Source: Daucus carota subsp. sativus (lineage: Eukaryota; Streptophyta; Magnoliopsida; Apiales; Apiaceae). Taken from it: a DNA stretch of 64,000 nucleotides. The translations under genes and the position numbers were made by a program. The DNA is taken from NCBI RefSeq assembly GCF_001625215.2, contig NC_030385.2, positions 489,135-553,134 of the forward strand, given 5' to 3'. Positions within the stretch are counted from its first letter, which is position 1, and each line of letters opens with the position of its first letter. The notes under the pieces were generated by a model, which ran no database searches, had not been told where the DNA came from, and saw nothing but the letters and a program-made list of their open reading frames with translations. This document shows, piece after piece, positions 1 through 64,000 of this stretch.

Positions 1-986
1 AATAAAAATTTACTATATAAACTTTTATATAGAAACGAAAACTTTTTTTAAAAAATTATGAAATTAAATTTAATATGTGCATTAAAATACGTGTCGGAAT
101 AATGCAAAAAAAAAATGAAGAAATGAGAGGAAAAAAATACTCCCTCAGGCTCTTAATACTTTCCTTTTCCTTTTAGCCCGTTTGCCAACACACATTTTTG
201 ATTGTTAATATCTTTAATTTCGTATTAGTATTAAATATAAAAATTTCATTGTATTAAAACACTCATAAATACCAATCCAACAAAATCACTCATGACTATA
301 TTTTATCTTATAAATTAGACGTAAATTAATAATTTATCTTATATTATATATGAACAGTCCCGATATATCAAACAAGATAATTTAGCAGTCAAGTATACGC
401 GTGAAATACTCCCTCCCTCCTCTTCCTCGGTTATACATAGAGTGATAGAGGAATGGACTTATGGACGTGACGCTTATAATTTTATACTCTCCCCGTTCGT
501 CTTAATTGTTTATACGGTAATTGTTTATACGGAAAGACGGGACTTTGACACGCGTTCTAATACTCTTATAAAATTTAGTTTAATATATTATTTTGAATTT
601 TTTCTTTTCTAAATAAAAATTTACTATATAAACTTTTATATAGAAACGAAAACTTTTTTTAAAAAATTATGAAATTAAATTTAATATGTGCATTAAAATA
701 CGTGTCGGAATAATGCAAAAAAAAAATGAAGAAATGAGAGGAAAAAAATACTCCCTCAGGCTCTTAATACTTTCCTTTTCCTTTTAGCCCGTTTGCCAAC
801 ACACATTTTTGATTGTTAATATCTTTAATTTCGTATTAGTATTAAATATAAAAATTTCATTGTATTAAAACACTCATAAATACCAATCCAACAAAATCAC
901 TCATGACTATATTTTATCTTATAAATTAGACGTAAATTAATAATTTATCTTATATTATATATGAACAGTCCCGATATATCAAACAG
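1..986. repeat. Long direct repeat (two copies of at least 375 bp)
   Basis: Bases 1-375 recur, essentially unchanged by eye, at 612-986. The offset is 611 bp and bases 376-611 lie between the copies. Since copy one starts at the window edge, the true repeat may reach further left. Both copies are AT-rich and noncoding. The right copy ends about 130 bp before the likely TATA box of the lipoxygenase gene, so this is duplicated upstream or promoter sequence. It may be a recent tandem duplication or an assembly duplication; the sequence cannot tell which. Confidence 0.9.
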
Positions 987-1116
987 GAAAAATAAATAGA
1001 AGGGAGTACTTTATAATTTATTTACAGGGGTCGTTGGATTATGTACAAAATTATGTACCCTAAGCATTTTCAATGATAAAAAGGCAGTTCTGACACGAAT
1101 CTGTATTAGTGATGAA

Positions 1117-1124
1117 TATAAATA
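1117..1124 (+). promoter_or_regulatory. Probable TATA box of the lipoxygenase gene
   Basis: TATAAATA lies 392 bp before the chosen ATG at 1509. If used, it implies a 5' leader of roughly 350 nt, which is long but acceptable for a plant gene. The leader contains pyrimidine-rich CT tracts around 1363-1375. Confidence 0.5.
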
Positions 1125-1508
1125 GTCAGCCAGTGTCTGTTTCTTCTTAGCTTCGTTTGTCTCAGTAGTCGATACTTTAAAGTTTAGTCGCAAGCAGCGA
1201 CCTTGACTCACCAAGCCTCATTCACAACTCAGCACTCACCCATACAATTTTCCCAAGCTTCCTTGGTCAATCCTGTTAGATCACATATACATACATCTAT
1301 ACGCAGGTATACACACCATGTTAATTATACCAACTAGCTCATACATAGTATAAATGTAATCATCTCTCTCTTTCACTAGAGCTAGCTAGCCCATTACTCC
1401 CACTAATCATCACATAATAAATCATTTTTCCCATTTTATTTATTCATGTTCTTGTCTTTTTTTACATAAACCTTAATTTACCACCACCTTGCTGTATTGT
1501 TTCCCAAA

Positions 1509-4500
1509 ATGGCCCTTGTAAGAGAATTCATGGGATCTTCATCTCATGTCCTAGACAGATCTTCCCCGTTCACTACCCCATCATCCAAGATTCTTGGTCT
1601 CAACAAGAATCTTCTTTTCTATCCAAGAACCAACAAAAGATTCTGTGTGAGCTGTCTGGAGAAAGGAGATTCCCAAATCAAGAAAAATGGGAGAACAAGT
1701 CCTATATCAGCTATCAGTGACAAGATGGGGAGAATTGTGCCTGAGAAGCCTGTCAAGTTTAAAGTCAGAGCTGTGGTGACGGTGAGGAACAAGAATAAAG
1801 AAGATTTCAGGGAGACCATCGTGAAGCAATTGGATGCTTTCTCTGAAAAGATCGGAAGAAATGTTGTTCTTGAGCTTATTAGCTCTGATACTGATCCAAG
1901 TAAGCTTACTTTTCTTTTTCATCTTGTTAATCATGCTTTTCCGTGTGAAGAAGAAAATATGATACAATCCTTGTAAGTTCATAATCTAAAATCTTAAGAT
2001 GTTAGAAAACTCGATAAATTAACATGATATCATAGCTCAGGTCGCAATTAGTATAGAGTTTGAGTTTTATTCTCATAAAATAGGATCTTTGACCCGAATA
2101 ATGGGAACCTAAAATTTCCTAATTTTGCTTATGGTTTTAGCCTTTAGGAGGCTAATTTTTACTACTTTTGGTATGTGCTTTTGCTAGTAATTAATTTATT
2201 GTAAAAAATAAAAAGTCGGTTAATTTTAAAGGTATTAATATATCCTTATATAGTTATATTGTATCATATTCAATAGACTGGCCATATGACTGGACTATTT
2301 GTTAATCATGTTTTTCCTGATTTTGCTTTTATCTCACTGTTTTAGGGACAACTTTATATAATTTTAGTGTGTGCTTTAGCCAGACTAATGTTCTTAATGT
2401 AAAGTAGACTAGGAAATTCTGTACATGATAATTTTTTTGTTACGTTAACTCAAGTATAAAGTTAGTCTGCGCGGGGAGCTTTAGCTAGTGTTATGTAGCA
2501 AGCTGAGGTACATGAATGCACATAACAAGACGTCGATTATATATTATGATAACAGTTGTTATTGAGAATTTTTAATTGAATTGGTTATAAAAACTTGAAT
2601 TGTTGAAGGAACTGGAACTCCGAAGAAAAGCAAGGAGGCTGTTCTACAGGATTGGTCAAAGAAATATAATGTGAAAGCCGAGAGGGTGAATTATACAGCT
2701 GAATTTATGGTGGACTCGAATTTTGGGAAGCCAGGGGCAATTTTGGTTACAAACAAACACCAAAAGGAATTTTTTATGGAAAGTATTGTTGTTGAAGGAT
2801 TCGCGTGTGGTCCGGTTCATTTCCCCTGTGATTCATGGGTTCAATCTAAGAAAGATCATCCTGGAAAAAGAGTATTCTTTTCTAACCAGGTACATCATTA
2901 TGTAACTGTTTGGTTCCATGCTACCCTTTTTGTTTTATAGATCTTGAAGACCTTTTCAAGACTAGACTGGAATATGTTAAATGTAGTATGGAATAGGGTT
3001 ATAATAATGAATTTCTTTAAAAAAGTATTTTATGCAGGGCTTTTCTTTTTGTACTAGTAATGCTAAATACAGAACTAGTTCGTCTTTACAAGAAGGGATA
3101 GTCGAAATGCATTTTTGCAATTATTTTCAACATTCTTCGGCTAATACATGCATTTGGCAGTGTTTCTGTTCATGTGTTAGAGCCATAAAGGCATCAATCA
3201 AGTTCTATATCTCTTAAGCTGCTATAATACAGCTGGGGCAGGAAACTATAGGGGTTCATTCTTAACACTATTGCAATTGTAGATATTCTTGTTGTCAATA
3301 TAATAAGTAGCATAATATTATTCCAGATGGTTATACTGCACGATTCATAAGCTCTGTCTACTAATATTTATTGTTTGTAATAGTTGACATACATCAAAAC
3401 TGCCTAACAAAACAATAATTCAGTGATAAATAGTCAGTCTCCCAAGACCAACACAACTAATGTATTTTTTTCCTTTTCATTGGATAGCCATATCTACCCA
3501 GCGAGACTCCAGAAGGCCTGAAAGCATTGAGAGAGAAGGAGCTAAGAGATTTGCAAGGCGACGGCAAAGGTGTGAGGAAGTTATCGGATCGCATATACGA
3601 TTATGATGTGTACAATGATTTGGGGAATCCTGACAGAGGTATTGAGTTTGTTAGGCCAACACTAGGAGGTAACAAACGTCCATTCCCTAGACGATGTCGC
3701 ACAGGACGTCTTCCAACTGATACAGGTAATCTATGCCTGCTTGTATATCACTATTTAATAACATAAATATGAATTGAGTAATTTTATGGACTCGTACTCT
3801 TGTCATAAAATCTCTTCATAAACATGTCATATTACATCGATAATGTGGTGGTAGCTTAGCGGACGCCCTCTTCTAATATCGAAATTTATATGACACCCCT
3901 TGCTTCAGTTATGATTGACATAATTGTGTATAATGGCACTTTATTATAATTCTTGAGCTAATCTTTTAGTTCTACATGTATGCAAGAATATCTAGGTCTA
4001 TTCACTGATCCGAAGACTATATCAGAGGCTTAATTGAGTTATTTTCTCTGCAGATATGCATGCAGAGAGTAGAGTGGAGAAGCCGTTGCCAATTTATGTA
4101 CCACGAGATGAACAATTTGAGGAGTCTAAGCAAAATACATTCTCAGCAAGTCGGCTTAAAGCTGTGCTTCATAATTTAGTGCCATCAATAATGGCTAGTA
4201 TCTCATCAAATAACCACAATTTTAAAGGTTTTGGACACATTGACAGCCTCTACAGTGAAGGTCTCCTCCTCAAGCTAGGACTGCAGGATGACCTCCTACA
4301 GAAGCTCCCGATGCCATATGTGGTCAGCAGGATCCAAGAATCAAGCCAGGGCAACCTCCTCAAATATGACACCCCCAAAATAATTTCCAGTGAGCATCTC
4401 TCAGTGTAGTTTTATTTATGCTACCATATATTCTTATTTAGTGATTTATTTCAAATTGACTAAGCAAATTACAAGCACACTCAGAACATCTGCTGTCAAT

Positions 4501-6702
4501 GTGTTTATATATGCCATGATGGAGTTACCTTAGAATTTTCCCTGACTTTATAAGAATCGGAAACAAATCATTTCACATGTGTGTCTGTGTGTGTTCTTGT
4601 AACCAGAAGTAAGACATATTTTGTACATGCAGAGGACAAGTTTGCCTGGCTGAGAGATGATGAATTTGCTCGACAAGCTCTAGCAGGAATCAACCCAGTG
4701 AGCATTGAAAGGCTTAAGGTTTTCCCACCAGTGGGCAACCTTGATCCTGAAATTTATGGTCCACAAAAGTCGGCCCTTAAAGAAGAACATATTGCTGGCA
4801 ATCTTAATGGCATGACTGTGCAACAGGTATAATGACTAAAGATCATTTCTTTCTTTATTATTTATGATACATATAAACAAAATCATGCAGAAGAATATTA
4901 GTTCTATAGTTTACATTTGATCTTTCGAACATCATGCAGAAGAATTTAAGTTCTATAATCTACATTTGATCTTTTGAGCTAATTACGATTATGCTAAAGA
5001 ATCCAACCTGCAATAGTCTGAATTTTAACTAGATCTTGATATTTCCACACAGGCTTTGGAAAACAATAAACTCTTTATCATAGACTACCATGACATCTAC
5101 CTGCCATTCCTTGACCGGATTAACGGCCTTGATGGCCGTAAAGCATATGCGACACGCACCATATTTTTCTTGACTTCAGTAGGCACTCTTAAGCCCATAG
5201 CCATTGAGCTCAACCTCCCTTCGAATGGACCTGATTCGCAATCAAAGCGCGTGGTTACACCTCCAGTTGATGCCACTAGCAATTGGATGTGGCAGCTTGC
5301 AAAAGCCCATGTGTGCTCCAATGATGCTGGAGTTCATCAACTTGCCAACCACTGGTAAGCTATAAAATATGCAAACTTTATTATTTTGGTAGTGTTTTGC
5401 ATATGTAAAGTGTGTTGCTAAATCTTCTTTAATGTGAAGGTTGCGTACACATGCCTGCATGGAGCCCTTTATACTGTCTGCACATAGGCAATTGAGTGCA
5501 ATGCACCCCATATATAAGCTGTTAGAGCCACACATGAGATACACTCTTGTGATAAATGGTATAGCTCGCCAAACTTTGATTAGTGCTGATGGCGTTATTG
5601 AGTCTTGCTTCACTCCTGGCCGATACTGCATGGAGATCAGCGCCTCGGCCTATAAGAGCTGGCGGTTTGATCTAGAGGGTCTTCCATCTGACCTCATACG
5701 AAGGTAACTCCTGCACACAACTGGATTATACTATCTTGCCTTCACTATTATAAAGAATGCTTCGGTGGCTTCCAGATAGAAACTTGCACACATGTCAAAT
5801 GGTCAATTAGACACTAGACAAAATTCACTCATCAACTATCCAATGATCAAAAGTTTATACACATTATTGTCATTTGTTAAAGTTAATAGCTTAATCAGCA
5901 ACAAAAGGAAAAAATTAGTAGCTTATTGAAATTCCTTGATTGTAGGGGAATGGCAGTACCAGACCCGACCAAACCACATGGTTTAAGACTTCTCATTGAG
6001 GACTACCCATATGCTGCTGACGGGCTTCTAATTTGGGATGCCATTGAGAACTGGGTACGTACATACGTAGAACGTTACTACACAGAATCAAGCATAATCT
6101 GCAATGACAGGGAGCTCCAGGCCTGGTACGCTGAATCCATAAATGTCGGTCACGCTGATTTGCGCCATGAAAGCTGGTGGCCCAAATTATCCACCCCTGA
6201 AGACCTCACTTCTATCCTTACCACCCTCGTCTGGCTTGCATCTGCTCAGCATGCTGCATTGAACTTTGGTCAGTACCCTTATGGCGGTTATGTCCCTAAC
6301 CGCCCACCTCTCATGAGGCGTCTGATTCCGGATGAAAGAGACCCTGAATACGTCAACTTCCTTGCTGATCCCCAGAAATATTTCTTTTCATCAATATCAA
6401 GCCTGTTACAATCAACCAAGTACATGGCTGTTGTTGATATGCTGTCAACTCACTCAGCAGACGAAGAGTACATTGGGGAAAGAAGTCAGCCCTCCACTTG
6501 GTCCGGGGACGCAGAAATGGTTCATGCATTTTATCGTTTCTCAGCAGAAATCGGACGAATCGAGAAAGAAATTGAACGAAGAAATAGCAATCCAGAGTTG
6601 AGGAACAGATGTGGTGCTGGTGTATTACCATACGAGCTTCTTGCACCAAGTTCCGAGCCAGGGGTGACATGCAGAGGTGTCCCCAATAGTGTATCCATAT
6701 AA
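1509..6702 (+). CDS. LOX6: Plastid 13-lipoxygenase, LOX6-like, complete (8 exons)
   Basis: It should dioxygenate linolenic or linoleic acid at C-13 in plastids, the first step toward jasmonates and other oxylipins. Exons are 1509-1899, 2609-2889, 3488-3725, 4054-4389, 4633-4826, 5053-5354, 5440-5703 and 5946-6702. All junctions are GT-AG and phases agree, giving 920 residues, normal for type-2 LOX. The N-terminus is Ser-rich like a transit peptide, followed by a PLAT/C2-like domain and the catalytic domain. Expected iron ligands are present: His580 and His585 (motif [12 protein letters not shown]), His771 and Asn775 (QHAALNFGQ), and the C-terminal Ile920 (GVPNSVSI). Ala623 occupies the Coffa site associated with S-stereochemistry. 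The protein agrees throughout with Arabidopsis LOX6 as I recall it. ATG 1509 is the first in frame. No lesion is visible. Confidence 0.95.
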
Positions 6703-7202
6703 AATGTGACCATTTCTATTAGAACTCTCCTCTAAACTGTAATGTAAATAACTAAACATAAGCGACTTGAATATATAATGTACAATGTATTTAGGCTGTC
6801 TCATCCAAGTGAGTGTTCAGCTATATATGAAACTCATTATACATAGCAAGGTAGTTCCTTTACAAGTGTGAGTTTGTATGAAATAGGATACTAAACTTCT
6901 ATAAAATACAATTCTATTATTAAAAAAAAGAGTTTTAATATAATATATTAAACTATTTATAAGAATTTTAAAATACAAGTTGAATTCTATATTTTATAAG
7001 AGTCTTACATGTCTCAAACAGTGATATGAAATTAAGATAAATCCACTGGGCTTTAACCACGCAATCGCACAAGCTATAAAAATTTAAAAAAAAATACTCA
7101 TGTTAAACTTCCAGAAACATAAGCCAGGTAATCAGTTATCCCATATTACTCCATGTTACCAAGCGGTTTTGTTTTGACAACAAAGTATTAAATTAAATCT
7201 AA

Positions 7203-7586
7203 GGGGCCGTTTGGCTTAACTTAAAAGAAGTTACTTATTGCTTTTAAGTGATTTCTTGATTAAAAGTGATAAGTAATTTTGTACTTATAAGCTGTTTAAG
7301 TGTTTGGATAAATTCATTAAAATTCACGACTTATTAGATATAAAAATTGCTAAAATAATAATAAAATATTATAAACTATCTTTTAGAATGATCATACACA
7401 TCGTTGTGAAGTTAAATTTCGAAAAAAAAAAATAAGTCAAGAAAAAAACTAGCATTTCTAACTTCCAAAACTCCAGCTTATAAGTCGCCAGAAGTGCTTA
7501 TAATTTCTTTACCCAAACACTACGAAATAAGTAGAAGTTGACTTATAAGTTAGAAGCTGGGCTTAAAAGCCCAGCCAAACACCCCC
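7203..7586. mobile_element. MITE with 14-bp inverted ends, PIF/Harbinger (Tourist) type
   Basis: The left end reads GGGGCCGTTTGGCT and the right end, reverse-complemented, GGGGGTGTTTGGCT. The 384-bp element is flanked by TAA at 7200-7202 and 7587-7589, which fits the 3-bp TWA target duplication of PIF/Harbinger elements. There is no coding capacity. The interior repeats a CTTATAAGT-like motif, and a related shorter element sits at 55979-56226. A hAT-type assignment is the main alternative because similar ends occur there. Confidence 0.75.
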
Positions 7587-9252
7587 TAATACTGTAGGAT
7601 CAAATTTCTGGGGAAACTAGCACAATATTTAACCGGTTGTGAGACGAGGACCAGTGCTGGTTTGTTATTATTTGCGTTCATACGCGTGTTCAAGAGAAGA
7701 CCTGCAAAAGAATACTCCTAGTAAACGGATTGACTAGCTTAGCTAAAGGCTTGGAGCTGCACTTGACTCGCTTTACCGTAACAACCTTTGTTACCGTCGT
7801 TCGGAAAATTCAAATTCGATTCCACTCGATGATAATAACAAGTATTTTGGTTAATCGGAAATGCTTGAATCAAGAATGTATTAAAAAATTAGATTAGTAT
7901 ACAGATCATATTATAAAAAACTCACATTACATGTTGTAATAATATATTCCTGTTGAAATCTCATAATTCGTATTTTCTCAATACCACTCATTTCCAAATG
8001 TTTTTCCACAGTTCATTAGGCATTTTAATACTTTTATAAATTTTAATTTTAAGAAGTTATAAATATCAAATTTCCATAAAAAAGGGTTTTTAAGAGTATT
8101 TAAAAGTAAATGTGTGTCGCATCTTCTTGTTCTGATATCCGATCAGCTCCAAAGTTGGAGGCAGCGGTCACGTCAAGGGCGTGCATGATTTGTTTCCGTG
8201 CTTATGAAATATACCTTCAGTTATAAAATAATAAATAATAACATGCTGGATTGCTGGTGTTGCAGCCACGGGGCAAGGTTCTCACTTGGAAAACATGTAT
8301 AATACCAAATAATTAACTCTAGAAGATTTATTAGGAGCAAGTACTCACCGTCCCTAATCTAAATCCGTCATTGTTTCAAACTCACGACACCTCAACTCGA
8401 TTCCTAATTCCGACTTTTCCCTACAATCAAACGGTCCTTAAGGTGCGAGAAACCGGGGCATCTCAAACTCTTCCTCGTTTAAAATCGTACGTATCAAATA
8501 CCGTTAAATTTAGAAATGAGAAAGCGAGTTGATCTGTCGTGGGCTGCTGCCGGTGACAATGATCAATCCAATCATAAAGCAAGTCTTACCAACCCAAAAC
8601 TTGTCTAGTGAAATAATTTGAAAGACTTGATAAAGCAGGTCATGGTCAAAACTCTAAAGCCATCCACCACCACTTACTTGATTGGAAATTACCACCAAAT
8701 TAAGATTAGCCCCCGTTTATTTCTGCTCTTTTTAGCTCTTTGATTAGTTAGTTAAGTGTAAACCTCCACCAAAGCATGCCCGACAGAACTTGCAATTATT
8801 AATCAGTTAATCTAGCTTTAGACTTTTTAAAAAACAAGAATTTACTTGTATAATTTCCACGCAATGTCCACCCAATTCTATTTCAACCGAAGCAACTTAA
8901 ATTAAATTTCTCGGAATTTCTCCTATCAACTTTTATTTACTTGGTGCTGTCTTCTAAAAATACCGGATTAATTTTAAAATTTTTTAAACCAACCTACCGA
9001 TTACATTCCGTTTTAACTAAAAATATCTAATTTACCCAGTTTTCTCGATAAAATCCCTATAAATCCTGAATCGACTGATTAGTTTCTTTTCCTCACATCA
9101 ACAACCATGCTCAACTGGTATTTATAAATCTATTACTGTTTGTATTTACTGTATTTGAGTATTTAATTAAAATTATTAACTTTTAGCATTGAACAAAATA
9201 ATAAGTAGTCGAAATTCAAATTATATAAAAAAAAATATTGAAAACCAACTAC

Positions 9253-9487
9253 TACCTCCATCCCAAATTACATGTCCCTGTTGATTTTGGGCACGTAACT
9301 TTAGGTGCATTGACCGTCTACTTCCGAAATTTATTTTTTTATTTTTTTTTTATAAATGAAAATTTCATATTTTAATTTTTATTTGCAAAAATAAAATTTT
9401 AAAAATAAGTCACGTATCTATGCGGTCAATGAACCTTAAATTATGTGCCCAAAATCAACGAGGTCATCTAATTTGGGATGGAAGGAG
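9253..9487. mobile_element. Stowaway-like MITE (Tc1/mariner)
   Basis: The ends are CTACCTCCATCCC and GGGATGGAAGGAG, a variant of the Stowaway end CTCCCTCCGTCCC, with TA on both sides (9251-9252 and 9488-9489). The 235-bp element has long imperfect inverted repeats around an AT-rich centre and no coding sequence. It lies about 330 bp upstream of the first P450 ATG. Confidence 0.85.
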
Positions 9488-9728
9488 TATAATAAATAAA
9501 TTAAGTGTCTACCAGAGAGAAATCTCTCGGAAAATTGGCCACGAGGGAAAGACCAAAGAAAATTCATGCTAATGTGTTGAAAATATAATAATGGGCAACA
9601 ACGTGGAATGTACCTGGTAAATGTGGTAGTGGACTTTTACTAGTGAAAAAGCGATAAATAAATCGAAAAAGCTATTCAAATTTAATTTTAACAATAACAA
9701 TAATAAACAATAAATCGATCACGACACC

Positions 9729-9736
9729 TATAAATA
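9729..9736 (+). promoter_or_regulatory. Probable TATA box of the first CYP92-type gene
   Basis: TATAAATA lies 86 bp before the ATG at 9815, the usual spacing for a plant gene with a short leader. Confidence 0.65.
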
Positions 9737-9814
9737 CCCCTGCCACTCGCTCCCAATATGATCACCACACTTACAGATTCCACTACACAACACAAAATTT
9801 AAAGGATTCGATCA

Positions 9815-11819
9815 ATGGAAGCTTCAGCTTGGGTTACATACGCAGCCACTTGGCTTTCCATTCTCGCATTCTTTCTTCTCGCCAAATATCTCCGCAGCAA
9901 GAGCACCCGCAAAATACTTAACCCCGCACCAGGGCCTAAACCCTGGCCGGTTATCGGGAATCTGAACCTCATCGGGGAACTTCCCCACCGTTCCATCCAC
10001 GACTTGTCTCAAAAATACGGTCCCATCATGCAACTTCAATTCGGTTCGTTCCCCGCGGTGGTGGCCTCGTCGTCCGAGATGGCGAAAATCTTCCTCAAGA
10101 CCATGGACGTCAAATTCGTCGGACGTCCTAAAACAGCCGCGGGAAAATACACAACTTATAATTACTCTGACATTACCTGGTCACCTTACGGTTCGTACTG
10201 GCGCCAAGCGAGAAAAATGTGCCTGATGGAATTATTCAGCGCGAAGCGGCTCGAGTCGTATGAGTACATTCGGGTGGAAGAAATGAAGGCCATGATCAAT
10301 AATATCTACAATTTGTCTGGAGAAGGTTTGGCTCTCAAAGACTATCTTTCGACCGTGAGTTTGAATGTGATCAGCCGAATGGTGGTGGGGAAGAGGTATA
10401 TCGACGAGACGGAGAATGCGGTGGTGAAGCCAGAGGAGTTCAAGAAGATGCTGGATGAGTTGTTTTTGCTTAATGGAGTGTTTAATATCGGGGATTCGAT
10501 TCCTTGGCTTGATTTCTTGGACTTGCAAGGCTATGTGAAGAGAATGAAGAGAGTGAGCAAGAAGTTTGATAAGTACTTGGAGCATGTGATTGATGAGCAT
10601 TATGAGAGGAGAAAGAATGATGAGAATTATGTTGCGAAAGACATGGTGGATGTGTTGCTTCAGATTGCTGATGATCCCACTCTTGAGGTTAAGCTTGAGA
10701 GGCATGGTGTCAAGGCTTTTACTCAGGTACTCATCTAATATTACTACACTTAATTGAATTTGTCAAACTTGCGTCTAGGAACATGTATTCTCTTTCTAAT
10801 TTTGGATTGCTGATAACATGATTTGAGGTCTCATTCCAAATTCTCAGTTTTATATTAGTATTTGAAAATCTAACTTTTTTAGTGTATTCAAACATGTTAT
10901 TTGATCAAATTCAGGATTTCAAATAAAATTCAAGTTTCATAAATTTATTTGAACTAGCGATATATTTCTCACGCAATTAGTATATCTTTATCACTACACA
11001 AAATTAGTAATTATTGTATGATTGAAATGAGGGGCAAACAGTATCGCATGTCATGATCCATGGGGTAGCTAGTGAATTATTGAAGGAAACAACATCATCA
11101 AATTAACATGGCACAAGCCAACTAGCTTATAGTGTCGTGATATCTTAAAGTATTGTACTGATCTTTCGTTTGTTCGATAATTCTGTTAGGACCTACTTGC
11201 TGGTGGAACCGAGAGTTCGGCAGTGACAGTCGAATGGGCCATTTCGCAACTTTTGAAAAAGCCTGAAATATTCGACAAGGCGACCGAAGAGCTAGATCGC
11301 GTCATCGGAAAAAACAGATGGGTAGACGAAAAGGACGTCCCGAATCTCCCCTACATTCAAGCCATCGTCAAAGAAACAATGAGACTGCACCCTGTCGCGC
11401 CAATGCTCGTTCCTCGTGAATCTCTAGAAGACTGCAAAGTAAACGGATACGACATCGCGAAAGGAACCAGGATTTTAGTGAGCGTATGGACAATCGGACG
11501 CGATCCAACATTGTGGGAAATGCCAGATGAATTTGTGCCCGAGAGGTTTATCGGAAAGGATATCGATGTTAAAGGACACGATTTTTCGCTGCTTCCGTAT
11601 GGTTCGGGGAGAAGAATGTGCCCGGGGTATGCTCTGGGACAGAAAGTAATTGAATCGAGTTTGGCCAATCTGTTGCATGGATTCAAGTGGAAATTGCCGG
11701 GAAAAATGACAGTTGAGGATTTGAACATGGAAGAAATTTTCGGGCTTTCGACTCCGAAGAAAATCCCGCTTGTCACGGTCGCTGAGCCTCGTCTAGCAAA
11801 AGAGCTCTACTCTCTTTAG
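9815..11819 (+). CDS. Cytochrome P450, CYP92-type, copy 1, complete
   Basis: This is a heme monooxygenase of the plant CYP71 clan, anchored in the ER by an N-terminal helix (about residues 8-24). Two exons, 9815-10726 and 11190-11819, with GT-AG ends and phase 0, give 513 residues, a normal length. Visible marks are the proline hinge APGPKPWPVIGN, the I-helix AGGTES at the start of exon 2, the K-helix KETMRLHP, PERF, and the heme loop [12 protein letters not shown] with Cys448 as the iron ligand. The loop has Tyr where most P450s, including its two neighbours, have Phe. Best family match from memory is CYP92, which includes homoterpene synthases and flavonoid 3'-hydroxylase-like enzymes. The substrate cannot be read from sequence. 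It is clearly more diverged from the other two complete copies than they are from each other. Confidence 0.93.
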
Positions 11820-14058
11820 TTCTTACCATCAGCTTAAGCTGTCCTCAAAGTATTATATTTCTTATACCTATTCTGTTTTCAAAGCCTTCCTCTGAGAATT
11901 TAATGAAGCTTTTATATTCTAAAACCCCGGTGTATGTTTTTTTTAATATCGTGTTCCTTTTATATACTTTTTTTAAGTAAAATTTAATCTTTGTTAAATT
12001 ATCAAAATATGCGATAAAATTCTCTTCAACCATGTTAGGGGAGAAGACGAACTAATAATGAAACTACTAATCTCAAAGAAAATCTAGCCAAACTATGTGA
12101 TAAACTTCCCCCGCTTTCTAATATAATCAAGTGAAATCTCACCATTATCACGAAAAAAGTTTCGTAGTGCTTTACAAGATCTTCGAACTCCAAGAAATTT
12201 TAGTCAAACTATGTGATACTCTTTTTCCCACTTTCTAATGTGATTAAGTGAAATTTCACCAGAAAAAAGTTCGGCAATGCTTTACAAGGTCTCCCAGCTC
12301 CAAGTTTGAATCAGTTTTGCTGGTCGCATTAACACTAAACAAATCACTCTCGAGTCTCGACTGTAATAACAGTTGTCGGTAGCTCCTCTGTTTATACAAG
12401 AGCTTTCAAAATCCCCACCATTTCTGTAAATATCATACAGTGTCTGTGGTGATTTCTGAGCACCATAAAATGAGTTTTCGCCCCATTAATTTTGAACAGA
12501 ATTAAAATTTAATATACTTAAAAATGCAAGTAAACAAAATGAATCAAATAAAATTTCATTGCAATGGTTTAGTAATTTCAATAAAAGGTAGCTATATTGT
12601 TTCTGATGGTTTTACTGGTCTATTTGAATAGTAGATTTGAATAGTACGTTAAATATACTAAAATTTGTATCATGATATATTGGAGTAAGTGTATTTTGAT
12701 GAGTGAATAAATTTGAAATAGTATCATGTCCAAACAAACCGTTTGACACAAAAGAAGGAAGAAAATAAAAAGATTCAGAACTGGACCATGTGATGAACAG
12801 GATCTAGAATAATTTGAGATGGTGTATTAATCTGTGAGTATCATTTCGCGCCCATGTGCATTTATGTTGATCATTGGGCTTGCGCAGCACCAATAATGGA
12901 ATGGGCCCAGTGGCCCAAAATATGGAACACAATGTGAAACACCAGGGTCCACGGCACTTGACAGTAAAAGTAAAAGTACTTCCCATGAAAATACAGGTCA
13001 TTTTTACTGTACAGTTAACATTATTATTTTTTTAAATTAAAATATTAATCATATATTTTTGTTAATAAAAGGTAAATCAAAAATGATGATTTAACAATAC
13101 GGTCAAAACATATAAAAATATGTGTGAAAAAGTCAAACGCTCTAGACAAAGTAATAATCCCCCTTCTTCGGACAACGGGCATGATTCATAATTTAATAGT
13201 TCTGCAAAGTAGAATTGAACTAATTATTTTGATTTTTAATTAAAAATTAATATTTCAATATTTATATAAAAATAAAATTTAAAAAATAATTTATAAAAAT
13301 ATATTTCATACACATCTTAAAATACATGTAATGTCAATAATAATTCGATTTTTAATTTTCGATTTAAATATTATACAATTCAATATTTACTAATTTATCA
13401 TAATATTATTTCATGCTTATTCCTAGAATTGTGTAAGAAATAATTTAACAACCAAGTAGAATTATGTCCACATCTCGTACAACTAAAAAATACCAGAAAG
13501 TTTAAATTATTAACCAATTCATTGAACAAGAACCTCAATATTGTTTATCTAAAACAATAAGATAAATAAAATATCAAAATTACCTGCTTTCAAGTAATTA
13601 ATAATATTCAAATAAATTTCAAAAAGTCTTAAGATTCACACTTACTCCAAAACTCTGATGGATTACTATATTAAATCACCCACGCTGATCTTGAAAGTCT
13701 TTATATATTGGTTTTGGCATTGCGCCTACTGCCTAATTGCGAGTAACAACCAAGTATTATAATTCGTTCCAATCAAATGTGAAAAAGTTAATTGTACACT
13801 TGTAATTTGAATACTCTGTTTCTACTTCTCCCAATATCCAACTACTGTCGGACGTAATACCTAACCTTAGTCTAGTCAGCCATGAAATCATGACACTGAT
13901 GCCGTCGAATTTTATATATTTTTAACAAGATTCGAACTCCCGAGAAAAATGACATCATAGCAAAACGTCACCAGTTACTTACCAATACCATTCTTGTTGA
14001 GAGGGTTTTTAACGATTAATTTCAAGTCCTCTGAGTTGAATTAGCTCTACTGAAATGT
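11820..14058. other. Spacer between P450 copies 1 and 2
   Basis: AT-rich DNA with no supported gene. Bases 12087-12195 and 12203-12305 are diverged tandem copies (period about 116 bp). Bases 11995-12100 resemble the 3' flank of P450 copy 2 (about 16183-16280). From about 13856 to the ATG at 14128 the sequence matches the upstream region of P450 copy 3 (55901-56410), apart from a MITE in the latter. Confidence 0.65.
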
Positions 14059-14066
14059 TATATAAA
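14059..14066 (+). promoter_or_regulatory. Probable TATA box of P450 copy 2
   Basis: TATATAAA lies 69 bp before the ATG at 14128. The same box sits at 56332-56339 before the twin gene, so the core promoter was duplicated along with the gene. Confidence 0.7.
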
Positions 14067-14127
14067 GAAGTGTTCGGTGGTATCTTATAATGCACTATCA
14101 CAATTCACAGCATTGCACACTTCCATA

Positions 14128-15792
14128 ATGGACTTAACAATTTGTGCAGCAGTGTTACTAGCAGCACTGTCTTTTTTTCTAGTCCCTGCCTATCTCCACC
14201 GACGCAAAATCAACTCGCCACCAGGACCCAAGCCCTGGCCTATCATCGGAAACCTTAACCTCATCGGTCCCCTACCCCACCGTACAATCCACCAGTTGTC
14301 GAAAAAATATGGTCCTATAATGCAGGTCCGGTTCGGTTCATTTCCAGTAGTTATTGCTTCTTCTGTGGAAATGGCCAAAATATTTCTTATAAATATGGAT
14401 GCCAATTTCAGTGGCCGCCCCAAGACGGCCTCGGGGAAATATACAACGTATAATTACTCCGATATCACGTGGTCGCCTTATGGCGCGTACTGGAGGCAAG
14501 CCAGAAAATGGTGTGTGACAGAGCTGTTCAGCAAGAAAAGGATCCAGTCTTATGAGTACATCAGGCAGGAAGAAACAAAGGCATTGTTGAAAGAACTTCA
14601 CGCGGCTTCGGGGACTAATGTTGTGATCAAAGATTATCTTGCTAAGGTTAGTTTGAACGTGATTAGTCGCATGGTGTTGGGGAAAAAGTATTCAGATGAC
14701 AATGAGGAAGAGGAGAGTGGGATTGTTAGTTCTAAGGAGTTTACGGATATGATTGAGGAATTGTTTTATTTAAATGGTGTGCTGAATATTGGAGATTCGA
14801 TTCCTTGGATTGATTTTTTGGATTTGCAAGGCTATGTGAAGAGGATGAAGATTCTGAGCTTCAAATTTGATAGGTTCTTGGAGCATGTTCTCGACGAGCA
14901 TAATGAGAGGAGGAAGAATGAAGGCCAAGATTTTGTGGCTAAGGATATGGTGGATGTTTTGCTTCAGCTGGCCGACGATCCAAATCTGGAGGTTAAGATC
15001 CAAAGGCATGGAGTTAAAGCCTTTACACAGGTATGTTGCGTTTAAAGAAAAGTATTAGATTTTAAAAGTTCTGCTTGATTGCTTTTAAGCTCATATTCAG
15101 TAAGTACTTTTGTTGGTCTGGTCTAATGAAGCAAGTTTTTTTTTTTTTTTTTTTTAAATTTTTATCAGGACCTCCTTGCTGGTGGAACTGAGAGCTCTGC
15201 AGTGACAGTGGAATGGGCGATTTCAGAACTTCTACGCAAGCCTGAAATACTGGAAAAGGCGACAGAAGAACTCAACCGAGTGATTGGAACAAGTAGATGG
15301 GTAGAAGAAGATGACATGAGAAATCTTCCCTATATTCAAGCCATTGTCAAAGAGACAATGAGATTGCACCCTGTTGCACCACTGCTAGCGCCACGAGAAG
15401 CTCGCCAAGACTGTAAAATAGGTGAATATGATATTGTGAAAGGTAGCCGGATCCTGGTAAGTGTATGGAGCATAGGAAGAGATCCTGCATTATGGGAAGA
15501 GCCAAATGAATTTGTTCCCGAAAGATTTATTGGTAAGAATATCGATGTCATAGGAACCGATTTCGAGCTACTTCCATTTGGAGCTGGAAGAAGAATGTGC
15601 CCTGGATATGCTTTAGGAATGAAGGTCATTGAATCAAGTTTGGCAAATCTGTTGCATGGATTCAGCTGGAAACTGCCCAAATCAATGCAAAAAGATGAAG
15701 TAAATATGGAGGAAATATTTGGGCTTTCAACTCCTAAGAAGATCCCACTGGTTACAGTTCCAGAGCCCAGACTTCCTCTCCAACTCTATTAG
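14128..15792 (+). CDS. Cytochrome P450, CYP92-type, copy 2, complete
   Basis: Exons 14128-15030 and 15169-15792, GT-AG, phase 0, 508 residues. The ATG at 14128 is preferred because the reading frame further upstream has only a GTG and the twin gene shares this ATG. The protein has an N-terminal membrane helix, the hinge PPGPKPWPIIGN, AGGTES in the I-helix, KETMRLHP, PERF and the heme loop [12 protein letters not shown] with Cys445. All parts needed for a working ER monooxygenase are present; the substrate is unknown. It differs from copy 3 at only four residues (9, 20, and one Ser/Thr and one Lys/Glu change in exon 2). The intron is short, 138 bp, with a long T tract before the acceptor. Confidence 0.94.
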
Positions 15793-16935
15793 GAATTTAT
15801 CAACCCAAGTACTTATCTTGCTACTGCTTTTCATGTTAAGTTTGTTGACTCAAACCTTTGCCATTAGTATTATTTTCTACAAGGGTTTTATCAGAGTTGG
15901 TTATTAGTATCTTTTTTAACTGTAATCGTATTATTTGTTCGAGTGTGCTTGTTTTTAAAAGTAGGTGGTCAAATGCCTGATATGCTTGGCCAAACTTATA
16001 TTATAAGAATATATTCATTTTCAGCAAAAATAGATATGAATATTTATGTAATGTTTGATATATATATTTTAAATAATTAGTTGTTGTTATAGAAAATAAA
16101 TATATTTTTATGAGTCACGGTCCACGGTTTCAAAACATTAGATGAATATTCAGCGGTCAGGATGAATACATTATGTCATCGAAATATCTGATAAAATTGT
16201 TTCCAACAAGAACAGTAGAGACGACGAACTAACAATGAAACTATTAAGCACACGAGCAATACTAGCCAAACTATTAAACAATGAAGGTGGGGTCAAGCCC
16301 CTTTTATAGGTACGTTTTTACTTGATTCTCTAAGTATAAAGAGATACGTAAGCATCTCGTGAGGATCGAATAGTCTCGAAACACGAGCGTAGTCATTAAA
16401 ACTTGAAGCCCTCAACCCTAATATTAAATATGCAATAACACACACACATATTAATGTTTTTGTTAATATTTAAATTTTGAGTTCTTATTTAAATGACAAA
16501 TGTAAGTTTTTACTTCATTTCTTGATATAAAATTATTATAAAGTAATTCTTTTGGGACAAAAAGTCACAAAATACTTTAAAAATGATACAATATATTTTA
16601 AATGGTGAGATTTATATTAACGTAAACATCATTCATTTTATATATGAAAATAAAATTCAATAAAAAATGTAACATCTCGTCTTTTGGGAATTTTTTGGGA
16701 AAAAATTCCGAGCCAAATTACCCTGCATAAATAGTACAGATAGAACATAACAAGTATAGATAGAACATGGTTCAATGAAGATTACACATCAATATGTCCG
16801 CGAAGCTACAACAATATAGCATTCCTCAACACATACACAATCTTTACTAAAAATGACAATCTCCTATTATTAGCACACTTCTCAATATAAATACCAAAGC
16901 TTTATTAAATTAATTACCTGAAAATATTGATCAGC
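15793..16935. other. 3' flank of P450 copy 2 and AT-rich spacer
   Basis: Up to about 16165 the sequence parallels the 3' flank of P450 copy 3, marking the right edge of the duplicated block. Beyond that it is AT-rich without a supported gene. Bases 16183-16280 resemble the 3' flank of P450 copy 1. Confidence 0.65.
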
Positions 16936-18560
16936 CAAGCCTATTCAAGGTACTCTTCGTGCAATGAGTTGATAACCAGCCCCTTATATTGCTGATCCAG
17001 GTGGAACCATTCGTGATGGAAATTTAATTCAAATAATGCCCTCTTCTCCATATCAGCATCACAAAATGGAGTTTCAGTATTACTAGAAAGATGTACTAAT
17101 TTACTGACAAGTTTTCTGTCTATATATATCAAAGGCAAGAAGTGAAGAACCTTCACCACACCAACCAGGTGGGTGGCTGCAAAGGAACTCACTGGGCTGA
17201 CAGTAGCAACAATATAAACTAAGATCAATAGGTAACAACTCGGATTCATGTGCAAACAACCAAGGTACATCGAAAATCATCTCCTCGTAGAGTGCTTTCC
17301 TTTTGTTGGTGGTAATGTATATCACTTCGAACTCATGATCTGTACCCTTTAGACACTCCATGTAGGCAAAATTATTTTTTAATACGTTCAAGAAGCCTGC
17401 TGAATGCTTCCGGTAATATTTGCCCTCAAAAAAGAGTATAATTCTCTTCCCCGCAAGTTCATACAATGGAACCTAAAAATATATAGAGAACAATGTTTTT
17501 AGGATGCACACACATGGGAAGCTCACATAAACATATCAAAGAACTCAAACTCCATGTCCTCCAAGAGAAGATGCATGAGACATGCTCAAGTATTAAATTG
17601 TTCTCTCTCCTCTGATCCAAATACAATATAACATAATTAACTTGTAGACCCTAAAACCTAATATTAACCATTAGATTACAAATAAATGAATTGCCATGAT
17701 TTAAAACTCATTTCTAATCTCTTTTTATTTTATTAATGTAATAACAGTTATAAGACATTGGAAACGTCTTTCAGTTATTTTATCGGTTTCAGGAGAAGAA
17801 TAGTTTTGAATTTTCTAGCTAAATATTCCAAAAAAACCTTTGATCATTTTTTATTCAATCAAATGGTTTCCTTGGATAAAATAGATCATTATTCTGCATG
17901 CAGAATAAATTTAATCCAGTGTGCAGAACAGTATGTTTTATTTGCAGTACAGTATGTTCTGCTTGCAGTACAAAATGATTTTTAACTTTTTTTCCTCCCA
18001 CCATTCAATATGTTTCACAATAGAAGATCAAGAAAAGTCGTCGTTTTGCAGACATAAGATATTTTCATGTGCAGAAGAACGTGTTTTTATTTGCAGGATA
18101 AAGTATTTCCATATGTAATTTGTGATGTCTATGTTCCATGACCAATTAACATCTTATGCATTTGAATGTAATCTAAGGCATCATCCTGTGACCCGACTCA
18201 ATATCTTATGAATAAATGAAAACAACTATCAATGACAAACAAGTCAAGCTTAGGTTCAGACCGGCGGATACCAAATCTTCTACTCAGACAATCTCTAGAT
18301 GCCACATCTGAGAATGGGATGGCAGTCCACGGCATGAGAGAAAACAGAGCTTCAAATTGCTTCTCGGGATTTTTATTAAAACCAAGTGTTATATCAGTCT
18401 CATAAGCGACCAAGACTACGTACATCGAAAACGTTACGAGGCAGCAAATAGTTGTACGTGTCTATCAAATGTGTTGTGGCCATCTTCTCTCGCAAAGAAC
18501 CAGCTAGTAAAGGCACCAAATATACAACAATAAGCTTGTTTGCCAACTCCCCAGCTTTCA
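16936..18560 (-). pseudogene. Nucleoredoxin-like (thioredoxin-fold) gene remnant
   Basis: Minus-strand blocks resemble plant nucleoredoxins. One block at 18560-18200 contains ANKLIVVYLVPLLAGSL and, in a shifted frame, FSLMPWTAIPFSD, the typical MPW...IPF segment. The next block (17480-17101, after a good acceptor) reads VPLYELAGKRIILFF and later FEVIYI and DVPWLF, a second thioredoxin fold. The C-terminal block reaches about 16941 in another frame, containing PFCDADMEKRALFELNF. Frame changes occur near 18420 and near 17125, and no redox-active CxxC is seen in these folds. Known family members are nuclear or cytosolic disulfide reductases. This copy looks decayed, though unrecognised small introns could account for one of the shifts. 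Confidence 0.6.
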
Positions 18561-18741
18561 CCTACAAATTGTATGTTGTATATAATCAGCTTGGTCAAAC
18601 TCTTTTACACAGTTCCCAGTAGAACTTAATCTCCTAAAAATTTCGAAGATGAATTTAATTCATTTAAGTTTTGTAATATTTTCTGGACAGTAATAGTTCA
18701 TATCGCGAGATGAATGATTGACAATTACTGCCAAAATGATA

Positions 18742-18999
18742 CTCCCTCCGTCCCAAATTAACTGTCCAGTTTGACTTTTTGATGGTCAATTTGACCCAAC
18801 TTTGACTGAAAAATATGTATATTAAATAATTGAATAAAATTATGAAATATATATCATTGAAAAGATTATTAAATCTATTTTAGAATATATTTTTCAGTTT
18901 TGTAAAATTGTAAAAGAATAATTTTTAATTTTCAGTCAAAGTTGGGTCAAATTGACCATCAAAAAGTCAAACTGGACAGTTAATTTGGGACGGAGGGAG
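18742..18999. mobile_element. Stowaway MITE with long inverted repeats
   Basis: The ends are CTCCCTCCGTCCC and its exact complement, with TA at 18740-18741 and 19000-19001. The inverted repeats run for about 70 bases or more and carry paired TTTGAC/GTCAAA motifs. The 258-bp element could fold into one long hairpin. Its well-matched arms suggest a fairly recent insertion. Confidence 0.92.
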
Positions 19000-20000
19000 T
19001 AATATATTATTGTTTTAATTTTTCCTCATCAACATCACTTTTGGCAACTTATTAGAAACAATTGCTACAATGGTTTACATCTCTAAAACTTACCTACATA
19101 GTCTCCTATCCAATAAAACCAAACCCAACGAACACTTTTATTAATATTCAAACTTAATTTCACATCATCATTGTGATAGATATATATTAGATTTAGTCCA
19201 GTGGTCTCTAACCCTAAAAGCTAAAGTCTCGGCTCTTTTTTTTCTTTTCTCCTCCAAAGTTCAACTTTAAAATCAACTTATAAGAACATAAACAGAATTT
19301 CAATTTTTGGTTCAATAATAGCAAATTGTATTTTTGACAACATGCTTTGGAAACTCGCATTTTTGTAAAATAGAAAATTTGGAAAATCATATGTTCGAAA
19401 TTATATTTGTTATGAAATTGGAAGTATTTTGAAGTTTTAAATTTTCTCTAACAGGTTTTGTGAAGATAATAAATATGACATTTAAATGAAATCTAGTTTA
19501 ATTTTGTACGAATAGAATGAAAAATATATGAGATCTCAAATTTAATGTAAATAAAATCCAGCTTTATTTGAAACAATGAGAATGACATAAATATTCATTC
19601 ATAAGAGAGTGCATATTATAATTTTCTTTAAAAGCCCTAACGAGGATTGGAAGTGGAATTACAAATTAAGACTGACGTTACTTGAAGGAATTTTGAAAGC
19701 AAACAACAATTGTAATTTGAGAGTGTATAATTCAGTTTATGTTATAATAAAAAAATTTAAGCGATTAAATAAAGTTATAAAAGGCAGAAAGAAATACTTG
19801 ATACCATATAAAACATATGTTATAGCTACTATTATGAAAAGCAAGAAACTTTTGAATGAAGAGAAATTAAAAAATTTAAGATCTGCAGAACTGATTTACT
19901 TACGAATTCAACTTTTTAAGGATTACATTACAGTACGAGTACATAAGGTAAAAGAAATATATACAAAGTCATTATAATCACCTTATAGTGGAAAAATAAA

Positions 20001-20609
20001 GGGAAAATTAATTATAAAGTCCCTGAACTATAGGCATTTTTTTTTCTAAGTCCCTGAACTATAAATATCAATTCATAAATAATTCAACTATTGATTTTTT
20101 CATATCTGGGTCTTTCCGTTAGATCTGGTTTGACGCCGTTAATTTTTCCGACGAACTTGGTCGGAAAAGCTCAAATCCGGTGAGCTCGAATTTTCCGACG
20201 AGGCTAATTTGAACATTAAAAATCACGAAAATTATATGAACATGTTCATAATCACACGATCTATCAATCTACATCATTATAATTCGAATAAAAGTTATTA
20301 AAATGAAAACTAATATTCAACTCAAAATTCGGAGATTACCGAACTAAATTTTGATGGTATAGATGGATAGAGGATTGAAAAACGAGCGGTTTGATTACTC
20401 AAGCTTCACGTTTGGATACCGGAATCACCTTCAAAGTTATCTTTGATTCTCATGAACTTAAGAAGAACTAACGACGTCAAATCAGATCTAACGGAAGGAC
20501 CCAGATAAGAAAAAATCAAGAGTTGAATTACTTATGAATTGACATTTATATTTCAGGGACCTAGAAAAAAAAGTGTCTATAGTTTAGGGACTTTAGAATT
20601 AATTTTCTC
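20001..20609. mobile_element. Non-autonomous Mutator-like element with 9-bp target duplication
   Basis: The ends GGGAAAATTAATTATAAAGT and (complemented) GAGAAAATTAATTCTAAAGT match, and the arms stay similar for about 130 bp. AAAAATAAA occurs directly outside both ends (19992-20000 and 20610-20618), a 9-bp target duplication as expected for Mutator-like elements. The interior shows no reading frame. Length is 609 bp. Confidence 0.82.
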
Positions 20610-21300
20610 AAAAATAAATTGATAAAAAAAAAAAAAATTGGGACCCCATAAATTGGTTTGGCCTGTAATTTACTTGCATCGTAAAGAGCAATAAGTGTAA
20701 AAAAAGCAAATAAAAAATAAAATGACTAAAATGATATAGAAATAAGTTGTTTCATATATAGAGAAATTACTTTACAAAATTGAGACCATTCGGATGGATA
20801 GGTATTACAACTTAATATTTTGCTAAATTTATTAAGATTTTTAACAAGGAGAAAGCAACAAAAACATATTAATATTATAAAAAGATATACAGATAGGTAA
20901 TAAAAATATTTATTACCAAGTGTCACAAAACAACTAAGTGTCATCTGCTTTAAATCTATCTATTTGGTACACCTGCAAACTTCACGTATTTACTGAACCG
21001 TATATCCAAGTTGTGGTCCTTATTACTAATGTTATAACATTCCTAAATATGAAACTGATATGTATGGAAATGAATTGCAAAGTTATGATAATGGAAAAGC
21101 ATATTAGTTTCATTACATTGAAATAAAGTTCACAAGTTGATCAGCAGAAATAACTTCAACGAGTACCAGCACACGCTTCAAATTAATAGCATAATAACAA
21201 GTTTGTCATGTTACTAAATTAGGATTTCCAGCAGATCAAAAGTAATTCTGAACAGGGATGATAGTTATAGGGCGTCGTAGACTAAAAGTGGTGTTATAAT

Positions 21301-24257
21301 CTAATTCACAACCCTTACTTCAAACTCCAATTCTCCCACATATTCAAAAAAGAGTCTGCTACCAGCTGTCAGCTCATTCCCAGAAACAAAAGCGTTCCAG
21401 CCACTCGAAAATCTTGCCTGATTCCCGTACCTCAAAACTTCCACCGACCACGCTTCATCACCGACTATTAAGCCAACAGATGTTCTTTTATTCCATTGTC
21501 GGGTGGCAATCCAAAAAGTTGTGGGAATATACTGCACCCAAAAAATTAGTATTAAAATCAGTCTACCAATAAAGAAAAGAGTTAACTAATATTTGCAATT
21601 ATAGAGTTTTAGTTTCACTGGATACAAACAAAAAGCAATCTCATGATACAAAAAACTATTCACAGTCTATAACAATAATACAGTTTTAGTTTCGAATACA
21701 AACAAAAAACAGAAAGAGTTAACTAATACTCTAACATAAAAGGAAATCAACCTAACAAAAGTTAATGAACAGAGCACTATATTACCACTCCATGCTCACG
21801 CTGATCTACATGAGATCGCTTGAGAACCACATCGAAAGCAAAGTTCTCTTTAGGGGTGAGCAAAACCGAACCGAACCGAAATAACCGAACCGAACCGTGC
21901 AAATTCGGTTCGGTTCGGTTTGGAATTTTTTAAAATCCCGGTTAGTTCGGTTTTCGGTTATAACCGAACAAATATTTCGGTTCGGTTCGGTTTCTAAAAT
22001 CATAATTTCGGTTTAACCAAAATAACCGAAGTTTTATATATATATATATATTATTAAATTATATTTATATATAATAATACTAATACATGAAAATAAAACT
22101 AGAACCAGTATTGTGAAAACAATCAGACATGTTAAACCTAATCACTTCTAAACAGAGCCTCTGCCTCCACTTCCAATCTCCTGCTTGGCTACTTCGATGT
22201 TTAATCCAGTTCCATTTTCGAGTTCCAGTAGTAATCCAGTGTCCGACTTCCACTTCCAGTTCAGGTAGTAATTAATTTGATTTCAGACCTTTCGATAATC
22301 AATAGTAGTCAGTGGGTTAGTTCAGATATCTTGTATTCTTGTTATATCAACTCTAGACCAACAATCCATCCTCGTGGCAAGCTTTTTTGAATTTACAAGA
22401 CAACCGCAAGATTTCTCTCAAAAAAGTTAGGTTTTTATGTAACCGAACCGAAAAAACCGAAGTACTTCGGTTCGGTTTCGGTTCGGTTTTGAAGATGAGT
22501 TCGGTTCGGTTCGGTTCTTAAAAATATGAAACTTCGGTTTTCGGTTATTTCGGTTGGGTTCGGTTTTTAACCGAACCGACCGTTTGCTCAGCCCTAGTTC
22601 TCTTCAACATCAGCGGCATTGTCAACTGTAGAATCAGAGCTCTCATCCGAATCAGAGCTGTCATCCGAATCAGAACTCTCAAAAGAATCAGCACTCGAAC
22701 CAGAGATTACAATTACATCATTAGCAGCTACATGTAGGCAGATGAAAATGGAAACAAGTTATTGACATGAAAAAATATTTATTCATTTCATGAAAGCCTA
22801 ATATATGTCTACCTTGATTCATACCAGCCTCAACAGTTTCAAATTCAGAGATTATGAGATATCCGTGTACATCACGAAAGTGATTCAAGCAATATGAATC
22901 ATACACATTAACAAAGAACGACGAGTTCCCATCAAAGCTGAAAACTAAAATATAGTTTTCCTGGAGGCGATACTTTTTAATTACCGGGAGCAAACCATTC
23001 ATTCTACCAGTCGCAGAACAGTAGCCGACTTCTACTGTATGATTCTCAGCAAAGCAAAGCTTGACCACGTTACCAATATTCAGACCAAATTTCCTTCTAA
23101 AAACATATGGAACCTCCTGATAGTTAAGAAAAGAGTATTAAACACTATTCTAAGACCAGAAATTTTAATTTAGTAAAAAAAGTCATACCAATTCCCCAAC
23201 TTGCAAGGCTTCCTTACTGAAACCTTTAAAAAATTTAGAAACTGGTTTTCTCCCACGAGAAGCTGTAATTCAGAAATAGTTAATAACCAGAAAATTGAAT
23301 CAATAAAACATAAAATTAATTTATGAAGAAACATAAGACAGATAAACAGTCAACTTTTGAAACTGTGTTAGAATCAAAAACAACTACTCTGTAATAACGT
23401 AATAACGGATGTATTTAGTCTCCTGCTCCTGCAGAACAATTAGATCACCAACAGAAATGGTTGCTGCATTCACAAATTCAAGCCCCTCACTCCCAAATTG
23501 CACTACATCATTATACCAGTTTAGACTAATAGACCACTGATGCTCTTCAAATCCCAGTAGGATTGAACGTACGGACTGATCCAATCCCAACTGCTCAATT
23601 GCTTCATTCAACAATATCTACATACATTATAAAATATGTTCATAAAACTACTTCATTAAATAAAAGGTTCATATAATATCTTCCAAAAGCACCAAAATAG
23701 GAATTGTACCTATGGAAAAGATTCTTCAACCAAGTGAGCTGGTTCAACTAGAAGATTGTACTTCCCAACAAAATTACAAAACCCATTAAATTTGTATTTG
23801 CAAGCAAGTTTGTCAACTTCGTACGCAGAGTTCTTACTCCCACTTCCCGAAACAACAGATAGATAGTTCATTTCAACAGCATATTGTGAAAAAATCACAA
23901 ACCGAAAATCAGCCCCGCTGAGATAGGTTAGAAGCACAACATTATAAGGCTTTATTTTATAATAATCCATCCATTTTTCCAAACCATGGATACGATTATC
24001 ACCTTTCTTAAATGTACAAGGCCAAACTTCATCAAAAGGACCATGTAAAACCAAATTAGTGGGTAAAGACTCCCCATATGTAGTATAAATTGGCAGTGGA
24101 AGTTTCTGCATGCAACATAGAAAGTATCGACTGTAAAAATTATGAAAACTTGACAATGGAGTACAAAGTAACAAAATCTTACCAGTTTCCCTTTCTTAAA
24201 CCCTCCGCCAAAGTTCAGAGACAAGAAATCCAAAGATTTCTCCACCGTATTCATCAT
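21301..24257 (-). pseudogene. REM-type B3-domain gene, interrupted by a transposon
   Basis: REM proteins are plant-specific nuclear DNA-binding proteins with several B3 domains. Inferred minus-strand exons are 24257-24183, 24105-23710, 23617 to about 23385, 23262-23189, 23116-22813, 22727-21786 (carrying the insertion) and 21531-21301. They encode four B3-like domains. The last holds YIPTTFW, FSSGWNAFV and FEVRVVN; an acidic linker (ESSDSDDSSDSDESSD) precedes it. Two lesions are visible. The second exon ends in an in-frame TAG (23712-23710) directly at its GT donor, where CAG would be usual. A 746-bp hAT-like element with an 8-bp duplication splits the penultimate coding exon. The donor of the third exon is also unclear. 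A 5' leader intron (acceptor just before 24264) is possible. The frame is otherwise well kept, suggesting recent loss. Confidence 0.83.
21851..22596. mobile_element. hAT-like non-autonomous element inside the REM exon
   Basis: The ends TAGGGGTGAGCAAAACCG and (complemented) TAGGGCTGAGCAAACGGT form inverted repeats. GTTCTCTT flanks both sides (21843-21850 and 22597-22604), an 8-bp target duplication typical of hAT elements. Both subterminal regions are packed with repeats of the pentamer CCGAA/TTCGG (GGTTCGGTTCGG types). The middle (22080-22430) is unique and has no convincing frame. Length is 746 bp. Confidence 0.9.
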
Positions 24258-24560
24258 ACTTTCCTGCACATGAAACGGAGGAAATCACTAATTGATTTCG
24301 CAGCGGAGCAAAGATATAACCTAGAAGCTGTGCAAAGATGATGCACTACCAAGCTGTGAAGATGACTAATTGAAACAGATGCAAATGTGGTAATTGAAAC
24401 AGAGGAAAACAGTAATTCAAACAGATGAAAACGTAACATACAAGATAAATTACCAAGCTTTTAGATGAGAATGTAACATACAAGATAAATTACCAAGCGG
24501 AGAAGATGAGATGAAGATGCTGCTTTTGAACAATTCCCAAATTCACTGCGGTGCTTTTAT

Positions 24561-24887
24561 GTTTACAGTCTTAAACGGCTAATTAAGATTCTAACATGCA
24601 ACCCCCAACCAACAATTCATTTAATAACCCGCCCGTGCATAGATAGTGAGCCCATAAATAATAGCCCAATAATAAACCCAGCAATCAGCCCACCATAGTT
24701 GTATGTACTTCAGTTTTAAAAATATTATATTAATACACTGTAGATTGTAAAAAAACAACGGACAAAATGTTTTAAAAACAACTTAAACAAAACAAAAAAA
24801 TTATTGCTTTTTCATATACATTTAAATAAATCAATTTAAATTAAAAATTAATAAAAGCCTTAGCGGAGCGGGCAAAAATACTAGTAA
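24561..24887. other. Spacer right of the REM gene
   Basis: AT-rich sequence with no gene seen. It likely includes the promoter of the REM gene near 24500-24600. Confidence 0.5.
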
Positions 24888-25380
24888 AATTATAAATATA
24901 CAATTTTGAATATCTTTTTTAACAAGAACCTTTACATAACTCTTTTTTAACTTTAACGTGTTCTATTTCAGTATAAACACGAACCATTACATAACTCTTT
25001 ATAACTCTAATCTTAAAAGTTTTCGTTGTAAAAAAAATTAAAGTTACAAAATTACGTTGAAATACGATTGATTGGATTACTGAATCTTTCAAATCGTCTA
25101 TATTTGAAAAAAATTTGAATTTTCTGATTTTTTTTTTAGTATTAAATCTCCGTGTACTAAATTCGGATTAAATGTACTAAAATCATGATACACACACACA
25201 TATTAGGGTTTGCCCATTATCAAGTAATCGGGAGAAAATACAGTCAGTTGAATAATATAATTTAATTAAAATTTAATTCATTAATATTAAAATATTAATA
25301 AAATGATATTAAAATTTAAATTATAAATAATAAATTACGAAATATATACCTGCCCGTGCTTTGCACGGGTTAAAGGCTAG
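24888..25380 (+). mobile_element. Helitron-like 3' tail, copy A
   Basis: The right end has a perfect hairpin, CCCGTGC-TTT-GCACGGG (about 25353-25369), then seven bases and CTAG at 25377-25380, followed by T. This matches the Helitron rule of a short hairpin just before CTRR with insertion before T. About 490 bp to its left recur in inverted orientation at 42667-43163. The 5' TC end was not located, and no helicase is encoded here. Confidence 0.7.
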
Positions 25381-26034
25381 TAAATAATAACTAGCAAAAT
25401 GAAGAATAAAAATGTAGCATTGTAAATTAGGCGTGGATGGGTTATAACAACTATAATAAATCAGGTGAGCTTAATCTTGTTCACAACAAACTCATTTTAT
25501 TATCCACTGCAAAGCTTAGCATATACAATATTGTACAGTACTTCAATATTGAATCCCGATGCTATAAATAATAATAATAATAAAAATAGTAACAATAATA
25601 TATAGAACAATCCTGGACATGTTTAGGTTGTACCGTACTTAACCTGATTCAAGCTAATGAAATTAGAGGAGATCCTGGCCAGGTTATCGCAAAACCAGGT
25701 GAATCACAGAACAAAGGCACTTGATCACTTTATAAACAGAGCTGCTTCACTCCCTATAAACAGAACAGATGTGCTAAAATTAGACATTCAGTATATCAAC
25801 TATGAAACACCCGAAAGCACAACCAACCCAACACAAATAATGTGGAGTAGTTTTCAATAGAACACTGGAATACAAGAAATTGTTAGAATTGCATAACTAA
25901 GATAAAATAAAACATGATATAATTGACCACATATCCCCAAAACCAATAGTATCGTATAAGCACCTTAAATCTTACACACACATTACCAAATATCGCATCT
26001 AAAAATACTAGCCACCTTGCAGCAATTATCGTTT
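25381..26034. other. AT-rich spacer
   Basis: No supported gene. Short open frames here lack any recognisable domain. It includes an ATA/AAT-rich microsatellite-like patch near 25567-25600. Confidence 0.5.
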
Positions 26035-26340
26035 CCCCTCAAATAAACAAGTTGTTATACTGCTCATTCGCAAGCTTGCAAAGATGATTATAGTTCAACA
26101 AATTTGCCAAAACAAACAAAAAACAACAACCTAAAATCACATTCAAACCAAACCTAATTCCCAAATTCATCAAAATCAAAACATTATCCCCATCATACCG
26201 AAATTATCTCAAAAATTAGTCCCAATATGAGCATAAACAGACTGAGCCCCATCAGCAATCCCAATAATCTCGACAAACATAGTGCGAGGCACCAGAAGCT
26301 GTCGTGTGACTACAATTTGCGTATAATCTCAGGTTTGGTG
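26035..26340 (-). pseudogene. RPA3 (RPA14)-like gene fragment
   Basis: Read on the minus strand, about 26333-26225 encodes QIVV, then FVEIIGIADGAQSVYAHIGTNF shortened here to its key parts FVEIIGIAD and TNF. A separate patch 26092-26039 encodes YNHLCKLANEQYNNLFI followed by TGA. Both match the second half and C-terminus of plant replication protein A subunit 3 (a single OB-fold that binds RPA2 in replication and repair). The link between the two patches is not in one frame and has no good splice signals, and the N-terminal part is not visible. The young LTR element begins 150 bp away, so the 5' part may lie beyond it or be lost. Confidence 0.5.
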
Positions 26341-26487
26341 TATCCTTTTCTTCAAAAAACACACACAAACACAACCAAAAACATCAACAACCATATATAC
26401 ACGCATTTACCTGATTAATTGAAGCGGAGAGATACTTATAATTAAGTGATTTACCTTATTAATTGAAGCATCGTGTGGCGTGTGCAA

Positions 26488-27198
26488 TGATAGGGTATAA
26501 CCCGAAGTCTTGCCTACCCGGGTTCATATATGGGCCCCGGCACCAGCAAGACCGTTGACCACACAAAGCAATCAAGGCAATCCTCGATCTTACCCGGGTA
26601 CACAACCACGACAGGACCTCTTACCCGGGTTCATCGAAACTCACAACTTACCCGGGCACACTTGTACCAGCCGACACTTGCTGCACAAGGCACAGACTGA
26701 CACGATAAAGACAAACATAACGGTCAACTACTGGCGATAGAGACAAGCCAGGGAACATTCCAAAATACTACTTCTACGCTGACACCTGGACACGTGTAGG
26801 GGATCCAACCCCTACACGTGTAGGACCAGGATCCAGGTACGCACCCTTAAACCCTAATCCTTGGCCTATAAATAGACCAAGGATCAAAAGTTTAAGGGTT
26901 AACTTAACTTCACTCTCCATACTCATTCTCTACACACACTTAAGCACTCAGCATATATTCAAACACTCTCAGCCACCAGCCACCAGCAACCACCACACAT
27001 ACACCTTCACCCACCACACATAGATAACACTTTCTCTTATCTTTACCCTTCCGAAACCTACGCTTACTCTCACGCCGGAGGCGCTTTGGGGCCAAACCCC
27101 CCCGCCGGCGTTGTTTTGTAGGCTCCCATCCAGCAGCTACACCACGAAACCACCAGTCACGGCGGAGGAAGGACCGGGATCGGAGATTGGCGTTATCA
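26488..27198 (+). repeat. 5' LTR of the Tat element
   Basis: 711 bp, beginning TGATAGGG and ending GTTATCA. It includes several ACCCGGGT palindromes and a TATA-like CTATAAATAG near 26869. It is matched by 38580-39290. Confidence 0.97.
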
Positions 27199-27200
27199 TG

Positions 27201-27218
27201 TGGCGCTAGAAGGAGGGG
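27201..27218 (+). promoter_or_regulatory. Primer-binding site of the Tat element
   Basis: TGGCGCTAGAAGGAGGGG begins two bases after the LTR, the position and TGG start expected of a tRNA primer site. It is not the initiator-Met type. I did not identify the tRNA. Confidence 0.6.
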
Positions 27219-27590
27219 GGTGTCCTCTGTCCTGTGGTCACGGTGCCACTGGACTCATCTTCTTCAACAAACCCCCGAAACGGGGGTCCAAATCACACCA
27301 GTAAGCTTTCGTAAAACACCCAGCTTCTCAAAACCTTCAACCATGGCTTTTCTTGATGTGTGCATGATAGCAAACCCTGCCTAAGCAAAACCCTAATCTT
27401 GTCTGTAGCACATAAAATCTTTTTGTCTCACACCTGGTCACATTTTGTCACTTAACTACTTATAGCATTTCTGAAAATAGTAAGTTGACTACCTGTACAC
27501 ACTATTTCTGTCACCCTGTCACTATCTATACTATTTGTGGGCACTACCACCAAAACAGCAACCATACACCCTGTGTAAGTTCTTGTGACC

Positions 27591-30500
27591 ATGACAAAAA
27601 GGACACGCTCCCACCTGGGTCTTCCCCAGAACCCGGATAACCCTCAGACAGACCAGGATAACCCGAACCAGGATCATGCCTCAGGACCCCTTTTCACCCA
27701 TGTGAACCCGGAGGAGAACCAAACCATCAACCCCAATGATGCCCGGGTCACGATCGAAGCAAACCAGTACAAGTACACCGATGTCCCGGTCACCACCCTC
27801 CACCTATCCCAACTCACCAATGTAGAGCTGGCCGAAGCCATCCGGCAGTACCATGATCGCCGGGAAAGCAACCGTAGACTTGAGGACATCGGTGAATCCG
27901 AGGACTCCGGGAACAGCCGTCAATCCCGGGGTTCCGTCTTCGACCGGATCGGAGACAAAGCCAAGAAAAAGAAACAGAAAGATAATGAGGAAACCCGGCT
28001 AAGAATCTTAGCTGAAAGAAAAGAACAGATCCGAAAAGAGGAAGAGGAAAAACTTGAACAAAAAATTGCCATCCGGATGCAGCTCGAAGAAGAGAAATTG
28101 ATAAAGGGATCCCGGTCCAAGCGATACCGGAAGGAAGCAACACCCGAACTCATCTCTGATGACGAGGATGAGAGACCGGGGCAAACCAACCTCAGAGACA
28201 TGATCAATGAGCTCAATCGGAAAATCGGAAATGATTCCGGGCTTGAAATTGGGGGAACCCTGACTCCCTTCAGCCACTCCTTGGAATCCATACCCCGACA
28301 AAAGGGTATGAAGCACTACAACTTTGAGTCTTTCAATGGACTGGGAGACCCGGAAGAACATCTACACTATTTTGAACAGATAGCCCTGATCTACTACTAC
28401 AATGACCTGACCAAATGCCGCTTCTTCGCATCCACATTCAAGGGAGGGGCCCAAAGATGGTTCAGCCGGATCCCCTCCCGGAGCATCGGGTCCTGGAAAG
28501 ACTTCAGGGAAGCCTTCCTCAGAAGGTTCCGAGCAAACAGGACACATGAACTCCATATGTGTCACCTGGAAACGGTTCGCCAGTATGACAATGAGGCACT
28601 CTCAGATTACATGAAACGTTTCCAGGAAGCAATCAACAAAATCTCCAACCTGGACGAGCGTGAGGCTCTGAGCATATTCTGAAGGAACTTGGACCCAGAA
28701 CAAAATGAGAGATATGTGGTCGAGTTGATCAACAAGGAGCCACAGAGCCTGGCAGCTGCCTATGCCATGGCCGCAAAATTCATCAAGGAAACCGATGTGC
28801 TCCAAGCAATGAGGATGACCCGGCAGGGCAGTTCAAAAGGAAAACAAATCGAAGATAGACCCAGGAAAGAATATCACCAGGATAAGAAATTCAAACCAGA
28901 CAGACAAACAAACTTCATCCAGCAAACAGGTTCTAAGAGAACCAGCCAACAGGGATCCGGGTCCAGGAGTGACCCCGGTCCAAACAGAGCAACCAGGGAA
29001 CCAAAACCAGAGCCCGAATGGACCCCTCTAAACAGATCCCGAGAGGATATACTCAAAGAAATCAGAGACAAACCCTTCTACTACCCACCAAAACCTATGC
29101 AGACTCCTCCAGAGAGCAGACCTGCTAACCGACATTGTGACTATCATGGCACCCACGGTCACAAAACGGAAAACTGCATATCCCTCAAATATTTCATTGA
29201 AGAACAAATCAGCAAAGGCAACATGGGACAATACATAGCCCGGAACACAGCAAACAAGGGAGAGGGATCGGGGAAACAAAAGAACATTGTCAACGTGGTA
29301 CTGGGCGGATCCTGTTCCCCTCCTCCCAGCCCGGACTCCCGTCAAGAAGTGATGTCCATCCAAGCCTTCCCCGAACAAGTGATTTCCTTCAGCAACAAGG
29401 ACTTCGAAGGAGTCACCCGGGGTCACAATCAAGCCTTGGTAGTGACCCTTGACATGGCCGAAAATGAAGTAAGGAGGATCCTGGTGGACAACGGCTCCTC
29501 GGCCAACATCTTGTTCAAACACACCATGGATCGAATGGAGCTCGGGAGTATCCGGATGAACGATTACAGGGAGGATCCTCTATATGGGTTCGGGAATAGC
29601 ATTGTCCCGGTCCTTGGCACACTCTATCTCCCGGTCCGATTCGGAACTCTTCCGAACCAAGTCACTCATACCATCAAATTCTATGTGACGGATACACCCT
29701 CCCCTTACAATGTGATCATCGGCCGCCCAGGTCTGAACAAGATCGAAGCTATTACTTCCATCCCACACCTAAAGTTCAAGTTCCCAACCCCGTTCGGGGT
29801 AGGGGAAGTCAGAGGAGATTCGGCAGCAGCCGGGATGTGTTACAGCCAAGCATTGATCATGGCAGAAACGCACCTGGACAATAAGAGAAAGGCTACCGTT
29901 TTCCAAAAACAGAGAAGTAACAAGAAACATCGGCCTTACCCGAGAACAAACCCTAAGGGTGAAGTCCAGGTCATCGACCTAGACCCGGGCAGTCAGAACC
30001 CGGGAGCAACCAACCCTGGTCCTGGACAAGGCAACCAGAAAGCAACCATGAGCCCAGCTCAAAATTTTGTTGAAAAGAACACCGATGCCCGGGTCCAACA
30101 AATGATCTCGGCACAAGAATTGACTAAGGTCGAAGCTGCGGTCGAAACCGAGTCTGTCCTGATCGAGAAAGACAACCCGGCAAGGAAAGTCAAAATTGGA
30201 AAAGGCCTGAATACCGTTTTTAAAGAGGAACTCATCCAACTACTCCGGAGCTATGCAGATGTCTTTGCCTGGAGCCCGGATGACATGCCCGGGTTGGATG
30301 AATCATTGGCAATGCACAGCCTCGACGTCGATCCCAAAAAGAAGCCTGTTAAACAAAAACGAAGAAATTTCGCACCAGAAAGGCAGAAAGCAATAGATGA
30401 GGAAGTTGGCAAATTGATGAAGGCGGATATCATCTGCGAGATCAAATACCCGGAGTGGCTAGCTAACGTAGTCATGGTAAAGAAAGCAAACGGAAAGTGG

Positions 30501-33377
30501 AGGATGTGTGTTGACTACACAGATCTGAATGCGGCATGCCCGAAGGACCCTTATCCTTTACCAAGCATAGACCAGCTTATTGATGCCACATCAGGACACC
30601 TGATGTTAAGCTTTATGGATGCCTTCTCCGGGTACAACCAGGTTAAGATGAACCCAGCAGACATAGCCAAAACAGCCTTCATAACCCACAGAGCAGTATA
30701 TGCCTACAAACTGATGCCTTTCGGGTTAAGGAACGCCGGGTCTACATACCAGAAGGCAATGAATGAAATTTTCAAAGACCAACTCGGAAGAAATTTGGAA
30801 TGCTACGTCGACGACATCATCTCCAAATCTACATCAGTCCCGGGTCACATTTCAGACCTCAGAGAATGTTTTGAGAACATGAGAAGAACTAAGCTAAAGC
30901 TCAATCCAGACAAGTGCACATTCGGGGTAGAGGCTGGAAAGTTTTTGGGTTTCATGGTAAGCAACCGGGGTATCGAGGCTAACCCGGAGAAGATCAAAGC
31001 TGTACAAGAGATGCAACCACCTCGGACTCAGAGAGAAGTCCAAAAGCTAGCAGGGTCCTTAGCAGCACTTCGAAGGTTTGTCTCCAAACTCGCTGAAAGA
31101 TGTCTACCGTTCTTTGAGTTGTTAAAAGGGGCGAAAAATCAGAAGTTGGTAGAATGGAGCCCGGATTGCCAAAGAGCTCTTGACGAAATAAAAGCATACT
31201 TGTCCAAACCCCCGATCCTGACAAAAGCCCTACCCGGAGAACCTCTCTATCTATACCTGTCAGCCGGACCTTTGGCCGTTGGGGCAGCCCTGATCAGGGA
31301 AGAAGCCGGGCAGCAGAAGCCTGTCTACTATGTCAGCCAGGTCCTCAAAGATGCAGAGACCAGATACCCCAACTTAGAAAAATTTGCTTTCGCGCTGATC
31401 ACCGCCTCCAGGAAACTCAGACACTACTTTCAGGGAAGAGAGATCAGGATCGTCACAGACCAACCTCTAAGGAAAATCATTCACAAGCCTGACATCTCCG
31501 GGAGACTAGTGAATTGGGCAATCGAACTTAGCCAGTTCAGCCTAACATTCCTACCCCGAACAGCAGTCAAAGCCCAGGTCCTAGCAGACTTCGTAGTGGA
31601 ATGCAACTTTCCAGAGAACCAGACAACCCCCATGGAAACTGACCCGGAAGCCCCGGGAAAACTCAACCCGGAGGCTTGGATACTTCATGTCGACGGTTCC
31701 TCAACAACCGAAAGATCAGGAGCCGGGATAATCCTGAAAAGCCCGGATGGGTTCGTAATCAAGACAACAATCTCTTTCAACTTCACAGCAACCAACAACC
31801 AAGCGGAGTACGAAGCCCTGTTGGCGGGGTTAAAGTTGGTCCGGACACTGTCAATCCGGAACCTTATCATCTACAGCGACTCACAAATCGTGGTCAGGCA
31901 GACAAATGGGGAATACCTCGCCAAAGACCCGATCCTAACCAAGTATCAAGCCTTGGTGAAAAGCTACCTTACCCTGATCCCCGGGTGCAAGATCTTGCAA
32001 GTAAACAGGGAAGAAAATGCTGAAGCAGACAACCTCTCCAGGTTGGTCCAGAATTCAGCAGACCTGGATAGCTCAGTCTATTTCGAGGAATTGCACAAGC
32101 CAACAATAGATCATGAAGAAATCTTTGAAATCAACAACGACCCTACCTGGATGACTCCCCTGATCAACTACATAGAGAAGGGAGAGTTACCCGAAGACAA
32201 GGGGAAAGCACAACGGCTGAAGGCTAAGGCGGCCAAATTTTTTGTCGAAGGAGGAACACTCTTCCGCCGGACCTACTCATCCCCAATCCTGAAATGCATA
32301 GGTCCGGAGGAGGCCGAATATTGCCTAAGAGAAGTTCATGAAGGGATCTGTGGAGATCACATGTCGGCAAAAGGCCTGGCATATAAAATCATCCGGCAAG
32401 GCTACTACTGGCCAACAATTCATCAAGACTCCGTCGAGTTCGTGAAAAAATGCAAGAACTGCCAACTATTCAGCAACGTACCCCGGGTAAGCCCTGTCCT
32501 ACCCTCATCAGTCCTATCTCCAATACCTTTTGCTGTTTGGGGGATAGACATCATGGGACCCTTTCCCCGGGCCAAAGGAGACCTTAGGTACTTGCTAGTC
32601 TCCATCGACTATATGACCAAGTGGGTCGAAGCTAAAGCAATGCGGACAATCAATCAGCAAGATGTCATCCGGTTCATGGACAACATCTTGATGAGATTCG
32701 GGCTACCAAGAGTCCTGATATCAGATAATGGACCCCAGTTCATAGGGTCAGACTTTGAAAGCTACCTGGCTGAAAGAGGCATCAAGCACAAGAAGTCTTC
32801 AGTCGCCTATCCTCAAGGAAATGGCCAGGTAGAGGTCACCAACCGGATCCTCCTGAGAGGAATTGAAAAAAGGCTAGAAGAAAGCAAGAACAAATGGCCG
32901 GAAGAACTACCCCATGTTCTCTGGTCATACCGAACCAGTCCCCGGACAAGCACCGGCGAAACCCCGTTCAAGTTAGCCTATGGAACCGAAGCAATGCTTC
33001 CAATAGAAGTCGGGTCACCCTCCTATAGAGCAATCAACTTTGATGAAATCGCCAATGAAGAAGGACTCCGGGTCAACTTGGACTTGGTAGATGAAATTCG
33101 AGATCAGGCAATCGCAAAAATGGAAAAATACAAGGAAAAGACCCGGGATCACTTCAGCAAAAAATCCCGGGTCAGAAATTTCCAAGCAGGAGACCTGGTC
33201 CTACGAGACACCGAAGCCTCTGATCCAACCAACACTGGCAAGCTGATGCCTAAGTGGGAAGGCCCCTACAAAGTCAAAGAAGTCCTAAGGCCGGGCACCT
33301 ACAAATTGGAGCATATGGACGGGTCAGAAGTATCTAACACCTGGCACGGACTCAGATTAAGAAAATTCTACCAGTAG
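27591..33377 (+). other. gag-pol region of the Tat element (fossil)
   Basis: Gag covers about 27.6-29.3 kb and ends in a zinc-finger-like CDYHGTHGHKTENC. Protease (VDNGSSANILF) lies near 29.45 kb. Reverse transcriptase covers about 30.25-31.0 kb with YVDD at 30.8 kb. RNase H follows to about 31.6 kb. A second, archaeal-type RNase H (HVDGSSTTERSGAG) spans about 31.68-32.05 kb. Integrase has its HHCC zone near 32.35 kb and catalytic DNGPQF near 32.72 kb. No chromodomain is seen after integrase. The region looks nearly whole, with about one interruption. Confidence 0.93.
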
Positions 33378-33529
33378 AATGAGGAAGAAGGACAAGGATC
33401 CTAGAAGACAGCTACATATCCCTAAAAGCAATCATGTATTTTGATCGTTCTAAAGCTGTGTAATAGTTTTAATATCAATGAAGTCTTTTGCTGCCGATGA
33501 ATCTATGTTATTATTTACTTAGAAAATTT

Positions 33530-34510
33530 CTAAGGCAACCAAGCAATATCAACAACCAACCCGGGAAGGATCTACCCGGGTCCATCCATGCAATCATTCA
33601 ACTTGGAAAAATTTCTAAGTATAAAAAGCAAATGAAAGCATACAACCCGGGCATGGCATACCCGGGTCCATCCATACCATCACTAACTTGGAAAAATTTC
33701 TAAGTATAAAAAGCAAATGAAAGCATACAACCCGGGCATGGCATACCCGGGTCCATCCATACCATCACTAACTTGGAAAAATTTCTAAGTATAAAAAGCA
33801 AATGAAAGCATACAACCCGGGCATGGCATACCCGGGTCCATCCATACCATCACTAACTTGAAAAAATTTCTAAGTATAAAAAGCAAATGAAAGCATACAA
33901 CCCGGGCATGGCATGCCTGGGTCCACCCATACCATCACTCGGAAAAAATTTCTAAGCATAAAAGCTAAATAAAGCAATCAACCCGGGAAAGATCTACCCG
34001 GGTCCATCCATCCCATCTACTTAGAAAATTTCTAAGGCAACCAAAAACTCATTTAAGCAATCAACCCGGGTAGATGTTGCCCGGGTCCATCTATTTTTAT
34101 CTACTTAGAAAATTTTCTAAGTGCAAACGTATTTAAGCAATCAACCCGGGTAGATGTTGCCCGGGTCCATCTATTTTTATCTACTTAGAAAAATTTCTAG
34201 GTGCAAACATATTTAAGCAATCAACCCGGGTAGATGTTGCCCGGGTCCATCTATTTTTATCTACTTAGAAAAATTTCTAAGTGCAAACATGTACAAAGCA
34301 ATCAACCCGGACAAACATTAAAATCTCTAAGTACAAGACCATTTCAAGCAATCAACCCGGGTACACTCTACCCCGGGTACAACTACATTGTTTTTGCTTA
34401 GAAAAATTTTCTAAGTACAAAGTATCCTAAAAGCGATCCACCCGGGGTAAAACTGACCCGGGCACACCTGCGTTATAATTACTTAGAAAATTTTCTAAGT
34501 ACAGAAATAT
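33530..34510. repeat. Tandem array of palindrome-bearing units in the Tat element
   Basis: About ten units of roughly 75-110 bp follow gag-pol. Each pairs a CCCGGG-centred palindrome couple (CCCGGGCATGGCATACCCGGG type) with a second palindrome of the type CTTAGAAAAATTTCTAAG. The first subset (about 33640-33960) has near-identical units of about 85 bp; the later subset (34060-34300) has units of about 80 bp with a different CCCGGG spacer. Confidence 0.88.
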
Positions 34511-34718
34511 TGCAAACAGCCAATCTGGAATACACAAAGCATACAAAAGCATTCACAAACAAATATGACAAGAAAATATTTGATAAAAGGCAGCAAAGCA
34601 GGCTTCCACAATCCCGGGTCCACACGGACCTCGGATAAATATTCAAATCCAGCAAAAACTCATCCAGAAATACAAAAGATCATTTCAAACAACATGTTCA
34701 AGATTAAAGAAAAAGTGG

Positions 34719-37248
34719 CTAAGTAGCAGGGTGAAGGTTGTTTGTCTGAAGAGCCACATCGACGGGACCAACCGGATTGGCTGGAGCGATGAAGCTCGGA
34801 GAAGGACCCTCGAAGGGTTCGGGTTCACCCTTACCGGCCGAAACATCATCCTTGGCCTGGATATAAAGGTTGATGAAACTGGTCAGATCTGCCACCGGAT
34901 CCGTTTTGATGTGCCTCTCGGCAACATTCCAGCATCGGACAACCTCCGCAGCTGCAGCATTGGCCAGGGCACCCTTATACTCTTCAGATTCCTTAAAATC
35001 AGCAATCACAACTTCTGGTTCCTTTCGGTCCTCGAGTTGTTTCCTCAGCTTCTCCACATCCCCCTCGAGTTCGGCCACCCTCTTCTCAGAATCACCCGCC
35101 CGGGTCTCAGCATCCTCCAGTTTCCGCTTCCACTCAGCCTCCAGCCGGGATTCGGTTTCCTTCACCCGCTTCTCCAACTCGGACTCCAACTTCTCCTTAG
35201 CCGACCTCTCCAGGGCCAAGTCCGACTCAGCTTTCCGGGCTCTCGCCCCCAAAGTCTCAGCAGTGTTCCTTTCCGACTTTATCAAATTAAAAGCAATGGT
35301 ATTGAACCCGGCTAGACGAGACCCCAGCTGCAAACACCGGATTCGCAGGATCAGAAACATACAGAAGAAAGAGCATACAAAAGACAACACAAAAGTGAAA
35401 ACATACTCACCTGACCCCAAAGACTCCCCAGTTCCTTGAAAGTGCTCACCATCCCGGAATCATCCATTCTAACCCAGTCTTCCTCGGTCGGAATCTCCGA
35501 CATTATCTTGATTATTTCCCGGGCAGAGTACTTCCCGGCCCCAAGGGAAACCCGGGCACCTTCCCCGTCATCATCTTCATCATCAGAATCCGAGTCAGAA
35601 TCCAGCAGAACCCCTTTCCCCCGGCCAACTTTGGGAACTTTAGCGGGGGCCTTCTGCGCCGAGTCCTGCTTCCTCTTCCTCCCCCGGGTCACCAACTCTT
35701 GGCTACCAGGCTCCGCAACCTCTTCAGTCTCTCCCAAGGCAATTTTCTCCATTGCAGCGCTGGACTCACCACCGGTTGCCTCTTGCCTAGAAGACCCGGA
35801 TTCATCATTCTTCCCAGATCCGGTCTTGGGCTTAGGAGTAGGCTTGGGGATCGAATGAATTCCCCCCAGGTTCCTTAGAGCAGCAGCAAAGTGTTCATTA
35901 GCCATACTCTTCCACAGGTTTTTATCAAAATACGGCAAACCTGCAGGCAGACAATGACCGGGTTAGAAGGCGTAGCAGATAAGGTAACACATACACATAA
36001 GAAACAGACGACCCGAGCCACTTAACACTTCCAAAAAGCGAAAAAGGGGCAAATAGAATACAAGTACACAAAGCATATGAAGACGACCCGGGTATAAGAT
36101 TACCCGGGCTACTTAACAATTCTAGGAAACAAACAAGAGGAAAGAAAAACACAAGTATGGAGAGATTTTTAATCCGGATTATACTTACATCCCCATTCAT
36201 GCAGTTTGTCAAATTGCATGAAGGTATCCCGGGTCAACTGCTGCCCAAGACACTCACAAAACTCCCTAAGCTGATCCCGGAACTTCCCGGATGCGCCCGG
36301 AGCATCAAAATTTGTCTTGACTAACTTATCATCCGTGACAAGATAAGGCATGTAGTGGATATCCAAGCCTTTCAACATCAACACTTCACGATTCCAGTTC
36401 TTCAAAGAAGACTGGTGCATCACTGGTTTAAGAAAATCGGGCCCAAAACCGCATTCTTTGGACCGGAAGCGGAGCTCGTACAGTGGTTTCTCCCCGGACT
36501 TCTTGAACTGGAAGAGAATGTGGAAAAGCTTGAATGTAGGTTGATACCCCATCTTGTTACAAGCGCACAAGAACCAGGTCATCAACTTAATCGCGTTCGG
36601 AGTGATCTGCATCGGAGAACATTTATACTCGTACTTGCATAGGTGCCTGAAAAACAAGTGCCACCTCGGGTTCCACCCGGACCTCAAATGCTCCATCCAC
36701 ACCGGGATGAATCCGTCCGCGGGACGATGGAAAATCTTCTCCCCGGACTCAGGGAACCTCCACTCAACCGCATCCGGGAGCTGGAAGGCAACCCGGATCA
36801 ACCGATCCTGAACCTCCCACGGCAACTCCCTAAAAGAACTCTTCACGGCATAAGGAGGCCGGGAAACAGCATACTCCTTAAACCGCTCGTCGAACTCCTC
36901 CTTTTTATAAGGGCCTAAAGGACCATCCGGATGCTTAAACTTATAAAAAGAAGCTATGCCCCGGTAAAATTCCCTCTCATCGGCCAGTGGCGCTTTGGCG
37001 ACGAAATAAGACTTTGTATCCATCCACATACCCTCCGGGGTCATAATCACTTGCTTCCCCTCGGCCTTAGCCACCTTTTGAAGCTCCGACACAACCCCGG
37101 ATACAGCTATCTCCCTCTCGGCCATCTTCTCACGAGCCCGGTCTGCGAGGGACTGTCGCTCGTCGGTCTCACTATCACTAGAATACTGCCCCGGAACACC
37201 AGAAAAAGCTACAATATCTCGCCTGGCCCTCTGTTTGATCCGGACCAT
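34719..37248 (-). other. Antisense gene block of the Tat element (fossil)
   Basis: Three open blocks lie on the strand opposite gag-pol: 37248 to about 36185, about 35940-35415 and about 35333-34719. Their edges carry GTAAGT or GTGAGT donors and CAG acceptors, so a spliced antisense transcript is likely. Such antisense frames are known in Tat-lineage elements. The first block resembles the plant domain annotated as putative gypsy-type transposon protein. The second is acidic and Lys-rich (DSDSDSDDEDDDGEG). The third is a long coiled coil rich in Glu, Lys and Arg. Function is not established. Confidence 0.75.
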
Positions 37249-38561
37249 AGACCTAGAGGAAAAGGAGAATCCGGGTCAATTCAGCATTCAACCAATTTTA
37301 TTTCAAGTTTTACGAAGGTCCGGATCCCGCCCTAAATCTATGTGAGGAACAACAAATTAAAAAGCTACCAGGATACGACTAAGGTTACCCGGGTCCCTCT
37401 CTCTCCCTTCAAGATGAAGGAGGGAAGAAGTTACCCGGGTCCCGAAGTCGCGCAAGGAAGAGGCTACCCGGGTCACAAAGACCTACAATACGCCACAAAA
37501 GGGATAACCCGAGTACTCCCCCCATCCACATAAAAACCGTCACGCCCCCTACTCAACCCAAGTGGCACCTTCAACCCGGGTAAGAAATCCCTACCCGGGC
37601 TCAGTCAAAGCCCCAAGAATTCTAACAGCCACAAACAATTTCTAAATCATTTCAAACCGCAATCACAAATCAAACGACAAACCCTAACCGCTATACGCAT
37701 ATACATACATATATCTCACCAAGAACAATCAATCAAAAGCCCAGAAACTTGAAACCAACACACCCACCCAAAATGCTCAAAATCAACCAAAATCGAACCA
37801 TTCCCCAAAACCTACAAACGGAACACACCGCAAGAACATACACAATTCGTACACAACATACAAAATCATATACGAAACAATCAACAAATCAAAAGCAGGC
37901 ATTTCGAAAGAGAAGCTCATACAGACCGTAATGGTGAGATATGAAAGAAGCGAACAAAAAAAAAATGATGAAAGGGGACTTACCGTGATAACCAACGACG
38001 GAGCAAAAACTGCGATGACAACGACAACGATCTCCGAGACTCCAGTGAAACCTTCCGAGAAAACAAAGAGCAACAGTGAAAGAATGAAGAAGAGAAAACA
38101 AAGGCAAAAGTAAAAAGTGAAAACTGAGAGGGAGGGTGGTACTTATAGTCACATCGCGGTCCAGGTGGCAATTTGTTATTGGCCCCTCAACAATTATTAC
38201 AGCTGTAATAATAACTCCCTCAAAAGGCGCGCCACTCCAATTTTCAAAAAACAAAACGGCTGCAGACCCCTCGAATTCCGAGGGACAACAATCGGTTCGA
38301 CTCCCCTCAAACCCGAGTACAACACCCACCCGGGTCTACCTGGACAGGGGGGCAAAAGCAAAACCCCTACCCGGATCTACCCGGACAGGGGGGCAAGAGC
38401 AAAAACTCCACCCGGGTCTACCCGGACATGAAGGGCAAAGCAAACCCTCTGCCCGGATTCACCCGAGTACAGAAACACGAGCAAACCCCCTTACCCGGAT
38501 ACCCGAACAGAAAAGCAAAAGCGGCGACTCCACTCTACTCCCTCACATAGGAAACCTATAT
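37249..38561. other. Noncoding 3' region of the Tat element
   Basis: Between the antisense block and the polypurine tract there is no supported frame. ACCCGGGT-like palindromes recur (37389-37610 and 38325-38500). The part just right of 37248 should contain the promoter for antisense transcription. Confidence 0.6.
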
Positions 38562-38579
38562 AAGGGAGTGGGGGGCAAA
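38562..38579 (+). promoter_or_regulatory. Polypurine tract of the Tat element
   Basis: The purine-rich run AAGGGAGTGGGGGGCAAA directly precedes the 3' LTR, where plus-strand synthesis is primed in LTR elements. Confidence 0.85.
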
Positions 38580-39290
38580 TGATAGGGTATAACCCGAAGT
38601 CTTGCCTACCCGGGTTCATATATGGGCCCCGGCACCAGCAAGACCGTTGACCACACAAAGCAATCAAGGCAATCCTCGATCTTACCCGGGTACACAACCA
38701 CGACAGGACCTCTTACCCGGGTTCATCGAAACTCACAACTTACCCGGGCACACTTGTACCGGCCGACACTTGCTGCACAAGGCACAGACTGACACGATAA
38801 AGACAAACATAACGGTCAACTACTGGCGATAGAGACAAGCCAGGGAACATTCCAAAATACTACTTCTACGCTGACACCTGGACACGTGTAGGGGATCCAA
38901 CCCCTACACGTGTAGGACCAGGATCCAGGTACGCACCCTTAAACCCTAATCCTTGGCCTATAAATAGACCAAGGATCAAAAGTTTAAGGGTTAACTTAAC
39001 TTCACTCTCCATACTCATTCTCTACACACACTTAAGCACTCAGCATATATTCAAACACTCTCAGCCACCAGCCACCAGCAACCACCACACATACACCTTC
39101 ACCCACCACACATAGATAACACTTTCTCTTATCTTTACCCTTCCGAAACCTACGCTTACTCTCACGCCGGAGGCGCTTTGGGGCCAAACCCCCCCGCCGG
39201 CGTTGTTTTGTAGGCTCCCATCCAGCAGCTACACCACGAAACCACCAGTCACGGCGGAGGAAGGACCGGGATCGGAGATTGGCGTTATCA
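38580..39290 (+). repeat. 3' LTR of the Tat element
   Basis: 711 bp, matching 26488-27198 with one difference that I found (A at the 5' copy, G here, within the CTTGTACC(A/G)GCCGAC stretch). Confidence 0.97.
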
Positions 39291-39295
39291 TGCAA

Positions 39296-39787
39296 CTGAA
39301 ATGATGAAAGAAGAGTGTTGGAATGTCGCTGCAGCCTGAGAGATGTGTCTGTGAGGGTGAATTGGAGTGTAATTGGTTAATTTGGGCATTAGGGTTTATG
39401 TCGGGGAGAGAGAATGGAGCTTCAGAAAATGTATGTTTGACTATATAATTAATGTATGGTGTTTTGAGAAAGTGTGTGTTTAATTTTCTTGAAATAAAAT
39501 GAGGGGAATGTTTTGAGATTTGGTGAAATTTTGTCCAAGTCCGGAGAAGTTCTGAGTTTGTTGAAATATTTGTAATGTGTACAAGGAAAAATGGGCGGGT
39601 GGAAAATGCCGCCTATGTTTTTATTTTTTTGAGATAGGTCATTAGACATCATTTATGAAAAACACCGATGTCCTAGAATCATTAGACATCGGTTAATTTT
39701 TGGACGATGTTAAATGATCTTTTAACATCGGGTGCAACTACAACCGATGTGTATGTACCGATGTCTATTGATAGATTTCTAGTAGTG
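39296..39787. mobile_element. Right end of a CACTA-type element
   Basis: The sequence ends TTTCTAGTAGTG at 39787, the complement of CACTACTAGAAA, a classic CACTA terminus. For about 150 bp before it, CCGATGT/ACATCGG motifs recur in both directions, as in CACTA subterminal repeats. The matching left terminus was not found, and the left limit given here is simply the LTR element's flank. No transposase is visible. Confidence 0.7.
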
Positions 39788-40960
39788 TAAGGAAGTTAAT
39801 GCAGATGCCTTGATTCACATACTAGCTTGCCCCCAAAGCGGGCTTATCTTGGAGGAATATGTTTGGGCAGATGAAGCCTTGGGGCGTGATACCTAAGACC
39901 GTTGTAAGACTTTGCCTGCCATTTAAAGGACGCTCGCCGAGCTAGTGAAGCGATGTAGTGAGTAGGCGTGATTCCTGAGACCCGTTGTAGGGCTTTGTCT
40001 GCCATTTAAAGGACGCTCGCCGAGCTAGTGAAGCGATGTAGTGATGTGGTGAGGAGTCATCATACCTGAGACCCGTTGTAGGGCTTTGTCAGCCATTTAA
40101 AGGACGCTCGCCGAGCTAGTGAAGCGATGTAATGAAGCAGAAAACAGAGCCACTTGGTTCATCGGTTCAACATTTCAGCGCCTCCTTTTCCGATCAGATC
40201 TGAGAATATCATCTCTCTGCTCAAACTTTTCAAGAAGCAACTAATAGGCGTCCTCCTATGAGGCGAAGAGCTTGCTAGCCTTGGAAGTCATGACCAAAAC
40301 TTCGGACGTTGGAAGAGCCGATGAAGTAAGGAGGCAGAGCCGCTGAAGCGAAGAGGCTATTCGACCTTGAAGGTCAAGGACAACTAGAGCCTAAAATACT
40401 TTGGAAGCCGGAGAAATAATGAAGCAGAACTGCTGAAGCGAAGATGCAAGTCGTTGAACCACTTTAGCGCCCTCCAAAGTGTGACGCTTAAAGGACGATC
40501 CAAGAGCTGGATGCTTTAAGAGCTGTATTTTATATTTAAGAACACTTCAAGAGCGTGATGTTTCAAGGGTGTGAACTTCAAGAGCATGACGCTTGATGAA
40601 ATGGGCGCTCGATGAGCAATTAAGAATATTTCAAAAATTGGACGCTCAAAGATCAATTAAGAATGTTTCAAAATTTGGACGCTCCAAGAGCTTTATTTAA
40701 GGGTGCTTCACAAGCAAGACGCCTCACAAGCGGGGCGCCCCACAGAGGGGTGCTTCAAAAATTGGACACTCCAAAAGCTGATGGAGCAAAGAACCGAATT
40801 ATAGAGCCATTTTAGGAATATGCCTTTTACTTTCAAGAATGTTCCAAGATATGATGGAGCAAAGAACCGAATTATGGATCCATTTTGAGGCTTTGCCTTT
40901 TATTTTCAAGGGTGCTCCGAGAGCTGATGGAGCGAAGAGGCGAAATATGTAGTCATTTTG
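39788..40960. repeat. Tandem repeats and an old Gypsy relic
   Basis: Bases 39790-39890 read EVNADALIHILACP, resembling the end of a Gypsy RNase H, so an old fossil fragment. Three tandem units of about 80-90 bp follow (39887-40135) around AAAGGACGCTCGCCGAGCTA. From 40150 to 40960 the DNA is a mesh of short diverged repeats of CAAGAGCTTGACGCT type, plus two longer units (about 40780-40860 and 40855-40945) starting TGATGGAGCAAAGAACCGAA. Confidence 0.65.
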
Positions 40961-41574
40961 TACCTTATTTTATTATAAAAGTATCAATTGAACTACTAAC
41001 CTTATAATTGTACCCAGAAAAAATTCTGACACCTTTGATGTGGCTTACCCTTTTAAATTTTTATATTAATTATATAGTACTTCAATGTCTTAGATCTCAA
41101 ATTGATTTTACTTTTAGATTTTAAATATATTATACCTCATTAATAGAATCTGTAATTTATTGTTGAAAATTATTAGATTATTTCATCTAATATAATATGA
41201 TTTTGAAGAAAACTTATTCTTGATATGTAAATTACAATATCCAAAATCATGATTAGATGAAGATGTGTGTTCCGCGTTATTTTAAATTTTATTTCTTCTT
41301 TCTTGAGCGTAGGTTTGCGTAATAGTTAAGTGATACATGATGGGGCAGATCATCAAACACATTCTTTTTTTAGCATATGTTGCACACACTTTGTATAAAT
41401 AGAAATTGTAACAATGTTTTATGTAAAAACACCCATACCTTATTTTATTATAAAAGCATCGATTGAACTACTGACCTTATAATTTTACCCACAAAAATTT
41501 TGACACCTTTGATGTGGCTTACCCTTTTAATTTTCATATCAATTATATAGTAATTCAATGTGTTAGATCTCAAA
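40961..41574. repeat. Pair of 140-bp direct repeats
   Basis: Bases 40961-41101 and 41437-41574 share about 85-90% of positions by eye, starting TACCTTATTTTATTATAAAA and ending TTAGATCTCAAA. The 335 bp between them is noncoding. They may be the LTRs of a tiny relic or a local duplication. Confidence 0.7.
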
Positions 41575-42666
41575 ATGCTGGAATTTCAAATAGCAAAATG
41601 AGAGTAGATACCCATGAAGTTCATAATAACATGAAATATTCAGTTTAATTAGTTGCGTAATTACTTTTATAGCTTTGTGCAAACTCACATTTTTAAATAT
41701 TTTGATACTCGTATTTCTTAGGGTGAGCAATGTAGCATATCATGATCAATTGTTAGAGATCAAATCAGGTACTCGATATTCTAGATTATGGGAAAACTAT
41801 TTTTTTTAGTCCCGTTTAGTAAGATATTAGTTTCACCATATCGCGTCGGATTATCTGGTTTAGAATTAATAATATTTTATTAGTTTAATTTGTAAATGAT
41901 TAATTAATTTAATTATAGTTTGAATCATTTTATTTAACTTATTTCTCTGCATTATTTTATTTTAACCAAGTAAAATTTATAACTCAATTATTTTTAGTAG
42001 GTCACATGAATGCTTTTTATTATAATTTGGTTGACTTTTGATTAACAACATAGAATTACCCTCAATTCACCTTTATATCACAAGTCATAATATTTCAAAT
42101 TCATATATCATCAAAATTACATCATTTAGATATATTTTCTAACACCAAATTTGATGTCTTTGTCATTATTCTTATATCTGTACTTTTAAAAAAAAAAAAT
42201 TAATATGACATAGTCCATGTTGAAAGTCCATCAGTTTTTCTTTTTAAACATGCTCACTGGAATCTCATTTTTATTTGAATATGAATTATATCTATTTTTA
42301 GATATCTGAATCACGGTTCGAGCCCGATTGTTCAGATGGTTTTAAATTTTAAATTTATTTACGTAAATATACATATATTAATTTATCATTTAACAACATA
42401 TGAGACTTAACTGAAATAATAACCTATCTCAAATAAATAAGACATTGAAAATAATATAAATACAACAGTTTTAATGTATGTGGTTAATGCTTTTGAATAA
42501 AAAATTAATTGATTGTGTGGCTCAAGTGATTTAAGTGGTGTAGGTTTGTTGGAGAGGTCTTGGGTTCAATTCATAAAAATAACATTTTTTTATATATACG
42601 AGGAGGAGTTAGGCTCGGGTTCGGAGTTAGGTAATTTATTTGCTCAGGAGGGAGGTTTGACATGTA
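41575..42666. other. AT-rich spacer
   Basis: No supported gene or intact element found on either strand. Confidence 0.5.
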
Positions 42667-43163
42667 CTAGCCTTTAACCCGTGCAAAGCACGGGCGGGTA
42701 TATATTTCATAATTTATTATTTATAATTTAAATTTTAATATCATTTTATTAATATTTTAATATTAATGAATTAAATTTTAATTAAATTATATTATTCAAC
42801 CGACTGTATTTTCTCCCGATTACTTGATAATGGGCAAACCCTAATATGTGTGTGTGTATCATGATTTTAGTACATTTAATCCGAATTTAGTACACGGAGA
42901 TTTAAAACTAAAAAAAAAATCAGAAAATTCAAATTTTTTCAAATATAGACGATTTGAAAGATTCAGTAATCCAATCAATCGTATTTCAACGTAATTTTGT
43001 AACTTTAATTTTTTTTACAACGGAAACTTTTAAGATTAAAGTTATAAAGAGTTATGTAATGGTTCGTGTTTATACTGAAATAGAACATGTTAAAGTTAAA
43101 AAAGAGTTATGTAAAGGTTCTTGTTAAAAAAGATATTCAAAATTGTATATTTGTAATTTTATT
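42667..43163 (-). mobile_element. Helitron-like 3' tail, copy B (inverted)
   Basis: This is the inverted counterpart of 24888-25380, with CTAG at 42667-42670 and the same CCCGTGC/GCACGGG hairpin beside it. The base outside is A (T on the element's strand). Identity is high with small length differences in poly-A and T runs. A further GCCCGTGCAATAAGCTAG end lies at 43488-43504, perhaps a third, decayed relative. Confidence 0.7.
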
Positions 43164-43670
43164 TATAATATCATTATAATTTTTTTAATGAAATATTATA
43201 TTATAATGTATTGTTAGGAGTGTTTTTAGTATTTGAAACTGTTTAACAATATAAGATTAATAGACTCCACTTTTATAGACTTGTAGACTTTTAGTACCAA
43301 AAGGAGAGTACCAAACCAAAAAATATAACTAAAACTTTTGACTACAAATTATACATATGTTGGCTTATTATAGTATAATATAGATATATAAGTAGATTTA
43401 TTTTACCATATTATTTTAAAATATTTTTTTTACAATAAAATTAGTTAAATTTAAACTACATCCGATAAATAATAAATATTATACCCGCCCGTGCAATAAG
43501 CTAGTTATTATAATAGACGAAACATTGAAAGTTTGATAGGTCGGTACGGTACGTGTTTTTCGGTACGTGAATTTACATAAAATTTACATAATTGTCCTTG
43601 ATTATTTATATACTAAACACATAAAACAATTAAAATTTTCAACGTGGACTGCATTCAGAAACTATGAAGT

Positions 43671-43913
43671 CTCTCCGTCCAAAAATACACATGTCAAATT
43701 TGACTTTTAACTAGTCAAATTGACTCATCTTTGAGTATACATAAACAGTTATTTATTTATTATTTTTAAACATAAAAAGCTATATTTTATAAATTAGATA
43801 TATTTTTTAATGATATTTTTTTATTTTTCTCAATTATATAATACATATAAATTGCAGTTAAATTACAATCTGACTAGTTAAAAGTTATGAAATGTATTTT
43901 GGGACGGAGGGAG
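43671..43913. mobile_element. Stowaway-like MITE, worn left end
   Basis: The left end CTCTCCGTCC and the right end GGGACGGAGGGAG (complement CTCCCTCCGTCCC) bound a 243-bp AT-rich element with paired TTTGACTTTTAACTAGT / ACTAGTTAAAAG arms. TA follows on the right at 43914-43915; the left target base pair is not kept. It lies 100 bp before the RRM gene ATG. Confidence 0.75.
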
Positions 43914-44016
43914 TATCAAAAAATAAAATTGGGCGAGGGAATGATTTACGCACGAAGAAGACAAGACACATAAAGAAGAGGGGGGTTAGGGTTTGATAAG
44001 AAACACAAAAGGAAGA

Positions 44017-47000
44017 ATGTCGCCGGCGGTGACGTTATATGTCGGTAATTTGGGTTCAAGCGTAACTAGTAAAGAGTTGAGTTACCACTTCCATGATCAT
44101 GCCCCTGATTGTTATGTGAATTTTTGCGTGATTGTTAAGGATTCTCAAATCGACAAGTCTCTCGGCTATGGCTTTGTCGAATTTGATAATCACAATGAAG
44201 GTTAGACACTCGATAGATTCATACTGTAATTTGTAGTTATTCACCCTTTCAATTTTGTTGATTACTGTATTAATTAGGGATTTGTCAATTTCATTATTAT
44301 GTGTGTGTGTATGTATGTATTATTTCCTCATGTATAATCCTTCATTCATATCAAACACTAAATCAACTTTATTTATTTATCATGTCCTCATCATGCCTTT
44401 CAGCTGCGGAAGCGATGGAGCTGTTGAATTCCACTTGGCTTAAGAACAAGCCTATTCATGTTCTCTTTTCGCCTTTCCATAACGATCTTTCACCATCTGT
44501 TATTTTCATCAAAAACTTGCCCAAATCAGTCACCCGAAAAGCCTTGTTTCATGTACTAAAAATTTATGGAAATATCATTTCCATCAACTTAGCTACCGAT
44601 GCTTCTGGCTATGCAACTGTCCGCTTTGATTGTGTAGAAGCTGCTCAGTCTGCCATAACACACTTGAATGGCAGCAGACTTTTCCACAAAAGCAAGAGAC
44701 TTCACGTTTCTTCATTTCTCATGGTCGAACAATATGGATTCCCCGAGCGTGCTTATAATAAACTCAATCTTTCAATTACCTCTGATGTATCCAAACAATA
44801 TATCACCGACACACTTTCCCCCTTTGGAAATGTTACCAGTGTTTGCATAAAGAGGTTACTACCAAAAGATGCACTCTTTGCAGCTGTCACCTTTGAGGAT
44901 TCCAAAGCTGCTGACAGAGCTGCCGCTGCACTTCAGCCGCCTTCTCTTCCCTTGCTTTATATTGGCAGAATTCATGAAGAGACCTCTACTTTTAGACCTG
45001 TAATGTTCCTCCTCCACACTTTTTTCCCAAATACCTCCCCCTACACTAACTGTTCTGTTTTTGCTCGTTTCTACAGCTTGGTGAGATCGACGCCAAAATG
45101 GTCGTCAGCAAACATCTTCATCTTAACCTCTTTCAAGCTCAGGAAGAAGATGAACAACAAAACACAGAAACCTCACAGGTACTACTCTGTCTTTTTGTTT
45201 CATTATTCACATTTTTCAAATGTTAGGTCAAGTCACTTGCATCAGTCAGGAACTTAAATGTAACTTGCACCTGTTTCATTAAAGTAAAACGAAGTGCCAA
45301 TGCTTTTGTGTTTATTGAAGTAATTGCAACATGCTTTTGTGCTATAATTACAAAAGCTAATTATTTGTAATTTGTGGCTTAGGAATAACTCTTTTTGACA
45401 ACTCTTCCACACTTCATTCCAGTACTTCAGACAAATCTATAGTTTCTGTATTTTTATGGCCTAGAAGTAATTTCCAGCAGAGAGTGGGTTGAAGTTTTGG
45501 TAAACTAATTGGGGTTTTCTGGCTACAAATTTGTGGAAATTGTTAGGTCCAGTCACTTGCATGCTTTGCTACGCTTCTATTCTTCACTGTACAAGTTTTA
45601 ACATGCTTTTGTCCATCATGCTTTGGTTGAACTTTATTTGTGTTTTTCTTTAATACATAAATACTAATCGTTAGTGACAGTATCACAAGGGTCAGCACTG
45701 CTCTGCAGGTGCATTGATGGAATCTCTAAATTTTACCTCAATCCTCATGCAGGCACAGGCGCAGGCAGAGTTCTTTCATATGCTTCCAGTCCCATTGGAA
45801 TCTACTGGTGGAGCTTTCTCGGCGAACACCCCTCTACCTCTCCCAATTTACTCTCCTCCTGTGATGTACCCGTTCCCTGGTCCTGGTTTTGGACAACAAG
45901 CGCTCTACCCAGAAGCTCTTCCTACTCCATATACGCTCCAAGTATTCTCTTTCTTTGTATCTTAATTTTTATTATCCACTCATGTGGTATTTCGGTTTTC
46001 TCATTGATGCTATAGTGTGCTTTAAATATTTTCATTTGTTTCGTGAACGACAAAGGAATTAAGTGAAACTCTCATAATCTGTATATGGTTTCGAATTCTG
46101 GTTTCCCCTCAGACAAATCAAATTGTAATTAGCAACATAAATATGTCCTTATGCTCTGTTATTTGTGTGTTGAGATATGATCTTTGAAAAACTTTCAGTG
46201 AGATAAATTGCGTAATACTGGCAAATCTTCTTCGTCACATCCTTTTGGTGATTTTAGTGGTAGTTCTGGTCTGAAATATGGATTGGATATATAACATATC
46301 TGCACTGTAGTACCGTACTACATAGATTGAATACATAAAGCACAAATAATATATATAAGGTTGCAAACTTTATAAACACGCGTTGTGCAATTGCCAGGAT
46401 CTGTGTAGTATTTGTAGCAGTATTAGTCGTAAAGGGGTATTCTGGTCTTTTCTGTGTTAGTTACAAGTCAGGAACTGTTTTAAGTAGAGAAGGTCTTGTA
46501 CTTCGGATGAGGCATTATGAATATAAGAACAAGGGAACTTGTTTCCACCACTCTCTTCTTCTCTCTCTAGAAAACAATCTTTTATTGCAAGCTCTCGCTC
46601 CCCCCCCCCCCCCCCCCCCCCCCCCGCTTCTCTCTCTCTCTCTCAGAACTCTGTATCAGTCTTTATCTTTCTGCTGAATAACTCTATTTCTGCCCTAATC
46701 TGTCTGGTTTCTATCTTAATTCTGCAATTCCTACCTGTTTCTCTACCGATTCTGCGTTTCTTATCACTTTAACGTACAAAAACACCAAAAATATCAAATA
46801 TACAGTTCCGGAACAGCTTGTTCCTGACAGCGATATTCCAATGCTTTTAGTCCTATGCACCAAATATTGAACCAGCCGGTATAGACAAGACTCATCATAT
46901 CTGGTGATATCTTTGGCGAGCCTAGCTGCAATTGATCTTGAATAACTAAGAAGATGATGTGTGAGAAGGTTGGAGGGGGGTAGATAGGAGTCTATTCAAC

Positions 47001-47141
47001 AACGATTCTGAAATTAAATTGTTCTTATTTGTTGATTTCAATGTTGATGAGGTTCTAGGGATTGAATACTTCTTTTCTTGTAATTTTAGCTGACCATTGC
47101 TATATATATATGTATGTATATATATTGAAGAGGTTCTAGGG

Positions 47142-47187
<46 letters not shown>

Positions 47188-47395
47188 GTGTGTGTGTGTG
47201 TTGTGTGTGTGTGTAGATATATATTCAAGGAATTATGTTGATCCTGCCTACCCTATGACTGTTTGATAATTGATTTTCTCTTTCTTTGCCTTTGTTCCTT
47301 CAACATTAGTGAAAAGTTTGTTTTTTTCTGTTTTTAAACAGCAGCCCGAATTTGGGCAGCATCAGCAACTTTTTCCTAGTATGTGGCCGTATTAG
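44017..47395 (+). CDS. PABP-like RNA-binding protein with RRM domains
   Basis: Likely binds RNA in the manner of small poly(A)-binding-protein relatives. Exons 44017-44200, 44404-44999, 45077-45178, 45690-45941 and 47342-47395 have GT-AG ends and agreeing phases, giving 395 residues. RRM1 has RNP2 LYVGNL and RNP1 LGYGFVEF. RRM2 has IFIKNL and SGYATVRF. A third, weaker RRM follows (LNLSITSDVS to AAVTFEDS). The tail is Gln/Pro-rich (PLPLPIYSPPVMYPFP). The ATG at 44017 is the first in frame. True PABPs have four RRMs and a C-terminal MLLE; this protein is shorter. An exon-like segment at 48501-48608 could be a lost or alternative C-terminus. The acceptor at 45689 was chosen because it alone keeps the frame. 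Confidence 0.8.
46405..46829 (+). repeat. Possible Copia-like solo LTR in the last long intron
   Basis: The segment resembles plant Copia LTRs in style: GTTAGTTACAAGT, a TATAAGAAC-like box, a CT-rich leader and an end in CCTGACA. Clear TG...CA ends with a target duplication were not found, so this is tentative. It contains a 26-base C run (46600-46625) followed by CT repeats. Confidence 0.3.
47101..47214. repeat. AT and GT microsatellites
   Basis: An (AT)n run of about 39 bases at 47147-47185 is followed by (TG)n with one slip to 47214. The 20-base phrase GAGGTTCTAGGGATTGAATA occurs on both sides of the first AT patch (about 47050 and 47130). All of this is intronic to the PABP-like gene. 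Confidence 0.9.
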
Positions 47396-48500
47396 GCCAC
47401 CCATGGGGCTGCGATGTCATAATGGGTTTCCAGGTACAGCATGTCAACACTTCTCAGCCTTTTCACATCTACAAGCATGAGGTTCACGGTCACAATTATA
47501 TTTTGAATAATGTTTGCAAACTAAGTTACTCAGTGTGTGAATCTTTGAATTTTAAGAATTTGGTAGAGCTCTTTTTTTCAAAAGACGGATGCAGGGATTT
47601 AATAAAGTAGATACTGGATATATATTTGTATTAGAATTAGCTGTGAAAAACGTTTTAAGGACTTTGTAGATTAGGCGTGTTCTTCTCAATGTCCCCCTTG
47701 CCATCTTTATTTCTCTTACTATCTCTGTCGTCAATTTTTTTTAGTTATATTATATTTCATAATTTTATATCTATGTGGTATTTAAGTTGGTTAAGATGTT
47801 GACATTTCAGTCAAAGTATCCTACAGGGGTGCAGGGACATGACATAAATCTTAATAAAGTAGGATACTGTATATTTTCTTGTAGTAAAGTTTGCAATTAA
47901 TAACGTTTATAGGAGTTTGAGCGTAAATGTAACTTTCACCTGTGACATTAACACCCTGCACCCGAGTTATAAATTGGGAGGAAAGCAAGTGAAGAGGAAC
48001 CGGAGGATAGATTGTTACGAGCCATACTTGGCATTCAGGTATCTACTTCAAAAGAAACTTGTCTAAAACTACCTATAGGCGGTAGGGGTCGAGTTATTGA
48101 TGTGAGATGGATCCAGAAAAGGGTAGGTTCTAGTAAACCTACCCAACTTTCATTCTTATTTGTGGTCCCGAGTTTTTTAAAGGGAGGAAAGCAAGTGAAA
48201 ATGAATGAAAATATAACCCACTTTCACTCCAAAACTTTCACTCCAAAAGTGGGATGCAAGTGAAAGTTCATTTACTTTCACTTACATTCACTTGCTTTCA
48301 CTCCTAAAAAAACTCGGGAGCAGGGCCTTTCAGTTAAAGGAGTTGCTACGCCTTCGTGTTTACTGAACTAGTTGCACCATGCTTATTTGTTCTACTTTTG
48401 CTGATTTGTTGGTCAAAGTTATCAGTAATTGTAACCCTGGAAATAGGATCAATACTTTGTGCATTGGTTGAACAGTTATAACATGTTTGTTTAATGGCAG

Positions 48501-48608
48501 ATGCACAGGGAAAGCCTCCACCCTATTGTTGACCATTTATGGGCCAGCGTCAGTGAGGATGATCATGCTGCTAGGAAGGCAAAATTTGTGGAGGCCCTTG
48601 GTGTTTGA
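48501..48608 (+). other. Exon-like segment with an MLLE-like tail
   Basis: After an acceptor (TTTAATGGCAG) the sequence reads MHRESLHPIVDHLWASV..., then ARKAKFVEALGV and TGA. Spacing and wording resemble the end of the PABP C-terminal (MLLE) domain. The upstream exon stops at 47395, so this could be a 3' UTR exon, an alternative last exon or a relic. Confidence 0.45.
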
Positions 48609-49296
48609 GGAAAGCTTGACAATCTAACCCCAGCTGGGCTTTGCAATTAAACATTAGAACTTGCTCTGTAATTACTAATTTGCTTTAACAAAAAAACTTT
48701 GCCTAATTTATGTTTGTGATGTATGAATTTCAATTTGAACGTGTCAAAGTAACAACTACATGTATGTCTGTATCCTTTTTATTTTATACTGTCACTATGT
48801 TATTTGGAACCTAACGATGTCTACAAGAGTAGTGTGACGTCAAGTGAAATGACTTGCCCAAAGATGGGTGTACATGAGTCAGTTGGAGTTGGAGTTGGAA
48901 TTGAAATAATAAGCCACCAGACCAGTTGAGTTGGTCCAAGGCAGGGCCAGACAGAGACTGTAGTACATGAATTTCTGTTGTTCAAGTGAATGTGTAAATG
49001 TTAGATGTTGCTCCTTCCTTTATAAGCATGCAATTGCTTCTCCATTTGCTATGACAATTGAGCCCAATCTTTTATTGTATCATTAACTCCACTAGTCACT
49101 CGTCTATTATTTTTGTTCTTTTTTGCAAAGACCGCTGTTATTTCACTTGTTTATTTCACAGCCATACAAGTCTGATGCATAGCTCTGGATTTGCACACAA
49201 AAGACTTTTAGATAATTTTTAGAACATTCCTGTTGACATTCCGCCACTAAGAACCACCAAAGACAACCTATCTGTGGCAGAAAGGAAATCTCTCGG

Positions 49297-49843
49297 TCAC
49301 TTTGACCCCAAGGTAGGGAACTCGGCTTGATCGTCAATTGCTGGTGCACGGACATTGTTTCCACTGTGACCTCCTCTTGGACCTCGGCCATGTCCACGAC
49401 CACCACGACCAGGGCCATAGTAGTTTCCTCCAGCAGGCTTTAGAAACTCACTAATGCTGACAGCCTATACAAGATTAAATATGTACAATAAGATGGTAAT
49501 CATAAATGAGTTCAAAACATTTCCGTGGTACAAAACATGGTATAGGGATCTAGCACAACAATCAATTATAGTACTGCGAGTACGATTCTCGCTGCAGCAT
49601 CAGCCTGTCCACCAAATTCCATGGTAGTAAGAGCAAAGAATTTACCTTCTTGGCTTTCGCCTTCTCAGCCACCTCTTTGCCTTTGTCAGACCGCTGTATC
49701 TCTTCTTCATTTTTCTTGCTTGAAAGAAGCTTCATTGATTCAAAATCTTTATCAAAGTCAACCTTTCTCTCTTCAGAATTCAGTGCCAGCAATGCTTTCC
49801 TTTTCTCATTGCGTTCTTTCTCGCACTCCTCCAGAGTCATTTC
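49297..49843 (-). pseudogene. 3' part of an RGG-box, Hyaluronan/mRNA-binding family gene (RGGA-like)
   Basis: Two minus-strand exons join in phase: 49843-49646 (MTLEECEKERNEKRKALL, then ERKVDFDKDFESM) and 49464-49297 (SISEFLKP, then GRGGRGHGRGPRGG and DDQAEFPTLGSK, stop). This is the conserved C-terminal half of plant RGGA-type RNA-binding proteins, in which the Arg-Gly box binds RNA. The splice sites are sound (GT at 49645-49644, AG before 49843). No N-terminal exons are visible within 4 kb upstream, so the copy appears 5'-truncated; very distant exons are the alternative. The sequence itself has no stop or frameshift. Confidence 0.75.
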
Positions 49844-49849
49844 CTATTA

Positions 49850-52800
49850 CAAAAGAAGTTTTATTTCAGGCTTTCAGCAATTGGAAACATTTATTTTTCA
49901 TAACTGACTACTGTTAAATTAATACAGACAGCAGTGACAAAGTGATATGCTTTTCCTACCAAATCATTATAATGTCCTAAAAAACAGTTTGTCATGAAAA
50001 AGTCCATCCTTACAAATGAGCCTTGTGAAGAATTTGAAGACGAATTTAGAGGACTTGACAATTAAAGACAGCATGCTGTGTTTTATAACACTAGCCTTCG
50101 AGCACTCTTTAGTAAGGTTTATAGTATCCTTGATCAACTATCTAAGGAGATTCAAGGTAGAAGAACTGGAAGAATGGAATCACACCATTACTCCAGATTC
50201 AGCTCTAACCTATATCGATTCGTATGACTAGTTCAGAAGAAATCTACTGAATCTATAAAAAGCAACTTCCAGCAGAAACCTAGCAAAACTTCTTAATGCC
50301 TGAAGCATTGCAGTTATTTAATCGAAACTATTTCGGTTTACAACAGACAAAAAAAAAACAAAGATGGGGTATTTGTATTGAAAGCGAAGGGATCAATATT
50401 ATTCGAAGATAAGGAAATGTACAGCTCTAGAAAAAAAAGAAATTATATGCTAGTAACTCTGATTATGACGTATGAAAGAAAGGAAAGATTATATCTCCAT
50501 CTTTCAATCTTCATCTGCGATGATACTTGCAGAATATCTACACACGAGCAATCAGAATTTAATCCAATGGAGCCAACTCGACATCTGTATGCATGCCTAG
50601 GCCAAAAGGAAGGAAATTAAAGAAAAGGTTTCTACAAAAGCTAGTGCAAAAAATCAACAAAACCTGTCAGGGCCAATAACAAATAAAAATGCCAGTTGGA
50701 GAAGAGCTATGTAGCAAGAAGATGTGAGGAAAAAATGCAGCAAGAAGCTCATTTGCTAGAAGATGAATATTACAACATTCTTTGTCGCTAAAAGGTGGAT
50801 ACTATAAAACATCAAGAGGAGGATTTATGTTAATATTTCCCAAAACCTTAGTTACATCATTAAAATCTATAGATATATTATATGTTGAATTCTGAGTTCA
50901 ATAACATATATGTATTATAAAAAAATCAGAATAAGCATGGCAAAGTATATGTGATGGAACGAAAAAAAAAAAAGTTAGTCTCCAAAACTATAAAGCTCGA
51001 GTATTTGGTCAGAAGACATTCTAGTTTGACATATAAAGCAGGAAACAAAACCGGAATATCTTTTGCTGGTAGATTTTTCACAACGGGGCCTGTTGGAATA
51101 TAAACCTTCCTAGGAAATATATGGCTTCATAAGGATGCCAACATTTTTGACAATTGGACAAGCCGTTTCAGATTCAAATGAAAGATGACTTCATCTTCAG
51201 GTTATTTGGGAAAACAAGGGCTTCTTAAACTCAAAGCCAAGTATGACTGCAACTTAGCACAATTGTTGGCAGTAGCAACTGCAAGTACGCGACACGGGGT
51301 GGGGGGGTGGGGGACAGAATGCTACGCAAGTTCGGAAACTATCTGGTAAGTCCAACACAAATACAACAAATATCTAAGATTCCACTTCAACAAACTACTT
51401 AAATTTTTTTTAATATTTAAATTCAACCAAAACATACCACCTGATCCAAATTATTAAACATGATCTAATAGTGTGTGAGGATGAATAGAAATCACTTTGT
51501 CACTTTTTATTAGTAAACATGTGATACTAAGTACCAGCCTTAGCATGATCCCAAACTAACTCTTAATATAATTATGAAAGTCTACCCTTTTATTATGAAC
51601 TGTAGCATCATTAAAACACAAAAATACGCCACAAGTGACTAATATAAAGTGTCAATACGAACAATGAAATTACCTGAACTGGAATGGAAGAGTAGCATAT
51701 ATAGTGAGATAAAGTACAGCATATTGTTGCTTCTTGTTCAGAGGTAGAGGTAAAAGACTATCCAGCTTTTACTTGGTGAAAAGTAGACTGAGTGGAACCA
51801 ATAAAGTGGAAGCACCACACATGTGGAATCAGTAAAACACAAAATTTAAAAAGTTAGATATTTGTAAAAGAATTCTGATACTGGTAGTTATCTAATGAAG
51901 CATACACATTGCCACGAAACTTGTTCAATTGAATACCAGATTACCACATTTCAAAAGAAAGTTTACTAAATAATTCTGAGTCAAAAAACATTTATCCAAT
52001 CTGTCTGTCGTTTTCAATCAAAACAAAACACTGAAGTAAAAACAGACATGCATTCGGCTTCCTTCACATGTTTGCCTGTAGGCTGTAACCATCTGCCACA
52101 ACATTTATGTAATTTGTCAATAGTCTTCACTTGGTGCACATATAATGTATTCACCAACTTGTTAGTGCACTGAATTTTATAATATATAGCACTAAGCTGC
52201 TAATAAATTTGCCCAAAGGAAGTAGTGTAACACACAAATTATCCTTACACATAGAACAAACACAACTCTCAATCCAAATTCAACAAATAAAGCTTTCTAT
52301 CCGTACTTGAGATTCATAACAGTGGTCATTTTAATTAGACAAGCCAGTGAAAGTAATAACAGACCATAATAACATCTGAACAGAAGTATGATATACAATC
52401 ACACTGGCGAAACCCTTCTGTTCCAAGTATGATCCGTAACTCTACTGCAGCTCCAGCTCCATTCTGTTCCGAAAGCAACCTAAAACTCTACTTCTCTACC
52501 ATTTACTAGTATATTCCCGCAACAAAAAGTTACAAGCAAACCTTCATATCTGGTTAATATATTAATCAATTAAGCTAGACAGGTTATTCGAGTGGAAGTG
52601 CGTAAATACATGACGCATTCATTTCTTACCCAAAAATGAAAAATTTCTACTGATTTGCTCTTAACCAATCTGTAAAAATTTGAAATCGAGTCGCATGTAA
52701 TAAAACATGCTTGTGGGTTTGTGTGCAATAAACTAGTATCTAAATAAGAAATCAATGTACAATAAAGGATTAAAATACATAAACAGGAAGAAGACCATTA

Positions 52801-53890
52801 TTGTTGCTACATTGTAAAAAAAAAGCACTTAATGCAGTCTTAACATTGCTCAACTTCTCAATACAGAGAAGAACTCAAATGCGATGTTCTCGACACAAAA
52901 ATTTATTTAATCTATTTCCATCTTACTAGTAATATAGCCAAGGAAAGCTTCCAAAGCTCATTCAAATCAAGTGAGTTAGCCAACAATTTTTTACAAGTTA
53001 CAACATAAAGTCATAAACGATGTGCACGAAATACATTGACATAAAGGTTGACCAACATTACAATGTGAGATGGTCCACTAGACTTAGAAGATAGACTAGG
53101 TAGCAAATACATATAATACAATGATTCAACCCACTAAATAAGATGATTCAACCCATCAAATAGGATGATTTAACCCACCATTCTTTGTCACAAAGACCTA
53201 ATTCTTTTGAATCCGCGTTAACGTAATAGAAAGCTCTGACATACTAATAAATCCACTTAACATTTGACAAATTTTGATAATATTCTAAACATTCTATTTA
53301 ACCCAGCCTTTGACATAAGCAAGTTAATTGACTCTAACATGAACTTAAATATGAGCAAAGCACTACTTCAACACAAACTTCTACGAGCGAAACTATGAAA
53401 GCTCACATTGTATTTAACAAGGGCTACAAAAAAGACTTGGCAAATTAACATCTTTACGAAAGAGTCTCATTCAGGTCAACAGAGGATTTGCATTTAAAAA
53501 GGATTTATACTCTCACATTGTAATAAAGCTATGAACGGAAGACAAGAGCTGCAACCCCACTACTTGATTATGGCTTCATAGGTATTTTAATCCACTTGAC
53601 CCAATAAAAGAGGTTAATTTAAACACGAAAAACTTTCATATAGTGGGAGTGATTTAACACGAAACACATTTGACAAAATAGGTCATGCAACTTTTCAAAC
53701 AGAGTCATTTGACTCGATGAGTATCGTGCTTCCAATTATTATTTTAAAACTAAAGTAATTTTTCATTCGACCTGACAATATATTACTAAGATATATTGTG
53801 AAGCGATAAGCGACATATGATCCCACCAAGTCCACACAATACAACTGAGTATTATTGTTGAAATTATGCTTTAGCTTCTGCAGAATATCA
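49850..53890. other. Gene-poor stretch
   Basis: Four kilobases of AT-rich DNA with no frame I could support on either strand. It contains small features only: a G-run (51296-51314) and three imperfect 22-base units around GATGATTCAACCCA (53118-53180). Confidence 0.6.
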
Positions 53891-54168
53891 TGTTGGATTG
53901 TTCCTTAGTTGTTATCTGGGTATTAACTAATAATAAATAAAGTAGTTGTAGCCATCTGGTAGTTATAGTTGGTTTCTAGGAAGTTACAGACAGTTACAAC
54001 TGCCTTGTACATAGATTAGCAGTTACTATATGTGATGTATATAAACTCAGTTTACCAATCTAATAATATTAAGTCTTTTCCCATAAAAACATCCTATTCA
54101 GTTCTGTATTCTTATCCTTAGTTTCTTAATATTTAATCAAAAACTCCAACAGATTGGTATTAGAGCCC
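53891..54168 (+). mobile_element. Copia-type LTR relic with primer-binding site
   Basis: A 261-bp LTR (53891-54151) begins TGTTGGATT and ends CTCCAACA, giving matched TGTTGGA/TCCAACA ends. Three bases on, TGGTATTAGAGCCC (54155-54168) is close to the initiator-tRNA-Met primer site TGGTATCAGAGC. No internal coding region or second LTR follows, so this is a fossil remnant only. It abuts a Helitron helicase fragment. Confidence 0.7.
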
Positions 54169-55620
54169 TTGATAGTCATAGAATAACATATCTGAAGCGG
54201 CATTTGTTTCCTTATGAGCTTGAAAGGCAGTTTGGTATCAGTCGGGGATAACTCCATTCTAGGAATGAAGTGTCTTGAACCAACGAAAGCTCCACAGATG
54301 ACCTCGCATTCAACACAATTTCGCAAACACTTTGTCACCACCATTCTGGTACCATTACATAGCCCAAGAGTTTGATTGAGATTGCGCATTAACATGACAG
54401 CAGCACCAACTTTGAGTTTCAAATCATGAGCAGGAAGTCCAGAAATGTTGAAAGCGTTCAAATACTCTGGTGGAAAAGCAAACCCCAAATTAGATGCAGT
54501 ACCACCGTAGTCTTCAGCTCGATCCACACTAAAATAGGTGTGGTGTTCACCACGCAGGTTTTCAACAATTTGAGAATTCAAATGCCCAACTACCTGGTTA
54601 GTAGGAGTCAGTATAGCTCTTTCACTTATATAGCTAGGTGACATGTAATTTTCCATCAAGTCTGGATAAGTCCACTCTATCATGTTCTCAACAGAATTCA
54701 GTACATCAGGATCACAAAAGTTGATAGGTAAAACAATGTCATCTTTTTCATAGGTTATATCAGATTGTGGAGGAGGTTTGAGAGTACCATTACCTATTTT
54801 CAACACCCATTCAGCAAATTGACGCAATTCTTCAACCTCCTCTGCAGTGCTTCCTTGATTCAGTCTCATATTGCGATGAAGGATAAAAATTTTGGCATGA
54901 CACCACAACAATGATTGCGTGATGCATGCAGAGACAATGTCACCACAAGAGGCATAACTTATGACTGGGAGGATCTGACGAAAGTCACCGCCTAAGAGAA
55001 CTGTAATCCCTCCAAATGGCATTTGGTATCTGTTTGGATCAACAGATTTCATTATATCTCGTAAAGAACGATCGAGACATTCAAATGCGTACCTATGTTG
55101 CATAGGTGCTTCATCCCATATGATTAGACTTGTATTTCTAATCAGCTCAGCTATATTAGAATCATGAGTTATAGCACATGAGGAATAGTCATCAAGCATT
55201 ATAGGAATTTTGAAGCGGGAATGTGCAGTGCGACCGCCTGGCATTAGGGTGGCAGCAATTCCAGATGAAGCCACCGGTAAAAGAATCTGGCCAAGTGACC
55301 GGAGCTTGTAAATCAATGTCTTCCAGACGTAAGTTTTACCACATCCTCCGGAGCCATATACAAAAAAAAGACCTTCTTCCTTCTTCTCCACAGAACTGAG
55401 AACAGCATTGTAAACCTCCAACTGTTCAGGATTGCAATGTTGATATAGGCTTTGAAATTCAGTTGCCATCTCTTCAAGATTGTAACTTGTTTTCTCCACA
55501 ACCAAATTATTCTGACCAGTTTGCAGGTACTCTGGAGGAGGCTGTGGCAATTGAGTAAAATGTTTGACAGATTACCAATCGATCTGAGCAACTTATCAAT
55601 TTCTGCAATAAATCAAAGTC
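54169..55620 (-). mobile_element. Helitron PIF1-like helicase fragment
   Basis: The minus-strand frame of about 470 residues (55550-54126) carries the Walker A motif GSGGCGKT, the Walker B-type IIWDEAPM and motif III LLGGDFRQILPV, then TPTNQVVGHLN. These are the marks of the helicase domain of plant Helitron RepHel proteins, which unwind DNA during rolling-circle transposition. The protein breaks off right after QICYSMTI, where NKSQGQTL should follow, at the junction with the Copia-type LTR. At the N-terminal side, EIDKLLRSIGNL lies in a shifted frame upstream (about 55610-55570). No Rep (HUH) domain is present. It is a fragment of a once autonomous element. Confidence 0.88.
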
Positions 55621-55900
55621 TTTAAAAAATATTGCCATGAGCCAGAAAATCTATGCAATAAAATCTACTCAGTACCGTATACAGCTCTTGTAAACCATTG
55701 AACTGAGTTGTAATAATGAAATTATGAAGAACTGGAATCAAAAAACTGAATGCTTCATTGTGAGATGTATGAATGTAAAATACCTGCAAGTACATAGAAT
55801 TGTAGCTGCTTCTCCGAAATGTTGGTAGGTTGCTCGCAAACAAATTCCTACGTTAACGGTTTACTTATTTTTCAGATTCCATGTTCATCTGGTTCTACCG
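55621..55900. other. Short spacer between helicase fragment and duplicated P450 block
   Basis: No gene seen. The block shared with the upstream region of P450 copy 2 starts at about 55901. Confidence 0.5.
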
Positions 55901-55978
55901 AACCTTAGTCTAGTCAGCAATGAAATCATGACACTGATGCTGTGAAAGTTCATATTTTTTTAACACGAGAGAGATGAC

Positions 55979-56226
55979 GGGACCGTTTGGGTGAGGTTAA
56001 AATAAGTGCTTATTGCTTAAAATAAATAAGTGGAGTAGAAGTTAGAAGCAAGATAAGACTTATAAATATGATTAAAATGTTTGGGAAATAAGTAGAAGTC
56101 CTGAAACAAAAACTAGCATTCCTAGCTTTTTATAAGTGCTTCTTGACTTTTTACACAAACGGTACGAACAAGTGCTTCTAGCTTATAAGCCGAGAAGTCC
56201 GGCTCAAAATGGGTTGCCAAACACCC
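55979..56226. mobile_element. MITE in the upstream region of P450 copy 3
   Basis: The 248-bp element begins GGGACCGTTTGGGTG and ends TTGCCAAACACCC. The paralogous site before P450 copy 2 (near 13945-13965) is empty: it reads ATGACATCATAG, whereas here ATGAC and (A)CGACGTCATAG flank the element. This shows an insertion after the block was duplicated, with a target duplication of about 3-5 bases around GAC. It is related to the MITE at 7203-7586. Confidence 0.88.
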
Positions 56227-56331
56227 ACGACGTCATAGCAAAAGGTCACCATTTACGTACCATTCTTGTTAAAGATTGTTTTTTTAGACTAATTTCAAGT
56301 CCCCTGAGTTTACTTAGCTCTACTGAAATGT

Positions 56332-56339
56332 TATATAAA
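56332..56339 (+). promoter_or_regulatory. Probable TATA box of P450 copy 3
   Basis: TATATAAA, 79 bp before the ATG at 56411, equivalent to 14059-14066. The MITE ends 105 bp upstream of it. Confidence 0.7.
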
Positions 56340-56410
56340 CAAGTGTTGTGTTCGGTTTATCTTATACTCCACCATTATCACAGCATTGCACACTTGCATT
56401 TGCTTCCATA

Positions 56411-58075
56411 ATGGACTTAACAATTTGTGCAGCACTCTTACTAGCAGCACTGTCTTTTTTTCTAGTCCTTGCCTATCTCCACCGCCGCAAAATCAACTCG
56501 CCACCAGGCCCCAAGCCCTGGCCTATCATCGGAAACCTTAACCTCATCGGTCCCCTACCTCACCGCACAATTCACCAATTGTCGAAAAAATATGGTCCTA
56601 TAATGCAGGTCCGGTTCGGTTCATTTCCAGTAGTTATTGCTTCTTCCGTGGAAATGGCCAAAATATTTCTCATAAATATGGATGCCAATTTCAGTGGCCG
56701 TCCCAAGACGGCCTCGGGGAAATATACAACGTATAATTACTCCGATATCACGTGGTCGCCTTATGGCGCGTACTGGAGGCAAGCCAGAAAATGGTGTGTG
56801 ACAGAGCTTTTCAGCAAGAAAAGGATCCAGTCTTATGAGTACATCAGGCAGGAAGAAACAAAGGCATTGTTGAAAGAACTTCACGCGGCTTCGGGGACTA
56901 ATGTTGTGATCAAAGATTATCTTGCGAAGGTTAGTTTGAACGTGATTAGTCGCATGGTGTTGGGGAAAAAGTATTCAGATGACAATGAGGAAGAGGAGAG
57001 TGGGATTGTTAGTTCTAAGGAGTTTACGGATATGATTGAGGAATTGTTTTATTTAAATGGTGTGCTGAATATTGGAGATTCGATTCCTTGGATTGATTTT
57101 TTGGATTTGCAAGGCTATGTGAAGAGGATGAAGATTCTGAGCTTCAAATTTGATAGGTTCTTGGAGCATGTTCTCGACGAGCATAATGAGAGGAGGAAGA
57201 ATGAAGGCCAAGATTTTGTGGCTAAGGATATGGTGGATGTTTTGCTTCAGCTGGCCGACGATCCAAATCTGGAGGTTAAGATCCAAAGGCATGGAGTTAA
57301 AGCCTTTACACAGGTATGTTGCGTTTAAAGAAAAGTATTAGATTTTAAAAGTTCTGCTTGATTGCTTTTAAGCTCATATTCAGTAAGTACTTTTGTTGGT
57401 CTGGTCTAATGAAGCAAGTTTTTTTTTTTTTTTTTTTTTAATTTTTATCAGGACCTCCTTGCTGGTGGAACTGAGAGCTCTGCAGTGACAGTGGAATGGG
57501 CGATTTCAGAACTTCTACGCAAGCCTGAAATACTGGAAAAGGCGACAGAAGAACTCAACCGAGTGATTGGAACAAGTAGATGGGTAGAAGAAGATGACAT
57601 GAGAAATCTTCCCTATATTCAAGCCATTGTCAAAGAGACAATGAGATTGCACCCTGTTGCACCACTGCTAGCACCACGTGAGGCTCGCCAAGACTGTAAA
57701 ATAGGCGAATATGATATTGTGAAAGGTACCCGGATTCTGGTAAGTGTATGGAGCATAGGGAGAGATCCTGCATTGTGGGAAGAGCCGAATGAATTTGTTC
57801 CCGAAAGATTTATTGGCAAGAATATCGATGTCATAGGAACGGATTTCGAGCTACTTCCATTTGGAGCTGGAAGAAGAATGTGCCCTGGATATGCTTTAGG
57901 AATGAAAGTCATTGAATCAAGTTTGGCAAATCTGTTGCATGGATTCAGTTGGAAACTGCCGAAATCAATGCAAGAAGATGAAGTGAATATGGAGGAAATA
58001 TTTGGGCTTTCAACTCCTAAGAAGATCCCACTGGTTACAGTTCCAGAGCCCAGACTTCCTCTCCAACTCTATTAG
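56411..58075 (+). CDS. Cytochrome P450, CYP92-type, copy 3, complete
   Basis: Exons 56411-57313 and 57452-58075 encode 508 residues with the same hinge, AGGTES, KETMRLHP, PERF and [12 protein letters not shown] motifs as copy 2. Only four residues differ between the two, none in a known catalytic motif, so both probably have the same activity. The ATG is the first of the conserved MDLTIC start. Nucleotide differences are uneven: about 14 in the first 520 bp, none but a T-tract length change over the next 745 bp including the intron, then about 17 in the last 400 bp. The upstream region holds a MITE not present at copy 2, so expression could differ. Confidence 0.94.
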
Positions 58076-58439
58076 GAATTTATCAACCCAAGTACTTATC
58101 TTGCTACTGCTTTTCATGTTAAGTTTGTTGACTCAAACCTTTGTCATTAGTATTATTTTCTACAAGGGTTTTATCAGAGTCAGTTATTAGTATCTTTTTT
58201 TAACTGTAATCGTATTTTTTGTTCGAGCGTGCTTGTTTTTAAAAGTAGGTGGTCAAATGCATGATGTGCTTGGCCAAACTTATATTATAAGAATATATTT
58301 ATTTTCAGCAAAAATAGATACGAATATTTATGTGATGTTTGATATATATATTTGAAATAATTAGTTGTTGTTAGAGAAAATAAATATATCTTTATAAGTC
58401 GTGGTCCACAGTTTCAAAACGTTGGATGAATATTCAACG

Positions 58440-58650
58440 GTCAGGATTATAACAATTTTTTTATACAAATATGATCTCGTACAACGCTTAAACACTGACC
58501 AACTCCCGTCTAAGCGCTCGACGTGTTAAAAAAAATTATAATCTTAGAGGCTAAAGTTGAATATTCAGTCAACTATTCGAAAACCATATACGACCCAAGT
58601 CGGCCACAGCCATAGACTGTCTATGGACCCTATATTTATATATTTTCCCT
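58440..58650. other. Junction of the duplicated block and the P450 wrecks
   Basis: Similarity to the 3' flank of copy 2 fades at about 58445. The following 200 bp (CGTACAACGCTTAAAC and GTCTAAGCGCTCGACG) has no homologue in this window and no coding sign. Confidence 0.5.
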
Positions 58651-59143
58651 GTATTAAAGCCATTGTCTTAAAGGCACTGTCAAGGAGACCATGAGATTGC
58701 ACCATGTTGCACTAATGCAAGCGCCACGAGAAGCTCGTGAACACCGTATAATAGGTAAATACGATTTGTTCAAGGTACCCGGATTCTGGTAAGTATATGG
58801 ACCATCACAATTCACAAGAGATCCTGCATTATATATGGGAAGAGCCAAATAAATTTGTTCCCGAAAGTTTAATCAGTGAGAATATTGGTGTCATATATAT
58901 GAACTAATTTCAGCTACTTCCATGTAGAGCTGTGAAAAGAATGTGTCTAGATATGCTTTAGGATCAAAGGTCATGAATCAGAGTTTGGAAAATCTATTGC
59001 ATGGATTCAGTTGGAACTTGGAAATTGCCCAACTCATTGCAAAAAGATGATTTGAATATAGAGGAGATATTTGGGCTTCCAACTCCTAAAAAGAGCTTCT
59101 GGTTTTAGTTCCAGAGCCCAGACTTCACCTAGAGCTCTATTAG
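58650..59143 (+). pseudogene. CYP92-type pseudogene, exon 2 only
   Basis: The fragment runs from the K-helix region (ATGAGATTGCACC, as in KETMRLHP) through a worn heme loop (GTGAAAAGAATGTGTCTAG) to a stop matching the family end (near 59143). Several frameshifts break the frame, the PERF motif is damaged, and exon 1 is absent. It lies 575 bp downstream of intact copy 3 in the same orientation. Confidence 0.85.
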
Positions 59144-59164
59144 AATGTAGATGATTTTAATATA

Positions 59165-60050
59165 GATGCGTTTTGGATCATATCCGGTTTGTTACAGTAT
59201 CTTCGGCAGAAATGGCAAAAACATTTCTTACAGACATGGATGCAAATTCCAGTGGCCGCCCTAAGACTGCCTCGCCGAAGTACTTAGCATACCATTACTC
59301 CGATATGACATGGTCACAGTGCGGGCCTTGTTGGAGACTGGCTCGGATGTGGTTTGCAACAGAGGTTTTCAGCAGAAAAAGGATGCGGTAGTATGAGTAC
59401 ATCAGGCCAGAAGAAACAAGTATTATGATACAAGAACTTCATGCGCTTTAGGGCCTAACGTTGTGATGAAGGATTATCTTGTTGACTTGAGCTTGAAAGG
59501 CATAGTGTTAAATCATTGATCCTGGTATATTTTAAACATTTAATCCATGAAAACTTTTTATAAATAAATAGAAGTATCCATTTAACAAATTATTTCAGGA
59601 CCTCCTTGCTGGTGGAACTGAGAGCTCAGCAGTGAATGTGGAATGGGCGCATTAAGAACTTTTATGCAAGCCTGAAATATTCAAGAAGGCAACAGAAGAA
59701 CTCAACAGAATCATCCGAAGAAATAGATGGGTAAGTGAAGATGACATGCAAAATCTCCCTATATTCAAGCCATTGTCAAAGAGACTTTCAGATTGCACCC
59801 TGGTTCGCCCCTGCTGGCAACACGAAAAGCTCGTCAAGACTGTAAAATATAGGTCAATTCTGATTTTGAACTACTTCCATTTGGAGCTGGAAGAAGAATG
59901 TGCCCTGGATATGCTTTAGGATCAAAGGTCATCGAATCAAATTTGGCCAATCTATTGCACGGATCTAACTGGAAACTGCCCAATTCAATGCTAAAAGATG
60001 ATCTGACTATGCTGTTTTAGAGGCCAGGCTTCATCCGGAGCTTTATTAAT
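59165..60050 (+). pseudogene. CYP92-type pseudogene, partial exon 1 plus exon 2
   Basis: Exon 1 material begins mid-gene (VSSAEMAKTFLTDMDANSSG) and runs to about 59510 with a stop after the RKRMR segment. A good acceptor then leads into GACCTCCTTGCTGGTGGAAC at 59599. Exon 2 keeps the I-helix AGGTES and the heme loop [13 protein letters not shown] in pieces, but about 150 bp between the K-helix region and the heme loop (including PERF) is missing. It ends near 60050. It has been dead longer than the 2-4% divergence between copies 2 and 3. Confidence 0.87.
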
Positions 60051-60447
60051 AGAATACTCGCCTTTCCTACCTTCTTACCCTCGTGTTTTTCGTTACAAGT
60101 ATGCTGGAGATACAGTATGTCTGCTTTATTTGACTTGCTGGTTTAGTCTATTCAATAAAATGAATATAAACAAATCTAGTGGTAGTAATACATCTTGCAG
60201 ATTATCATCAGATGTATTCAAGGACAGAAAAAATATAAAGCCAGATCGTCTCGGAGTTTCTGACAAGTGGAAAATCCAAATGCTAACGTTGTAATCTTGT
60301 TTGCATTTTGTTGCGGCTTCTTTTTGCAACTTATTGATACAATATAAGCTCAACATGAAAGAACATTTTAACAATTGGAACAATAAGGTAAAAAATATAT
60401 GTACATTTTGATAACAAATTTCCAGAGCTATCCTAAAGTTCCAATAC

Positions 60448-62355
60448 TCATACAACGTTTATTGGCATATCATAACCATTACCTAAAGTTGTATGCAGAA
60501 CACTATCGGAATACACAGCTCCCCGAGACCTCGATGACCTGAGGATGTAATTCTTGTGCACCTGGTTCACCTGCTCCCTGCAATCATTCTCAGCTTCTTT
60601 CTTTTCATCACCTGTATATGTTTCATCGGGTTTTTGATTGCTTATTATAGTACATTCCCCTTGTGTTGGAACCGTGTATACAAAGGAGTTCACTGGAATA
60701 TCGTTCAAGTCCAGTAGCGGCTCCAAAGTCATGACCACATCGACCATGGTCGGCCTGGTTTTAGCATTGTGGCTCAGGCAATGATAAGCCAGAGTAGCTA
60801 ACTTTTTGGCCCCTTTCCTTGAGTACGCGCCATCAAGTCTAGGGTCCATTATCCTGTCAAGCCTCTGAGAGTCCCGGAGAAGTGGTCTTAACCAACTCAC
60901 CAGATTCCTCTCTCGAGTGGGTCTACTCGTGTCCATGGCTCGTTTTCCAGTCAACAACTCTAACAAAACCACTCCAAAACAATACACATCACTCTTCGTC
61001 GTGACATGACCTGCAATTCCAGAGAATTGTAATATGTCAGCAGCCAATTAGTCCTGATAATCACACACTTGTTTATTGCAGTAATGTGAGAATGCTTAAA
61101 GTAATGGTAAATTACCAGTCATGATGTATTCTGGAGCAGCGTAGCCTTCGGTGCCCATGATTCGTGTTGTAACATGCGTGTTATCTCCTTGTGGACCGTC
61201 CAACGCGAGCCCGAAATCAGACAGTTTAGCACCGAAATCCTATTAAATTGGTCATGCGCATCAGCATCAACAGTTCATGTAACGGCTTTTAAATGTGCAA
61301 CTTCCACAAACGCGTAAAATTAATAATAAAATACTATAATAGGAAGTAGATGTGAGAGTCTCAAAATATCAAAATTTGAGTGAGAATCATAAGATACGCA
61401 TACTAAATATCTTAACAAATCACTATTTTGTGTTAGGAATTATACCGAGTCCAGAAGTATGTTGGAAGCTTTGAAATCTCTGTATATGACGGGCTGTTCT
61501 CCTCCGTGGAGAAAGGCGAGGCCTTTTGCAGCTCCAACTGCAATCTTTAATCGCGTCAACCAGGGCAATGAATCAGAGTACCCTGCCAGATTACCAAAAC
61601 ACAAATTTTAGCCCGATGAACGAACTTTACAAGCACTAGTTCATCGATCTTAATAGTTAATACTGATTGTGTCATTGATACTCACGTCCGAACAAATGAT
61701 TTTCGAGGTTGCCTTGCGGGATGTATTCATAAACCAGAAGCCTGTTTTGATCCTCGCAACAATAGCCTATCAACTTCACAAGATGCGGATGTGCTAATTG
61801 TCCGAGAAATATAACTTCAGCCTGCAACACATCGCATTCAAACAAGTGTCAGTAATGTAGGACTTACGAGGATCATATTGTATATTCTGCCAGTGGCCGA
61901 GTAAACTAAAGACCAAAGCAGGTAATGTTAATGTGAAATGTGAAATGCGAAATTCTCACCAGCCATTCTCTATGACCTTGTCTCGAATTCAAATCCAGCA
62001 ACTTGACAGCCACAGTTTGATGAGCTGCACCACTAGTACTAATCCGGTCATCTATAAACCCCTTATAAACCGGTCCAAACCCGCCCTTGCCTAAGTAATT
62101 ACACGACGAGAAGTTGTTTGTGATCAATTTAAGCTCCTCGACCGTGAAATTCTGAATGTTTTTCCATGCAATGAGCGAGTCAGGGAGGCCACTTTTATCC
62201 GAAAACACGGTAGAGTCGTTTCTGTTCATATCCAGAAGCGACACTCTTTTCGGAGAAATCTGCTTAGAGACTTTATTCTCAGGCTCAATCTGTTGGCTAC
62301 TCTGTGGCTTGAGACAACAAGGTAAGATAGAATTCGATATGATCTTGAGAAGCAT
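60448..62355 (-). CDS. Receptor-like cytoplasmic kinase, RLCK VII (RIPK-like), complete
   Basis: A Ser/Thr kinase of the membrane-tethered cytoplasmic class that relays immune and growth signals from receptor kinases. Exons on the minus strand are 62355-61960, 61821-61686, 61582-61446, 61239-61116 and 61010-60448, all GT-AG with agreeing phases, giving 451 residues. The N-terminus [17 protein letters not shown] has a Cys pair suited to palmitoylation. Kinase marks: glycine loop [15 protein letters not shown] with Lys118, catalytic YRDFKASN with Asp213, DFG at 231-233, and activation segment [18 protein letters not shown]. The catalytic loop has Tyr in place of His of HRD, normal for this subfamily. 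It agrees along its length with Arabidopsis RIPK as I recall it. It is convergent with the P450 wrecks. Confidence 0.93.
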
Positions 62356-62398
62356 TTTGTGTTGAAAGATTTACACAAGTTTGGCGAAGCGAATGACT

Positions 62399-62408
62399 TG
62401 TATATATA
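62399..62408 (-). promoter_or_regulatory. Probable TATA box of the kinase gene
   Basis: On the minus strand TTATATATAC lies about 45-55 bp before the ATG, giving a short leader. Confidence 0.5.
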
Positions 62409-64000
62409 AGGCCTTAAAATTATGAAAAATGAAAAGTGACAAGTACATATGCCAACTTTCTAGCTTTCTCACGTAGATTGTTTTGGACTAACGAACAGGA
62501 AGGGGGAAGGAAGATTCGTTTCTTCTTTGTATAAAATGGATCAGGCATTTATATTGACTTTGAAAAAACAGGGCCTTGTAATAAGTTACTTAAATCAAAC
62601 CTACTCGGTTGCTATACCGCCCATTCACACACAGTGATATAGTGTTTATTTTGATTTCATTTTCGACTTATAATAAGTTACTTAAATCAAACCTACTTGG
62701 TGCATAGATGAAAGATTGGCAGCTCCACATATGGAAACCCAGGGACTATTTGCTGTAATATGAGCAACACTTCGGCACAGCTGGTTACAGTTCGAGTTCT
62801 CCGTTTAAACTTTATTTTTGCCAAGTACGTTTAAACATTTTCTATGTACAATTGGTTGTCGTTCGCTTAAATAAACTACTCGTACCTGACTATTTTTTTT
62901 AAATTACTTGATGATCTAAGTGGCCCCCTTTTTCTTGTTGCAACCATTTGTTGCCAAATGAGATAGGTACATAACAAAATGTCACATTTGCTTCTGTTAA
63001 AGGAGTTGTTATATAATAAATGTCACATCTTTCAAATAAGATATGAAAATAAGAGAAAATTTTAATCCTACATATTTGGAGAACAGCTTTTTTTGCCGAA
63101 AAGGAAAAAATTAAAATAATTCAAAATGAATCAATTCATTTTATCTTAAATAATTAAAATTAAAATATCAAAAATGAAGAAATTATATTAAATAATTATT
63201 TCTCACTCTAAGTCGTCTTCTACGATTTTCCATCCAAATCCTGATAAAATTATAAAATCTATCCTTTACTTGTGATGAAGACAATTCTACTATCGATTAA
63301 TTTTAAGTCCCGATAAATTTCCGATCTTATCATATTAAAAGAACATTGTGAAAATGTCAAGGAGCCAGGGCAAGCTACAAAGTATCTAGAAGATCCCGGA
63401 CTTGTGAAATATTTGTAACCTTAATAAATTTCGTTGTTGTAGCATCGTCGTCAATCTCATTTGTCCGTATATATGTGTTGTTTATGTGAGTGGTGTATCT
63501 CTGTGTCAATTAATATATGTACATAGTGAGAGTTAAATAATGAAGCTGCAGCTTCTAGAAAGTAGAGTTAAAATATAGGGTAAAGACGGCAAAGCTCCTC
63601 CCTAGGTCAAGAACTGGCCAGTGACATGGAGTACAAAATCATGTTCATCTGGTTTACTGCTTTTCTATTAATAATTAATAATCTGTAATATAATAATTCG
63701 ACATAATGAGGTGAAAACTTTGAAAATGAAGGCCTCCAGAGGAGTCTCATCATATGTTGATCTTTTCTCTTCTAGAATTATTCTGTCATCATTCTTCTGT
63801 GAACTCAATCATTGCTTACGCCCTCCGTTATTATTTTTACAATTAAATTTTAAAAATTCATTAAATAAAATAATAAAATAAATTTTAAGGTGAAAATTTA
63901 TATTTTCATAAATTTGATGAAGTCTTATCAATATAAATGGTCAAATTCAATTCCAATTGAAGGTATTAAGTTATACTTAATTATCTTTAACAAGTTTGCT
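62409..64000. other. Upstream spacer of the kinase gene to window end
   Basis: AT-rich and without a supported gene. A 31-base phrase, TAATAAGTTACTTAAATCAA and on, occurs twice (62578-62608 and 62671-62701) with one difference. Confidence 0.6.

Follow-up and report, generated by a model that had tools for sequence, protein, structure and literature searches.

Probable recent ectopic gene conversion between two cytochrome P450 duplicates 42 kb apart in carrot

Two cytochrome P450 genes of carrot, found in the 64,000-nt stretch of DNA analysed here (the window), differ in their promoters and towards both ends but are almost identical in the middle, over 746 bp that include the whole intron. I propose that this mosaic is best explained if one of two old duplicates was recently overwritten in part by ectopic gene conversion from the other, a reading to which, judging from the sequence, I would give a probability of about 0.9. 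Recent conversion rather than constraint was also the original prediction, and silent sites, the intron and the divergence of older paralogs all agree with it.

The two genes, copy 2 (14128-15792) and copy 3 (56411-58075), lie on the same strand at a constant offset of 42,283 bp across the whole gene, in keeping with the 42 kb first reported. In the gene models each has two exons, a 138 bp intron and an open frame of 508 codons, and the proteins differ at 4 of 508 residues (V9L, P20L, S394T and K476E), all outside the tract. A Pfam scan of the exons of copy 2 matched PF00067 above the curated cut-off in both; the best solved relative is ferruginol synthase (5ylw), and the genes are presumably of the CYP92 type. 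Their paralogs have introns of other lengths, 463 bp in copy 1 and 1139 bp in a paralog on chromosome 2. Among the papers listed on CYP92 in Daucus carota, or on conversion among the P450 genes of carrot, none is seen to treat this locus, and PMC5059761 contains no passage on "gene conversion".

Table 1. Coordinates of the P450 copies, the tracts and neighbouring features, in positions of the window.
Feature	Position	Strand	Basis or remark
Copy 1, related P450, open frame, 513 aa; outgroup	9815..11819 (exons 9815-10726 and 11190-11819)	+	
Copy 2 exon 1, 301 codons	14128..15030	+	gene model; Pfam PF00067, E 2.7e-34
Copy 2 intron, 138 bp, within the tract	15031..15168	+	GT..AG; 137/138 identical to copy 3 intron
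Copy 2 exon 2, including stop	15169..15792	+	gene model; PF00067, E 2.9e-56 (15202-15792)
Copy 3 exon 1	56411..57313	+	gene model
Copy 3 intron	57314..57451	+	gene model, GT..AG
Copy 3 exon 2, including stop	57452..58075	+	gene model
Detected homology of the duplication units	copy 2, 13858..16187; copy 3, about 55896-58472		alignment
Core tract of copy 2, 746 bp, a single substitution (15156)	14644..15389		alignment
Core tract, copy 3	56927..57672		alignment
Maximum-likelihood tract, copy 2, 971 bp, 3 differences	14419..15389		likelihood fit
Candidate second tract, short (158 bp, no difference), from late exon 2 into the 3' UTR	15703..15860		
Young LTR retrotransposon between the copies, 12,803 bp	26488..39290	+	TGCAA target duplication on both sides; LTR pair
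P450 fragment (exon 2 remnant) directly behind copy 3	58668..59143	+	79.8% to copy 2
Second P450 fragment, parts of exons 1 and 2, much of the middle missing	59158..60010	+	73-89% to copy 2

The duplicated unit is little larger than the gene itself, the detected homology running from about 13858 to 16187. At 55968-56229 the promoter of copy 3 carries about 240 bp more than that of copy 2, insertion-like and set between two homologous blocks. The last part of the copy 3 homology (58402-58468) includes some 35-60 bp that recur as numerous short matches elsewhere in the genome (82-97%); they resemble the edge of a dispersed repeat and stand exactly at the end of the duplicated block. About 350 bp ahead of the copy 3 homology is an open frame on the minus strand for a PIF1-like helicase (54126-55550). 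Such helicases are a frequent mark of Helitrons, and a Helitron origin of copy 3 was considered on account of this frame.

Divergence along the pair was read from an alignment of 13500-16600 against 55780-58900. The promoter (13951-14127) differs at 23 of 167 sites and the first part of exon 1 (14128-14418) at 12 of 291 (4.1%). Divergence then drops to 2 of 225 sites in 14419-14643, directly before the core, and to a single site in the core itself. It resumes at 15390/57673, where a G/A difference closes the core on its 3' side, with 16 of 313 sites differing in 15390-15702 (5.1%), followed by none of 158 in 15703-15860 and 17 of 270 in 15861-16130. Counted over the gene, there are 14 differences in 14128-14643, 1 in 14644-15389 and 16 in 15390-15792. 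The earlier counts by eye, about 14 in the first 520 bp of coding sequence and about 17 in the last 400 bp, were therefore right for the first (14 in 516 bp) and nearly exact for the last. The near-identical middle was real as well, but its limits, given as 14646-15390 and 56929-57672, have to be moved to 14644-15389 and 56927-57672. What had been taken there for a change in the length of a T-run is an A/T substitution (15156/57439) that borders the poly-T and is the sole difference in the core; both cores measure 746 bp, so that lengths of 745 and 744 bp were wrong. The claim that the intron is more alike than the flanking exons holds against the exon sequence further out, with its 4.1% and 5.1% of differing sites; the adjoining 225 bp have 2 differences.

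Chance accumulation of differences is very unlikely to produce such a profile. When the 31 differences were redistributed at random among the 1665 sites of the gene, and the 77 among the 2210 sites of the homologous block, no 746 bp segment with fewer than two differences arose in 200,000 permutations of either. A difference-free run of 512 bp was matched in 70 of 200,000 permutations in the gene and in none of 200,000 in the block. An even scatter of differences, which the original prediction had named as speaking against it, is thus replaced by clustering, and an interior stretch is significantly closer between the copies than both of its flanks, as expected of an ectopic conversion tract.

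How far the tract extends on its 5' side is less sharply drawn. From the start codon to 16130, the best-fitting segment of low divergence is 14419-15389, with 3 differences in 971 sites against 45 in 1032 elsewhere. Its log-likelihood is -205.3, compared with -208.2 for the core alone (14644-15389) and -226.5 with no segment. The two differences in 14419-14643 are both synonymous and, judged by the nearest relative, derived in copy 2. This ragged edge, two differences in 225 bp, makes a single clean event less than certain. The 158 bp run at 15703-15860 weakly suggests a second tract; a run as long arose in 1014 of 100,000 permutations of 15390-16130 and in 2148 of 100,000 of the pooled flanks.

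Permutation treats all sites alike, whereas tests on silent sites do not. In the core no synonymous difference is found in 126 sites, where 18 are expected. Synonymous divergence is 0.156 in 14128-14418 and 0.225 in 15390-15702 (14% and 20% of sites), but 0.043 (2 of 47 sites) in 14419-14643, and none of 21 sites differs in 15703-15792. Setting the core (0/126) against 14128-14418 and 15390-15792 together (23/159), and omitting 14419-14643 with its 2/47, gives a Fisher p of 7.7e-7. The intron, with 1 difference in 138 sites, is likewise closer than the noncoding flanks upstream and downstream taken together (40/437, p 2e-4), and closer than the downstream flank alone (17/270, p 0.009). Identity in excess at both silent and intron sites is what marks a tract of ectopic conversion.

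The alternative that comes nearest to surviving is an assembly artefact, in which reads from one copy were used to patch or polish the middle of the other. In its favour, PMC10581907 describes the apparent source assembly as built from PacBio and Nanopore reads with polishing. The same paper describes DH1, which would be the source plant, as a doubled haploid, and in that case a mixing of alleles is an unlikely origin of the mosaic. Moreover, the window contains no N, flanks that differ by 4-5% should let reads be assigned to a single copy, and the two tracts can be told apart by the substitution at 15156. The comparable tracts of two further P450 clusters (below) also argue against a local fault, though one assembly may err repeatedly. 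Taken together these points leave an artefact distinctly unlikely. A separate search with RuBisCO, bearing on whether two small contigs are of organelle nature, placed none of its 15 matches on C10 or C11.

The identical mosaic would also follow from a double crossover or from a pair of unequal crossovers, and the P450 fragments behind copy 3 attest that the locus has been rearranged. Two crossovers within 1 kb are, however, far less likely than one conversion, and I regard this route as very unlikely. The non-reciprocal nature of the exchange is nonetheless an inference, since a double crossover would leave the same mark.

One might also turn the argument around and suppose that copies 2 and 3 are a young pair whose ends diverged through imports from other paralogs. 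Mosaic genes can form in this way, and the fragments close behind copy 3 could have served as donors. But imports would have to account for the promoter (23/167), both exon ends and the 3' UTR (17/270), all of which are diverged. Each site was polarised by its nearest aligning relative among the fragments behind copy 3, copy 1 and the chromosome-2 paralog. Of 30 coding differences, copy 2 holds the derived state at 12 and copy 3 at 14, an even split, with 4 ambiguous. In genome searches with the 5' and 3' ends of both copies, the partner copy ranked highest (96% and 94%); the runners-up among the best candidates that were scored reached 72-79%, or 85-89% over 140-150 bp. No closer donor thus appears among the best matches of this one genome, although a donor may have been lost. 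The even polarisation and the reciprocal best matches of the ends point to old duplicates with a recently overwritten middle, and they leave imported ends unsupported and extremely improbable.

Finally, purifying selection or a low mutation rate in the middle of the gene has next to no probability: although older paralogs are somewhat less diverged in the core than in other parts, 51-60% of their fourfold sites in the core differ, and the intron of copies 2 and 3 is as identical as the exons even though the introns of copy 1 and the chromosome-2 paralog differ in length. The fourfold counts in the core are 30 of 59 between copies 1 and 2 (64-76% in four other parts), 26 of 43 between the chromosome-2 paralog and copy 2 (66-76% in other parts), and 25 of 49 between copy 1 and the chromosome-2 copy (61-79%). 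Together with the silent sites, this divergence rules out selection or a mutational cold spot as the cause of the core identity, which is thus peculiar to copies 2 and 3.

Gene conversion would account for the pair as follows. Copies 2 and 3 would be old duplicates in a small P450 cluster, with a synonymous divergence beside the tract of about 0.16. A recent break in the middle of one copy would have been repaired with the other as template, whether on the same chromosome, the sister or the homologue. Some 0.75-0.97 kb, from late exon 1 through the intron and into exon 2, would then have been overwritten and its silent and intron differences erased. Plant substitution rates lie at 6.5-7e-9 or 1.5e-8 per site and year. 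With these rates, a dS of 0.16 would put the duplication at roughly 5-12 Myr. The absence of substitutions from about 234 silent sites, poly-T excluded, would put the conversion at no more than 0.4-1.0 Myr (95% upper limit: 0.9-1.0 Myr at 6.5-7e-9, 0.4 Myr at 1.5e-8); with the poly-T substitution included the limit becomes 0.7-1.6 Myr.

The distance between the copies may have been shorter when conversion acted. Between them lies a retrotransposon (26488-39290) with gag and pol domains and open frames, whose 711 bp LTRs differ at 1 site (710/711 identical); at a rate of 6.5e-9 it would be about 0.1 Myr old. Because the 12.8-kb insertion is so young, the copies may have been about 29.5 kb apart at the time of conversion, and the spacing of today can exceed the distance that conversion had to bridge. 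The element contains a tandem array of 80-85 bp units (33573-34310), and it is flanked at some distance by two 500-bp repeats in inverted orientation, 98% identical to each other (24885-25385 and 42662-43161). At the start of the window is a direct pair of 380 bp repeats, 99.5% identical (1-380 and 612-991), followed by lipoxygenase-like sequence (PF00305) at 5926-6702.

Conversion of this kind has been surveyed in rice (PMC2277409), where cytochrome P450 is among the families named. Rice conversions span 4-1237 nt and average 130 nt. The carrot tract falls within that span and, as in rice, joins similar P450 paralogs on the same chromosome and strand; it is longer than the rice average, and long also against the averages given for yeast, 200-300 or about 500 bp. 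Conversion on the same chromosome is infrequent in rice beyond about 35 kb, and the same authors cite 40 kb for Arabidopsis, so that the carrot spacing of 42 kb exceeds the range of the frequent events. Yet 229 of the 377 rice events took place between chromosomes, and distance is therefore no bar to conversion. A further likeness is to the HMA4 copies of Arabidopsis halleri (PMC3749932), in which coding sequences are homogenised and promoters diverged (compare 23/167 in the carrot promoter). There, many individuals reveal recurrent conversion and a selective sweep; the carrot case comes from one genome.

Other carrot P450 genes offer a closer comparison. From genome matches, 23 P450 loci were picked by hand and two pieces of the window added; after alignments shorter than 700 bp or below 80% identity were dropped, 36 remained, 35 besides that of copies 2 and 3, several of them covering different parts of the same gene pair. 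Two of the 35 stand out. On C4 (34.49/34.50 Mb) two copies share 417 identical bp, with none of 91 synonymous sites differing there and 40 of 247 outside (nominal p 1.9e-6), and on C6 (39.51/39.53 Mb) two others share 221 bp, with none of 51 differing there and 27 of 131 outside (nominal p 1e-4). Like copies 2 and 3, these pairs have an interior identical stretch devoid of synonymous differences between copies otherwise diverged; unlike theirs, the stretches are shorter and lie in a single exon, where there is no evidence from an intron. The longest difference-free run was equalled in none of 2000 permutations for 3 of the 35 alignments: L054/L055, L056/L057 and L052/L053. The last pair (C4, 34.524 and 34.555 Mb, about 31.6 kb apart) has 9 differences in 3602 aligned sites, with 2977 sites from one end free of any, and is more likely a very young duplication than a conversion, or else a stretch duplicated in the assembly. 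Elsewhere in the survey, L061/L062 has a 108 bp run with one difference allowed (0 of 2000 permutations), the figures for L065/L066 are 2 and 0 of 2000, and those for a pair of L070 alignments 4-11 of 2000. For L063/L041 the figure is 4 of 2000, yet its synonymous test is not significant (nominal p 0.06).

One may go further and suppose that repeated conversion is selectively maintained, keeping the middle of the P450 identical over more than 40 kb as the promoters diverge. This is unlikely; if true, one enzyme would be run from two differently regulated genes, and the reach of more than 40 kb would exceed the usual range of same-chromosome conversion in plants. With comparable tracts in two further P450 clusters and in the rice survey, the locus is instead a new instance of a known, ordinary process. 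In practice, such a tract misleads phylogenies and age estimates of duplicated P450 genes: a duplication dated from the middle would come out many times younger than one dated from the ends.
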